NCBI GenBank assembly: GCA_037833965.1
Contig: AP031355.1
Span: forward strand, 30,467,501-30,531,500
Direction of reading: 5' to 3'
DNA from: Marchantia polymorpha subsp. ruderalis
Taxonomy: Eukaryota > Streptophyta > Marchantiopsida > Marchantiales > Marchantiaceae
Length of the DNA stretch: 64,000 nt
Shown here: in pieces, positions 1-64,000 of the stretch
Position numbering within the stretch: position 1 is the first letter of the stretch
Layout of the letters: every line of letters begins with the position of its first letter
Notes under the pieces: generated by a model
Databases searched by the model: none
What the model saw: only the letters and a program-made list of their open reading frames with translations
Told to the model about the DNA's origin: nothing
Translations under genes and position numbers: made by a program

Positions 1-2769
1 GGTTGGCAGGGGATGGAATTCATGATGCGGTGTGGAGTATATGCCAGCGCCTTCTCGTACCGAACGCTAACCACTCCAGATAGCGAAACCAAGGTGAATG
101 AAGTAGACGAGAATAAAAAATAGATACATCTGAAGTATCATGTGACTACTCATGGGGCACTCACTGGCTGCCGGTTGGCGGCTCGTTTGGTTCTAGCCGT
201 CCGTTTTCTTGTTATAATGAAACAGCAAGAGTGTGGAGAACATGAGCCAGCGTTGTGGTCTGGTGTGCGAAGTCTATTGGGGTACGCTACGAGATCAGGT
301 TATAATAAGCTCAACATAACCTAAACGGGCTGCTTCTGCTGGATTCACTTTCTCCCGGCAACGGAGAGGGTATCAGGAATCCTGTGCAAAGCGAGTTTCT
401 CTGATGTCACTGCGGTATTCGAGGAGACGGGCCTATTTCAATGACTACGAAATGGAATGTTGTTGTCATCATTATTGTAGTCGTGATTGCAGGACATCGG
501 CTAAGACCATCCAGCGAACTATAGGATTTCTCAACCTCCACCGGTGGAAAAGCGACAAGAACAGTTAAGTTTTGATATATCGTTGACCTAGAGAAGTTTC
601 TGATTCAACTGAGTGTTCCCATCACCTCCTTTAACTCTTTATGGTGATATTTGTTGAACGACTTATTCTCTCATGTATACTAGCAATTTCTAACACCTCA
701 GCCGCGCGGCAGAAGGAAATCTCAGTTAACTATTTTGTGGCACTTTCGGCCCTTTCCAACTATCCTAGAAGGTGATGGTGGTATCAGACAAAGCTTACGC
801 TTGAATACACAATCTAGTGACTAGTGTAATTACTGGTTTTGGAAAAATTCTGCATAGAGGTTCCTTCCATGGGAGCATTCTTGCCTTGTTTTAGATTTGG
901 ATGAAAAAGCATATTAAAATAGCATAGCCAGGTATTATCTACGTTTTGTCATGGAGTGTGCACGGAGTTTTCTTATGGCCGCAGCCGTTCGTTGTAGAGC
1001 CCTGTGAGAGCAGCATGAGGTAGTGATATCATTAGCTTGAAGATTATTGGAGTCTTTGAGTCTTTTGGCGGTCCGAACCCACCTTCGAAGTCAGTTACAA
1101 TGACATAGTGAAGGGTTCCATGGTGGGAACCAAGTAACTAAGCAAAGTAAATAAAGCGAGGACATAGTACTAATTCCTTTTCAGTGAGCAGTCGTCAACA
1201 AGGTTAGCCCAATTCAATCTAGGTAGCATCTGTACTACACAAGCCCTTCTTGATATTTTAGAGACATTTAGCTGATATTGGGCATTCACTCAGCTAGACA
1301 ATGTCCTTGTTACTTTACATGAGAGTACGCGAAAAACTTGTGACACAAAACAAGCGTCTGGACTTAATCCATGCAATGGCTATTGGCAAAGGGAAACAAT
1401 GAATCAGAAGACAGCCACAGAAATGTTATACGATGCCTCTGCATCAACAGCCTCGTTCGCTCTATACATTAAGTTCTGTCTACAGAAACGACATCGTGCA
1501 AACAAACTTCACCAGATATATGCCTAAAACCAGAGCAGTATGCCGCAGGAGAATTATGCCAGAAAAATCTGTTTATATGTAATGTTGTTAAAGTCGAAGA
1601 CACCCAACGTTTGCCCTTGAAGTTGGACTAGTAATCAGTGCCTAAAATTAAACTTCACTGGGCTGATATTTGGCTGGAACAGGCATGTATACTGCTTGTT
1701 CCGCTGAATGAACGAAGGTCCTGGCATATACCTGTAACGTCCTGTGGGGATGTTCAACACTATATCCATAATACTGAATCGTTTCCTACTCAATGTCACG
1801 AAGTCTTCAATTGAAGGATGTAAGTGTGGAAAATTCTCAGGAGCGAATGAAACAGAACAGAGCTTCAGCATGATCAAGTCTCTTGCACTTGAGTTTGACA
1901 TGATCTACGTCAAACTTAAGACAAAGATCATGTCAGAAAGCATACTATATCGTGCCAGGCCTAGCCTAAGCATAGCTACTGGCGAAATAAAGCCAAGCGA
2001 GCGTATAAGAGTATTTAGTTCCATCTTTAATCCCTTTGGTTTCCGGTGAACAAGAAAGCAGTAAGTCCAGAGCCCATAGACTCACATAAGGTCACCAGAA
2101 CCATTGACAAGTTGATTTCATGTAATAACTTAACAAGTGTGTACTGTAACTCGGCTTAGAGCCGTAAATCGTATGGACTAACTCCAGCCAATTTGGACCT
2201 AGAAGTTTTTCACACGTTTCTTGACAACTGGGAAGGTCTGAGCTGTAGGTGGAGGGACTTAAGACAACAGGTTTCACTAACTGAGAGGAAAGTCGAGATC
2301 TGAGGCAGAACTCGAGTTGAACAGCGCCAGCAACCAAGCATACTCCTGGATCAGAATATGATTGGAGCAAAATGTACTGCTAGAAATACTACAGGTCCTA
2401 ATCCAATCCGAACGTTAGCGCTTTTGAATTAACAAACAATCGCAAATCATATTACTGCAGAATGGCATTTAGATAATGGAAACAAATTGTACAATGTATT
2501 TACATGTAAATTGAAGTACCTCAAACTGTTCTCAGCTTTTGATTCGTAGAACGCAAAGTACTGAGCTCAAAAGTGCAGGAATCGCCTTGTACTGTTCCCG
2601 CCTTCACTAGAGGTTGCTTTTGTATCATGGACATTACTGGCGATATGTGTCTCAAACCCTGCATGCAACCATCCTATGTTGAACTTGAGATTGTGAACCT
2701 CTATTTTTCTTTTAATTCACGACAGTACAAGACAATCTACTAAACAGTTAATTACTATCTGCTCTTCAG

Positions 2770-2928
2770 GAATTTGGTGATGAGGTGTCTCGGATTTTTC
2801 AGAGGAAGTCAACACTTACAGCAACATACAAACTCCAACAAGCTCGAATTGGATATGCGATAGAGAAGGAAAAGATAAGGATTCATCTTGCACTAATAAC
2901 GGTTGGCATCAGTGCTGGACTTCTCTAA
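2770..2928 (+). CDS. Possible terminal exon of an unidentified gene
   Basis: An open stretch of 52 codons plus TAA follows a good acceptor (pyrimidine-rich, ending TTCAG at 2769). The translation starts EFGDEVSRIFQRKST and ends in a hydrophobic run, IHLALITVGISAGLL, just before the stop. This is what a short C-terminal membrane-spanning segment after a basic helical stretch would look like. I do not recognise the family. Upstream exons were not identified; the open stretch near 2160-2235 is out of phase. Chance cannot be excluded at this length. Confidence 0.3.
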   Translation, partial: EFGDEVSRIFQRKSTLTATYKLQQARIGYAIEKEKIRIHLALITVGISAGLL

Positions 2929-4590
2929 ACTTGCAGGTGGTCCAGTACTAGGGTTCACCCTCTCAAACTAACCCATAGAAAACAATATAGCTCCTGGACC
3001 AGTAACTTCTTTTAAAGCTCACTGTAATTGCTGATGGAGGCTAGTGGATCCAACTCTTACGATGTACTAGGGCTCAATGCACTATACCATTTAATCCTGA
3101 CAATGCAACTCACTATTGTATTCACCTCTTCGCCAATGTTAGAAGTGAATTCATTTGAATTTTGATTGCTTGCATAGCAACTTCTTCATGTCAATCTTTA
3201 CACCAGCTTCAAAGATGAAACACTTGCAAATTGCCAAACGGTCTCAGACGTGCCATATATGATTCTCGGTCAACGTCTTCACAATGGGGATACTCAGGTA
3301 GTATACTGAATGAGAAAACTGAAGCTGACAGCTTAAGCTGCTATGCAACGCCATGAGAAGAATAAAACGGTCAACTGAAGCTAGTTATAGCTTAACTTCT
3401 GCTTTGAGAGTACTTCGGGTTTCGTCTGCCAATTCAAAGTTACTGATCTGGATACGAAAACAAGACAGCTCTCATCACTTAAATTAGCGTCTTTCTGGTA
3501 TAAGTACATCGAGAATGGCCTGTAAGTACAAATTCAAATTGACTACAGTCCGAGTTAGTTGCACTGAAGGTATGGTATCTCTATGTAGGGAAGAATAACC
3601 TTACGGGCGAAATGGAGATTCTGTTGTTTCTTGATGTGACCTATGCAAATGGAAAATCTTGGATATAGTTATATGATCTGGTGGATAGAAATCTTGAAAA
3701 GAATTCTTGATGCTCTCAATCCTTTCAATCTGCAACGTACAGGAACGTATGACCTTCTGGCAGGCGAAATTGAGTATCTAAAGAAGCTGGTGTACTGCCC
3801 AGTTTGAGTTTTCTGTCCTATAATGAAAGTGTTTTTTCTTATATAAACTCAATATACCAGCAGTTTTGAGATACAATGAAAGGTGTGTGCAGCGTGATCC
3901 GTAAATTGTCATCACCTTCTACGTAGACATTGGTAATTTCATCAAAGTCATTGCTGCCATTCAGCGGCGAAGAGTAGCAAATACGTCAAATCCCTTATTT
4001 CCGAAATCATAGCGACAGATAAATACTTCCTCCGCTTCGGTTGACGTCGAATGTCCAAGTTCACTTTCCGTTCATCTAGAAACTGAGAGAAGTTGAAGCA
4101 GTGAAATATCGAAAGTGACTGTTCACCAGTTCGAATATTTCCAGATCTCTTTGGAGAACTCTGATTCCGATTGGACACGACCTTGTTGACGCAGAGGTTC
4201 CTGTACATTTCAAGAATGCCCAATCATAGAAAGATACTACGTTGTAAGCCCGCTCGTTCTAAGGAAAGAAGAACACTCACCTTGAAAGTCGTGCTTTTGA
4301 ATTGATGGACTTCATTACTTCCCACGGCCCGGGAATTTTTTTGAATCTCTTATTCGTCATCTCTCCTCCCTCCACAAAGTTTGACTGTAAGAACGCTCTA
4401 AGTTCTTTCGTGCTTCTGATGTTTGAGCTGCGTACGTGGTTTTTTTGGCAAGGTACCAGAGGTCAGTACTTCTCTGCATGCATTTCGCTTCGTCTTTTAA
4501 TCGCACTTGCTCTCCTCCGCATCGTGAAAACGCGGTGGTCATCTGAAGGACAAACACCCGAACGTTAGTACGAAGCGCGAAGTACGAGTT

Positions 4591-4803
4591 TCAATTGGTA
4601 TCTAAAACTTTTTGTTGAGCGTTCGTTAGACCTAAAGGTTTTACCAGCAGAACGGGAGATGTGCATATTTCTTTCGGTCCTGATGTGAACGTCCGATGCA
4701 AAGACGAAGTCTGGATGCCAGTTTTCGTGTTAGCCATGACTGATTCAAAACAAAGATGCATGATCAGCAACAGAAGGCCTAGGACAAATACGAATTGACT
4801 CAT
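4591..4803 (-). CDS. Possible small secreted peptide, 70 residues
   Basis: The ORF starts at an ATG (4803) and ends at TAA. Residues 2-24 look like a classic signal peptide: a short polar start (MSQF), a hydrophobic core (VFVLGLLLLIMHL) and a small-residue end (SVMA). The remaining 46 residues are polar with one Cys, and no known plant peptide-hormone motif (for example CLE or RALF) is visible. No family is recognised, and a further exon is possible. ORFs of this length occur by chance, and the signal-peptide shape is the only support. Confidence 0.3.
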   Translation of the reverse strand: MSQFVFVLGLLLLIMHLCFESVMANTKTGIQTSSLHRTFTSGPKEICTSPVLLVKPLGLTNAQQKVLDTN

Positions 4804-6937
4804 TAATTTCTTCTAGTCGAACCCTAGGCGCCTCATGTGGCATGTACAATGAAAGCTTGCGTCGATGCTCCGCGATAAGAAATTGACCTTAAATTTTTTT
4901 CTTGATGCATATCATGATCTGAATTTTGCAAATAACCACGACTGTACAACCGATCCAAAGAAGAGTCCTAACCTCTGCAAGTACTGAAATTGGTGTCCAT
5001 ACAGGATACATGCAAAAGTGGACAAATAAATAAAACGAGATAAGCTTTTCTCCTTCGGTTTGTTTTGTAAGTGAAAGAATTTCGTCCAATTTACTTACTA
5101 CGTTGCATATTTCCAGAAATGGCTAAATAGTTCTGCTTTTAGGTTGCATGCAAGATCGCGAGACAAATAGCGAATTGATTGGTGTGCTTTTCTCAATGAT
5201 GATGTTCTGTAGGAAAGATCTGAAGATTGTGGACCTACTCAATTTTGCTCAGAGATTTTGGCTACAGATGTTTGATATATGACAGGAGATTATAATCCTT
5301 GTGAGAACCAATAATTCTCTTCGGATTCATATCAATTCGAATATTAATCTCAGTCACAAAAGAATGATATTGTTGATCGTAACATTTTCAATATATATTT
5401 AAGATGGACATAGATTCAAGAATAAAAGGAGTAATGCTGTTGAATTTCTTTCTTTTGAACGTATGTCAGATCGTCAACAACATTACCACTTTCATTCTTG
5501 AAAAGATGATAAAAGTTTGATCTAACATCGAGAGCTCAACTCTCCCGGTTTAGGCGATGATAGTGGCACATCACTGAGACACGAGTACCAACTCGTGTCA
5601 TATCCACTCGAGTGGAGTTGCATCTGCATTGGAGATCAATTTCATCATCACAGGTACGTTTAACACAATCACAAGATTCCGTCTCGGAGACTAATGTTCG
5701 GACATCTGTCAAGTGCACTTATTTTCTTTTCCCTTCTGAGTCCTTAAGGATTCAAAATTTCTTATCAGCCCACATGTATAACAGGCATGTCGCGTTTATT
5801 CAGGTTGGAGGGTGGGACATGCACTCACTGGTCACGCTGTTCTTACCTTCATAAGCGTTTCTCGTCAGCCGATTACAGGTATCGGGTTTTCATATGCGCT
5901 TCTTGACTGCCCGACCAAGACCCAAGATGTCGTGTTCATATTGCATCCGCACGGTCTCGCAATATAGTGACATAACTTAGTGACTCTGGCAAGACAGATA
6001 TCCGGCTCTCAGATACTGTATGGCACACTGTGGCAGTGAGGGAGCAGGAGTAAGAAGCAGATGACGTCCCTCGGATCTGCGGTGTACAGAGAGACGTACT
6101 CTCAACTCGCGGGAACTACCGCCTGTGCAGGGAAAGCCCCAAAGGAACTCCGTGAAGTGCACCATGTGGCAGGTCGGCAAGCTCAACAACGCCGAAAATC
6201 TTGAGCGTAGGGTTAAAAAACGCCTAGGGCGGTACGCGAATTGAGAAGAATATCAAATTTAGAGGGAGTGCAGGATGATGTTCCCATTGGTCACCCGTAG
6301 GATCGGACTGCAGATAAAACAATGCAGCTGCCATTGTCTTGACGTACTTATGGGAGATCCTGTTCATCGGGTTAGGGAACTTAGGACAGGACTTCGATCG
6401 CCAATCACGTCGAGTGTTCCACTTTCGTTGAGCGCGCTCCAAATCAGCAGATTTTCTATTTAGCGAGAGCGAGAAACTAAGTAGGGTTCGGTGGAAGGAC
6501 AAGTGGGACGAAAACTGTTGAGGTGTATGGCGCCCACTGCCTCCGCCCACTGTTGGCGCTCCAGCGCCCACTGTTCGCGCCCAATGAACGGCCTCCTGCT
6601 TTCCGGAACGCCGAGGGCTTCGTCTACTGCAATTGGTGAAATTTATGGGGTTGGGCAAACTTGTTGGAACCGGGTGCTCCGCTGTAAACTCATGCCACTG
6701 TATTAACTTGCGCTTTGACCCTGAGCCCGGGTGAGGTTAGAGTCGCCCCTTGGGCTCGATTCTGGTCAGCGCGGTTGTGCGCGAGTTAAAGCCTGTCCGC
6801 GCCGTTAAAGTGCTGTCACGTGTATCGGGTTCATGGAAGAAGAACCAGCATCTCCTTTTTGTTTGATGCAATCCATACAAGAGTACATTAATATGGTACC
6901 CATGGATCGCATACCAGTACCCCATCCATACAAGGGC

Positions 6938-6944
6938 ATATATA
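6938..6944 (+). promoter_or_regulatory. TATA box of the WRC gene model
   Basis: ATATATA lies about 50 bp before the proposed start ATG at 6993. This fits a short 5' leader. Assigned by position only. Confidence 0.35.
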
Positions 6945-6992
6945 GTACATATACAGTTACATACATCCGGGCGTAGCAGCAGTACGGCTGAG

Positions 6993-9900
6993 ATGGATCG
7001 CCCCATCGCGGGTCCGAAGTCCGGACTCCTGGCCCAAGTCAAGTCAATGGACCGCAGACTGTACTGCGATGAGCATCATCGCGAGCTGCAAAATGCGGAG
7101 CGCAACGCCAGCACTGGCAGCTACTACCGTAGCTCCAAGTAAGCGAGAAAGATGCAGCTGAGGTGATTGCGCGAGCCAGACATGATATGCCAAGAACTAG
7201 TAACCTTATCAAACAAGTCCACACTGATGGGAACCATGATGTGCGCATAAATGTTGAAAGTCTGTCATAGCTTGCGTTTCTACAGGATGTCTCGACTTTT
7301 GTCGCCCACTATAATACCCACTTTAACTTTCTTGCCCTGGAGAGGTGGAGGTCACTTTTCTTGGTTACATAGCGGTGGTGTTCCAAACCCGAGTATCTTG
7401 AGGCTGCCAAACTCATCAAGAGCCCAGAGTCCAGAAAGCTCCGTTGGATGGGCCTCCACGGTGGACGGCGTCATCGATCCACATGTGAGCCATCCATTGC
7501 AGCATGTGTTAAAGACTTGCAATATCACAGTAGTGGCCAATGAGGATATGATGCGCTGGCCCGGAGCCCTCGTCCGGCCCTTGCGGGTACGGTTCGTCTC
7601 TCTTCTTTCTGCTGGGCAAAGTGCCATTCAGCTTGTCACCCGCACATCGATTCTCGATAGGTTGTTGCTGCAAGAGCTTAGCAACAAAAGCAGCAAGCCC
7701 GGACATTGACATCGACGCCTCGAGCTTCAGAACGATGAGAATACGCAAACGCCAGCCAGTAGTGCTTTTAGAAACACCCCCTCCTTCGTCTCATCTGGCA
7801 CGTCCACTGTCTGCCTTCACCCACGAAGGTCCAGGGCAATTTGTAGGTCAGCACGGCTGCTTGTCCCGTGGACATCAGCACCCGCTGATCAGTAAAGAAG
7901 CCGCAAAGCCGCAGGATGCATCTCCCGTTTGGAATCCTGGGGACACCTCCTACCTCAAAAGATCCCAGGTACGCCTCAGAGCCTGCTGCTTACTTGCTGT
8001 AATCAATCATCTCACCGTCTTGCATGCACTGAGGTGCACGCGCATGCCGCGTGCTGTCACCGGTGCTTTTTAGTCGAATTACTTCACGGTTTTGGTTCTC
8101 GTCTCCGGACGAACTTCATGATCAAAGCATGTCATGAACCTGGGCGAGTGACCCTTTACATGTCGTGTGTATACTTCTTCGTACTCGAGCTTTTTCTAAT
8201 AAAAGATGGATGATGTGTTCAGGTCGTTGACGAAGAAGCATACAGTGTGGACTATGCGCGGCCCGAGGCGGTACTGCCCAGCAAAGAAAAGACCGGGAGC
8301 CAGGCCGGAAAGAGCTCTTCAGACGACGTACACAAGCTAGAGGTTTGAAACACCTTTCTAGGTTTATAATGCATTGTAATTCTTAAGCACAACTTCAATT
8401 TTTGCTACTATTTTTGCCTTCGCAATGACGAAGGACGTTGTTCTATGTTAAATGTCCATAGCAACTCGATCGCAGCAGAATCAAGCGGTCATGCTCCTCA
8501 CTGTTCCAATCATCAAAGATCAAGGAAAGATCGGAAACTAGGCATTGTCGAACATCATGTGTCAGGCACTGTTAATTGACGCAATTTCTACACCCACGTT
8601 GCCATCGTTGCAACCTGCATTGTTTGGCCTATCACACGTAAAAGTTATTTCGAGATCGGGCTTCTCAATCCCCGACGCTATTCAGCAAGAAGCCTGTGAA
8701 TGTAGATCCCTCCGTTCAAGACTGGATTGACCAACTATAGAAAGCCAACAGGTTATGAGACATGGATTAGTTGGAAGCCCGCTCTATTTCGCAGTAACGA
8801 GTAACTTCAAGGGCCAAAGAAACCTGAAACTAAATATGTCAAATCAGTTGAACCCCAATTCAACTGATTTGAGTCTAGCACAGCAAACAAAGGTTATTAG
8901 TACGCGACTACAGTCGCTCTCGCAACTTGAATATCGACATATGGTTGTATATTTGCATTGAATCCACCAGCGAATGCAGCAATCTGAATACAGATATCTG
9001 ATTTCAGCCCGAATTTATCGATATCATCGTATTATCATACTATGCTGAAATTCTTGTCGTCTCTCTCTCGGTAATTATTGAAAGGATCCCGCCAACGGGT
9101 TCTGCTCACTTTCTTCTCTTCACAGAAGGAAAAACTCTTTGCAGTCTAGTGATCCATCGTATCATGATTATGGGCAGGTCAAGAGAGATGGTACGCAATC
9201 GAGACCTTACGAATTTGTGGAGTTCGTGGAGGAAGCAGGAAGGTACTAGAGTCTTCTGACAGCACATGGGTTAGTTGGTGAGAATATTTAAATTGCCTTC
9301 TTGATTTGGTCGAATCAGGTATGACTCTTGAATGAGGTCGGTCCGATGACTGCAACTTGTGCGAGCCACTAGCTTTAGACCTCGAAGTTATAGTCTCTGA
9401 ATGTGTTTGTAAAGATGATGATAATTAGGCAGAATGACGTGTCATTGTAGTCCTGTATTCAGCTCCTCAAGAAACGCCTTCCGTCTTGATAGAAGGTTTC
9501 TCATGGGAGTGAAGAGGCTCTTTGAGCGTGTCCGAACTCGATGAAATTTAGGTCTTCATTCAAATGTTTGTGTTCCAGGGTACGCGGCAGCCAAGAAACG
9601 TATAGATCTGCTATTGAGCGGACTGACATACAACGCGGGGATAGAGCTCCCAGTGTGGAAAGAGATCTCAATCATCCGAGTAACAAGCCGAAAGAGTCTC
9701 TCTTATATTCTTTGTACAGTGTCTTCTCACGACTGTCAGGGAAGACTGTGCTGACCGCCCGCGAGGCTCTGTCGCGAATAATCGAAGAGGGCCTCCCCGG
9801 ATTGGATGAGGAAGTCGGGCTACCCAGTGTTCAGGTCGCTAAAGTTATGCGAAGCAATCCTTACTTCGTGCACCTCGAAGGCGGAAAATTTTTGCTGTGC

Positions 9901-10497
9901 AGTGGACCTTCTCATCAGAACAATGACCAATTAATCAGTGGCCTGGACCTAGCGGATGCTGTAATAGATCCGGCTATATCACAGCAGCCTGCAGCTACCG
10001 CGAATGGGGTCGGGAAGGGCGATAGAGATGAGGAGCAGCATGATTACACAGGATTGCGCAATAAGAGGGCGAGGAGTAAAAGTTCGAGCAGCAACGAAAT
10101 GCGTGACAAGAACGACAGTAGCTTGATATCGGAGGAGATTCCTAAATTGAGTGCTTCTAAATCTCAGCTTTCTGTCTCGCCGAAGATTACTCCACCTGAT
10201 CATGTCGCCGTTCAGATATGTAAACGGTACGACGGAAGAGGCTGGAAATGTCACCAAAAGGCTCTAGAGGGATACTCAATGTGTCGTCATCACCATGAAC
10301 TCATAGTCAATCGATTAGCTCGACTGAGAAATAGTGGTAGATTGGGCTCGAAGAAGTTATCGAAGAGGAGGAAACCCAGCGGTAAGCAGCTCAGTGAAAG
10401 TTCCGCTGTCACGGACGGTGATTTGAAAAATGAACAAAGTGGGGCTCAATGGCGAAAGAATGTCAAGGCGCGTTCCCTGAATTCCATCAACACTTGA
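6993..10497 (+). CDS. WRC-domain protein, possible winged-helix region; 8-exon model
   Basis: Proposed coding exons: 6993-7138, 7286-7484, 7675-7968, 8223-8342, 8542-8637, 8994-9070, 9126-9242, 9579-10497. All junctions have GT-AG ends and the phases agree, giving 655 residues. The last two exons are the strongest: the acceptor before 9126 follows a long pyrimidine tract, and both junctions keep frame. Near residues 564-586 is C-x9-C-x10-C-x2-H with DGRGWKC, the plant WRC zinc motif, which in known proteins binds DNA and can direct nuclear entry. Basic clusters (KKLSKRRK) follow. Residues ~404-457 (LTAREALSRIIEEGLPG up to YFVHLEGGKFLLC) resemble a HARE-type winged helix; this is inference. 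The exon 4 to 5 junction is weak: its donor is GTTTGA, and reading through gives a stop at 8346-8348. Exons 1-4 could therefore be a separate 254-residue gene. The role is probably nuclear or chromatin regulation. Confidence 0.5.
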
Positions 10498-11439
10498 GAG
10501 GTGCGTTTGTTGTGGAGGCCTAAACTGGTACGCAAAAGCATCGCTTTTTTCATTTCCGTGCCACGGAGTTACGACCTCATGCGCACCTATGGGGTAGTAA
10601 TGGGCAAGTCTTATGAGCTCGAGGCGCGTTCTCCGACCTGTGAAGAGCCCAGTAGACCTAGAGGATCTGTATGTAACCCGGAGTTACATGCTGTAAATCC
10701 CGACAGCTTGGGTTCCTAAGGCAGTACGGAGGGAAAACCATGGACTTGTTTTGCGTTTTTCTTGAACCAATTTTGTCATCTGGAAACTCCTGTTCAAGTT
10801 TCACGACCTGAAAAGGTCGAGTTTGTTTCAAGATGCGCACACCACGAAAACAGATATTGTAATCACGGATTGTTGCTCAATCACTCGGAGGCTACATCGC
10901 CCCTAGACGTGTCCATGCACAAAGTTTCCCTGGGTCAAGCGTGGATGCAGATGCGGGACGTTGCAGCGTTGCAGGGCCTCACAAGCGCGCAAGGCCCCTC
11001 TTCGAACCTTTGGCCGCCAATCTAAGAGTAGCAAGGATACATAATTTTTTCCAGTTTTGGATTGTGGCTGCCATAGCTCCTGTGCTTACTCTCGCGATCT
11101 TTGCAGTTGTCATCAATGTGCAATTTTGCCACATACTTGCAACTAGACGTATTAGACGTTCATAACCAAACGCTAGCAATCGCGAGACTCTATGTATCGT
11201 CCTAGACGTGAGAGATATAGAAGAGAAGTCTCGTATTGTTGTGATGGAATGAGATATCACCTAGACTTAGAAGATTTGCGTGCACCTATCCATTCCAATC
11301 TCATTGCTTGTACTTCACGTATAGCTACTTTACTCTAGTAGTTGCAGGGTTTAACATGAGCCCGCTAAAATCAAGCATAGGTAGGGGCCCCGTATTTGAA
11401 TTCGGAAGACAGGGAACTACAGCGACTAGTTACGTAAGT
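10498..11439. other. 3' flank of the WRC gene; no gene seen
   Basis: Mid-GC sequence with only short open frames. It probably holds the 3' untranslated region and intergenic DNA. Composition changes sharply to very AT-rich at about 11440. Confidence 0.4.
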
Positions 11440-12324
11440 TAATCATTATGTAAGTATTAAAATTTTTTATTTGAATTTTACATATATAATTAAAAATTAT
11501 AAATATATCTATATTATTTATTTTTCGTTTCATTAATTTTCTGTATTTTTATAAATATTATTTTAAATAATTTTTTATTTTAAAATACAGAACGTTAATG
11601 AAACTAATAATAAATACAATTTATTTATATTTATAAAATTTTATGTAAAAATTCTTTAATTGAAAAAAACATAATTTTACTTTAGCATTCTTTAATTATA
11701 ACAAAAATCAATATAATATAAATTTTCAAGTTATAATTTTACTCAAACTGATTTCTCTATTCATTTTTAAAATTGAAAATGATTATACAAACCATTTGAA
11801 TCATTTTTTTTACTAAATTGAATGTAGTAATTAATTTTATTTTTTAAAATAAAAAAAATAAATATTTCATAATTCATATCAATAAAAAAATCCTATAAAA
11901 AATTTTATAATTCTGGATGATATTTGACAGTCTGAAAAACATTTATCAATTCTTGATTTATTACTGTAATTATTAATCAATAAATGGTAAATATGCAACT
12001 ATAAATGATATAACATATAAATGTTAACGTATCATGGTTTCACAAATTTTAACTGGATACACTGTAGAATGTGTACGGTAAATATCACGTTAGTATGGAT
12101 TCATAGTACGCACCTCGTGATATTAATAGGGATTGACTTTTTGCATGAAAGCATAAGTTCATTTGGTTAAAATAAAATAATGTAAAATATAGGTCTTCTA
12201 AAGAACTCAATCTGAGGGAGCAATAACGGTCATAGCAATCTCTTTTAGTACCTAGTACTTCAACATTCTATGGTCATAGCTATCTCCTCTGGTACGTAAA
12301 CACCCTAAACCCTACCTCTCAACT

Positions 12325-12486
12325 GACCTAGGATACACCCCAGTCTCTAAACGTAACACCGGTGAATTTCCGCTACAGGACCGAGGATATACCCGAGTCT
12401 CTAAATGTAACACCGGTAAATTTCCGCTACAGGACCTAGGATACAACCGAGTCTCTGAACGTTACACTGGTGGATTTCCGCTACAG
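12325..12486 (+). repeat. Minisatellite, three 54-bp units
   Basis: Three tandem units at 12325-12378, 12379-12432 and 12433-12486 have identical length. Each begins GAC C(T/G)AGGATA and ends TTTCCGCTACAG; the middle carries AGTCTCT and the core AACACCGGT, which is ACACTGGT in the third unit. A truncated start of a fourth unit (GACTTGCTTTACAG) follows. The units keep CpG sites and are more GC-rich than the surrounding block. Their length is a multiple of three, but no long open frame runs through them. Confidence 0.9.
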
Positions 12487-13557
12487 GACTTGCTTTACAG
12501 TGACATTACTAATATATATTAATAACTCTATCTTAGATCAGGTTGTGTTAACAGTTGTTATAATTTGTCAACACTAGAAGGGAATTGATGTGTAGAAAAT
12601 AAAATTATCTTCATTTACGTCCGAAGGTCGATCTTGCTCTCACACTACCGGTGCGTATATAACTGGTTGTCATCTCGTTCCCGATAATCTGACTACTTAA
12701 TGTTTTACTCTTTCTTCAAACGCAAGAAGACAAGAACCAAATGCTCCTACATCCATCATTTCAGTATCTAAAGCAAGTAAATGGCAAAAGATGGGCTACT
12801 AGACGAATTATTCATCTCTTTACTGGAATATTGTTGAAGGTTCAAACCACCAAACTCGCAGATATTGCAAACAACAGTTTACACTCCGAGACATAGTAAA
12901 ATTTTGATCTTAGAAAATCAAAGGTGAAGTTCATATTGTATGATCTCCTATGAGTTCAAATTTCTTGTAGAAAGTCAAAACTCAAGTCTTCAACTAAATT
13001 GTATGCCATAACCCACACAATACACGGTAGTATCAAGCACAAGCATGTAATTCAGGCTTGTTTCAGAATAAAACTAAATTTGAAGTATTTTTACAACAAA
13101 AGGAAACATATTAGAATCACATAATATCAACACATCATGCGAGTCTGTTTGTATTCATATTTTATGTCTTTAAGGAGTATTAATTTGATATAATTCGCAA
13201 TTTGAACGATTTTTTATTTTGAAAAAAAATCAATATTAAAACCTTAGTGATACATACTGCGTCAATACATCTTTTTCACCAATTCCATTTTTTTCATTAT
13301 ATGTTTACATTAAATATATATACAATTTATTAAATATTTTTTATAAATCAAATTAGATATAAAAGTAAATGTAAAAGAAATGAATGAATCACATTTAATA
13401 AATTATTTTTTACATATTTTTATATTTACATGATATGTATAAGTTACGATCATAATAATCAAGTAGATAAATAATGTTTTTAAATTTTATCTCTAAAAAT
13501 ATTCACACACTTGAACAACAAACAGGTACATATTTAAATGATATAGACATAAGAATA

Positions 13558-13560
<3 letters not shown>

Positions 13561-13590
<30 letters not shown>
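13561..13590. repeat. (TA)15 microsatellite
   Basis: A perfect TA tract of 30 bp. It lies directly before the hairpin element at 13602. Confidence 0.95.
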
Positions 13591-13594
<4 letters not shown>

Positions 13595-13601
13595 ATATAT
13601 A

Positions 13602-13737
13602 GGGGCTAGTTATCACTCAATATGGGCTAATTATACCTCAACCTATTCTAATGTGCACTACTTCTCCCTCTTACTCTGTGACGCGAAGACTATATCACAG
13701 AGCTTGTTCAGGAGTATGAGGGATAACTAGCCGCTCC
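13602..13737. mobile_element. MITE-like inverted-repeat element, about 136 bp
   Basis: The left end (GGGGCTAGTTATCACTCA) and the reverse complement of the right end (GGAGCGGCTAGTTATCCCTCA) match over GGCTAGTTATC plus flanking bases. A second inverted pair inside (TCTGTGA near 13674 and TCACAGA near 13695) would extend the hairpin. TA lies on both sides, as expected for a TA-targeting miniature element, although the surrounding TA repeats make this uninformative. There is no coding capacity. The superfamily is not known. Confidence 0.5.
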
Positions 13738-15119
13738 ATATATATATAAAATTAATGTGTATGAAGTGCTAGATAAAATATCAAGTTGGTGTGCTCTATA
13801 TGCAGTAAGCTGGTTAGTTTTTGCAATATAATGATGAAGAATATTTATGAAGTCAATAATTAAAATTAGAAAAATACTTTAAATTGTGAAAATACATGCT
13901 ATCTATAAAGAAATAATAATATTTGAAAGAAAAAAAAAGATAATTCATATAATATATGGAAGATCATATTTTCGTAAACAATGCATTTTTCAAATTCAAA
14001 ATTTTTTATGATTTTTATTATGATTATGATTTTTTCATTACAAAACATTTTCATATAAAAATAAAAACGATCTAAAATTTCACCAATTTTTATTTGTTTA
14101 GATTATTTTCATGTATCGATATTAAATATCAAAATATAATGTTATCTAAGAGTTGTATTTAACAATAGGTTATCTTAGTGATTCAAATTTGTTCTTTTCA
14201 GATATTACCAAGTGGATAACAGAAAAAAATGATTTTTTTCACCAAACTAGTTTCATGAAACACACATATATTCGAATCTTAAATTGAATCACAGTTGACT
14301 TATGTTAACTTATATAATTCTAGCCAACTAGTTTGACTGATCATGATTACATTTAATATAATTAACCTTAAATGAACTACTAACAATCATTACCTTGATT
14401 TAAGTTTTGAGATTAATGATTTACAATTCATAAATAGATTTTACTCAATATTTTCATCTCTATTTAAGCTTCGTTTTTTAAAATAGAGGTACAATGCATC
14501 TCTTGATATGTAACAAGCCACTAATATTCCAATAAACAAAAATTAGGATTAATTTGACTTAGCACAATTTGAATTTATTCATAAAGACCTTCTTGATTGA
14601 TTTCATGTCCACTTAATCTCTATAACCAATATAATTACTAGGTAGAAAGTTTCAAAAACATAAATTTGTCATAGATATGTTCATAAACTAAAGTTGAAAG
14701 AAGTTAGACCTGGAAGTTAGATCCAATAAATATGAGATCAAATCATATATAGCAATAATGTCTAATAAATTTTACTTGCGTTCGATATTCAAAATTTGTA
14801 AAGTAGCACAATGTGTCTTCAAATCTTTTTAAAAACATGCAATTTATGCATCAGCTAACATAAATTTACTCTTGATTTTGATTAACTCAACTTTCTAATC
14901 AATAATTGCACTTTTGAGAAGATGACATATGATGGCAGTGTTTTTCATCAAACTATCCATCATTTTATTTGTTGAAACATATAATGAATATAGCCTATTG
15001 CAATGAAGATTGACGACATTGTTTCTCAATCTTATCTAGGTCATAAGTTTATTCAACCTGATGATATTCTTTGTTGTTTTTCTTGTCATTACATATTCAT
15101 CTTTTGTAATTGTTCAACT

Positions 15120-15843
15120 ATTAAATTCATTTTTTTATTCAACCTCAAGTAGATGATTTTTAATAATGTATGTGACAATCTAATCAAAGATGATATATAA
15201 TTATTATGTTAGCAATTATTATGTGTGATAGACAAACAACATATCAGCAATTTGTATGCTTTTTGAATTAAGATTGAGTATGTTAGTTGACAATAGCATA
15301 TTAAAAATTCATGTGCTTGTTAGATATATCCACCATGTCAATGATACACTAGGATTGAAATTGTTGATGAAGGTCTTACCTTGTATCCTTTTATTTTTGG
15401 AAAGATTTTTATAATAAAGAGTAGAACTATTCTACTAAGATTTTATCTTGAAGTTTGTGTTTCATTTTTGAATGAGTTCTTCTTTGAAAGTTTAGTTTTA
15501 CAATGATTTTAGAATTATTTTAGAAATATTAGAATAGAACTCTCTCTTTAAATGTGAATTATTCTTCATGAAATAGCAAAAAATAATAATAAAGTTCAGT
15601 TTTTAAAAATGTACAATATTTGATCAAATTCATTAATATGTATATTTAGAAATTAAAAAATAAAACTTGTGATTTTGCAAATATGAAAATTCTTAATAAA
15701 ATTCTATTAATGCAATGATCAATCTATTATCAATTATATATTCATCCTTGTTGTATAAAAACATCATTTTTTTTATAGATTGTAATATATTATGATTCAA
15801 ATGATGAAGTCAAAATTGTTATTGATACTTTCAATCGTTAGAT
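15120..15843 (+). mobile_element. Decayed chromovirus 5' LTR and leader
   Basis: This can be aligned by eye with the young chromovirus at 29703. The LTR repeat units that read CAGCAATCCGTGTGCTTG there read CAGCAATTTGTATGCTTT here. The LTR end, GTGTTACA, reads GTTTTACA at about 15502. The adjoining primer site TGGTATCAGAGC reads TGATTTTAGAAT. The leader segment around CCTCATGGAATAGCAAG is still visible as TTCATGAAATAGCAAA near 15577. Most differences are C to T or G to A. The left edge is approximate. The hAT element interrupts the copy at 15844. Confidence 0.6.
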
Positions 15844-16179
15844 CAGTGGCAGAGCTAAGGGGAGCAAGGAGTGCACGCCTCGAGTCCAAGAAGTATCGCT
15901 TACATGAAAACTCTAATCTCGATGCATTTTCAAAAAATAAATAAGAAAGAATGTAATGACTGAAAATGCCTCACGAGCTTTATGATCTGATGTCTTATTG
16001 ACATTTGTCTTCTTGATTTTTTCAATATTTTATCTATAGCTTTAATTGTTTTGTGATTGGAGCACTTGAGTTTGCATGTATTAATAATGTTCACCTCTCC
16101 TACTTGTAAGCCTCAATGTACAGAGTACTTGTTTGTGACCATGCTGGAGCACGGTCTCAATTTGGGATCATTCATTGCG

Positions 16180-18030
16180 TTCTACTCTTAGAATGATAGG
16201 ACTTGAAAGGCCTGCATATCTAAGGAGCCATTTCAACCACAATTGTTAGAACACCTTTCTACCAAACATGGTGACAAACTTTGTCATTTTTGCTTTCAAT
16301 ATTTTTCTTTGCATCCTTGGCTTGAATACAGCTCTACAAAGAACGCTTTGTATTGTCTTTTCTACTTTTTTATTTGTGCAAGATTTGCAAACGTCTAGGC
16401 AATTTTTCAATCAAAGTATTGCAAGCTGGAACAAAATAACTCCATAGGATTGCAAACTGGCGAAACATGTTGGTAAACACATTTCAGCTTACTCTTTGCA
16501 CGTAATTGCTTGAATGTCATTATCCAATCAACATTTTTTGATTGAGGCCGTACTAGATTGTCAATGTGAACAATTAAAAGTTCATCATAGACTTTGTTTG
16601 AGCTCTTCTGTCAAGACATTGCAATTTTTGACACATCAAGGTCTTACTTTTGCGTTGATGATGAATCTAGAGGCTCATTCAATCACGGAATTTTCTTGAA
16701 CTTCTTACTTTTCTCAGTCAGCATTATGTCGATTATCATTGTGTTTGATTTGATCGTGCAATAAAGAATGCGATAATGACATCCTGGGACATTTGGAAGG
16801 ACATATGAGGATCATGACTTCATATGGCTAAGAACATATTGTGAAGCAAAATTGTGACAAATTTGTTTGTTTGCTAATTGATGAGGCTCGAGACAAATTG
16901 ACAAAGGAACAAATGTCTTTGGTTATACTGTTTATTGACAGTTTTAGGAAAAATTTTAATAATTTAAGAGAGATTTTTTTGATATGATCCATGTTACCGA
17001 TACATGTTCAAAATTGTTGATGGCCGCCATTGTATCCACTTTGAGCCAAAATAGTTTTTGTTATCGCATGTACAAGTACAAGATTATGACGGAATATCTA
17101 ATATGTGTTGAAACATCAATGCACTGAAAATAATCATGCATAGAGAAGTTCTTTCAGCACACTATGTGTATTGCTTTACATACCAACTCCAACTTGCTCT
17201 AATGTTAGCAGCCACAAATCAAATCAAAGTTTGCCGATTCTTTGTTGAGCTGTTGTCATTATGAGTCACAATGTATGCTTCTTGTAAACGGCTAGATCAA
17301 TTTTGGAAAGTGCAGGAAGCCATCACTCATGAGGAAATTATTGGCGGAGAAGCCATAACAGATCAATCAAGAGCAGTCATTTAGACGTCCAGATAGACAC
17401 ACTGGAAAACTCATTTTATTTCTTATGTCTTGTGCTTATTTTCTATGAATCAGCTGTCAAAGTCCTAGATATTATTATAGAAGATGCAACTATAATAGAT
17501 TTGAAAGCGGAAGCGTGAAGACTGTTGGAAGCAATATGTAACTTTGATTTTGTTCTAATCTTACACATCATGAAGGCGGTGTTAAGCAAGTGAGTTGTTT
17601 TTTGTGAAGCTATACAATGGAAAAATCAAAACATCCTCAACTTTATGGAGCTTTTTGCTGTTAAAAAGTATTAATTGATTGAAATGCAATCGTAGGAAGT
17701 ATGTAAGATGGTGCATGGAGCGATCAAATATTTTTAACTTGTGAAAAATATCATTGCTTTTAATATGACATCAAATTATGTGCTTGTGTGACGTACTGAT
17801 TCCAATTTTGACACCATAACTTTTGATCACTATTATTGTGTAGAGATCTTTTTCAACATCATTGATTCACAACTAAGTGAGCTTGATGACCGTTTTTTTG
17901 AATATGCGTCTCTATTGCCGAAACGAATTGCCTATGTATGCCCACATCATCAATCTTTCATGGAAATGTCTTAGAGCTAGTTGAGTTATATTCACACGAC
18001 TTTGCATAGTATGACATGATGATGTTAGAA
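16180..18030 (+). pseudogene. hAT transposase relic (TTF-type finger, DUF4371-like)
   Basis: Fragments in all three plus frames follow the order of TTF-type zinc-finger hAT transposases. In order: a finger region with HPWLEYS near 16312 and a Cys further on; a QFLTHQGLTFA segment near 16621, followed one frame away by a DDES-like and FLELL-like stretch; LLIDEARDKLTKEQMSLVI from about 16874; YCFTYQLQLAL near 17165 (usual family form H-C-x-A-H-Q-L-Q-L-A); ESAVKVLDIIIED and LLEAICNFDFV near 17450-17550; and FFNIIDSQLSELDDRF near 17848. Many stops and frameshifts separate them. It is long dead and cannot encode an active transposase. Confidence 0.75.
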
Positions 18031-18071
18031 TAGTAGATTTTTCAATTTCACATAGATTTGAGATCAAATAA

Positions 18072-18421
18072 AGCTTTGTTTATGATTTAATCTCTTTTTA
18101 CTTTAGTGATCAAGTTGTTTAAACTCAAGAAGTTTATACATATAATTTTGTTTTTAGACTAATCTATCTCGCCTTAAATTTACCAATTAGCTTTGTTTGT
18201 GTTTTGATCTCTTTCCACTTTAGCGATCAAGGCGATTAAAACTCAAGAAATCTATTACATATCATTTTGTATTCTGACTTATTCATCTAGCCTTAAATTT
18301 ACCAGTCAGCTTTGTTTATGGTTTGATCTCTCCACTTTTGCAGTCAAGCTGTTTTAACCCAAGAAGTCTATTACATAACATTTTGTATTCCAAATAATCT
18401 GTTTAGCCTTAGCTTTTCTGT
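18072..18421 (+). repeat. Subterminal tandem array, three ~117-bp units
   Basis: Units start at 18072, 18189 and 18308, each with AGCTTTGTTT and then a segment like ACTCAAGAA and ATTTTGTATTC. Each unit ends in CCTTAAATTTACCARTYAGC or a variant of it. That end resembles the hAT right terminus, so the array may have grown by repeated copying of the transposon's terminal region. Confidence 0.8.
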
Positions 18422-18437
18422 CAGCATTGCGTCAACA

Positions 18438-19260
18438 GTACTTTAACAACAGATAAATACCAACATGTAGCATAATGATATAGATCTGATCCCACAAGGA
18501 TAAAAACAATACTAGAGATTCAAATAATGTCACACTTAACATTCTATTGACAAGTTTTATTTCTCAACACATGTCACTCTTAGAAGCATCTACAAGTGTT
18601 AACCCGCAGGCAATACAAATACAGGGTGTAATCACATCAAAATTCTAAAATACATCCAATAAACACCACAAAATTTGCAAGCGAATCTGCACTTGATATT
18701 TAAAGTAAAAACTTCTCAAGGTTACACGCTCCGCTTGCTGCACCGAGAAATCAATCTACAGGTTTGCTTAAATCCTAAGCTACACTATGCATCACTCAAA
18801 ACATCCAAGATGACTACTCTACTTTAGATGCAGTATCTTCGACAAACTGAAGCAAATTTTCCGCTATGAAAAAACGCACAACTCAAAAACGTGCGGAGGA
18901 ATGCAAACTTAAGATTGAAAATTGATTCATGAAAAAATTCCTCCAAGGCAGAGCCTTAGACCACTTTATTCACACCAAACACCCGGAGACATCACCCACT
19001 AGTTGCCAACTACCATCAGGTGAGACGTCCATGGACGCAACAATTGCCACACCCGCAAAGCTCATGACTACTCCTATATTACACAAAGTACTGTGAGCTC
19101 TAACTCTAAGTTCTCTCTAGTCTCTTCCAAACCAAATATGAATAAACTAACTATTCTACCTAATTGTCAATGTCCTACCACTTCGCTGACTTCCAATCCT
19201 CTCAATCTACGCTTCAACGAATCTAATTTTGTACATTTTGTGATTTGGATCTCCCAATCC
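18438..19260 (-). mobile_element. Decayed older-type giant LTR, 3' part
   Basis: On the minus strand this matches the 3' end of the old LTR at 27438-36882. Plus-strand AACAGATAAATACCAACATG, then AGCATAATGATATAGATC and CCCACAAGGATAAAAACAA, correspond to the reverse complement of that copy's last ~90 bp. Further matches continue rightwards, including remnants of the promoter-proximal segment. No coding frame survives. It abuts the hAT right end on one side and a decayed chromovirus LTR on the other. Confidence 0.55.
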
Positions 19261-19261
19261 A

Positions 19262-19719
19262 CATGATCTTTAGCTAGTTAGAATTAGAGTAGATGTTACA
19301 CAAAATGAAGATCAACTTGGACTTTCAATGGATTATAAATATTGATCATGTTAGCAATCCGTGTGCTTGAAAGATAAAAATTAATTATATTGATTTGAAA
19401 TTATACTTCAACAATCTATGAGCTTGATGGATAAAAAAAATAAAATATTAATTCAGAATGGCACGCCGCAATTCTTGTACTTGTTAGATAAAAATTAAAC
19501 ATGTTACTTGTTGTGTTAATTGAAACAACACAATAATAATTTTTGTGCTTGTTAAATTTATACATTATGTTATCTAGTGAAATGAATGATGACAGTTTAT
19601 TTCTTTGTACTTAGTGAAAAGATATACTAAGAAATAGTAAAATCATTTTAGGTATATTTCATCTTGAAAATTTGAGTTTAATCTTCAAATAAGTTGCACT
19701 CTTAATACCTAACGTTACA
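19262..19719 (+). mobile_element. Decayed chromovirus LTR
   Basis: The start, CTTTAGCTAGTTAGAATTAG, matches the young LTR start (CTTTAGTTAGTTAGAACTAA). The repeat unit CAGCAATCCGTGTGCTTG is kept as TAGCAATCCGTGTGCTTG near 19352 and appears again in degraded form three times. The end, TAACGTTACA at 19719, matches the young LTR end. It is somewhat longer than 420 bp because of indels. It may be the partner of the LTR at about 15.1 kb or an independent copy. Confidence 0.65.
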
Positions 19720-19726
19720 ACTATGA

Positions 19727-19757
<31 letters not shown>

Positions 19758-20640
19758 GTTTTTAAAAGTATATATTTTTTTTAGCAGAATATTTTGTGAA
19801 TAATGTCTTCATATCCGAATGTTATCACTTATATTGTTTTAAATTTTTTTATTACAAATTTATCAATTTTCAGGATTCATGTAGTTTATTAAAAATTTGT
19901 ACATAATTTCATAAATCTTTAAAAAAAATCAATCAACTCTATTCTTTTGAATAAACTAAAAATTTAATTTCACAATTTTCTAACACACATTTAAAAAATT
20001 TGACATATACATTTTAAAGGGTCATAATTAGTAATATGATAAATATTTTTTTGATTTTGGCATATGTTTGGATCATAATATTAAAAAATGATAGATTTGA
20101 TGTCACAAAATATAATCTACAAATTTTGACTCAGTCAATAAAAATATATAAATAATTAAGACTAAAAAGGTAATGATTGAATGATGCAAGAGTTTAAGAA
20201 AATCATGAATGAGTTAATATTAAATTTTCTTTAATAAAGTGATGCATTTTGCGAAATTTTTGTTTTGCAAACTATTACAATGAAGCTTAATTATTGAGAC
20301 AAAAACAATTGGTGATGTTGTTTGAACTTCAAAATCATGAAAAACATGATAAAAGTATTGGTCTTTAATTATTTATTTAACGTGTATTAATAATAAGTTG
20401 ACAAGATTACAAGAGTAAAAGATCATAGCATAATAAAGGTTATTATTGCCAAAATTGACAAATTGCATTTAAAAATAAGATCAATAAGACCAAAACATTT
20501 ACTATCTTATTGTTTCATGCATACACATGATTTAAACACAATTTATGCAAAAATTTGTGCTTTCATAAATTCAAAAAATCTTATAGCAAAGTCTTATCAT
20601 TCTTAAATGTAAAATCAAGGTTCACTCAAGCCAAGCCAAA
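19720..20640. other. AT-rich DNA, nothing recognised
   Basis: Starts with an (AT)n tract (about 19727-19750). There is no coding frame or recognisable element in the rest. It may be decayed transposon interior. Confidence 0.4.
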
Positions 20641-20839
20641 ACACAAGAGACACTCATATAATATGGTTCACCCTCGAGGGCTACGTCATGGCTGAAGCGC
20701 ACGAGAAGATTTATTGAATACTGAAAATGCCCTGATTGAGTAGAAACCTTGGGAGTCATTTATACCCAAAGCCAACGACACACCTAGCTATAAATAGCTG
20801 TAACATGAGGTTATTGCTTAACTTGAGTTAACCTCAACA
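20640..20839 (-). mobile_element. Copia 3' LTR (partial definition)
   Basis: On the minus strand the stretch begins TGTTGAGGTTAACTC at 20839, directly after a purine-rich tract. It carries a TATAAAT-like promoter sequence (minus strand, near 20760). It lies downstream of Copia pol, so it is read as the 3' LTR. The far end of the LTR was not found; it fades into AT-rich DNA. Confidence 0.45.
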
Positions 20840-20851
20840 GTCTTTCCCTTA
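20840..20851 (-). other. Copia polypurine tract
   Basis: Minus strand TAAGGGAAAGAC sits immediately before the TGTTGAGG LTR start, the normal place for a plus-strand primer tract. Confidence 0.45.
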
Positions 20852-20884
20852 ACTTGTGTTAAGAAAACAGTATTCTTTGTAACC

Positions 20885-21145
20885 TATATTATTACTCAGC
20901 GGAAAGTTCTGGATAGAAATCTAACACAAGATTCTTCTTTACACAAGAGTTAACTAGAAATAGACCGTAGCCATAACAGGAAAGAGTAATAACATAGAGA
21001 GTTAAATAGAAAACCTGCTTGCATAGATGAATCAGAGATCTCATAGTGTATATAATTATTCCGCTGGAAATTCCAGACAGAAAATTAATACAAGTTTCTT
21101 CTTTACACAAGAGTTAATTGGAGCTAAACCGTAACCATCACATGA
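20885..21145 (-). repeat. Tandem duplication 3' of Copia pol
   Basis: Two copies about 172 bp apart share TTCTTCTTTACACAAGAGTT (about 20931 and 21096) with similar flanks (GGAAAGTTCTGGATAGAAA and GGAAATTCCAGACAGAAAA). They lie between the pol stop and the polypurine tract of the Copia relic. Confidence 0.8.
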
Positions 21146-21384
21146 TAGAGTAAATATATAAAGAGATAACCAAAGTTACTATGCTAGCAAATTCTACATG
21201 TGCTCCCTATGCACAACCTCCATGGTAGCCCTATGGTAACCCATTTTTTGTTTTTGTGCGGAAATTAAAACAATTTTGGAAAACAGTATCGCAGCAGCCG
21301 TGTAAATGGTGATCGGTACATTTAAATAGAGTGAAGATGGATAATCGCGGGTCTCGTATGATCTCGTAGTATCCAGAAGTTGGG

Positions 21385-22110
21385 CGCATAATCCGCCTTC
21401 GGCGCTAGGGAAATCCCTCAGAGCTTATGCAATTCACAACGCCTTGACTTGATTAGGGTCTCGTTAAAAAGAGCTTGACACGCTCGTTCTAACGAGCCCA
21501 AGAACGCTTGGAACGGATGAGGACTTAGGGAGTTGTGATTGTCGGAAGATACGAAGACGGACGCATTCGGCGGAAAGAGTTCGTCGTCGGCGGGAAGTCC
21601 GCCGGGAAATCCGCCTTCGGCGGAAGGAGTTCGCCTTCGGCGTAGGCACTTCGCCATCGGCGGAATATCCGCCTTCGGCCCTAGATGTTCGCCTTCGGGG
21701 ATGAAGTTCGTACGGCGCCTACGGCGCCAGCGCATCAAGATTAGGTAAGTACCTACGGGGTAGCGACTCCGTACGGTCCGCCTTCGGCTCAACGGCTCCG
21801 GCGGAACGGACAGGTTGCCCTCGGCGGGACAGAACTCCGGCGGCAAGAGCGCCTGCGGAGGGACAAGAGGGATCGACCGATGAGACGAAATCCGTTCACC
21901 ACGGTCAACGCCTTCGGCAATGCACCTACGCCGACGGACATCTTTAGGGAGATACACCGAAGGACATCTTCGGCGTTGGGAGTCAACGCCTTCGGCGCTG
22001 CGGATCAACGCCTTCGGCGGAAGGAGTTCGCCTTCGGCGGAGCGCCTTCGGCGGTGCGGGATGGATGCGAGTAGCGAGTCGGCCAGAGAGACGCCTTCGG
22101 CACTGCGCGA
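21385..22110 (+). repeat. CGCCTTCGGCG micro-hairpin cluster, LTR 1 leader
   Basis: More than a dozen copies or near-copies of CCGCCTTCGGCG(G) occur in under 750 bp, in all frames and without fixed spacing. Each can fold as a 4-bp stem with a UUC loop. The same word reappears in the downstream ORF, mostly as CCT TCG GCG (Pro-Ser-Ala). Confidence 0.9.
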
Positions 22111-22533
22111 CCATGGCCGCGGCAAAGTACGATGGCGGAACTCAAATTGAAATTTCGAGCGTGTGAGTGTGCGCGACGGCGGAGCGTGAAGCCGCGCGTG
22201 CGAGAGGAGTGCCGTTACGCCTCCAAGCCGGCGCAGCCATCAAGTGAGTCGACACTCACGACCAAGTGCCAACCATGACATCCTGCGAGCCAAGCGCGGA
22301 CACTTCATTCTTGAATTTGCGATTTCAATTTCTTGTGCGGGCTGCGCGCGTCCACCTTCTGGCTGAGAGAAATTCGAGACACCGACGCGCAGAGACTCGC
22401 AAGGTGACCGAGAGAGAGTTGAGTGCGCAACAGTCGGAATTGAGAGATTAGAGTTTGCAGGAGAATCGCAGTTGCGGGCAAGAAGCTTGAGTATAGCGGA
22501 GGAAGGTTCACGAAATCCAATTTCAAAAACGCG

Positions 22534-25294
22534 ATGTCGAAGCCCACTCAGCTGCCGATGATTCCGCTCAAGATCCCGCACTTTGGGTTGCGCGCTTACC
22601 AGGACCGGCTGTTTGCAGTGAAGCTCGATTTCCTCCTGTGGGAATGGAATTACGTGTGCCAGGACATGGTGCGCGAATGGCAAAGGGAAAGACACCAACC
22701 TACGCGCGGATTCCGATCGCACGTAGAGCGTTGGACTGTTCAAGATTGGGGACAAGTGCTCGGAAGATGTGCAGGCGAGGACGGGTTCCTCCTATTTGAT
22801 AGTGAGAGCGTCAAGGTGACGAAGGAGGAAGACATCTCCTTCGCGGACTTGTTCAAGAGTGAGAAGACCAGCAAGAACGGGTACAGGACCCGTGACTACA
22901 AGGATCGCTACCGCAGAAATGTAGCGGTGGCACTTCTGCAACTCTTGCAGCCGCACGAACAACATACATCACTTCTTGGCAAGTGTCTTTCGTGGAGCTG
23001 GCGTTGGCCGGAGCTCCGATTCATTGGTCGCGTATCTTGCATAAGATAACGCGGCAGCATGCATTTGAGGAGAGGGGTGTGTCGATCAATCATCTCTCCC
23101 TTTTCTTGATAAACTTTTATCGGTCGACGGGTTGCTTAACATCGACCGAGCGTATTCAGTATCCGCTGCTGTCACTCAGCAATCTCGGGAGGTATGTGAG
23201 GGATAACGAGGTCGAATCCGACGCGGAAGACACTCCGACCTCCATGCCACCAGCTCAACAGGATGCGGGGAGGGAAACATTCGTAGCACGCGTGCCGCGG
23301 AAGCGGAGATGGAAAGGAGAACCGGAGAAGGAGCCACATCGAGATTCGACGGCTCTCAAACGGAAGCGGCCACTGGAGGAGATTTGCAGTCGGCCGAAGC
23401 AGAAAGCGCGCCGGCTTGTATTGCCTGCAAGTAGCGCGGAGACAACGCGGGCCGCCGGAGAGAAGGAGACTCCATCCTCAGAGGAGGATGAGAATGCGCG
23501 AACGGCAGAGCGGTCAGCGACCCTCCCTACGCCGAAGGCACATATGCCTTCGGCGGAAGCAAGACGACCTTCGTGTCAAGAGAGACAACACGCGGCACGG
23601 ATGAGTGTGCCGCCTACGGATAGGAGAGCTGCTCGGGTACCGTATGCAGACTCGCCTTTGGGGCTAGGGCCTTTGGCACGTGCGCCTTCGGCGCAGTCGC
23701 TTCCGGTGCAGCGCAGGAAAGGAAAGGAGCCGGCGGAAGATCCGCCTTCGGCTCAAGGGCCTTCAGCGGTGAGACCGCCGGAAAGTGCGCCTTCGGCGCA
23801 AGGGCCTTCGAGCCACAGAGTTGCAAGTAGGGAGCCGGCGGGAACCGCGCCTTCGGCGGGAAGTCCGCCGGAAGGTGCGCCTTCGGCGGAAGGGCCTTCA
23901 GGCCAAGGGACATCAAGCAAGCCGCCTTCGGCGGTAGACGCCTCCGGCGCTGCGCCGCCGACAAATGTGCCTTCGGCGGAGGCACCTCCAGCGCAGGACC
24001 TATTGAAGGAGCAAGACCTAACGGAGGAGCGGGATGACAGTCGGAAGGCGGAAACACGTGTGCGCGATGCACAATTGCAATCCGCGCAAACACCTTCCGC
24101 ACGAACGCCTTCGGCGGTGGACGCCTTCGGCGATGCGGAGTTAGCAGAAGCCGGACGGGCGGGCGATGCGAATTTGGCACAACCCCACTCTCCCACCGCC
24201 TTGGACATTCTGGCAGGAAGCAGCGAGGCTGCAGCGGCGACAGTGGTGGTAGACGATGCAGACATTTTGAAGCCACACTCACGACAGTCGCCAGAGAATT
24301 CAGTGGCGACCAAAATCCTCAATTCGGAGGATGACGAGGGAGGATCGACGGAATCAGCGTCGGGATCAGAATCGAGTGAGGAGGAGAAGCAATTAGTGGC
24401 AGGCACGCCGACGGCGGTGCTCTGCGAGCAGGTGGTACCTCTGTTGAGGTACCTTGATCGCAAAGTGGAGAAGTATGCAGACCCCCGCCAGCCTGGGTCC
24501 TACGTTGAATTAGTGCGTAGGCGAACTCGCACTAAAGTCCATACCAGCAAGTTGTTGGCCAGTCTGGATAGGGAACTTAAAGATGTGCGGGAGAAGTACG
24601 AGTGCCTGTGGGGCCACCTTAATCTCACTCGGAAGATGCACAAGGTCCTCGACAAGTCAAAGGACGATAAGATCGAAGAGGCGGCAAAGGAGTTCGCCAA
24701 GGAGAGGGCGAAGCTCATAGAGGAGCTGGATTCTGATCAGGCTCAGAATCGAATTTTGTCAGAGGAGCTCGTGCGACAGACACTGTTGTTAGAGCAGTGT
24801 CAGCTCGCACGGCAGGCGGATGAAGAATTAATCCACAAACTGCAATCCGAGTGCGGGGAATTGAGAGCGCAGCGTGCGGAGGCCGAATTGCAGTTGGTTG
24901 TAGTTGAAGACGATCGCCAGCGGTAGGCAGATCGCACGAAGGAAGAGTTGGCGAGGCGAGTCAACCACTATCTCAGAGGTTACTCCCACTGGGAAGTGGC
25001 GGCGCAGGAGAAACTCACACTGCGCGAGTTAAAGCTTCGTGCGGCGGGTTTGGTGTCAGGTGACAGTCGGAGCCGGCGGCGAGTGGCGAAGAAGCTGGAT
25101 TCGTTTCTGTCGAAGTCATGGGACGCCATGGCCACCCTCGAGACAGAGGTTTCTGCGGTGTTGCGGCGACTGGGACTGCGCAGTCGAGCTGAAGACTGGC
25201 AGGGTAGGGAGTTAGTGAGCGCAGTCCGTCGCGCAGAAGGCGAAGCACGGGTTCTGCGGATTGTAGTGTAGCGTGGTTCCGTGCAGGCGCGTAG
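22534..25294 (+). pseudogene. LTR-encoded coiled-coil protein, broken copy (LTR 1)
   Basis: The start ATG at 22534 (MSKPTQLPMIPLKI) is conserved among copies. The head matches the intact copies (LDFLLW-WNYVCQDMVREW, VLGRCAGE, KNGYRTRDYKDRYRRN). A 1-base deletion near 22962 shifts frame. The second frame runs through the second half of the head, a basic stretch (PRKRRWK), a Pro/Ser/Ala-rich middle, and the coiled coil after LLRYLDRKVEKYADPRQP. A TAG at 24924-24926 replaces a Glu codon (GAG in LTR 2). Another 1-base loss near 25215 scrambles the last residues. The inferred original is about 860-900 residues. No known enzyme domain or zinc knuckle is visible. Confidence 0.75.
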
Positions 25295-25329
25295 TGCAGG
25301 TGGTGTAGTGTTAGTTAGGACTTAGAAGG

Positions 25330-25335
25330 TATAAA
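25330..25335 (+). promoter_or_regulatory. LTR 1 TATA box
   Basis: TATAAA lies just after the ORF, followed by the hairpin CAAGGCGTCTTGCCTTG. The same arrangement occurs in every copy, marking the U3/R border and placing the ORF in U3. Confidence 0.65.
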
Positions 25336-25740
25336 GTAGTTCAAGGCGTCTTGCCTTGGGATTCTTCCAGTTCGGAAGTGCAGATCAAGAACTCATTTTC
25401 TCTGCGTGTTTGTGTCCTTAATTCTGTCACCGCGCAAGAGGAGCTACAACTTGGCGATCCGCATTTTGTAGCTGAGGACCTTCGGCCGAATGTTCAAAGC
25501 TAGTACACTGGTTAGAGACTTGAGTAGTTCGGATCTACACCTGCGGGTGATTGCCGATGCTCAAAGCTAGTTACTAGTTAGATACTTGAACAGTTTCCCC
25601 CTTACACCTTTGAGTGATTGTTCCTGATTGTACTCCTTCGGGATTTTTCCCCTAAATGCCAAAGTGAAGTTTTGTTACTTCGAGTAAGCCTTGGTTGTAA
25701 TTCAGGTTATGCTGCAGCAGGTGCTTTTAGGGCAACCCCT

Positions 25741-26211
25741 GTAGTATTTCTGGGAATGACAAGTGCCTAAGAATTCAAACTCGTCAATAGATTGTTATGG
25801 TGTGCTACTAGATCGTTTCTCAGTTGAGGCTCTCAGTACGGACCTGTGTTCTCTACGCGTTTTGTGAGTTGAGTGTGTTGTTCACCGCGTGTGAGTGACT
25901 TCGATCCGAAGTAGGAAGTCCAATCTGGGTTCCCTGTGCTAGCAGAAACTAGTGGAAGGGTTGTAAAAGTCGGAGTTGGGAGTCACTACCCGCAGATTCG
26001 CTGAGTGTATTCGTGAGAGACTTTCCCCCTGAAATCTTAAGTGGAGGTCCTAACCGACCTCTGAGTTGTGTTTCTATAGTTTCAGGTGTGTGTGTGTGTG
26101 TGTGTGTTGAGTGAACTACGCTGCACTGTGCGACCTCCGAGTGAGCTCCGAGTGAACACTTGCAGTATTTATGGGAGTGACAGTCGCCTGAGAATTCAAA
26201 CTCTTCAATAG
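25741..26211 (+). repeat. Internal duplication and GT tract, LTR 1 3' part
   Basis: A ~50-bp segment (GTATTTCTGGGAATGAC... GAATTCAAACTC.TCAATAG) occurs at 25741-25790 and again, diverged, at 26162-26211. A GT tract (26086-26107) precedes the second copy. The same duplication and a GT or CA tract at the same place occur in LTRs 2, 3 and 4. Confidence 0.8.
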
Positions 26212-29200
26212 TCTGTTAAATGTGACACTTTGTACTCTGTGTGTTGCCTCTGTCCCTGTGGATTCGACCTTTCTACCACTATATTGCAGTTTTAGCCTTT
26301 GGTGGGTTATTACAAGCACAGTGTCGTCTGAAACTCTTTAAAGGAATAACTTTGGTCAAAGCATCAGCTGGATTGAGTTTACCATTGATCTTGACTAGCT
26401 CAATCGTTTTATCCGACATTACTTGTCTAATAAAATGATACGTGATGTCGATGTGCTTCACTCTGCTATCCATGAACTAGTTTGCAGCCAAATGTAAAGC
26501 ACTCTGGCTATCACAATGAAGATTAATCACGCCCTCATTTAATCCCATCTCCATAATAAGCCTATCCAATCAATCTGCTGCTGCCACATATTCAGCTTCC
26601 GTTGTTCACAGAGCTACGCATCGCTGCAAGGTAGACCTCTAACTAATGCTTTCACCGATAAGTGTAAACACATACCTAGTTTTAGATCTCCTTTTATCTA
26701 GAACCTGTCCGTTATCAACATCAACGTAACCAAACAAGGATTTCGCATTGTCTAATAGACCATCAAACAGTAAGCCATAATCCAAAGTACTCTTCAAATA
26801 TCTCATAATCCATTTCACTACTTCCCTGTGAACTTCCTTGGATTTGACATGTACCTGCTCACTTTGTCCATTGTAAAGGCAATGTCCGGCCTTGTGCACA
26901 TCATCAAATACATGATGCTGACTACGGCTTGTTCATAGGAAACATATGACATTATTCCTTTCTCCACATCATCAGTAGAACATTGACCTACGAAGAGTTT
27001 GAAATGTGTTGCCAAAGAAGTCCATACTCCTTTGAAATCAACCATGTTGAACCAGTCAAGTATACGACAAACATACTTGACTTTACTCAGCCATAACTCT
27101 TCTGTTCATGATTCATATGAATCTTCATGCATAGTATTCTCTTTGACTCCCCCATATCCTTCATTTTAAATGCAGAATTCAACTTACTCTTGCATTCATC
27201 AACATCGGATTGGTTTTTTGCTAGAATGAGCATGTTGTCAACGTAGAGTACTAGAATGATGAGATTGAACGTCTCATCATTTATCTTCTTCATGTAGACA
27301 CAAGTATCCTACACGCTCCGTAAAAAACCTTGTGCATTCATGAACTCATTAAATCGCGTGTTCCACTGACTAGGAGCTTGCTTTAGTTCATACAATGATT
27401 TCTACAATCTACATAACAACCTCTCTTTGGCTTTGACTGTGGTAGTGCAGTTTTTTTGTTTTTTTAGAATTAGAGTAGTTACATGGGAGATCCATGCAGT
27501 TTTTAACTTCTAAGGTAGTAGTAATTAGATTAGAAGAGAATAAGTCTTTTTACTATAAATGTTAAGTAGGAATAGGAAGCCCGAAGGTTCTTTTGTAGAA
27601 GCGATTGGTCTTTGGAGGTCGGTAATGCCTTAATTCGAAGGAACGGATCGGGAATACTCAAGTAGCGGTAGGAGGTACGAAGACCAAAGCCTAGCTTTTC
27701 CGAATCCCTAGTAAGGTATTTGGGCAGGGGTATTTGGTATTCGGAGATAGTGATCTAAGGAACCTAAGCGGCGAAGGATTCCCAGGGAAGTAAATGATAG
27801 CGCCACACGGGAAAGAAGTTTGAATGGCGGCATCTTCAATTCACACGCGTGGAAAAACCGTTGCGACGGCGGAATATACCCGAGGGAACAAGAGTTGGGT
27901 GCCCACATTCCACAAACACATTATCAAAATTGACGAAAGATTGGGGTGCGGAAGCTCGAATGAGAGTAAGCATCTATGACGCGTCCGATACGATTATCCG
28001 CTCTGAAAGTTCATGAGACAAGAGTGCGAGCTTATCATTGCGAATTAATTCTTGTGAAGATGGAATTTTTGCTTTGGGGTTGAAATTGGGCGAGCGCGTC
28101 GATAATGCAAGAGAGAACAACAGTGGTTTACTGAAGCCACCGGGCTATCGAGGAAATCTTGAGACGTGGGCAAATTTGGAATTGGAAGAAAGTCTTGGGG
28201 CGTTGTGCAAGTGACGATGGCGACCTTACAATTGACAATGTGAGTGTCAAGGTAACACGAGAAGAGGAAAAGGCCTACGCGACTTTGTTCAAGCACCCGC
28301 GCACCGAAAAGAATGGTTACCGTACCATTAGGTACCACGAACGACTCAAAAGAAATGTGGCGATGGCATTAATGCAGATTCTTTGACCGGCTCAAACCAC
28401 TTACATGATGACTTGGCAGGTTGGATTCGTGGAATGAGCATTGCAGAGAGATCGTATTCACTGGGAGCGTATCTTCTAGACTGTTACACGATAACACATT
28501 GGGCTAGTTCCAGGAGTATTAGTTTGTTACTTGTCCCCATTCTTGATTAATTTCTATTGGGGTATGGGATTGTTAACTGCTGAAGAAAGGAGAGAATTTC
28601 TGTTGCAAACAAAGGCTCAGGAAGGAAAGAGGTTGTGAGTGCCAATGAGGTCAACACGGATGCAGAGGACGAGCCAATTAGTTCGCCTCCGCAGAGAAGA
28701 GAGCGGCCCAGAGGCAGACATGAGTCTCGACCACGGAAGAGAAGGAGGACACATGAGGTCGTTGTGTCAGAAGAACGTATACGCCGGGCTGTCCTCATCA
28801 AGTTGAGATCATCCAATTCTCGAGCCAGGTCAAAGATGAAAGCCAGGCGGTTGATATTGGAAGCGGACAGCAGCACGGAGAGTAGAGCTGCTGCGTCGCG
28901 AGGGCGTCCCACTCCAAAAGCGGGAGCAGAGGTGAATATGGTGAGAGAGAAGGAAGCAACGGTGGAGAAGGACCTTCGGACTTCTGAGATGAGGACGACG
29001 CCAGTAGTGCTCAGCCGGGCTATGACGAAAGAAAAAAGTAAAGCTATCATGATGGAGTAAGTACCTCCGGGATGAGATGAGGTTTCTTCAACGGGTATTA
29101 GTATGGAGATTCCTTTGGAGAGACCAGCTAAATTGTTGGCAGCGTCATCGGACACTGAAGAAGATCCTATGACCTTAGAGAATGTTATTGATAGGGCCGT

Positions 29201-29702
29201 AGAAGACGTAGGAGGAGAAGCGTTTGCACCATTGAAGGTGGTGTCACCACAAACGTCCACCGAGACAGTCATATTGGAGTCAAGCAAAGATCCTTTGACT
29301 GAAGAGGCACAGTCGCAAAGACTCAGTGCAGCCGACCTTCTGTGTGGGCAAGTGCTTCCGTTACTTTAGTACCTCGATCGTAAGTGGGAAAAGTATGCGG
29401 AAACTACCACCAACAGATCTTATGTGGAGCTACTGCGTAACAGGACGCGGGCAAAGGTGTTAGCGACTTCCGTAGCTGCACCTAAGGAATGGCAATACAA
29501 GGAGACAGAGTCCAAGTACGAGGTACTTCTGAAGAAATTAGCCGAAGAAGTCAAGAAGCGGAGGTATTTGGAGAAGGCTTGTGAGAGTCTTCGTGAGGAT
29601 GTTGAGAAGGTCAAGTGTGCAACACTGGATCTCTTGAGTAGGCTGGAGGCATCTCAAACCGCCTATAATGCTGAATTGTAGAGAGTGGATGAACTGACGG
29701 CA

Positions 29703-30122
29703 TGTAACCATCTTTAGTTAGTTAGAACTAAAGTAGAGGTTACTCCGAATATTGATGTAGATACTTTAGTGTGCACTAGTCATAGCTGCCACGTCAGCGA
29801 TCCGCGCACTTGGTAGGTACAGAGTGGATGTGTTAGTTGATAGTGCCACGTCAGCAATCCGTGTGCTTGTAGGTAAGGATTGAGTGTGTTAGTTAGTGTG
29901 TTAGTTGGGTGCGCCACGTCTGCGATCCGTGTGCTTGTTAGGATTATCCGCCACGTCATCCATCCACTAGGAGTGGTATGGATGGTGGGGATTAGGTCTT
30001 ATCACCTTGTACTTGTTGGTGAGAGCTATATAAGGGAGAGGAGAACCATTGTTGGGATCTCTCATCTTCAGAGTTTACGTTTCTATCTTCGAGTGAACTT
30101 CTCTCTAAACCCTAGTGTTACA
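29703..30122 (+). repeat. Chromovirus 5' LTR
   Basis: Starts TGTAACCATCTTTAG and ends CCTAGTGTTACA. A TATATAA box lies at 30027-30033. Upstream of it are four units with CCACGTC (29789, 29846, 29914, 29951), three of them CCACGTCA, each but the last followed by GCRATCCGYGYRCTTG. Confidence 0.95.
30027..30033 (+). promoter_or_regulatory. Chromovirus TATA box
   Basis: CTATATAAGG, 325 bp into the LTR and 90 bp before its end. The identical site in the 3' LTR is at 35669-35675. Confidence 0.75.
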
Positions 30123-30123
30123 A

Positions 30124-30135
30124 TGGTATCAGAGC
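30124..30135 (+). other. Primer-binding site, tRNA-iMet
   Basis: TGGTATCAGAGC begins one base after the 5' LTR. It is the usual plant match to the 3' end of initiator methionine tRNA. Confidence 0.92.
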
Positions 30136-30286
30136 GACCCTGCCCTTTCCTTGAGTGTGGATTACCCCTCATGGAATAGCAAGTGAGTGATGATGGAGTG
30201 TAGTCTTGAGAATGTGTAGAGGCTGACAGAGGTCATTCATCTGCATGTAGAGAGAGGTGGAAGGGGGAAATTGTGTTTTTGCAGAT

Positions 30287-30505
30287 ATGGACGGGATTGA
30301 CAGGAATCCAGTACCGCACTGGCCAATTCCTAACCTATTCGATATTCACCTTCGTTACATGGAGAAACATCATTTTCGGATGTACCTTGTGGCTTGTTGG
30401 GGTGCAGATTTTATGACTAGAGTGATGAAGTCAAGAGTGCCACTGATTCTTCCAATAGTTATTTATGGATTGACTTGGGATTGTACTATATACATTCTAT
30501 ACTGA
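30287..30505 (+). CDS. Chromovirus leader ORF A, 72 residues
   Basis: ATG at 30287, stop TGA at 30503-30505. The translation starts MDGIDRNPVPHWPIPN and contains WGADFMTRVMKSRVP. It lies between the primer site and gag, upstream of leader ORF B. The two ORFs look related: both have an N-R-x-P start, a central Arg/Tyr-rich helix and a (W/Y)G(A/D)(D/E)(F/Y)...S-x-x-P segment. The function is unknown. It could be a small protein or a remnant of an ancestral longer leader frame. Confidence 0.5.
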   Translation: MDGIDRNPVPHWPIPNLFDIHLRYMEKHHFRMYLVACWGADFMTRVMKSRVPLILPIVIYGLTWDCTIYILY

Positions 30506-30512
30506 TTGTTTC

Positions 30513-30719
30513 ATGGATTTGAATCGCGAACCACCTGTCCCGGTTCGATTCAGCACTTATGTAGAGATTAGAACAGTATATAGACAGAAGAGAATATGGA
30601 GAGATTTTCTTGTGAGGAATTATGGAGATGAGTACTATAGAGCTGTGATAGAGTCACCTGCACCTTTTGTGACTCCTTTGTTGAAAGGTCACATAGTGAT
30701 TATACTCACTTTGTATTAA
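30513..30719 (+). CDS. Chromovirus leader ORF B, 68 residues
   Basis: ATG at 30513, 7 bp after the stop of ORF A, and TAA at 30717-30719, 17 bp before the gag ATG. It begins MDLNREPPVPVRFSTYVEIR and contains NYGDEYYRAVIESPAP, which lines up with WGADFMTRVMKSRVP of ORF A. It is in a different frame from A and gag. The tight packing A, B, gag suggests a polycistronic leader, or regulation of gag translation by upstream ORFs. The family is not recognised. Confidence 0.5.
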   Translation: MDLNREPPVPVRFSTYVEIRTVYRQKRIWRDFLVRNYGDEYYRAVIESPAPFVTPLLKGHIVIILTLY

Positions 30720-30736
30720 AGGGACTGTGAAAAAGC

Positions 30737-31900
30737 ATGGGAACATCAATTGATATGGGTGAGGTTCTCAATGCAATCATGGCGGAGATGAAGGAGTTGA
30801 GAAAAGCGATAGTAGATGGGCATACCAAGCAGCAAGCCATGGAAGATAAAATCTTTGCATTAGAGAGTGAGAAAGTAGAGAGAGAGAGAGTTGGAGAGAT
30901 GGACTTTGAACCTCAAGTTCAAGCTTCCCAAGTTCAGCCAGAACCAACTCCCATTGATGCAGCAGAGGCAAATAGGAGACGTCTTCAAGAGATTGAAGAT
31001 CAAGCAAATCTTTTGCTTCGAATGGGAAAATCCTGTAAGGTGGAAGCTTACAAAGGGAGTAGAGCAATGGGAATGTTAGAGGGATGGATTATGAGGATGA
31101 ATATTCATTTATCCCATTTTCATGTTTCTGATTATATTGCAGGAATGTTCATGAGATCTTATCTTACGGATATGGCTCTCACATGGTACACAACATGGGA
31201 GAGAATGCTTTCAGAACGAGGTGCTACCATTTCGTGGAGTGGAATGCAGGAAGGACTTCTGCAAAATTTTCAAGCGGTGGATTCTCTTCAAAATGCAAGA
31301 ATGAAGTTGTGGGATTTGAAGCAGAAAGGAGGTATTCATGAGTACATTGAAGAATTTCGTGATCTTCAAGTATCTATCATGGATATGAGTGGAGCTGAAG
31401 CCTTGGACGTGTTCAAACGAGGCTTGAAAGATCGAATTCGAAAGGAGGTGATGGTAAGCAATCCATCTACTGTGAATGAAGCAATCGCAATTGCTCAACA
31501 AATTTCAGGTGCTTTTGGTGTCACACACGGTGAACCAGTGAGCAATTTTAGAGATCCATTTGGTCCAACACCGATGGAGTTGGGAAACCTTCGACGTAGA
31601 GAAGGTTTTGCACCAACAAGAGGACCACCACCAAGATTTGGAGGTGAGATTAGGCGACCAGGAGTTCCAAATTTGCAAGAAGGTTATGCAAATAATGGAA
31701 TGGTTCGAGGAGGAGCTGGAGTTCGTGACAATCGCCAATGCTATGCATGTGGACGAATGGATCACATAGCCAAGTTTTGTCGAGTTCGGCCGACACAACA
31801 AGGAGGACGGCCCATGCAACGACGACCATTCAACAATATGGAGGGGATAGAGTATGAAGAGGTGGAGGAAGCAGTTTCGGGAAACGAAGATCACCAGTAA
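30737..31900 (+). CDS. gag: Chromovirus Gag, 387 residues
   Basis: ATG at 30737; the frame is intact to TAA at 31898-31900. Residues ~8-95 are charged and helical. Residues ~110-265 match the retrotransposon gag capsid domain ([44 protein letters not shown]). A CCHC zinc knuckle, [14 protein letters not shown] (C-x2-C-x4-H-x4-C), lies near residues 334-347. An acidic tail ([11 protein letters not shown]) is encoded over the frameshift region. Gag forms the particle and binds element RNA. The pol frame overlaps the end of gag in the -1 frame (31858-31900), so Pol is probably made as a Gag-Pol fusion. Confidence 0.93.
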
Positions 31901-34900
31901 TCTTGCCTCGCGGCCTTACTGGTTCTACAAAGCGAAGAAAAGGCGAGGTTGGAAGAAAGCAATGGTTGGGAGCTCATGGAAGGAGTAAGAAGCAAGCTCA
32001 ACTCATTGTCACTGATGGTTTCATGGAAGGACACAAGGTGAGAGTTTTAATTGATCCTGGAGCAATTGAGAATTTTCTATCAAGGAGTGTTGCTATGAAG
32101 TTAGGTTTGATGTTGATGAAGAACGTGAGTGAAGAAGTTGAATTGCCAAACGGGCAAACTGAAGTGATAGAAACACTTCCACAAAGTGTAGAATTATCCA
32201 TAGGTAGATACAAGGAAAGCATTGAATGGAGAGTAATTCGTTTAGCTCGGTATGATGTCATCCTTGGAATGCCATGGATGGAACAATATAATCCGAAGGT
32301 AGATTGGAGAAGAAAAGTGATTACAAGTAGTGGATGGAAGATCTATGGAGATAGAATTAGATCTCAGAATAGGAATTTACCCCTCTTTGTGATGGGTACA
32401 GCATCCATTTCTAGAGATGATGTATGTTTCCTTGGACTTATAAGAGATATTGGGTCCACGGACAAACCTTACATCCCGGAGTCCTTGAACGACATTTTTA
32501 TGGAGTATAAAGATGTTTTTCCAAATGATCTACCTGCAGGATTACCACCAAAGAGGCGAGTAGATCACAAGATTGAGGTGATACCTGGAAGTACACCAAC
32601 TTGCAAAGCTCCATATCGTTTGGCTCCAAACGAATTGGAAGAATGCAAAGCTCAAGTGGAGGAGATGTTGAGCAAGGGATTCATTCAACCAAGTGTTTCA
32701 CCATATGGAGCTCCAGTACTCTTTGTGAAGAAGAAGGATGGATCCATGAGACTATGTATCGATTATCGCGGGTTGAATCAGCAAACGGTGAAAAACAAAT
32801 ATCCATTACCTCGTATGGATGATTTGTTTGATCAACTTCAAGGAGCGAAGTACTTCACCAAGCTAGATTTGAGAAGCGGCTACAATCAAATTTGAATTGC
32901 AGATGAAGATGTTCACAAAACAGCTTTTCGTACTAGGTATGGACACTTTGAGTATCTGGTGATGCCTTTTGGTCTCACTAATGCACCAGCTACATTCATG
33001 GGATTGATGAACGATATCTTTCGCCCTTATCTAGATAAATCTGTCATTGTTTTTCTAGATGATATATTGGTGTATAGCAAAACTTTGAGTGATCATAGAA
33101 GTCATTTACGAGAGGTACTTCAAGTTTTAAGAGACAATCAATTGTATGCCAAAGCTTCAAAATGTGAATTTGGCAAGTCAGAAGTAGATTACTTGGGTCA
33201 TAGAGTTACAGCTACAGGAATCCAAGTGATGAGTGAGAAGAAAGATGCCATTTAGAAATGGATAGCACCTGAGGATCAAACTCAATTGAAGAGTTTTCTA
33301 GGGCTCACTGGATTCTATCGTAGATTTGTGAAAGGTTTTGCTCGACTAGCTCAGGCCTTGACTTCCATGTTAGGGAAAGGTCAAAAGTGGAGATGGGGAA
33401 CAGCTCAAGAGTTAGCTTTTCAAGCATTGAAAGATGCTTTGTTACACGCACCTATTCTCAAGTGGTATGATCCTAACCGTTCTATCAAGTTGGCCACTGA
33501 CGCATCAGGTACAACAGTAGGTGGCATACTTCAACAAGAATGGGAGGATGGATGGCATCCAGTTGCTTTCTATTCTCGAAAGTTGGTGGCGGCGGAACAA
33601 AATTATCACACGACAGAACGGGAGGAGTTAGCTATCGTGTTGGCAACCAAACATTGGAAGCATTATTTGGGTGATAAGGAGTTTGTGGTGGAGACTGATC
33701 ATAAACCCTTGGTTTATTTGGAAACTCAGAAGGATCTGTCCAAACGACAAATTCGATGGGCAGAGTGGCGTCAACGCTTCAACATGAAGATTGTGTACGT
33801 GGAGGGAAAGAAGCAACTTGCAGATGCTCTCACACGCATGCCTTGTTTGAATCATGTTGCAAAAGTGAAAATTCAGGCGGATTGGTGGAGCAAGATGTCA
33901 CAAGCCACAAAGGAGGATGAAGAGATCACTCGAGCACTACAAATTGGAAAGGCAGAGAAATCTCGAGGTTTGGCGTTTTACAATCAGCGTATATGGATTC
34001 CACAAGATCACGATTTGCGCACAATGATTTTGGCAGAAAGTCATGATACAGCCATTGCAGGTCATGTGGGAGTGGAGAAAACCGTGGAGAGTATACAACG
34101 AGTGTACTATTGGCCCAAAATACGTGAGGATGTGGAGTCTTACGTTCGAAGTTGTGTTGCTTGTCAACAAAACAAGGCAAGTAATCAAAAACCAGCGGGT
34201 TTATTACAGCCTCTTCCTATTCCCGAACAGCGATGGGAACATGTCACCATGGATCTTGTATGTGAGTTACCAAGGACTTCGTTAGGACATGATTCAGTGG
34301 TGGTTTTTGTGGACAAATTGAGCAAGATGATTCACATCAGGCCAACCACAAAAACAGCAACAGCTCCACAACTAGCTCAATTGTATCTAGATGCAGTTTT
34401 TGTGAATCATGGCTTAAGCAAAGTGTTAATCACGGATAGAGGTACTCACTTCACTAGTTTATTTTGGAAAACTTTGTTTAGTTTTTTCAAAACAAAACTA
34501 GCAATGTCAACGGCCTATCACCCTCAAACTGATGGACAAACTGAGAGGGCAAATAGAACCATAGAGGATATGCTACGAGCATTCACATTAGAAGAGCAAG
34601 AAGAGTGGGACAACCTTTTGCCACTTGTGGAATTTGCATATAACAATTCTGTTAATGCATCCACAAAAGCGTCTCCATTTTTTCTTATGTATGGAGCTCA
34701 TTCGATAACTCCTTCAAGTTTGATGAGACTTCCGAAAGGAGAGGAGTTTTCGACCAAAGTTGCAGCAATCAACGAATTCGTGGAGCATATTCACCGAGGA
34801 CTACATCAGACCAAGGAGAAGTTGGTGATAGCTCAAAATCGGCAAAAGCAGCATGCCGATGCTCATTGTAGAGAAGTGATTTTTGAGGTTGGAGATCATG

Positions 34901-35331
34901 TTTGGTTATCTACAACGAATTTGTCTCTTGTAGGAACATCAAAGTTAAACCCTAGGTTCATTGGTCCATTTTTGGTTTTGAAGCGTGTTGGTGAAGTGTC
35001 ATACAAGTTGGAACTTCAGTCACATATGAAAATACATCCAGTATTTCATGTGTCACGATTGCGAAAACATGTACCACGACCAAAACAATTCACCAACCAA
35101 CCAGCACCACCTCCTCTTCCAACCTTGATAGCAGATCATGAGGAGTTTGAGGTAGAAAAGATACTCAAGAAACGTATTCGAGGTCATAAATATCCCAAAG
35201 TAGAGTATTTGATTCAATGGAAAGGCTATCCATCGTATGAATCAACTTGAGAACCAGCTAAAAATTTAGCAAATGCACCTTTGATAGTTTAGGAGTTTGA
35301 ACGTATGTGCAACGAGGACGTTGCATCTTAA
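31858..35331 (+). pseudogene. pol: Chromovirus Pol, interrupted by four stops
   Basis: The frame opens at 31858 with no early ATG, as expected for frameshift expression. Protease: IDPGAIENF at about 32050, where the usual Asp-Ser/Thr-Gly is Asp-Pro-Gly. [33 protein letters not shown], then the catalytic FLDDILVYS near 33052. RNase H: LATDASGTTVGG near 33490. Integrase: an HHCC finger with CVACQQNK and a DDE core with ITDRGTHF and ERANRTIEDM. The C-terminus carries PVFHVSRLRKH and a chromodomain (EVEKILKKR, YLIQWKGYPSYEST). In-frame stops: TGA 32893-32895, TAG 33253-33255, TGA 35248-35250 and TAG 35290-35292. The ancestral TAA is at 35329-35331. All four fit single C-to-T or G-to-A changes. 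The third cuts the chromodomain at its last aromatic position. Confidence 0.92.
31879..31948 (+). promoter_or_regulatory. -1 ribosomal frameshift signal: slippery site plus pseudoknot
   Basis: GGGAAAC at 31879-31885 is set as tcG GGA AAC in the gag frame, the X XXY YYZ pattern. After a 7-nt spacer, ACCAGTAA (31893-31900) pairs perfectly with TTACTGGT (31916-31923). The 15-nt loop contains CCTCGC (31906-31911), which can pair with GCGAGG (31943-31948), giving an H-type pseudoknot. The gag stop codon is inside stem 1. After slipping, the ribosome reads GGG AAA CGA and stays open into pol. Confidence 0.8.
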
Positions 35332-35344
35332 AAGGAGGGAGGTT
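35330..35344 (+). other. Chromovirus polypurine tract
   Basis: AAAAGGAGGGAGGTT ends exactly at the 3' LTR and overlaps the original pol stop codon. Confidence 0.85.
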
Positions 35345-35764
35345 TGTAACCATCTTTAGTTAGTTAGAACTAAAGTAGAGGTTACTCCGAATATTGATGT
35401 AGATACTTTAGTGTGCACTAGTCATAGCTGCCACGTCAGCGATCCGCGCACTTGGTAGGTACAGAGTGGATGTGTTAGTTGATAGTGCCACGTCAGCAAT
35501 CCGTGTGCTTGTAGGTAAGGATTGAGTGTGTTAGTTAGTGTGTTAGTTGGGTGCGTCACATCAGCGATCCGTGTGCTTGTTAGAATTATCCGCCTCGTCA
35601 TCCATCCACTAGGAGTGGTATGGATGGTGGAGATTAGATCTTATCACCTTGTACTTGTTGGTGAGAGCTATATAAGGGAGAGGAGAACCATTGTTGGGAT
35701 CTCTCATCTTTAGAGTTTACGTTTCTATCTTCGAGTGAACTTCTCTCTAAACCCTAGTGTTACA
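35345..35764 (+). repeat. Chromovirus 3' LTR
   Basis: 420 bp. Differs from the 5' LTR at about 8 sites, all in the second half. Most are C/T or G/A, for example CGCCACGTCTGCG against CGTCACATCAGCG. One CCACGTC box is lost in this copy. Confidence 0.95.
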
Positions 35765-37044
35765 CGGCAGGATCGGAGACGAAGGAACAAGAGCATGCAG
35801 TAGAGCTGGCAGCAAAGATGAAGGATTTGGCAGAGTGTAAAGCTGCTAGGATTTCAGACTTAGAATCTATCAATTCTAAGTCTGAAATTCAGCTGCAGAT
35901 TCAGTGCACTGAGTTGAGGTCACAACGGACGCACGCCGAGGAGCAGTTATGCAAGATGGAGACGAGATTGTCGCAGGCAGAAGAGAAGATCCGGCAGTTA
36001 TCAAAGCAGACGAATGACGCCTTGACTGTGAGGGTGAACCGATGCCTGGGTTTGTATTACAGTAGGTCGAGACGCATAAATGGTTGCAATTACGAGATCT
36101 TGAGCGCCGTGCGACGACAATAATGGCGAGTAGTGTTAGTGAGTAGCGCCGGTTAGCCAAGAAGTTGGACGCGTTTCTTACAAGTTAGTGCGACGCGGTG
36201 TTGAACTTGGAGTTGAAACTGGCGACTGTTGCAAAGGTTAGGTTTAGATCAAAAGTTAGAGGGAAAGACAACTGCCGACTCCGCAAATGTAGGACCTATT
36301 TTGAGCTCGCATCAGAGCAAGTGATAGTTTAGAGTTAGTTAGGAATAAAGAGGTCCAAGGCATTGGCCTTGAAGTACTTTTTTCGAATTTTGTTTCTCTC
36401 TATTTTGAAGTCTGCATTCTTCGGTCATCTATGTATTGAGTGTTTTGTCACCGCGCGAGAGGTACTTCGGTTTGTCGAAGATACTGCATCCGAGGTAGTA
36501 GCTCAATCCGAATGTTCTAAATAGCGATTAGCTGGAATTAGGATTTAAGCAAGTTTGCATTTGGCAGCTGCGTGCAGATTCTAAGTGTACTTTTTGGAAA
36601 TTTCCCCCCCTGAATACTAAGACAAGGTCGCGATCGACTTTTGTGATGCTGCATTTGAAAATTTCAGGAGTGATGTGTGTATTACGCTGCATCGCATGTC
36701 CTGTGAGTTGAACACCCGTAGTACTTCTGGGAGTGACAGTGGACCGAGAATTCGAACTCCCCAATAAACTGACATACGTGAAACTGAAATACGTGAGACT
36801 TAGTACGCTTTGTGTTGTTTCTGTACTCGAGGGATCGGATCTTTACCATTATGCTCCATTTTGATATTTATCTGTCATTACATTGATCTCAAAACCAACA
36901 GGTTGTCTCATGTAAATCTACTTCTCTAAATATACATAGAGAAAGTATGTAACCATATCCATCTGATCTATAACAAGATCAAATATCTCAACCACTACAC
37001 ATACCAGACAAATTGTAACATACTTAGCTATAGGTGAAAAAGTT

Positions 37045-37140
37045 AAATACATGACACTTGTTGCTCTTTGTGTTGTTTCTGTCCTTGTGGGATCGGATCT
37101 TTACCATTATGCTACATTTTGATATTTATTTGTCATTACA
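37045..37140 (+). mobile_element. Second copy of the older LTR's 3' tail
   Basis: The last ~95 bp repeat the 3' end of the LTR that finishes at 36882 (GGATCGGATCTTTACCATTATGC, ending TTTGTCATTACA). The Copia relic stops just before it, so this is either the tail of another insertion or the product of a rearrangement. Confidence 0.65.
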
Positions 37141-40100
37141 TATTTATGTGCTTAAATTTAAATTTCTGTTATGTTAGTTAGAAATAAAAGTATGATAAGA
37201 TATTTTGTTGATGTTATGATATTTTTTATTATATTCATAACTAATCAAGATTAAGGTTGAATGTTTATGCCTTATATAAGTTGATTTGTGCTTGTATAGA
37301 CTAATATAGTTCTATAATTCAAGAATTTACGCGTATAATCTAGACAAAGTTAGTATATAATCTAAGTGTAGGGTATAATTAAGATAAATTTAATTCAAAT
37401 TCATGATAAAACTCAAGTTAGGAAACTAAAATTCTGATCTAATCACTAGCATATGACATTATACTTATAAAAATATGTACAAGCACTAGAAGTTGGGGGT
37501 TTAAGTTGATCAAGATCTAAAGAAAGAAAGAAGTAGTCTTAAGAAGATAGAGTATGTCACACTGAGTTTCTTTAGAATCTACTTGATCTGCTTTAAAGGC
37601 ATCAAACAAGCATAAAAAATGCATCAAGAAGATCAAGGATTATGTAATAAATTACGTGGATTGGGTATTATTGGTGACAAGGTTGAATATTAAAGAGTGT
37701 TTCATGCATTAGATGCTTTAGAAATTAGTTTATGACCACACTTATAATCTTTGGATTTCAAAAGTCTCATAGATAGTAAGAAGAAATAGTGTTGAAGCTA
37801 GAAGTATGTTAGAGGCTTCCTGATGGCATTTAATGCTCGTAGAAGTTCTAGTTATATGTGTGAAGTGGAAGTAGAATTAATCAAAGAGTTGATCAAAATT
37901 AGCTTAGTCATGACTAAATTTAGCTAATTATGACTAATTTTAACTATCAAGTCTATGCTTGGCAAAATAATTATGTTACTATGATCGAAAACTATTAGAT
38001 AGATTCTAAAATTTTAAAATAATGATGAATTATCATAAAATCATTTGAGATAAACCTAAGTAAGATTCATTCTAAAGTTCACAAGAAGTATTGTCTCGAT
38101 GCATCAACTAGTGAGCAGATTTTACAATATGAAATTAGAGTTTGAAAATTATATGTTGCAATTGACTCTTAATTCCTACTTCATTGTGGACAATTGACTT
38201 TTAGTATCAAGCTGCTAAAATAAGTAGAATATCTTAGAGACAACTATGTGAGACTTGGTGATTGCAAATAAGAAACAAATTAAAACAATGATATTAATCT
38301 TAAACATGAATTGGATAGATATTAAGTATTAAAAAGTTATCTTAACGTATGTTTGTTTCTGAGCAAGATCTAAAAGATTCCTAGTATCCCATGATAGTCA
38401 ATGTAAATCCTAATCTCTAATTAATTTCACTTTTAACCAAGCAAGCTGATTAGGGTAGTTTAGCATTAAAAAACTTAGTAATAACTTGTTCAAATAGGTG
38501 TACAATAATCTTGGAAAGACTGCATGCTCTGTCATTAGAAAATTTTTGGCCAATTCACATTGCTAATAGAATATAACTAGTAAAAAAAATATGTAACATA
38601 ACAAGTAAATCTTCAAATATCCATAATTTCTTGATGTTGGACAATTTTAGTAGCAAGAAGAATGAAGTATGGATCTGGCTAAGATTTTAAGGAAGCAAGT
38701 GATGTTAGGTAGTTTTAACCTCCAATATTTACTCGGGCAAGATAATCCACCAACTCTAGTTAACATCAAGCTCCAAAATACTTTGGAAGTTTATCTTGAT
38801 CTATCTTAGTGCTTAGCTTATTGATTTGTTTCTGCATGAGGAGAAAAAATATAAACTTCATAATAATTTGTGATCACCTAGTTTACTCTCACTTAGATTT
38901 ACCTCAAATGGCTTGGAGTAAAAGGTTAGAATTCATGTACATGCCAATGTTCAAACATCAACTCACACAATAAATGTACTCATCATTGAAGACCAGCACT
39001 CATCAAGGCTCCAAGATGATTTACAAAATCCAAGCTTCATAGACAAAAACATTACATACACAAATTTTTTTTTCTAACTTGCTTAGAAGATTTTTTTATT
39101 TCTCTACGTGAACTACTTAATAAAATTTCATAGTTATATACAATAATTATTTTATTAATTTTTGTACTAATATAAATCTTAATAGGTATAACCAATTTGA
39201 TCTGGTTAAAACATGCCATTTGACTTTCAAAATCTTCTTTGTTCCTAGATTAACATGCCAACATGTCATTCGGTACATTGAAATTTCTAATTGAAACTTC
39301 CACTTGCTCCTAATTGAAGTTGTAAATTTAGTCTAAATGATTATCTAATAAATGTGTTATCTAATCAACTATTCAAAATTAACATATAAGAATCTAGATT
39401 TTGATAAAAGACAAAAAATTATTCCAATCAATTTGTAAGGTATCTATTTTAGAGCTAAACTTGGTCATAACTATGTTAATTGAGTCATGATGAAGCTAAT
39501 CATGGTAAAACTTTTGTTTGATTTCACCATCAATACACACATAAAATCACAGTTCTTACACATTTGATTTGATTGAATCATTAGCTAGATATCTAAATCT
39601 ATAGCCTACTTAGTGCTTCTATCATAGCTTTGTAAATTAGCAGGTGCTTGATTTCAAGCATTGGTTAGCAAACTCAACCTTTGAGCTCTTGGAACATTAT
39701 CTAAACTACACTTTATGATAAAAAACAGATTTTAACAACAGATGACATTTCATTGCAAATCTGATGCCTTGATGCTATGCTTGAGTGATAAATTTAGGCT
39801 TGGCTTGAGTTTCCTAGTTGATTGATTTTGTAGTGAAGGTGTCATACTCCTCCTCTTTTTTAAGTTTAATTTTGACTAAATTTTGATTATATTCATGTGA
39901 TATGCTTTGATGAATGTTGATGATGTAATTCTAAGTATTGCAAACCTTAATCGTAAAAATTCAAAAATTTTGATTGAGTTTTGATTGCCTTGGTATATCC
40001 AAGTACTTATGAGTTGAGATGAATAAGTGAGAAATTCAGTTTCTAGTTGCAAAATAGAAAAATCCGAGATCAATAAAAATCCATTTAGAACTTAAAATTC

Positions 40101-40780
40101 TTTATTTAAACACTCACATCTTGAATTTGGTATTATAACAATCTTAATCTACTTTTTAAGATCTATATGACTTATAAAAAAACCACTACTTATATTGATC
40201 TTACATGCTACTAATTATCATACCATATAATTTCTAACATTACTAGCATTAAAGACAATTTTTGGATGTAGGATTTTATTTCATTTCATTATTTGTAAGT
40301 ATGAAATAATTCATCTTACAACAATATTATTTTGAATGACAAAGATTAATCATCCGATAATGCCTTAATTCAAAAGGATTTAAAAAATTTATTGCATTAA
40401 AATAATACTTTTTACCAAATAAAATACAATTTCACAAATTTAATCCAACACTCATACAATAAATAAGATTGATTCAACGTTTTAAGCATCATTTTCAACA
40501 TTGTTTAATTGACCTTTTTAGAAACAATTTTCTATTGCAAAATATTAACCGTGATCAAATGACAAAGGATTTCACTTTAGTACAATTTTTGAAAAGTATA
40601 ATTGTTGCTTTTAATTGTATATAATTGTTGCAAAAAATCAAAACAATTCATCAATTCATTATCACCTTTTTCATCAAATTCTTTACTTGATCATGAATAA
40701 CTTAAGGTAAATTAAGGTATTTAAGAAATAAATTTAAAGTCATTAACCTTCAAAATAGAATATTTAACTAAATAATATAA
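37141..40780. other. AT-rich block, no gene
   Basis: Very AT-rich, with stops in all frames. Because a decayed chromovirus 3' end lies at its right edge, part of it is probably that element's interior, but I could not match particular pol motifs. Confidence 0.4.
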
Positions 40781-41030
40781 ATATTAACATAAACGAAAAT
40801 ACCAATGCACATTTGATGATTCATGAATTTGAACGTGTGCAACAAAGACATCTTTTAAAAAAATACCTAAATTTAAGATGCATATATATACATCTTAAAT
40901 CTATTAAAACTAAAATAGAGATAACTTTAAATGATATAGAGTTGACTTATAATCAACACTTGATAGCTATAGGTTTCATAAGCAAGGACTGAATATGTTA
41001 GTTAAATGTAACACATCCGAAATTTCCTCA
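40781..41030 (+). mobile_element. Decayed chromovirus pol end and LTR start
   Basis: AATGCACATTTGATGATTC at about 40804, then GAATTTGAACGTGTGCAAC, matches the last codons of the chromovirus pol. A stretch like the polypurine tract (TTTTAAAAAAATACC) and then the LTR start (AAAACTAAAATAGAGATAAC) follow, with the repeat segment GCAAGGACTGAATATGTTAG at about 40982. It is cut off or unreadable after about 41030, 230 bp before giant LTR 2. Confidence 0.6.
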
Positions 41031-41464
41031 ATTATTATTTATATATATTTGTTATATTATTGATTCATTTGAAGTAAATTGGATAATTTAAATATCATTT
41101 TATTAAAAAAAATATTAAACAGATATTTTTGAATAAAAAAGTATCATTTTTTGTGTTTTCATTTTAAAGATTTGTTTGATATCTTTAAAGAGATTTTTTT
41201 AATCTTTAGTGTTATATGAGAAAGTTGAATAAAGGAAGTAAAAAATAAATATCAAGAGCTCTTTGGTAACCCACTTTTTGTTTTTGTGCGAAATTTAAAA
41301 CATTTTTGGAAAACAGTACCGCAGCAGCCGTGTAAATAGGTAATCGGTACATTTAAATAGAGTGAAGATGGATAATCGCGGGTCTCGTATGATCTCGTAG
41401 AATCCAGGAGTTGGGCGCAATGTCCGGAACAAGCGCTCCGACCTGAACGATCAATTCTGAAAGG

Positions 41465-42060
41465 GATATCCTTCGGCGCAAGGCGCATAATCCGCCTTCG
41501 GCGCTAGGGAAATCCCTCAGAACTTATTTAATTCACAACGCCTTGACTTGGTTAGGGTCCCGTTGGAAAGAGCTTGACGCACCCAAGAACGCGTGGAACG
41601 GATGAGGAATCAAGGAGTTATGATTATCGGAAGATACGGAGAGAGAGAGCCTTCGGCGGAAGGGTTAGGTCGACGGACGAACCGCCTTTGGCCCAAGATG
41701 TTCGCCTTAGGGGGTGCACTTCTTCGTACGGCGCCTTCGGCCCAACGCCTTTGGCGGTACGGACATGTGCGCCTTCGGCGGAACAAAGCTCCGGCGGCGA
41801 AAGCGCCTTCGGGGGAACAAGAGGGATCGACAGACAGGACAAGACCCGTTGACTGCGGTCAACGCCTACGGCACAGTCGCCTTCGGCGCTGCGCCTTCAT
41901 CAATGCACCTTCGTCGACGGACGTCTTCACGAAGTCCGCCTTCGGCGCTGGGAGTCAACGCCTTCGGCGGTAGATGTTCGCCTTCGGCGCTGCGGGTCAA
42001 CGCCTTCGGCGGTGCGGGATAGATCAGAGTTGCGAGTCGGCCAGAGGCGGAAGCCTCCGC
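41465..42060 (+). repeat. CGCCTTCGGCG cluster, LTR 2 leader
   Basis: Many copies of CGCCTTCGGCG and one-base variants (CGCCTTTGGCG, CGCCTACGGC) occur at irregular spacing. Positions differ from those in the LTR 1 leader, which points to gain, loss or conversion since the copies split. Confidence 0.9.
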
Positions 42061-42507
42061 CGCCGCGCCTTTGGCGCTGCGCGAACACGGCCGCGGCGAA
42101 GTACGATGGCGGAAATCAAATTCAATTTTCGAGCGTGTGAGTCCGCGCAACGGCGGAGCGTGAAGCCGCGCGTGCGAGAGGAGGGCCATTACGCCTCCAA
42201 GCCGACGCAGCCATCAAGTGAGTCGACACTCACGACCAAGTGTCGACCATGAAATCTTGTGAGCCGAGGGCGGGCGACTCATTCTTGAATTTGCGATTTG
42301 CGATTTCTTGTGAGAGCTGCGCGCGCACACATACTGGCAGAGAGAAATCTGATAAGGCGACGTGCAGAGACTTGCATAGCAGAGGGAGAATTGAGTGCGC
42401 GACCGCAGGAATTGAGGGAGAGTAGAGTTTGCAGAGGAATCGCAGCCACGGGCAAGAAGCTTGGGCATAGCGGAGGAGAGTTTGCGAAATACGATTTCAA
42501 GAACGCA

Positions 42508-45152
42508 ATGGCGAAAGCAACTCAGCTGCGAATGATTCCGCTAAAGATTCCGCAGATTGGGCTACGCGCTTTCCAGCCCCAGCTATCTGCGGTGAAGCTC
42601 GATTTTCTCCTGTGGGGATGGAATTACGTGTGCCAGGACATGGTGCGCGAATGGCAGAAGGAGAGAGATCAACCTACGCGCGGGTTTCGACCGCACGTAG
42701 AGCGATGGACCATCCAAGATTGGTCACAGGTACTGGGAAGATGTGCGGGAGAAGACGAACATCTCATATTTGATAACGAGAGCATCAAGGTCACGAAGGA
42801 GGATTAGATTTCCTTTGCGACCATGTTCAAGAGTGCCAAGTCCAACAAGAATGGGTACAGGACACGGGACTACAAGGATCGCTACCGCAGAAATGTCGCG
42901 GTAGCACTTCTCCAACTCTTGCAACCGCACAAGACCACATACATCACTTCTTGGCAAGTGTCTTTCGTGGAGCTGGCGTTGGTCGGAGCTCCGATTTACT
43001 GGGCGCGCATCTTATGGAAGATAACGCGGCAGCATGCGTTTGAGGAGGAGGGGGATGAATCAATCACCTCTCTCCCTTCTTGATCAACTTTTATTGGTCG
43101 ATGGGTTGTCTAACCGCGACCGAGCGTGTTCAATTTCCACTGCTATCACTCAGCAATCCCGGGCAGTATGTGAAGGATGTCGAGGTTGACAACGACGAGG
43201 AAGAGACTCATGCCTCCACGCCACCAACTCAACAGAGTGCGGGAGGAGAATCATTCGCAGCGCGAGTGCCGTGGAAGCGGAGATGGAAGGGAGAAGCAGA
43301 GAAGGGTCAACATCGAGATTCGGCTGCTCTCAAACGGAAGCGACCACTGTAGGAGCTCTGCAGTCGGCCGAAGCAGAAAGCACGCATGCTCGTGTTGCCT
43401 GCAAGTAGCGCGGAGACAGGGCGTGCCGCCGGAGAGAAGGAGACATCATCCTCGGAGGACGATGGGAACACACGGGCGGCAGAGGGATCAGCAGACCTCT
43501 CTACGCTGAAGGCACGGATGCCTTCGGCGGAAGCAAGACGGCCTTCGGGCCAAGAGAGACGACACGCGGCACCGATGAATGTGTCGGCAACGGATAGGTG
43601 TTCCGCACGAGCAGCGTACGCGGACTCGCCTTCGGGGCTGGAGCCTTCGGCTCGAGCGCCTTCGCCGCAGTCGCCTTCGGCGCAGCGGAAGAAGGGAAAG
43701 GAGCCGGCTGAAGATGCGCCTTCGGCGCAAGGGCCTTCGGGCCAAGGAGTTGCGAGTAGGGAGCCTTCGGGGAAAGTGCCTTCGGCTCAAGGGCCTTCGG
43801 CCCAAGGGACTTCAGGCGAGCCGCCTTCGGCTCAACCGCCTTCGGCGGTAGACGTCGTCGGCACTACGGCTTCGGCAGAAGCGCCGCCGACAAATGCGCC
43901 TTCAGCGGAGGCACCTTTGGAGCAGGACCTAACAGAGGAGCGGAATGACAAGCAGAAGCGGGAAGCACAATTGCAATCCGCACAAACACCTTCGGCGGTG
44001 GACGCCTTTGGCGATGCGGAGTTGGTAGTGACAGGACGGGCAAGCGGTGCGAGCTTGTCACAACCAAAATCCCCCACCGCCTTAGACATTCTGGCCGGGA
44101 GCAGTGAGGCAGCAGCGGCAGCAGATGACGCAGACGCTACGAAGCCCAACTCACGAGAATCGCCAGAGAATTCATTGGCGATCGAAATCCTCGATTCGGA
44201 GGATGACGAAGAAGGAGAATCGGAATCGGGCGAGGAGGAGGAGCAATCGGTGGCAGGCACGCCGACGGCGGCACTTTGCGAGCAAGTGGTACCTCTACTG
44301 AGGTACCTCGATCGCAAGGTGACGAAGTATGCAGACCCCCGCCAGCCTGGGTCCTACGTCGAGTTAGTGCGCAGGCGGACTCGCACTAAAGTCCGCATCA
44401 GCAAGTTGTTGGCACGCCTAGACGGGGACATTAAAGATCTGCGGGAGAAGAATGAGTGCCTGCTGGGCCACATTGCTCTTACGCGGAAGGTGCACCAGGC
44501 CGTCGACAAGTTGCGCGATGAGAAGCTTGAAGAGGCGAAGAAGGAGTTCGCCAAGGAGAAAGCGAAGCTCGCAGATGAGCTGGATTCTGAGCAGACTCAA
44601 AATCAAATTTTGTCAGACGAGCTCGTGCGGCAGACACGGTTGCTGGAGCAGTGTCAGCTCTCACGCCAGGCGGATGAAGAGTTAATCCGTAAACTGCAAT
44701 CCGAGTGCGGGGAATTGAGAGCGCAGCGTGCGGATGCAGAGTTGCAGTTAGTGGTAGTTGAAGACGATCGCCGGCGGGAGGCAGATCGCACGAGAGAGGA
44801 GTTGGCGAGGCGAGTCAACCACTATCTCAGAGGTTACACCCTCTGGGAAGTGGCGGCGCAGGAGAAACTCACACTGCGCGAGTTAGAGCTTCGTGCGGCG
44901 GGTTTGATGTCGGGTGACAGTCGGAGCCGGCGGCGAGTGGCGAAGAAGTTAGATTTGTTTCTGTCAAGGTCGCGGGACGCCATGGCCACCCTCAAGTCGG
45001 AGGTTACTGCGGTGTTGCGGCGGCTGGGACTGCGCAGTCGAGCGGAAGACTGGTCGGGTAGGGAGTTAGTGCGCGGCAGTTCGTCGCGCAGAAGGCGAAG
45101 TACAGGATTTGCAGAGTGCAGCGGCGTAGCGTGGTTTCGTGCAGGTGTGTAG
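42508..45152 (+). pseudogene. LTR-encoded coiled-coil protein, broken copy (LTR 2)
   Basis: ATG at 42508 (MAKATQLRMIPLKI). The head is conserved up to a TAG at 42805-42807. The frame reopens (KNGYRTRDYKDRYRRN, WQVSFVELALVGAPIYWARI), shifts near 43055, and meets another TAG at 43350-43352 where LTR 1 has GAG. From 43386 a 588-codon stretch is open: a Pro/Ser/Ala-rich middle with PSAQGPSAQG-type repeats, an acidic patch (DSEDDEEGESESGEEEE), then LLRYLDRKVTKYADP, the coiled coil, and the end WFRAGV with TAG at 45150-45152. The C-terminal half is therefore uninterrupted while the head is broken. An upstream ATG at 42247 opens a short ORF before the main start. Confidence 0.78.
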
Positions 45153-45195
45153 GGCAGCGTAGTGTAATGTAGAGTGTTAGTTAGGACTTAGAGGG

Positions 45196-45201
45196 TATAA
45201 A
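45196..45201 (+). promoter_or_regulatory. LTR 2 TATA box
   Basis: GGTATAAAGTAGTTC followed by CAAGGCGTCTTGCCTTG, 43 bp after the ORF stop, as in LTR 1. Confidence 0.65.
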
Positions 45202-46177
45202 GTAGTTCAAGGCGTCTTGCCTTGGGATTCTTCCAGTTTTGGAAGTGCAGATCAGGAACTCATTTCTCTGCGTGTTTGTGTCCTTAGTTCTGTCACCACG
45301 CAAGAGGAGCTACAACTTGGCGATCCGCATTTTGTAGCTGAAGGCCTTCGGCCGAATGTTCAGAGCTAGTATACTGGTTAGAGACTTGAGTAGTTCGGAG
45401 CTACACCTGCGGATGATTGCCGATGCTCAGAGCTAGTAACTAGTTAGATACTTGAACAGTTCCTCCTTACACTTTTGACTGATTGTTCCTGATTGTACTC
45501 CTTCGGGATTTTTCCCCTGAATGCCAAAGTGAAGTTTTGTTACTTCGAGTAAGCCTTAGTTGTAATTCAGGTTACGTTGCAGCAGGTGCCTTCAGGACAA
45601 CCCCTGTAGTATTTATGGGAATGATAAGTGCCTAAGAATTCAAACTCGTCAATAGACTGTTATGGTGTGCTACTGGATCGTTTTTCAGTTGAGTCTCTCA
45701 GTTGTACCTGTGTTCTCTGCGCGTTTTGTGAGTTGAGAGTGTTGTTCACCGCGTGTGAGTGACTTTGATCCGAAGTAGGAAGTCCAAACCGGGTGCCCTG
45801 TGCTAGCAGAAACTAGTGGAAGGGTTGTAAAAGCCGGAGTGAGGAGTCACTACCTACAGATTCGTTGAGTGTACTCGCGAGAGACTTTCCCCCTGAAATC
45901 TTAAGTAGAGGTCCTAACCAATCTCTGAGTTGTGTTTCTATAGTTTCAAGTGTGTGTGTGTGTGTGGAGTGAACTACGCTGCACTGTGCGACCTCCAAGT
46001 GATCTCAGAGTGAGCACTTGCAGTATTTCTGGGAGTGACAGTCGCCTGAGAATTCAAACTCTTCAATAGTTTGTTAAACAAGACACTTTGTACTCTGTGT
46101 GTTGCCTGTGTCCTTGTGGGTTCGACCTTTTTGCTGCTATACTGCAGTTTTAGCCTTTGGTGGGTTATTACAAGCTC

Positions 46178-47940
46178 AATCTAGAGCAAAAGCTTAGAAT
46201 ATGACTTTTTCATTGGCCATTCAGGTACTTATAAGATCAAAAAAAATGTTGAATGAACTTTAATTTTCCTACGAAGCTTAGCTGTATATTAATATTTGAT
46301 AAAACTAGAGATGTAGTATTCTTGAAGAAGGTTTTCATTATTTTTGGAATCAACATCATGCAATTTGTAGAAAATGTATTCATGAAAAAAAACATAAAAA
46401 TTTTTTACACAAGTTTATTGTTCAACGTAGGACATGCATTATGATGCGCTTCCAACACATTTTTTAAAGATAGATTTAAGAATCACATACAAAACATGAG
46501 GTTGAAATCTTATTTTCATTAAGCAAAGATATAATTAAATAATTTAAAAAAGATTTGTATTCTTTATGTGTTAACTTTAACTAAAAATCAAAATGAGTCA
46601 CAAACTTAGAATTAATCTTCTCTAAGTAACTTAAGTACAATAATAATAATTTAAGATTAACTCAAATATAAGACATATATATATATATATATATATATAT
46701 GATGTTGATAGAAATATTCAAAATTTTAATTACAAATTAGACTGTATTTGAACATATGCAGTCTACATTTTTTATGATCATACTATGCATCTTATTCAAC
46801 TTTGCTTGGTAGAGATTTTAAAATTTAACATTTTTTTGTCAAATATAAATAGTATTGAAATGATAAGTGATAGTTTTTAGTTGTTGCATATTTTTAATAC
46901 GATATGTAAACTTGATAGTTTTATTATTATTTTTTGTTAAAGAATTTAGCAAAAGATAAATAATGGTTATTTTAATCATGACTAAGTTTAGCTAGTTGGT
47001 AATGTTGTATGAGTGTATCTCACTACAAACATGTAAAATGAATATCAATCTTTCAAATTTATGATGGTCTAAAAAAATATCTAAGTTATACTGAAGTAAA
47101 ATTGAACCGTGACATCATAGATTTTCTAACATATGTGCAATTTAATGTATGACACAAACAAAATTAATGTGTAGGTCTTGCAAAGCTTCAAATCACCGAC
47201 TATATAATTTGTTCTGGTTTGTCTAACCAAAAAATAGAGATTGCAGTGGGCATAGCGGCCCAACAGGGCTGCAAAAAAAATTTAAGCATGCAATTTTATT
47301 AATAACAATAACAAAAAAAATTAACAAGTTTTTCCCCAAAATCATGAAATGTGAGTTCATTTCTAAAAGACTGGAGAAATTCAGCACAAAGATCACAATA
47401 ATAATGCAAGCTTTATGTATTTTTACATTCAAACAGCCTAAGTTCAGAGAGAGTTCAAATTGATCAACCCGCAGGACAGATTGACACCCTATTAACACAT
47501 TCAAATGACATTTCTCAATTGATACTTCCAATTGAAATTCGAAATTTCTATTAGATCAAATGATCTGATAATGTTACAAGTTGAGATTCTGCGAGTTGCT
47601 TCTTGAAGTTATTCTCATCAAGAAATAATAATTACATTTCGCACAGTCATCCGAGTGTCTTCACATGCTTCAATTTTGGTTGGAATGAATAGCATCAAAA
47701 ACTTCTTCTAGCATTCAACCTAACCTGTCTACACTTGCGATTTGACAATCAAATGCTTAACAAGATAAAAAGTTGAGTTCACAGTTTTTATACACTCTAG
47801 TTCTACTACTACATCCATCCTCTTGAAAACACAAATGGCCTAATGAGATCGTAACTGGCGCACATTTTTACCTGGTTGCATAGAGGCATGTGGCATATTA
47901 CTTGGTTGGTCTAAAGACTGCATCATGTCTTGTAGTCAGG
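46178..47940. other. AT-rich DNA grading into mid-GC, no gene
   Basis: Contains an (AT)n tract at 46675-46700. Composition rises after about 47200. No coding frame or known element was seen. Confidence 0.45.
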
Positions 47941-47959
47941 TAAAATACCTACCTCTACG

Positions 47960-48873
47960 TCGTTACACTTCGCAATCATGAAATAGGATCACCTCTGTGT
48001 CAGCGATTCCCAACGAAGAGGCCTCTTCACTCTCACCTTCCGTAGTCAAGACCGAGGAGTCACCAACTCCCGATGCAAATACTGTGGTGAACCGTCAATT
48101 CTCCGCATCCTTGCTGACACGAAGACTGTCCAGATCAGCCTGCACACTAGTTAGCGTCTTGTCAGTGACGATCTCGGTTCTTCCAACGCGGTGGTTGATC
48201 TTCGTAGTTCTTAGAGCTCATTTGACTAATTATCTTGTCTCTGGACCACTTTAAGCATGGCTTGAAGAATCTCCAGATAGCCTTTCTACAGCGGCTCTCA
48301 ACCCGTTACATACATAGGAGCAAGCTCCTCTAATTCTATGAAAATGGGAAAGGCAGTAAAGTCCACATCACATTACGGTGGAGTTGCAAGAACAGGTGAT
48401 TATCATGCTCTTTCTCTTACAACCACGCATCTTCGGCTGAGATATATACCCCCATTGCATTGCAGGACTCTCCTCGTCAGTATCCGAGACAACTTTTTCT
48501 TACACGCACGCATCTTCGACCGAGATATATACCCTCAGTGCATTGCTGGATACTCCTCGTCAGTATCCGAGACAATGATCATTCTTCTACATTTCTTCTT
48601 TGGTCTCTCCTTGTTGCTTGCAATTTCGCTCAGCGGTGTAAGCCGCAGCCAATCAAACTTCGTCTCATCATGTACAGGCACCTGCCCAATGTGCAGATCA
48701 CCTCATCCAACTCTTCTGATCAAACCACATCGGGGTTTTTCGTTGATACCAGAGAAGCGTCAGGTACCAGTTGCAGAGTGGACGAGCTGCTATGTAGCGC
48801 TTGTCTTGCCATCACTAACCACTCGTAATCAATCTCATACTTCCGGTACTCCTCTGGAGTAATCCATCCCAAC
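47960..48873 (-). pseudogene. Minus-strand gene fragments, probably broken
   Basis: The exon-like piece 48768-48873 (GWITPEEYRKYEIDYEWLV, then MARQALHSSSS) has an AG acceptor and a GTACCT donor. It joins in phase to a piece starting at 48609 that encodes a basic stretch and an acidic one (ERPKKKCRRMIIVSDTDEE). There an 83-bp tandem duplication breaks the frame. The first copy also has TGA where the second has TGG. Further on, 47979-48168 is open for DKTLTSVQADLDSLRVSKDAE, a TGA, then SLGIADTEVILFHDCEV and a stop. It looks like a nuclear protein gene, but I do not recognise it. It could be a pseudogene or a gene whose introns I cannot place. Confidence 0.4.
48414..48575. repeat. 83-bp tandem duplication
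   Basis: CGCATCTTCGGCTGAGATAT at 48426 and CGCATCTTCGACCGAGATAT at 48509 head two copies with about 90% identity, ending CGTCAGTATCCGAGACAA. The period is not a multiple of three. Confidence 0.9.
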
Positions 48874-48911
48874 CTAGCATACATGTAAACCAAGAATGAG
48901 GAAATGTACAC

Positions 48912-51045
48912 TATGCATTATTGGTTAGCTATAAGAATTTAGAATTAGCGGTTGGTTTATTCATGTAATAACTCGTTGATAAGTGACACAGTCATTAAAT
49001 CCCGAATCCCAACTCTCGGCACTAATAACTTTACCCAGCGACGGGGAACTTATGGTGAGTCAAGTTCTTGCTCATAGCTCCTGGCGCATAGTCTCAGTGG
49101 TTTTCGAGTCTACAGCCCATCTTCTTGTCATCTAAGGTTTCCTACAGTTTCCTGCTAACAAACTGTACGCCTCTATTAGTATTAATTGAGCACGAATGAT
49201 CTCTTGCACTTGTCGTAGATCTCAGAAGAATTACTTCCTTCTTAGGCATACAACCACTAACTTAGTCAATCCAACCTTCTTCCCAGTGGAAGGAGTTCAT
49301 TCATTAATCCCACAATATTAAATTCGAAAAATGTAACTGAAATTCACAACTCTGGTCTTTTGCAACAATGGTGCTACATAAATCCCACGTAAATCCTGCA
49401 ATCTGGTCACCTTGGTACCTCATTACTTTTAGAAGAAACCTGTGGAAGAATATACTTAATGAACATCACCTGTGTATTATAACTGAAGCACATATGAACT
49501 GGATAGCTTGATGTAACTGATATTCAATTCTCCATGGTGTCCCTAAGGTCAGCAGCAGTAAGTTTATGAAGATTTGACTCAGAACATGAAACTGTTCATT
49601 CTCAACACTTCAGTTCAATTTCTAAAGCTTTATGAGATCAGTTGACTCCATTCAATACCAAGATCCTCATGTGGTGAGACTCATTCGTGAAGTTAAACAG
49701 AACTATTGGTGAGTCCATCCTGAGCGTTTTGAAGTCGATGCATTCAGAGCACAACCAAAGATATCAACGTGCTTCATCTAATTGTGTTTACGAACAGAAC
49801 TAGATTCTAGGGATAGTTAGGAACAGGCAATATACATTAACTGCAAGGGCTTGCAAGGGAACAATCACGAAGACAACCATGTTCTTCTGGTGATAATGAA
49901 GACTAATGACCCTTCGTTCTACAACAGTAAACGGTAACATTTGTAAATTCCGAGGTCGATGTATATTCGACGTTAATTACAATAAGACATACAATTGAAA
50001 CATTATGCAAACAATTTTGTTCTACATTCAAAACTACAAAAAGGACGGGAAGACCCATAAGATCGTATATGGATAAACGAAACGAGCATTTGTGTTTTTG
50101 ATTTCTTCTCTTTACGTAGCAACCCGTGGTAATAAGTATGGATATTCGTTTAAGACCACCTTTTACCTTCCGGTTCCGACAGCTTACACTTGTTCAAATT
50201 CACATCCGTCTTATTCAAATCCGTGAAATGCACAGACATGTGTTCTATACGGTGGTGCTTCAAGTGCATCTCTTACGAGGTCATTATTGGTCATATGGCA
50301 CAACGAATAAGGATCTATCCTACGGTGTTTGGAGTTTTGACAGTAGATGAGTCCAACAGTTTGCAACATGACATTACTTGGTGTATCCTGATCTTTACGG
50401 ACATTATAGTTTCATGAGCATATAAAATAGATTACAGAACCACTGAGATTTTCAAACATCAAGAAGTACATTCTTGATGTGCCTTCTTACAGCAATTTTA
50501 TGGGATGGATGATATTTCAGCTAACGCTGATCTGTAGTGGTAAATTTAAATCGTAGTTGATGAAGACTTCAGAAGCTTCCACATTTTCAGTACCCAGAAT
50601 CTTACTGCTTAAGTCAACCTTCCTAAAACTATTAGCCTTTGCTTGAGCGACAGATAATAAGCACAATTGGCGATGTCCACTCTACGTCGGACACTTAGAT
50701 ATTTGGATGGTGATAGCAAATTTTTAGCAATCTCAACTTGTTATTTTCGTTGTCGAAAACGATACGGTTACTTCTTTCGGTTTGTAAGATAGTCGAAAAA
50801 ACAAGCAGAGGCAAGTGAAGATGTTTTAAAGCAGTTTTCGTCTGAAAATCGGGTTAATAATTGCAAGCTAATATCTTCATCCCTTACAAAATACCAACAA
50901 AAATGAGAATCTCTAAGTAGAGGCAAATTAGGACAGAGAACACAGCTGTATAGCAAATTCTTAGCAAATCTAAGTGTAAGAAATCTTAGCACAGTGACTA
51001 GAAATTACTGAAAACTTGAGAAGCTATATTGAGAAAGAATCATAC
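48912..51045. other. Mid-GC region, no gene assigned
   Basis: Only short open frames. It may contain introns of the minus-strand fragments on either side. An acceptor-like site on the minus strand (ATTTTCAG, near 50847) precedes a short open stretch that would join in phase to the exon at 51046-51187. Confidence 0.35.
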
Positions 51046-51187
51046 CACAGGTAGTAAATCTAGTTAGTCCAAGATTTCCAAGTAAAAATGTACTGGCCGA
51101 TACGCCTACAAATTTCTCACGGCTTCCAAATGTAAAGTCATGCCGTAGGAGACTGACATCAATTTTTTCATATGTATTTCGTTGCAT
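51046..51187 (-). CDS. Possible first coding exon of an unidentified gene
   Basis: ATG at 51187, open for 47 codons to a donor GTATGA (minus strand). It encodes VSLLRHDFTFGSREKFVG and then ASTFLLGNLGLTRFTTC, which reads like ordinary protein sequence. The family is not recognised. It could be the 5' end of the minus-strand gene whose fragments lie at 47.96-48.87 kb. Confidence 0.3.
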
Positions 51188-52517
51188 GACATTACCTTCA
51201 TGTCATCACCAAGTCTATTTAAGCACATGCCAATCCGACTCAGATATTATAATAAAAATCAATACACAACAAGGATATTATCGCCCTACTTTCTCTAGAT
51301 CTTTCGATGACTCTATAAATCTACGTAACGACTACCAGCAAAAATCCCGACATGAGTGCAGTATTCGGAAACTTCTACTGTGAGAGCAGAGCATGATTAT
51401 TTCCCTAGGTTTAGTTTCAGAGCCAAAGATGACTTTGAATTTTTTAATTATGGCATGTCTCCTCAGTCTTCGGTAGTCTTTGTCTCGAAGTCTTAGACGT
51501 CAAAAAAATTAAAGAAAATAAAGAACAGGAGAAACACCAGATAACTCTATTCAGAGATTATACATACCTATGAAGAACAGAGTGTTCAAATAAACTGATG
51601 TTTATATTGTTCGCAATGAAGCGCTTTTGGTATCAAACATATTCTTATGAACTTCGATGTCAAAGGAGAAAATTCTTTCACTTTTCTATTGACAAACCTT
51701 CAGGCTTTATTCGTCAGAAGTTTGACCAACACAGTGTATTGCAATGTATCAAAATATCTTACATATGAACAATTGCTCAAAAGCTGCACTTCGTACTCAA
51801 ATGCAATGACAGCGAATAATCAAGTAATTTGTAACAAGTATTTGTTAGAACAAGAGATTGGAACCCCAACCTTCTGTATGTTCGTTAAAAGAAAAGAAAA
51901 ACGACAGATACTGCATTACATCGTTGCCACAAATGATCGTTGACAATCTAAGGAGCGAAAGACGATGACTTTCTGAAGAGTCAAGGGAACTTGAACTCAA
52001 TCACTGGTGGAAGAGTAAACTGCCACATCTGATGACAGATGAATACCAATCAATTGAGAATAACATTTATTTCTGAACATCACTGACATTCTTGAATGTG
52101 CTATACCCGATATTTTAAACTTTGAAACTCACAGCATTCCTAGACTACTTGCAAATAGTTCTTACGATACAAAAGAACATGGAGTCTCAAAATCATAACG
52201 CATGCATTCAACATCTCTGGTGGAAATAAGGCGCTGGACCACGTTCAAAACGTCGTCGAATTGAAATCAAATCTAACCATGAGTACCTCTTCTCAATCTA
52301 CAATCCAAACTCTGGCGGAGGAAGGCAAAGTTCTCTTTCTTGCAACATTTTCAACTAGCAAGACGTGCGTAGGTAATAGAAAATCCAATGAAGTTTATGA
52401 GTGAGTGAAAATCAGGAAGATGTTTGTCAGGGATCTATAAGGCTTCATGGAATAGATAGCTATACGCATCGAACTTAGAGTAAGAATAGATGTTCGCAGT
52501 TTGGAGGCTGTCCAGGT
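51188..52517. other. Mid-GC region, no gene seen
   Basis: A 98-codon plus-strand open frame (51647-51943) has no recognisable motif and is probably chance. The giant-LTR Ty3 element begins directly to the right. Confidence 0.35.
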
Positions 52518-53446
52518 GTCACTGTAATAACCCACCAAAGGCTAAAACTGCAGTATGGTGGTAAAAAGATCGAACCCACAGGGACAGAGGCAACACACAG
52601 AGTAAAAGTGTCACGTTTAACAGACTTTTGTAGAGTTTGAATTCTAGGCGACTGTCACTCCCAGAAATACTGCAGTGCTCGACTCGGAGGCTCGACTCGG
52701 AGGAGGATCTCAACTCGGAGGATGCTCGGAGGATGCACGGTACAGCTTGGTAACTCAACACACACACACACACACACACACCTGAAACTGGCAAAAAGCA
52801 CAACTCGGAGGTCGGTCAGGACCTCCGCTTCGGATTTCAGGAGGAAAGTGTCTCGCAAGTTCACTCAGAGGTTCTGCAGGTAGTGCCTCCCACTCCGGCT
52901 TTTACGGCCCTTCCGCCAGGAACTAGCGGGGGTACCCGGACTGGACTTCCCACTTCGGAACGAAGCCTCTACATACGCCGTGGACGTCACCCTCGACTAT
53001 CACACCAAACGCAGGGAGTGCAGATCCGACTGAGAACTTACTGAAAACACGATCCAGTAACACACACACAACCTGAATTACAAACCAAGGCTTACACGAA
53101 GTAATGAAACTTCACATTGGCATTCAGGGGAAACTTCCCGTAGGAGTACAATCAGGATATGTCACTCAAAGGAGTAAGGGGGAACTGTTCAAGTATCTAA
53201 CTCGCAGCCGGCTCTGAGCATCAGAAATCACCCGCAGGTGCAGATCCGCACTACTCAAGTCTCTAACCGGGTGCTAGCTCTGAACATTCAGCCGAAGGCC
53301 TTCAACTACAACATACGGTAACTTCGCTATGCTGCAGCTTCTCTACGTGGTGCCAGGACCAAAATGCACAAACACGCCAAGAAAGTGAGTTCCTGATCTG
53401 CACTTCCGAAACTGGAAGAGTCCCAAGGCAAAACGCCTTGATCTAT

Positions 53447-53452
53447 TTTATA
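53447..53452 (-). promoter_or_regulatory. LTR 3 TATA box
   Basis: Minus-strand GGTATAAAATAG, 33 bp after the ORF stop, followed by CAAGGCG...TTGCCTTGG as in the other copies. Confidence 0.65.
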
Positions 53453-53485
53453 CCCTCAAAAGATCCTAACTAGCACTACGCTATC

Positions 53486-56041
53486 CTATCTACTACTCGC
53501 AGCATCTGCGCGAAACCAAACTACTCGACTGCACTCAGCAGATCCGGTGCTGCGCCTCCTGCGCGCCGGACTGCTCCGCTTACTATCTCTACCTTGCCAG
53601 TCTTCCGACCGGCTGCGTAACCCCAGGCGTCGGAGCGCTGTGGTGACTTCCGACTGCAAGTGCGCCATAGTGTCGCGCGCACCCGACAAGAAGGTTTCTA
53701 ATTTTCTCGCCACTCGCCGCCGACTCCGACTGTCACCTTCCGTCAGTGCCGCCGCCCGAAGCTCGAACTCCCTGAGTGTGATCCTCTCTTGAGCTGCCAC
53801 CTCCCAATGGGTGTATCCTTTTAGACAACGAGTCACCCGTGCCGCCAACTCTCCTCGCGCCCTGCAGCTGCTCTCCACCTCGGCCAACTGCATTTCTAAT
53901 CCCGCACGTTGTGCCCTCAAATCCGAGCACTCGGATTGCAAGTTGCACAACAACTCCTCATCCTCCTTGCGGGCCCTTTGACTTTCTTCTAAGGCGCGCG
54001 TCTGGCGCGCAAGCTCGGCTGCTAGGACTTTGTTCTGTCTCCGCTCCTCCTGCAGTTCCGACTCGATCTTTGCCCGAATTAGTTCGGCATCCGCCTGACT
54101 TTTCGTCGCCGCATCCTCCTTCTGCTGCTGCAAGGCTTGGTATAGCTTCTGGGTGACCGCCAGGTGTTGTCGGAGGGCGGTGTTCCTATCCACATATACT
54201 TGGCACCTAGAGGCCCACCTTGCCACCTTGCTCCTCGTCCTTCGCCTGATAGTCTCCACATAAGACTGCGGTTTTAAGGCACTTGCGTATTTGGATGTCT
54301 TGCGATCAAGATATCGCAGGAGTGGAACTATCTGTTCGCACAGCACCCCTGTTGGCGTTTTCTGCACCGAATCCTCTTCTTGCTCTTCCGAGCTCGTCTC
54401 ATCCTCAGTCTCGAGGATTTCAGTCGCCACCGAATCCCTTGGCGACTCCCTGGAACTGTGGCGCGCAGCAGCTTCCGCTGCGACTGCTGCTCCACTGCCT
54501 GCTAAAATATCCAGGGCAGTGGGAGATCCCACTGCTTGAGCCCCTGTTCCGGCTTGATCTTCGGTTTGTGAAGGGGTCGACGCCGCAGTGACTTTTGTCA
54601 CTCTTGATCCGCCCGCTTCTGCTGCCTGTCCTTCCGGCGCAATCTGCGCGGAAGGTGTCCTTGCTGAAGGTGCGTCCGCCGAAGGCGTCCGCACACTCGT
54701 CGTTGGCCCCATCCGTCTCGCAATCGGCGAATCCGGCTGACTCTCTGTTGTCCGACTCGCAGTCGGCCGACCAGCAGTTGTCCGACTGGGAGTCGGATAC
54801 ACCCTGCGCGTCTTGACTCCACTTGGCCTGCTTGTTGGTGGCGTTCTTCCAGAAGTGCCTTCCGCCGAAGACGACCCTTTGAGGATTGTTGGCTCGTCAG
54901 CCAAACTCTCTTCTGCTTCCGGCCTGCTGTCCGGTTCAACGCGCCGTTCAGTTGGCCTTCCTTCCGCTTGTCGACCTTCAGTCATCCGACTCGCAGTCGG
55001 CCGGCTGTCAGTCCGTCCATCTCCTCCCGAAGGCCGTGGTGCCTTCTGTGCAGAGGTTTCTGCCGTCTTCCCTAGAATCTGAGCGATTATCTCTTCCTGT
55101 GTGAGATTCCGCCGGGTCGGAGTTCGCCTGGTCTCCTCAGTAACAGTTGGCATTTTGCGTGCTCTCTGTTTTGGTCGACTGTGAGGCTCGGGGGTGGGCC
55201 GACCACGAGTCGGCGCAGCTGGCACTTCCGGCTGCCTGTCCTCAGGTCTCTCATCCCACTTCCGCTTTCGCGGAATGCGCTCACTTCGACGTTCTTCTGC
55301 TGCTCTTGCTGGAGCCGGAGCCGGAGGCGTACTGGCAGGTTCCTCGTCCGGATCCGTGTCTACTTCGGCCTTCCTCGAATATCTACCTGGATAAGTCCGG
55401 GTCAGCTGCGGAAACCGAGTTTTCTCAGCATTCGTCAAACATCCCATCGCCCGGTAAAACACGATTAAGTAAGGCGATAGATGATTGAGTGTTCCTCCCC
55501 TCTCTTCTTGCGCATGTTGGCGCGTCACCTTCCACAGGAGCCGTGCCCAATGCACCGGAGCTCCTGACAACACTAGCTCCACAAACTCTACCTGCCAACC
55601 ATGCATGTAAGCGGTCTTGGTCGGCTGCAATATCTGCAGCAATGCCGTCGCGACATTTCTCCGCAATCGATCCTTGTAATCCCGTGTCCGGAAACCGTTC
55701 TTGGGATGTCTAGCCACCTTGAAGAGCTCATTGTAAGAGACTTCTTCCTCCTGGGACACCTTCACGCTGTCGGCCTCGAAGAGGAGATCCCCTTCCTCGC
55801 CGGCACACCTGCCCAACACCTGCGCCCAATTGCAAATGTCCCATCTCTCTGGGTGTGGGCGAAATCCGCGAGAAGGCTTGTGTCTCTCTTGCAGATACTC
55901 GCGCACCATCTCCGGACATGTCCAATTCCACCCCCATAGGAGAAAATCGAGCTTCAGCCTCAACAGCACATCTTGAAATGCGCGTAGACCGATCTGCGGC
56001 ACCCTGAGTGGAGACACTCGCAGCTGGGGAACCTTCGACAT
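53486..56041 (-). CDS. LTR-encoded coiled-coil protein, intact, 851 residues (LTR 3)
   Basis: ATG at 56041, at the start conserved in all copies (MSKVPQLRVSPLRVPQIGLR); the frame is open to a stop at 53486. Residues 1-~235 are the conserved head (LDFLLWGWNWTCPEMVREYL, GRCAGEEGDLLF, KNGFRTRDYKDRLRRN, WQVEFVELVLSGAPVHWARL, HLSPYLIVFYRAMGCLT). A basic motif (IPRKRKWDE) is near 255. Residues ~280-560 are Pro/Ser/Thr/Arg-rich low complexity. LLRYLDRKTSKYA near 575 begins a coiled coil to ~740. The tail is Arg-rich (SRSRRRVARKLE). I see no zinc knuckle, protease, RT or transposase motif, and the family is unknown. The gene is in U3, 3' of pol and the polypurine tract. A self-associating structural or nuclear accessory protein is a guess. 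Confidence 0.8.
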   Translation of the reverse strand: MSKVPQLRVSPLRVPQIGLRAFQDVLLRLKLDFLLWGWNWTCPEMVREYLQERHKPSRGFRPHPERWDICNWAQVLGRCAGEEGDLLFEADSVKVSQEEEVSYNELFKVARHPKNGFRTRDYKDRLRRNVATALLQILQPTKTAYMHGWQVEFVELVLSGAPVHWARLLWKVTRQHAQEERGGTLNHLSPYLIVFYRAMGCLTNAEKTRFPQLTRTYPGRYSRKAEVDTDPDEEPASTPPAPAPARAAEERRSERIPRKRKWDERPEDRQPEVPAAPTRGRPTPEPHSRPKQRARKMPTVTEETRRTPTRRNLTQEEIIAQILGKTAETSAQKAPRPSGGDGRTDSRPTASRMTEGRQAEGRPTERRVEPDSRPEAEESLADEPTILKGSSSAEGTSGRTPPTSRPSGVKTRRVYPTPSRTTAGRPTASRTTESQPDSPIARRMGPTTSVRTPSADAPSARTPSAQIAPEGQAAEAGGSRVTKVTAASTPSQTEDQAGTGAQAVGSPTALDILAGSGAAVAAEAAARHSSRESPRDSVATEILETEDETSSEEQEEDSVQKTPTGVLCEQIVPLLRYLDRKTSKYASALKPQSYVETIRRRTRSKVARWASRCQVYVDRNTALRQHLAVTQKLYQALQQQKEDAATKSQADAELIRAKIESELQEERRQNKVLAAELARQTRALEESQRARKEDEELLCNLQSECSDLRAQRAGLEMQLAEVESSCRARGELAARVTRCLKGYTHWEVAAQERITLREFELRAAALTEGDSRSRRRVARKLETFLSGARDTMAHLQSEVTTALRRLGLRSRSEDWQGRDSKRSSPARRRRSTGSAECSRVVWFRADAASSR
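54650..55240. repeat. CCGACTCGCAGTCGG palindrome-like repeats, LTR 3 ORF
   Basis: Near-palindromic copies (CCGACTCGCAGTCGG; CCGACTGGGAGTCGG; CCGACCACGAGTCGG; CCGACTCTCT-type partials) are scattered through the low-complexity part of the ORF. CGCCTTCGGCG, the word that dominates LTRs 1 and 2, is nearly absent from this ORF. On the coding strand the repeats read as Arg/Pro/Thr/Ser combinations such as PTASR and TTxSQ. Confidence 0.75.
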
Positions 56042-57299
56042 TGCGTTGCCTGCACACACAAACGTTCTCCCTTTCGCTCGCTCTCTCACAATCGCCACTG
56101 CGCGTCGGTCACTCAAGCACTGACTGCTCACTCTCTCTGCGCTCGTTCAAGATCGCTACTCACAATTCTTTCAAGGTCCGCCAAGATCCTTGCGCAACTC
56201 GTCTCCGCACTCTCTACTCTCACTGCAGGTCGCTCCGCCCTTGCGCGCAATCTTGGGACTGGAAATCGCAAAGTCAAGAATGAGAGAATGAGACTGGAGC
56301 GCAGTCTTTTCTTCTCCGATTTCAAGAACGTCCAACGTTCTTACTGGTTGCAACGTACGCAGCCGGCTATACGGCTTAACGGTTCGCCCTTTGCATGCGC
56401 GAATTCACGTCTCCGCATTGCGCGCATTCGCATGCTTAAACGTTGAATTCTCCCGCCGCCGCCACCTTCCGGACTCGAGTCTGCTGCAGGGTATACGTCG
56501 GCCCTGTTGTCTTTTCCTAACCCGCCCTTCTCCGGAGGCGTGTCGTCGCTGGTGCGTTCATTATCCGTCGGCGCCTTGCTGGAGGCGCACATCCAGCCGG
56601 AGCGAATTACGCCGGCGCGCAGTCGTACCGCCTATTTTGTCTTTTATGCATCGTCCGTTGCTGCCGGCGCATATCCGTCAGCGCAACTCATGCCAGCGCA
56701 TCCGGCCGTCAGCGCCACGTCGGAGGCGTACATCCGACCGGTGCTTTCCTTCCATGAACAGCCGCCAAAGGCGCTTCCGACTCTGAGTTGGTTTCCTCCT
56801 GTGGTACCCCACTTTTGGCAATTTTGAGGAAATTAAAACATTTTTGGAAAACTGTACCTTGGCAACATTGTAAATAGCCTCCGGTACATCAAAACAGAGT
56901 GAATCCGGAAGATCGCGGGGATTCTCGAGGGATCTTGTAGAATCTGGGATTTGGGGTGCCGCAGTAAGGACAGGCACCACCCTCCTTGCGAGCTCCGCAG
57001 TTAGGATCTCTACGGCGCAAGGCGCAAAACCCGCCTTCGGAGGTTGCGTCCGCGGCTGTAGGGGAACCCTCCATAATTAGGTCAACCCTCGGGCGCCTTG
57101 ACCAAGTTAGGATCCCGTTGGAAAGAGCTCGACGCGCTGATTCCAACGAGCCCAAGAACGCTTGGAACGGACGAGGACTTAGGGAGTTATCGCTACTGGA
57201 AGAAACGGAGGCGGTCGCCTGCGGCGGAAGGAGTTCGCCACCGGCGCGAATTCCGCCTACGCGGAAGGGGGAATCAAGTTTTGTCCTATGCGCGGACGA

Positions 57300-57765
57300 A
57301 GGCGTTCGCCTGTGCACAGGCGAAGTAGGGTTAGGGAAGGCGCGAAGTCCGCCTACGCACAGGCGTTCGCCTGTGCACAGGCACTTCGGCGTCGGCGGAA
57401 AATCCGCCTTGGGCCCTAGAAATGCGCCTTGTGAGGTAGAAAGTGTACGGCGCCTTCCGCGCCAGCGCGGCGCCGCGTACGTCGGAAGAGCCGCCAGAGT
57501 AATCCAATCGGTACGGACCATGCGGACGGCACGGGTGGATGCGCTCTTGGACGGACGGAGTTGCGGCGGCGGAAGCGCCGACGGAGAGACAAGGAACGGA
57601 CAGACTGGACGGAGACGGCTGACCACGGTCAACGCCTTCCGCGCCAGCGCAGCGCCGCGGACGGAATTCGCCTGCGCACAGGCGAACGCCTGTGCACAGG
57701 AGGATGTTCAAGTTCCGCACCGGCGGAGAATCCGCCGAGGCTCCTGCCTGCGCACAGGCAGGAGT
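57300..57765 (+). repeat. GCCTGTGCACAGGC palindromes, LTR 4 leader
   Basis: Perfect 14-bp palindromes lie at 57308-57321 and 57369-57382. One-base variants with TGCGCA lie at 57670-57683 and 57746-57759, the latter inside a longer near-palindrome flanked by CTCCT and AGGAG. A truncated copy is at 57688-57700. CGCCTTCGGCG-type words are also present but fewer than in LTRs 1 and 2. Confidence 0.92.
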
Positions 57766-58046
57766 TGAATTTTTGTCCGACATGCGGGCACACGCGTCAA
57801 GGCAGAGGGGGATTGGCCGAGGGGCGGTACGAGCAAGTGTACCGCACAAGGCGGAAAACTCGCCTTCGGCGCTACGCCCCCATGTCCACAGGGTGACACG
57901 CTCGCGGAGTTCAAATCCGCCAATTCGAGCGTGAGAGTTTAATCGACGACGGCGGAGCGTGAAGCCGCGCGTGAGAGCGAAGACCGTTCCAGCGTACAGC
58001 CGGCGCGGCCATCAAGTGAGACGTTCTTCACGACCAAGAGCCGACC

Positions 58047-61000
58047 ATGACCTTCGACCGGGCGGCGGAGAACGTCCCATTCTTGAATTCGCGATTCCAA
58101 TCTCTTGTGCGCGCTGCGCGCATCCATCTGCTGGCTGCGGAACACTCTCGACGTCGTCGCACAGGAGATTTCTTGTTGATTGAGGGAGAAGTGAGGGCGC
58201 GTGATTTGGAATTGAGAGCGATTAGAGTTTGCCGAGAGAGAAAGAAACGCGGGCAGTGCAGAAGTAGAATGAGCGGGCGAGCGAACCCCAGAAACGCAAT
58301 GACGAGACCGAGCAGATTGCGGATGGTGCCACTTCGCCTGCCGCAGAACGGGCTGCGCGCTTTCGAGGAGCGCTTAATAGCAAGAAAGCTCGATTTCTTG
58401 CTATGGGGATGGAATTACATCTGTGCGAATATGGTGCGCGAGTGGCTAGAGCCACAGGGACCACCCTCGCGCGGATTGCGTCCGCATGTTGATCGGTGGA
58501 CAGTCCAAGATTGGGCGCAGGCGTTGGGAAGATGTGCTGGCATGCCCGGGCATCTCCTTTTTGACAGTGAGAGCATCAAGGTGACCAAGCAAGAAGAGGC
58601 GCAATTTGTGGAGCTGTTCAAGACCGGGAGGTCAACCAAGAATGGGTACAGGACCCGTGATTACAAGGATCGATTTCGCCGGACTTTGTCCGCGGCGCTG
58701 ATGCAATTACTGCAGCCGCACCGCGCCTGCTACATCACATTGTGGCAGGTCTCTTTTGTGGAGTGCGTCATCGAGGGAACTCCAATTCACTGGGCGAGCA
58801 TCCTGCACAGGGTGATGCGACAGCACGCGTTTGAGGAGAAGGGGGGAACTCTAAACCATCTTTCTCCTTTCCTCATCAATTTTTATCGACAGCGGAATTG
58901 TTTGACAGCGGCGGAGCTTGAACATTTTCCGCCATTGTCCATTGACCATCCCGGGAAGTATGTGCGGGAGAACGAGGTCGACACTGATGCAGAGGAGTCA
59001 CCGACTTCGACCCCATCAAGACGGAGGGACGAAGGGAGACACACCCCTGCAGCGCGAGTGCCGCGGAAGCGGCGATGGAGGGAAGAGTCCGAAGAGGAGC
59101 AGCATCAAGAACCCTCTGCTCCCATTCGACCGCGGCCGCTGTGCGAGCCATACAGCCGGCCGAAGCAGAAGGCACGCAGACTGGTGTTACCAGCTGACAG
59201 TGCGGACACGGCGACAATTGCGACGGAGATAGGAAGTGCGTCGCCAGAGAGGCGAGAGGAAGCGCGGACGACCGCAGGAGCGACGGGCCACGCTGCAACC
59301 TCGTCGGGAGAGAGGCCGCCTACGGACCAAGGGCCTCCGGAGTTACCACGTGCGATGCGGACAGATGTTCCGTTTGCGCACAGGCGAACCTCCGCGGACG
59401 GACGAGCCTCCGCGGACCGGCGAACACAAGTGGACGTGGATCTACGCTTACGCGTGGGAAGGAGCAGTCCGCCTGTGCACAGGCGCTCACCTGTGCACAG
59501 GTCGCCTGTGCACAGGACACCTCCACACGTGCCGCCTGTGCACAGGCAAGAATCACCCCCGTTCCAACGGAGGAAGGGGAAGGAGCCGGCGGAAGAACCG
59601 CCTACGAGACACCGGCCCTCGGGGCCAGACCCTCCGGCGCACCACGCGCCGCAATTTGCGCCTTCAGCGCCAGGGCCTTCGAGCCGAGGAGATACGAGCA
59701 GGGAGCGTGCGGAGGCCGCACCATCGGCGGGAAGTCCGCCGATAGATGCGCCTTCGGCGGTAGGGCCTATAGGCCAAGGAACATCGGACGTGCGGCCCCC
59801 GGTCATGTCGCCTTCGGCGATAGATGTCCGCGGCGCTACGCCTGCGGCGGACAAGGCGCCGGCAAATGCGCCTGCGCACGGGCCGGGCACAGCCCCCACG
59901 GACCGATCAAGGGAGCAGCAGACGGAGGAGCGGAGTGACTGTCCGCGGGATGAAATCTCGATGCGCGATGCGCAATCCAACCCCGCGCAGCCACCCTCCG
60001 CTCGATCGCCTTCGGCGACGGACGACGGCGACAGAGAGAACGCGGTAGACCATCAACAAGCGAGAGACGGGGATGCCGCACGGGTACATTCGCCTTCCGC
60101 CTTAGACATTTTGGCGACGAGCAGCGAGGTTGCAGCCGTGCCTTCGCAGGCAGCACACGTCGACGACGTGCAGCCCCACTCAGGGCAGTCGCCGACGCAA
60201 TCAATGGCGACTGAAATTCTCCACTCGGATGATGACGACGGAGGCTCCACGGAAGAAATGTCAGGAGCAGAAGACACTGAGGAGGAGGAGGAGGAAATTG
60301 TTGGAGCGCCGGCGGCGGCGCTCTCTGAGCAGGTGATTCCGTTGCTGCGGTACTTGGATCGCAAGGTCGATAAATACGCCGACCCACTCCAGCCGGGATC
60401 TTACATCGAGTTAGTGCGGAGGCGGACTCGCACTAAAGTCCACACCAGCAAGCTATTAGCTAGAGTGGACCAGGAGTTGAGGGACTTGAAGGAGAAGCAG
60501 GAGTGCTTGTGGGGTCAGTACAAGCTTAATCAGAAATTCTACAAGCACACCGAGAAGATGAAGGATGAGAAACTGGGCGAGCTCACCAAGGAGCAGGTGA
60601 AGGTCAAGGAAGCACTCAACTCTGAGCAGGCCCAGAATCGGATTTTGTCAGAGGAGCTCGTGCGACAGACGCGGTTGTTGGAACAATGTCAGCTCGCACG
60701 GCAGGCGGATGAAGAGTTAATCCGCAGGTTACAGTCAGAGTGTGGCGAATTGAGAGCGCAACGTGCTGAAGCCGAATCGCAATTAGTGATAATTGAAGAG
60801 GATCGCAGGAAGGAGGCGGATCGCACGAAGGTGGAGACGGCGAGGCGAGTCGCCCACTGTCTCAAGGGCTACGCCCACTGGGAAGTGAAGGCGCAGGAGA
60901 AACTCACACTGCGTGAGTTTGAATTGCGCGCAGCCGGGTTGTTGTCAGGCGACAGTAGGAGTCGGCGGAAGGTAGCGAAGAAGCTTGAAGCCTTTCTGTC

Positions 61001-61184
61001 GAAGGCACAGGATACCATGTCCGCCCTCGAGGGGGAGGTGTCCGCGGCGTTGCAGCGGTTGGGACTGCGCAGTCGAGCGGAAGAGTGGCAGGGTAGGGAG
61101 TTAGTGCGCGGCAGTCGGCCGCGCAGGAGACGTAGTACAGGTTCCGCGGAGTGTAGTGTAGCGTGGTTCCGTGCAGGCGTGTAG
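58047..61184 (+). CDS. LTR-encoded coiled-coil protein, intact, 1045 residues (LTR 4)
   Basis: Open from ATG 58047 to TAG 61182-61184. The start shared with other copies is the ATG at 58299 (MTRPSRLRMVPLRLPQNGLR), giving 961 residues. The extra 84 codons correspond to a short upstream ORF that ends in stops in LTRs 1 and 2 but is fused in frame here. Head at ~85-330 (LDFLLWGWNYICANMVREWL, GRCAGMPGHLLF, NGYRTRDYKDRFRR, GTPIHWASIL, HLSPFLINFY); basic motif PRKRRWREE near 336; low-complexity Pro/Ser/Ala with PVHR repeats ~410-725; acidic patch; LLRYLDRKVDKYADP near 763; coiled coil ~808-950; Arg-rich tail ending WFRAGV. No known catalytic domain is visible. The long open frame despite a GC-rich repetitive middle suggests recent or ongoing selection. 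Confidence 0.8.
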   Translation: MTFDRAAENVPFLNSRFQSLVRAARIHLLAAEHSRRRRTGDFLLIEGEVRARDLELRAIRVCRERKKRGQCRSRMSGRANPRNAMTRPSRLRMVPLRLPQNGLRAFEERLIARKLDFLLWGWNYICANMVREWLEPQGPPSRGLRPHVDRWTVQDWAQALGRCAGMPGHLLFDSESIKVTKQEEAQFVELFKTGRSTKNGYRTRDYKDRFRRTLSAALMQLLQPHRACYITLWQVSFVECVIEGTPIHWASILHRVMRQHAFEEKGGTLNHLSPFLINFYRQRNCLTAAELEHFPPLSIDHPGKYVRENEVDTDAEESPTSTPSRRRDEGRHTPAARVPRKRRWREESEEEQHQEPSAPIRPRPLCEPYSRPKQKARRLVLPADSADTATIATEIGSASPERREEARTTAGATGHAATSSGERPPTDQGPPELPRAMRTDVPFAHRRTSADGRASADRRTQVDVDLRLRVGRSSPPVHRRSPVHRSPVHRTPPHVPPVHRQESPPFQRRKGKEPAEEPPTRHRPSGPDPPAHHAPQFAPSAPGPSSRGDTSRERAEAAPSAGSPPIDAPSAVGPIGQGTSDVRPPVMSPSAIDVRGATPAADKAPANAPAHGPGTAPTDRSREQQTEERSDCPRDEISMRDAQSNPAQPPSARSPSATDDGDRENAVDHQQARDGDAARVHSPSALDILATSSEVAAVPSQAAHVDDVQPHSGQSPTQSMATEILHSDDDDGGSTEEMSGAEDTEEEEEEIVGAPAAALSEQVIPLLRYLDRKVDKYADPLQPGSYIELVRRRTRTKVHTSKLLARVDQELRDLKEKQECLWGQYKLNQKFYKHTEKMKDEKLGELTKEQVKVKEALNSEQAQNRILSEELVRQTRLLEQCQLARQADEELIRRLQSECGELRAQRAEAESQLVIIEEDRRKEADRTKVETARRVAHCLKGYAHWEVKAQEKLTLREFELRAAGLLSGDSRSRRKVAKKLEAFLSKAQDTMSALEGEVSAALQRLGLRSRAEEWQGRELVRGSRPRRRRSTGSAECSVAWFRAGV
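59465..59550 (+). repeat. GCCTGTGCACAGGC palindromes inside the LTR 4 ORF
   Basis: Four copies in 77 bp: 59471-59484 and 59534-59547 (perfect), 59489-59502 (ACCTGTGCACAGGT, also perfect) and 59504-59516 (one end changed). All are in the frame CCT GTG CAC AGG (Pro-Val-His-Arg), so the protein carries a PVHR run absent from the other copies. Confidence 0.93.
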
Positions 61185-61230
61185 TGTAGTGTAGCGTAGT
61201 GCAGTGTAGTGTTAGGTAGGACTTAGAAGG

Positions 61231-61236
61231 TATAAA
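61231..61236 (+). promoter_or_regulatory. LTR 4 TATA box
   Basis: GGTATAAAATAG, 46 bp after the ORF stop, followed by CAGGCGTTTTGCCTGG, a hairpin with compensating changes relative to CAAGGC...GCCTTG in LTRs 1 and 2. Confidence 0.65.
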
Positions 61237-62523
61237 ATAGTTCCAGGCGTTTTGCCTGGGGTTCTTTCCCATCAGAAGTGCCGATCAGGAACCCATTTCC
61301 TTTGCGTGTTTGTGTCCTTGAGTTCTGTCACCACGCACGAGGAGTTACAACTTAGCGTTCCGCATTTTGTAGCTGAAGGCCTTCGGCCGAATGTTCAGAG
61401 CTAGTACATTGGTTAGAGACTTGAGTAGTTCGGATCTGCACCTGCGGGTGACTGCCGATGCTCAGAGCCAGTGACTAGTTAGATACTTGAACAGTTTCGC
61501 CCCTACACCTTCGAGTGTTTCTTTCTGATTGTACTCCTTGGGATTTTTCCCCTGAATGCCAAAGTGAAGTTTTGCTACTTCGTGTAAGCCTTGGTTGTAA
61601 ATTCAGGTTACGCTGCAGCAGGTGCCTTGAGGGTAACCCCTGTAGTATTTCTGGGAATGACAAGTGCCTAAGAATTCAAACTCTTCAATAGACTGTTATT
61701 GTGTTACTGGAATGTTTCTCAGTGAGTCCTTCAGTGCGGACCTGTGTTCTCTGCGCGTTTTGTGAGTTGAGAGTGTTGTTCACCGCGTCTGAGTGACTTC
61801 GATCCGAAGTAGGCAGTCCAAACCGGGTTTCCTACACTAGCAGCAAGCTAGTGGAAGTGTTGTAAAAGCCGGAGTTGGAAGTCACTACCCGCAGCTTCGC
61901 AGAGTGTACTCTTGAGAGACTTTCCCCCTGAAATCTTGAAGTAGAGGTCCTAACGGATCTCTGGGTTGTGTTTCTGTAGTTTCAGGTGTGTGTGTGTGTG
62001 TGTGTGTTACGCTGCACTGTGCGACCTCCGAGTGCGCTCCGAGTGGACACTTGCAGTATTTCTGGGAGTGACAGTCGCCTGAGAATTCAAACTCATCAAT
62101 AGTCTGTTAAACGTGACACTTTGTACCCTGTGTGTTCCTCTGTCCCTGTGGGTTCGACCTTTCTACCACTATATTGCAGTTTTAGCCTTTAGTGGGTTAT
62201 TACACCTCCTATGAGCGCGTGATTCCGCCGAAGGCGCATCGCCGAGGGCGTACGGGAATCCTTTCCGGCTGTGAACCCTAGCGCGAACGGCGCATGTCCG
62301 GCTACGAGTTTTCCGACGCTCATAACTTCTCCATTCCTGATCCATCTCCGACGCTCTTGGACTCGTTAGAACGAGCGTCCCGAGCTCTTTCTAATGCAAC
62401 TTCAACCAACTGGATCTACCGTGTATCCCGATTGTTATGAAGGTTTTCCCTTTCCGCGCTAGCGGCGCTTCGCCGAAGGCGCACTCATGGTCGGATGCCT
62501 TTAGAGGTCCGGGCCCTTCTCCT

Positions 62524-62647
62524 GACGTCTTTAGCAAAACCTCCTCCTGAGGTGTCTGCGCCGGAAGCGTAGCTTCCTTATACGCTAGAGGCGCGTGAGT
62601 AGAGACACCTCAGAAAAGGAGCTTTTGCCGAAGGCGCCGAAGACGTT
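62524..62647. repeat. Large inverted repeat in the LTR 3 5' part
   Basis: CTGAGGTGTCT (62547-62557) is an exact inverse of AGACACCTCAG (62603-62613). Outside it, ACGTCTTTAGCAAAACCTCC pairs imperfectly with GGAGCTTTTGC...GAAGACGT. Inside it, GGAAGCGTAGCTTCC is a further hairpin. RNA or single-stranded DNA from here could form a long branched stem. Confidence 0.8.
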
Positions 62648-62809
62648 GGCGTTGGTACATCCGACTACGTGATTCTTTGTGTCCTCGTGACGATCTCATC
62701 AATCCACTCTATTTAGCGTACCCTTCTCTAGCTACAAACACTGCTTTGGTACTAGTTTTCTAAAATTGTTTAAATTCTGCAAAAAAAACAAAAAGTGTGT
62801 TACCACATG

Positions 62810-62820
62810 CCCCCCTCCTC
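62810..62820 (-). other. Polypurine tract of the giant-LTR Ty3 element
   Basis: Minus-strand GAGGAGGGGGG, then CA, then the LTR start TGTGGTAAC. This is the only polypurine tract seen next to a giant LTR and is the key evidence that the ~5-kb unit is an LTR. Confidence 0.85.
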
Positions 62821-62844
62821 AATTGTGAGCGCCCACGCGAACAT

Positions 62845-64000
62845 TTACACGTGGTATTTCTTCAGACGCCATCCGTTCACGCGGGTGCCTAACCATTCTC
62901 CCGTCAGTTCTGCGAGTTGGATGGATCCATTTGGGAAAACTTCTATCACCTTGTAAGGTCCCATCCACCTCAAGTGGAGCTTGCCTGGAAATCTAGCATG
63001 TCTGCTATCGTATAGCAGAGCCAAGTCGCCCTTCTCCAGCAGTACTGGTTTGAGCCTTCGATCGTACTTCTCCTTCCGCCTGAGTTGTAATTGCTTTGTT
63101 CGATCTTCGGCCTCTTGACGTCTTTCCTCCAGTGCCATTACCTCTTGCAGTCGATATGCCTGACTCTCCTCCGCGTCCAGCCGTCTCTGATCTAAGGTCC
63201 TCTTGGTAGGTATCTCGAATTCGATGGGTAAAATCGGATGCTGCCCATAAACTAGAAAGTAAGGTGTTTGCCTGGTGGTGACTTTTTCTGCCGTTCTATA
63301 TGCCCATAAGGCGGCCGGTAGCTTGGTGTCCCAGTCATGAGCATGATTTACAGTCACTTTGAGGAGTATCTTACAGAGTAATCCATTGGACTTCTCTGTC
63401 AGACCATTTGCCTTGGGGTTGTATGGAGTAGTCTTCCGATGCTTAATCTGAAAGTGCCGCGTCAAACTCTCTATCACCTGATTCAGAAAGTGCGTTCCCC
63501 TGTCACTGACTATTTCTAGGGGGCACCCGTAGCGTGTGATGATTGATTCGAATAGGAACCGTGCTACTGCGGCTGCGTCGTCGTGCCTTGTGGCCTCTGC
63601 CTCCACCATCTTGGTCGCATAGTCTGTTGCTATCAATATGTAGCGCCTGCGCGTGCCTTTAGTGACAGGTTGTATTGGTCCCACGAAGTCGATCCCCCAT
63701 TTTTCAAATGGTGCCAATGGCATGATTGGTGTGAGAGGCCATCTCGTGGTCGGAGTCGGCCTTCCCTTCCTCTGGCAGCTGTCGCATTTGCGAACGTAGT
63801 CGTGTACATCTTTGAACATCGTCGGCCACCAGTATCCTGCATTCACAATTTTGGTCACTGTATTTCTGGTGGCGTAGTGACCACCAGCGTCTTCTGTGTG
63901 CATGGCTTTGACAACTCGCGGGACTTCAGACTCCTCTAGACATCTGCACAGCCTTTCGTCTGCCATTTTCTTGAACAAGACCCCCTGTTGAAGCTGGTAA
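62845..64000 (-). CDS. pol: Ty3 integrase, C-terminal end of Pol, partial
   Basis: The frame is open from the window edge to TAA at 62845-62847 (at least 384 codons). An HHCC finger is visible (H-x3-GGHYATRNT region, then CDSCQRKG). The catalytic core has the first Asp in WGIDFVGP, the second in SDRGTHFLN and the Glu in NGLTEKSNG, the D,D,E set of integrases. Beyond it a C-terminal domain has LRWMGPYKVIEVFPNGSIQL and ends NGWRLKKYHV, as in non-chromoviral plant Ty3 lineages of the Athila/Tat kind; there is no chromodomain. No premature stop occurs in the visible part. RT, RNase H, protease and gag should lie beyond 64000. Tat and Ogre relatives are known for very long LTRs and extra ORFs, which fits, but lineage assignment needs RT. 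Confidence 0.9.
   Translation of the reverse strand, partial: YQLQQGVLFKKMADERLCRCLEESEVPRVVKAMHTEDAGGHYATRNTVTKIVNAGYWWPTMFKDVHDYVRKCDSCQRKGRPTPTTRWPLTPIMPLAPFEKWGIDFVGPIQPVTKGTRRRYILIATDYATKMVEAEATRHDDAAAVARFLFESIITRYGCPLEIVSDRGTHFLNQVIESLTRHFQIKHRKTTPYNPKANGLTEKSNGLLCKILLKVTVNHAHDWDTKLPAALWAYRTAEKVTTRQTPYFLVYGQHPILPIEFEIPTKRTLDQRRLDAEESQAYRLQEVMALEERRQEAEDRTKQLQLRRKEKYDRRLKPVLLEKGDLALLYDSRHARFPGKLHLRWMGPYKVIEVFPNGSIQLAELTGEWLGTRVNGWRLKKYHV

What the first reader, a model, noticed from the sequence alone, without database searches (positions are those of the whole stretch)
52523..64000. A Ty3 retrotransposon whose ~4.9-kb LTR carries an intact 851-codon gene in U3
Integrase, polypurine tract and the start of the repeated ~5-kb unit are contiguous on the minus strand, so the unit is an LTR. 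Its long ORF ends just before a TATA box and so lies in U3, 3' of pol. Genomic RNA would carry it at its 3' end, and it would be duplicated into both LTRs at each insertion. Mouse mammary tumour virus has a U3 gene, but a large coiled-coil protein in a plant LTR is not something I know as described.
Basis: partly seen in the sequence, partly recalled or inferred. Interest (0 to 1): 0.92.

Follow-up and report, generated by a model that had tools for sequence, protein, structure and literature searches.

The report
Retrotransposon with a gene inside its LTR
A family of mobile elements in a liverwort carries a large, selectively conserved protein gene inside its long terminal repeats, so that each insertion, and even a leftover single repeat, can bring a copy of that gene with it.

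Summary
Confirmed, with corrections. The minus-strand unit at 62807-62205 / 56799-52523 is the 3' LTR (about 4.87 kb) of a Ty3 element: pol stop, polypurine tract and TG...CA ends in order. The 5' LTR lies past the window (L009, 4873 bp, 99.2% identical), with gag and pol ORFs between. A second, plus-strand solo LTR (56800-62204, CCTCC duplications) splits it and carries its own 1045-codon version of the gene. Elsewhere a complete element has two identical 5391-bp LTRs, CTGCT duplications and the gene in both. No short-LTR relative appeared in the loci held. A PPT|LTR pattern occurs 1235 times genome-wide. The ORF ends 33-46 nt before a TATA box, so it lies in U3. It is coding: dN/dS 0.15-0.23 in its N-terminal part against 0.95-1.31 in shifted frames. 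Two decayed relics (about 43% identity) also have it between LTR ends. Named homologues were all Marchantia polymorpha; no Pfam family over its cut-off, no PDB match. One element has the same stop in both LTRs. Function is inferred: probably a nuclear accessory protein acting in trans. New variant of a known kind.

The parts
62848..63999 (-). 3' end of pol: integrase (H2C2 zinc finger + rve core), continues beyond the window into L009
   Evidence: Pfam PF17921 3.6e-14, PF00665 4.2e-14; no chromodomain matched
62808..62820 (-). polypurine tract GAGGAGGGGGGCA directly before the 3' LTR
   Evidence: PPT|TGTGGTA pattern 1235 times in the genome at <=2 mismatches, 0 for the reversed control
62205..62807 (-). 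3' LTR, first piece (start of U3, TGTGGTAACAC...), up to the nested insertion
   Evidence: 99.5% to the 5' LTR in L009
52523..56799 (-). 3' LTR, second piece, ends ...GGGTTATTACA; followed by GTGAC
   Evidence: 99.2% to the 5' LTR in L009
53486..56131 (-). U3 ORF, lineage C: 881 codons from GTG, 851 from ATG at 56041
   Evidence: same ORF in the 5' LTR (L009 5761-8427)
53443..53452 (-). TATA box of the LTR promoter, 33 nt after the ORF stop
   Evidence: motif reading; promoter activity not tested
56800..62204 (+). nested solo LTR, lineage D, 5405 bp, TG...CA, inserted into the 3' LTR above
58047..61184 (+). U3 ORF of lineage D, 1045 codons; TATA at 61231, 46 nt after the stop
   Evidence: 50% aa identity to the lineage C ORF over 824 aligned codons
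56795..56799 (.). target-site duplication CCTCC, left copy
62205..62209 (.). target-site duplication CCTCC, right copy
41262..46172 (+). older solo LTR, lineage B, AGCTC on both sides, ORF broken (588-aa fragment 43386-45152)
21232..26314 (+). older solo LTR, lineage A, flanks AGCCC/AGCAC, ORF broken
27438..29702 (+). decayed LTR, lineage E, first piece with remains of the U3 ORF (27988-28629 at 43% aa identity); split by another LTR element at 29703-35764
35765..36882 (+). decayed LTR, lineage E, second piece with U5 homology, ends CATTACA

Best explanation
Shown: the repeated unit is the LTR of a Ty3-type retrotransposon family, almost surely of Marchantia polymorpha. U3 (about 4.0-4.5 kb, taking the start of R as shortly after the TATA box) holds a sense-strand gene of about 850-1045 codons that ends just before the core promoter; R and U5 follow. 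Gene order is gag-protease, pol, PPT, [1.2 kb, ORF, TATA, R, U5]. The protein has a conserved N-terminal part of about 235 residues, a P/S/T/A-rich middle and a basic, heptad-rich C-terminal part, and its sequence has been under purifying selection. Inferred: it is an accessory factor of the kind plant elements usually encode between pol and the 3' LTR, acting in the nucleus in trans on the element's own copies (against silencing, or in nuclear import or targeting of the integration complex). It is made either from a spliced subgenomic RNA started in the 5' LTR or from a promoter in the first 1.2 kb of U3. The simplest origin is that use of a PPT immediately after pol moved the LTR boundary upstream, so that an ordinary pol-aORF-promoter order became LTR. 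A consequence is that solo LTRs can remain complete gene copies.
For: LTR identity: paired copies with gag and pol ORFs between. The C3 element has LTRs of 5391 bp, 100% identical, CTGCT both sides. Perfect 5-bp duplications around five LTRs without a PPT or PBS beside them: window D, window B, L021, L022, and F (L010:6623 to L031:176). U3 position: ORF stop to TATA 33 and 46 nt. Coding and selected: NG86 dN/dS N-terminal 0.15-0.23 in all 6 pairs of A-D, C-terminal 0.14-0.33 in the 5 pairs where dS was finite, middle 0.43-0.54; shifted frames, tested on 2 pairs, 0.95-1.31. Old architecture: relics E and F, about 43% N-terminal identity, lie between LTR-like ends. Abundance: 1235 PPT|LTR pattern matches. 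Accessory-type protein: basic clusters, best 19-residue mean hydropathy 1.22; likeness in place and general make-up to aORF proteins (PMC7264820, PMC6317226, PMC11728184).
Against: No transcript, protein or localisation data. No family over its cut-off and no fold match; AlphaFold confidence poor (pLDDT 55 and 46). The C2 element shares one stop codon in both LTRs, so it moved without an intact ORF of its own, or the LTRs were converted: this fits action in trans but also dispensability. A splice-acceptor-like CAG before the ATG is in lineages C and D but not A and B. The PPT-shift origin is untested. The heptad count had no control.
Confidence: 0.6

Rival explanations
1. The ORF is kept for its DNA or RNA: a GC-rich U3 with promoter or packaging function that happens to stay open.
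For: GC is 53-61% in most of the LTR stretches, which makes long chance ORFs likelier, and antisense ORFs up to 291 aa exist. In pairs with C or D, R-U5 is more conserved than the ORF (8.7-20% against 23-59% differences per codon position), so nucleotide-level constraint is real in the LTR.
Against: Codon-position bias and dN/dS specific to one frame; protein likeness still seen at 43% identity in relics.
Confidence: 0.05
2. The protein is a structural or Gag-like helper that particles need, and its place in the LTR is incidental.
For: It diverges about as fast as gag: pN between lineages C and D is 0.26 for gag-protease and 0.30 for the U3 N-terminal part (dS saturated for gag).
Against: The C3 element has a gag with capsid and zinc-knuckle matches of its own; no Gag or zinc-knuckle family was matched by the U3 protein.
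Confidence: 0.15
3. An envelope-like protein, as in Athila and SIRE elements.
For: Sense orientation 3' of pol, the usual place for env-like ORFs (PMC7264820, parts 1-2 of 3 read).
Against: No transmembrane-like stretch: best 19-residue mean hydropathy 1.22 (C) and 1.14 (D); no Pfam family over its cut-off.
Confidence: 0.05
4. The ORF is dispensable for transposition and is kept because it helps solo LTRs or the host.
For: The C2 element carries the same stop in both LTRs; many annotated Marchantia gene models match the U3 ORF (whether each lies in an LTR was not checked).
Against: 9 of 14 lineage D and 6 of 6 lineage C copies with the whole ORF region in one locus are stop-free (copies mostly chosen as best matches, so biased to young ones; further incomplete C copies in L015 and L018 are interrupted); selection is seen in all 6 lineage pairs.
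Confidence: 0.15

Closest known systems
Plant LTR retrotransposons with additional ORFs (aORF/eORF): Athila, Retand, Grande, Ogre, Tekay (PMC7264820 parts 1-2 of 3; PMC6317226 passages and section 13; PMC11963269 and PMC11728184 passages)
   Same: Extra protein gene 3' of pol in most of them, long LTRs in many non-chromoviruses, 5-bp duplications, tRNA-Asp among the primers of non-chromoviruses; disorder, helical coils, SMC-like domain or nuclear signals reported for several of the proteins
   Different: There the ORF lies in the internal region, between pol and the 3' LTR (often antisense) or before gag; here it lies wholly inside U3 and so occurs twice per element and in solo LTRs. No Transposase_28, Transposase_32, plant mobile domain or Athila ORF-1 among the families matched by the 35 members scanned
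Mouse mammary tumour virus sag (seen in search listings only; gene position and size recalled)
   Same: A protein gene in U3 of the LTR, at the 3' end of genomic RNA, duplicated into both LTRs
   Different: Vertebrate retrovirus with env; unrelated, smaller protein acting on T cells (recalled)
Rice Retrosat2/RIRE3/RIRE8 with ORF0 (PMC3485330, passages read)
   Same: Ty3 element with LTRs of about 3 kb or more and an extra ORF of unknown function
   Different: ORF0 is upstream of gag-pol, outside the LTR; counted among Tekay elements in PMC11728184

Membership tests
LTR retrotransposon (Ty3 superfamily) | two direct LTRs with TG...CA ends around gag-pol | tested here: met
   window/L009 and L012/L013 elements
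LTR retrotransposon (Ty3 superfamily) | protease, RT, RNase H, integrase in that order | tested here: met
   L012 943-aa gag-protease ORF, then L013 RT-RNaseH-IN ORF
LTR retrotransposon (Ty3 superfamily) | target-site duplication of 4-6 bp | tested here: met
   CTGCT on the C3 element; five solo LTRs with perfect duplications; not met for the window element itself, GGAAA against GTGAC
LTR retrotransposon (Ty3 superfamily) | PBS next to the 5' LTR | tested here: inconclusive
   TGGCGCCG[C/T]TGCC, which I recall as a tRNA-Asp complement, starts 22 nt after the LTR end at 7 of 7 junctions; usual place is adjacent (PMC6317226); ARAGORN found no tRNA in the 20 sources scanned to check against
Athila clade (non-chromovirus OTA) | no chromodomain, no second RNase H | tested here: met
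   Pfam scans of IN and of RT to IN: two RNase H models on one overlapping stretch, no chromodomain; the stretch between protease and RT was not scanned
Athila clade (non-chromovirus OTA) | position in RT/RNase H/IN trees | not tested
   no reference sequences fetched
Athila clade (non-chromovirus OTA) | Athila ORF-1 or Transposase_32 type extra protein | tested here: not met
   neither is among the 9 families matched by any of 35 members at E<=1; PF20167 search of the genome silent, but it rang in no control either. PMC6317226 reports Athila ORF-1 in only 16% of Athila elements, so this does not exclude the clade
U3-encoded retroviral gene (as MMTV sag) | ORF inside U3, present in both LTRs | tested here: met
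   start of R not mapped
U3-encoded retroviral gene (as MMTV sag) | homology to superantigen | tested here: not met
   no superantigen family among the Pfam matches, no PDB match

The most novel reading that the evidence does not exclude
The LTR itself is the replicating gene: by holding a trans-acting protein in U3, the family turns solo LTRs, normally dead relics, into lasting sources of the factor that keeps the family active, so that elements with a broken ORF are still mobilised. Selection would then act on the LTR pool rather than on single elements.
Probability: 0.3. Interest if true: 0.85.

Novelty: new variant of a known kind. Interest (0 to 1): 0.72.

Why it matters
LTRs are treated as regulatory, non-coding repeats; annotation and dating methods lean on that, and solo LTRs are counted as dead. 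A selected protein gene of about 100 kDa in the LTR of a family with over a thousand PPT|LTR pattern matches in a model liverwort would break that assumption, would explain many 'hypothetical proteins' in the Marchantia gene sets, and makes the old question of what plant accessory ORFs do testable, because the gene occurs without gag or pol in natural solo LTRs.

Full report
What is in the window. The window is G000:C6:30467501-30531500 of a 241-Mb genome in 9 contigs. Named homologues of the ORF are all from Marchantia polymorpha, so I take the host to be that liverwort. On the minus strand the integrase ORF ends with TAA at 62845; 24 nt on comes GAGGAGGGGGGCA (62808-62820) and then TGTGGTAACACAC, the start of the repeated unit. 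The unit runs 62807-62205, is broken by an insertion, and goes on 56799-52523, ending GGGTTATTACA.

The insertion is a second LTR. 56800-62204, plus strand, runs TGTGGTACCCCA...GGGTTATTACA, 5405 bp, with CCTCC on both sides and no PPT or PBS beside it: a solo LTR of a related lineage. I call the split minus-strand LTR lineage C and the insert lineage D. Two older solo LTRs, B (41262-46172, AGCTC both sides) and A (21232-26314, AGCCC/AGCAC), lie in the same window.

Is it an LTR? Past the window end, L009 holds the matching 5' LTR (minus strand 9670 to 4798, 4873 bp; 99.2% over 4274 bp and 99.5% over 603 bp). Between lie a gag region, split in this copy into ORFs of 175 and 703 aa (zinc knuckle matched in the longer one, the Retrotrans_gag domain in neither), and a 595-aa pol ORF running into the integrase. 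A complete element on C3 (L012/L013) has two 5391-bp LTRs without a single difference, CTGCT on both outer sides, a 943-aa gag-protease ORF (Retrotrans_gag 1.2e-12, zinc knuckle 1e-9, aspartyl protease 5e-5) and an RT-RNaseH-integrase ORF. Four pairs among the 40 integrase copies listed lie about 10.65 kb apart, and four PPT matches on C2 lie 11.18 kb apart, which is what tandem chains sharing LTRs would give; L028 is one LTR with a PPT before it and a PBS after it. With no limit on length, 8 of 12 PPT|LTR starts in the loci have an LTR-end pattern downstream in the same locus: 4858-5393 bp in seven, 10285 in the window because of the nested insert; in the other 4 none was found in the locus. 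Of 7 LTR-end|PBS junctions, 5 have a start in the locus, 4794-5391 bp away. The 20-base PPT|LTR pattern occurs 1235 times in the genome with up to 2 mismatches, 0 times reversed. A search with 1 kb of lineage D gave 2803 first-look candidates, 40 of them scored, each 98-100% identical, plus 40 short secondary matches at 76-80%.

Against it.

Where the ORF lies. Lineage C: stop TAG, 33 nt, then TATAAAATAG; lineage D: 46 nt. LTR start to the first ATG is 1247 nt in D. The ORF therefore fills the 3' part of U3 up to the core promoter. The transcription start itself was not mapped.

Is it a gene? Lineages C and D share 50% of residues over 824 aligned codons. Differences by codon position 1/2/3 for A against B are 139/951, 107/953, 221/950 (chi-square p = 2e-12), and position 3 > 1 > 2 in the other pairs too. 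Nei-Gojobori dN/dS over the six pairs of A, B, C, D: N-terminal 235 codons 0.15-0.23; C-terminal part 0.14-0.33 in five pairs, dS saturated in C-D; middle 0.43-0.54. Read one or two bases out of frame, A-B and D-A (the two pairs tested) give 0.95-1.31. Several dS values are above 1 and rough; A-B (dS 0.28-0.50) is the cleanest and gives 0.23, 0.43 and 0.33. Intact copies: of those with the whole ORF region in one locus, 9 of 14 in lineage D (L018 and L019 among them look like duplicates of one copy) and 6 of 6 in lineage C are stop-free; A, B and the relics E and F are not. Partial copies cut by locus ends or other insertions were left out; among these, lineage C remains in L015 and L018 are interrupted. 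The loci were mostly chosen as best matches, so they are biased to young copies. Four of the 100 listed PPT matches were fetched: three have an intact lineage C ORF in their own LTR, and the fourth LTR is cut by another, inverted copy with an intact ORF.

How old is the arrangement? Two decayed copies with about 43% N-terminal identity were found. E (window 27438-29702 and 35765-36882) starts TGTGGTAGTGCAG, is split by another LTR element, and ends CATTACA (flanks TTGAC/TTGAT; a second similar end lies at 37140). F (L010:6623 to L031:176, 3554 bp) starts TGTGGTACC, ends TTGTTACA and has ATGTT on both sides. Both have remains of the ORF's N- and C-terminal parts upstream of U5-like sequence. 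So the gene was probably in the LTR before these lineages parted.

What is the protein? Three parts: a basic N-terminal part of 235 residues with 15 positions conserved in 90% or more of 35 sequences, a middle with 43-48% P+S+T+A, and a basic C-terminal part rich in E, K, R, Q and L with up to 9 (C) or 10 (D) of 12 heptad a/d sites hydrophobic, no control run; no transmembrane-like stretch. No Pfam family over its cut-off, none recurring in more than 2 of 35 relatives, no NCBIfam or PDB relative. AlphaFold models are mostly helical and of low confidence.

How it may work. Shown: gene order and selection. Inferred: a nuclear accessory protein acting in trans. Support for trans: the element on C2 (L014/L015) has the same in-frame stop in the ORF of both LTRs, whose common 3824 bp are 99.9% identical. 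U3 is present once in a genomic RNA, so both LTRs were copied from one template and the stop was probably there before it moved; gene conversion between the LTRs is the alternative. The same fact fits dispensability. Between lineages C and D the U3 N-terminal part differs at nonsynonymous sites about as much as gag-protease (pN 0.30 and 0.26) and far more than integrase (0.075); dS is saturated for the last two. Expression could come from a promoter in the first 1.2 kb of U3 or from splicing out of the 5' leader; neither is tested, and the acceptor-like CAG before the ATG is absent from A and B.

Origin. In Athila-type elements the sense aORF lies between pol and the 3' LTR (PMC7264820). Here the PPT comes straight after pol and the ORF after it. 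A move of the plus-strand priming site to just behind pol would turn such an aORF into U3 in one round of reverse transcription. This is inference from order only.

What is known. [quoted passage not shown] A sunflower Athila and a Tekay aORF protein are predicted to be nuclear (PMC11728184, passages); Retrosat2 ORF0 lies upstream of gag-pol (PMC3485330, passages). Passages seen from liverwort and moss papers (PMC9985172, PMC7466625) mention no coding LTR. Searches of the held open-access library showed, as far as listings and the passages opened go, no plant case of an ORF inside an LTR; MMTV is the recurring one. Subscription papers are mostly not held, so this is no proof of absence from print.

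Verdict. The observation and the core reading are right: a plant Ty3 family whose LTR contains a selected protein gene in U3. As a Ty3 element it is ordinary; the place of the gene is what is new. Function stays open.

Noticed in passing
L009, L012, L015, L017, L021, L024, L028 (5' LTR ends): The tRNA-Asp-like PBS sequence starts exactly 22 nt after the LTR end at 7 of 7 junctions, with a nearly identical spacer in lineages C and D. It is normally adjacent, so either integrase trims 22 nt or the true primer is another one.
   Followed up: partly
window 61231-61270 and 53452-53410; L009 5727-5690: A small hairpin directly after the TATA box (CCAGGC-GTTTT-GCCTGG in D, CAAGGC...GCCTTG in C) seems to keep pairing through changes on both sides between lineages (read by eye).
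   Followed up: no
window 61240-62204 and other LTRs: R-U5 (about 970 nt) differs by 9-20% in pairs with lineage C or D whose U3 ORF differs by 23-59% per codon position; no Rfam family matches. A conserved leader RNA function is likely.
   Followed up: partly
L012 about 9626: In the C3 element gag-protease and pol are in the same frame, separated by a single stop codon, as if pol were reached by stop-codon read-through or splicing.
   Followed up: no
L018 / L019 (C9:16.10 Mb and 16.03 Mb): Two copies about 76 kb apart lie in inverted orientation with similar nesting and the same 1048-codon variant, which looks like an inverted segmental duplication.
   Followed up: no
window 29703-35764: Another Ty3 element (direct repeats 98% identical over 420 nt, flanked by CGGCA) is nested in relic LTR E; a relative of it flanks the C3 element in L012/L013.
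   Followed up: partly
P0015 (MARPO_0006s0274): A public Marchantia gene model fuses part of the U3 ORF with gag, so LTR ORFs have entered host gene sets.
   Followed up: no
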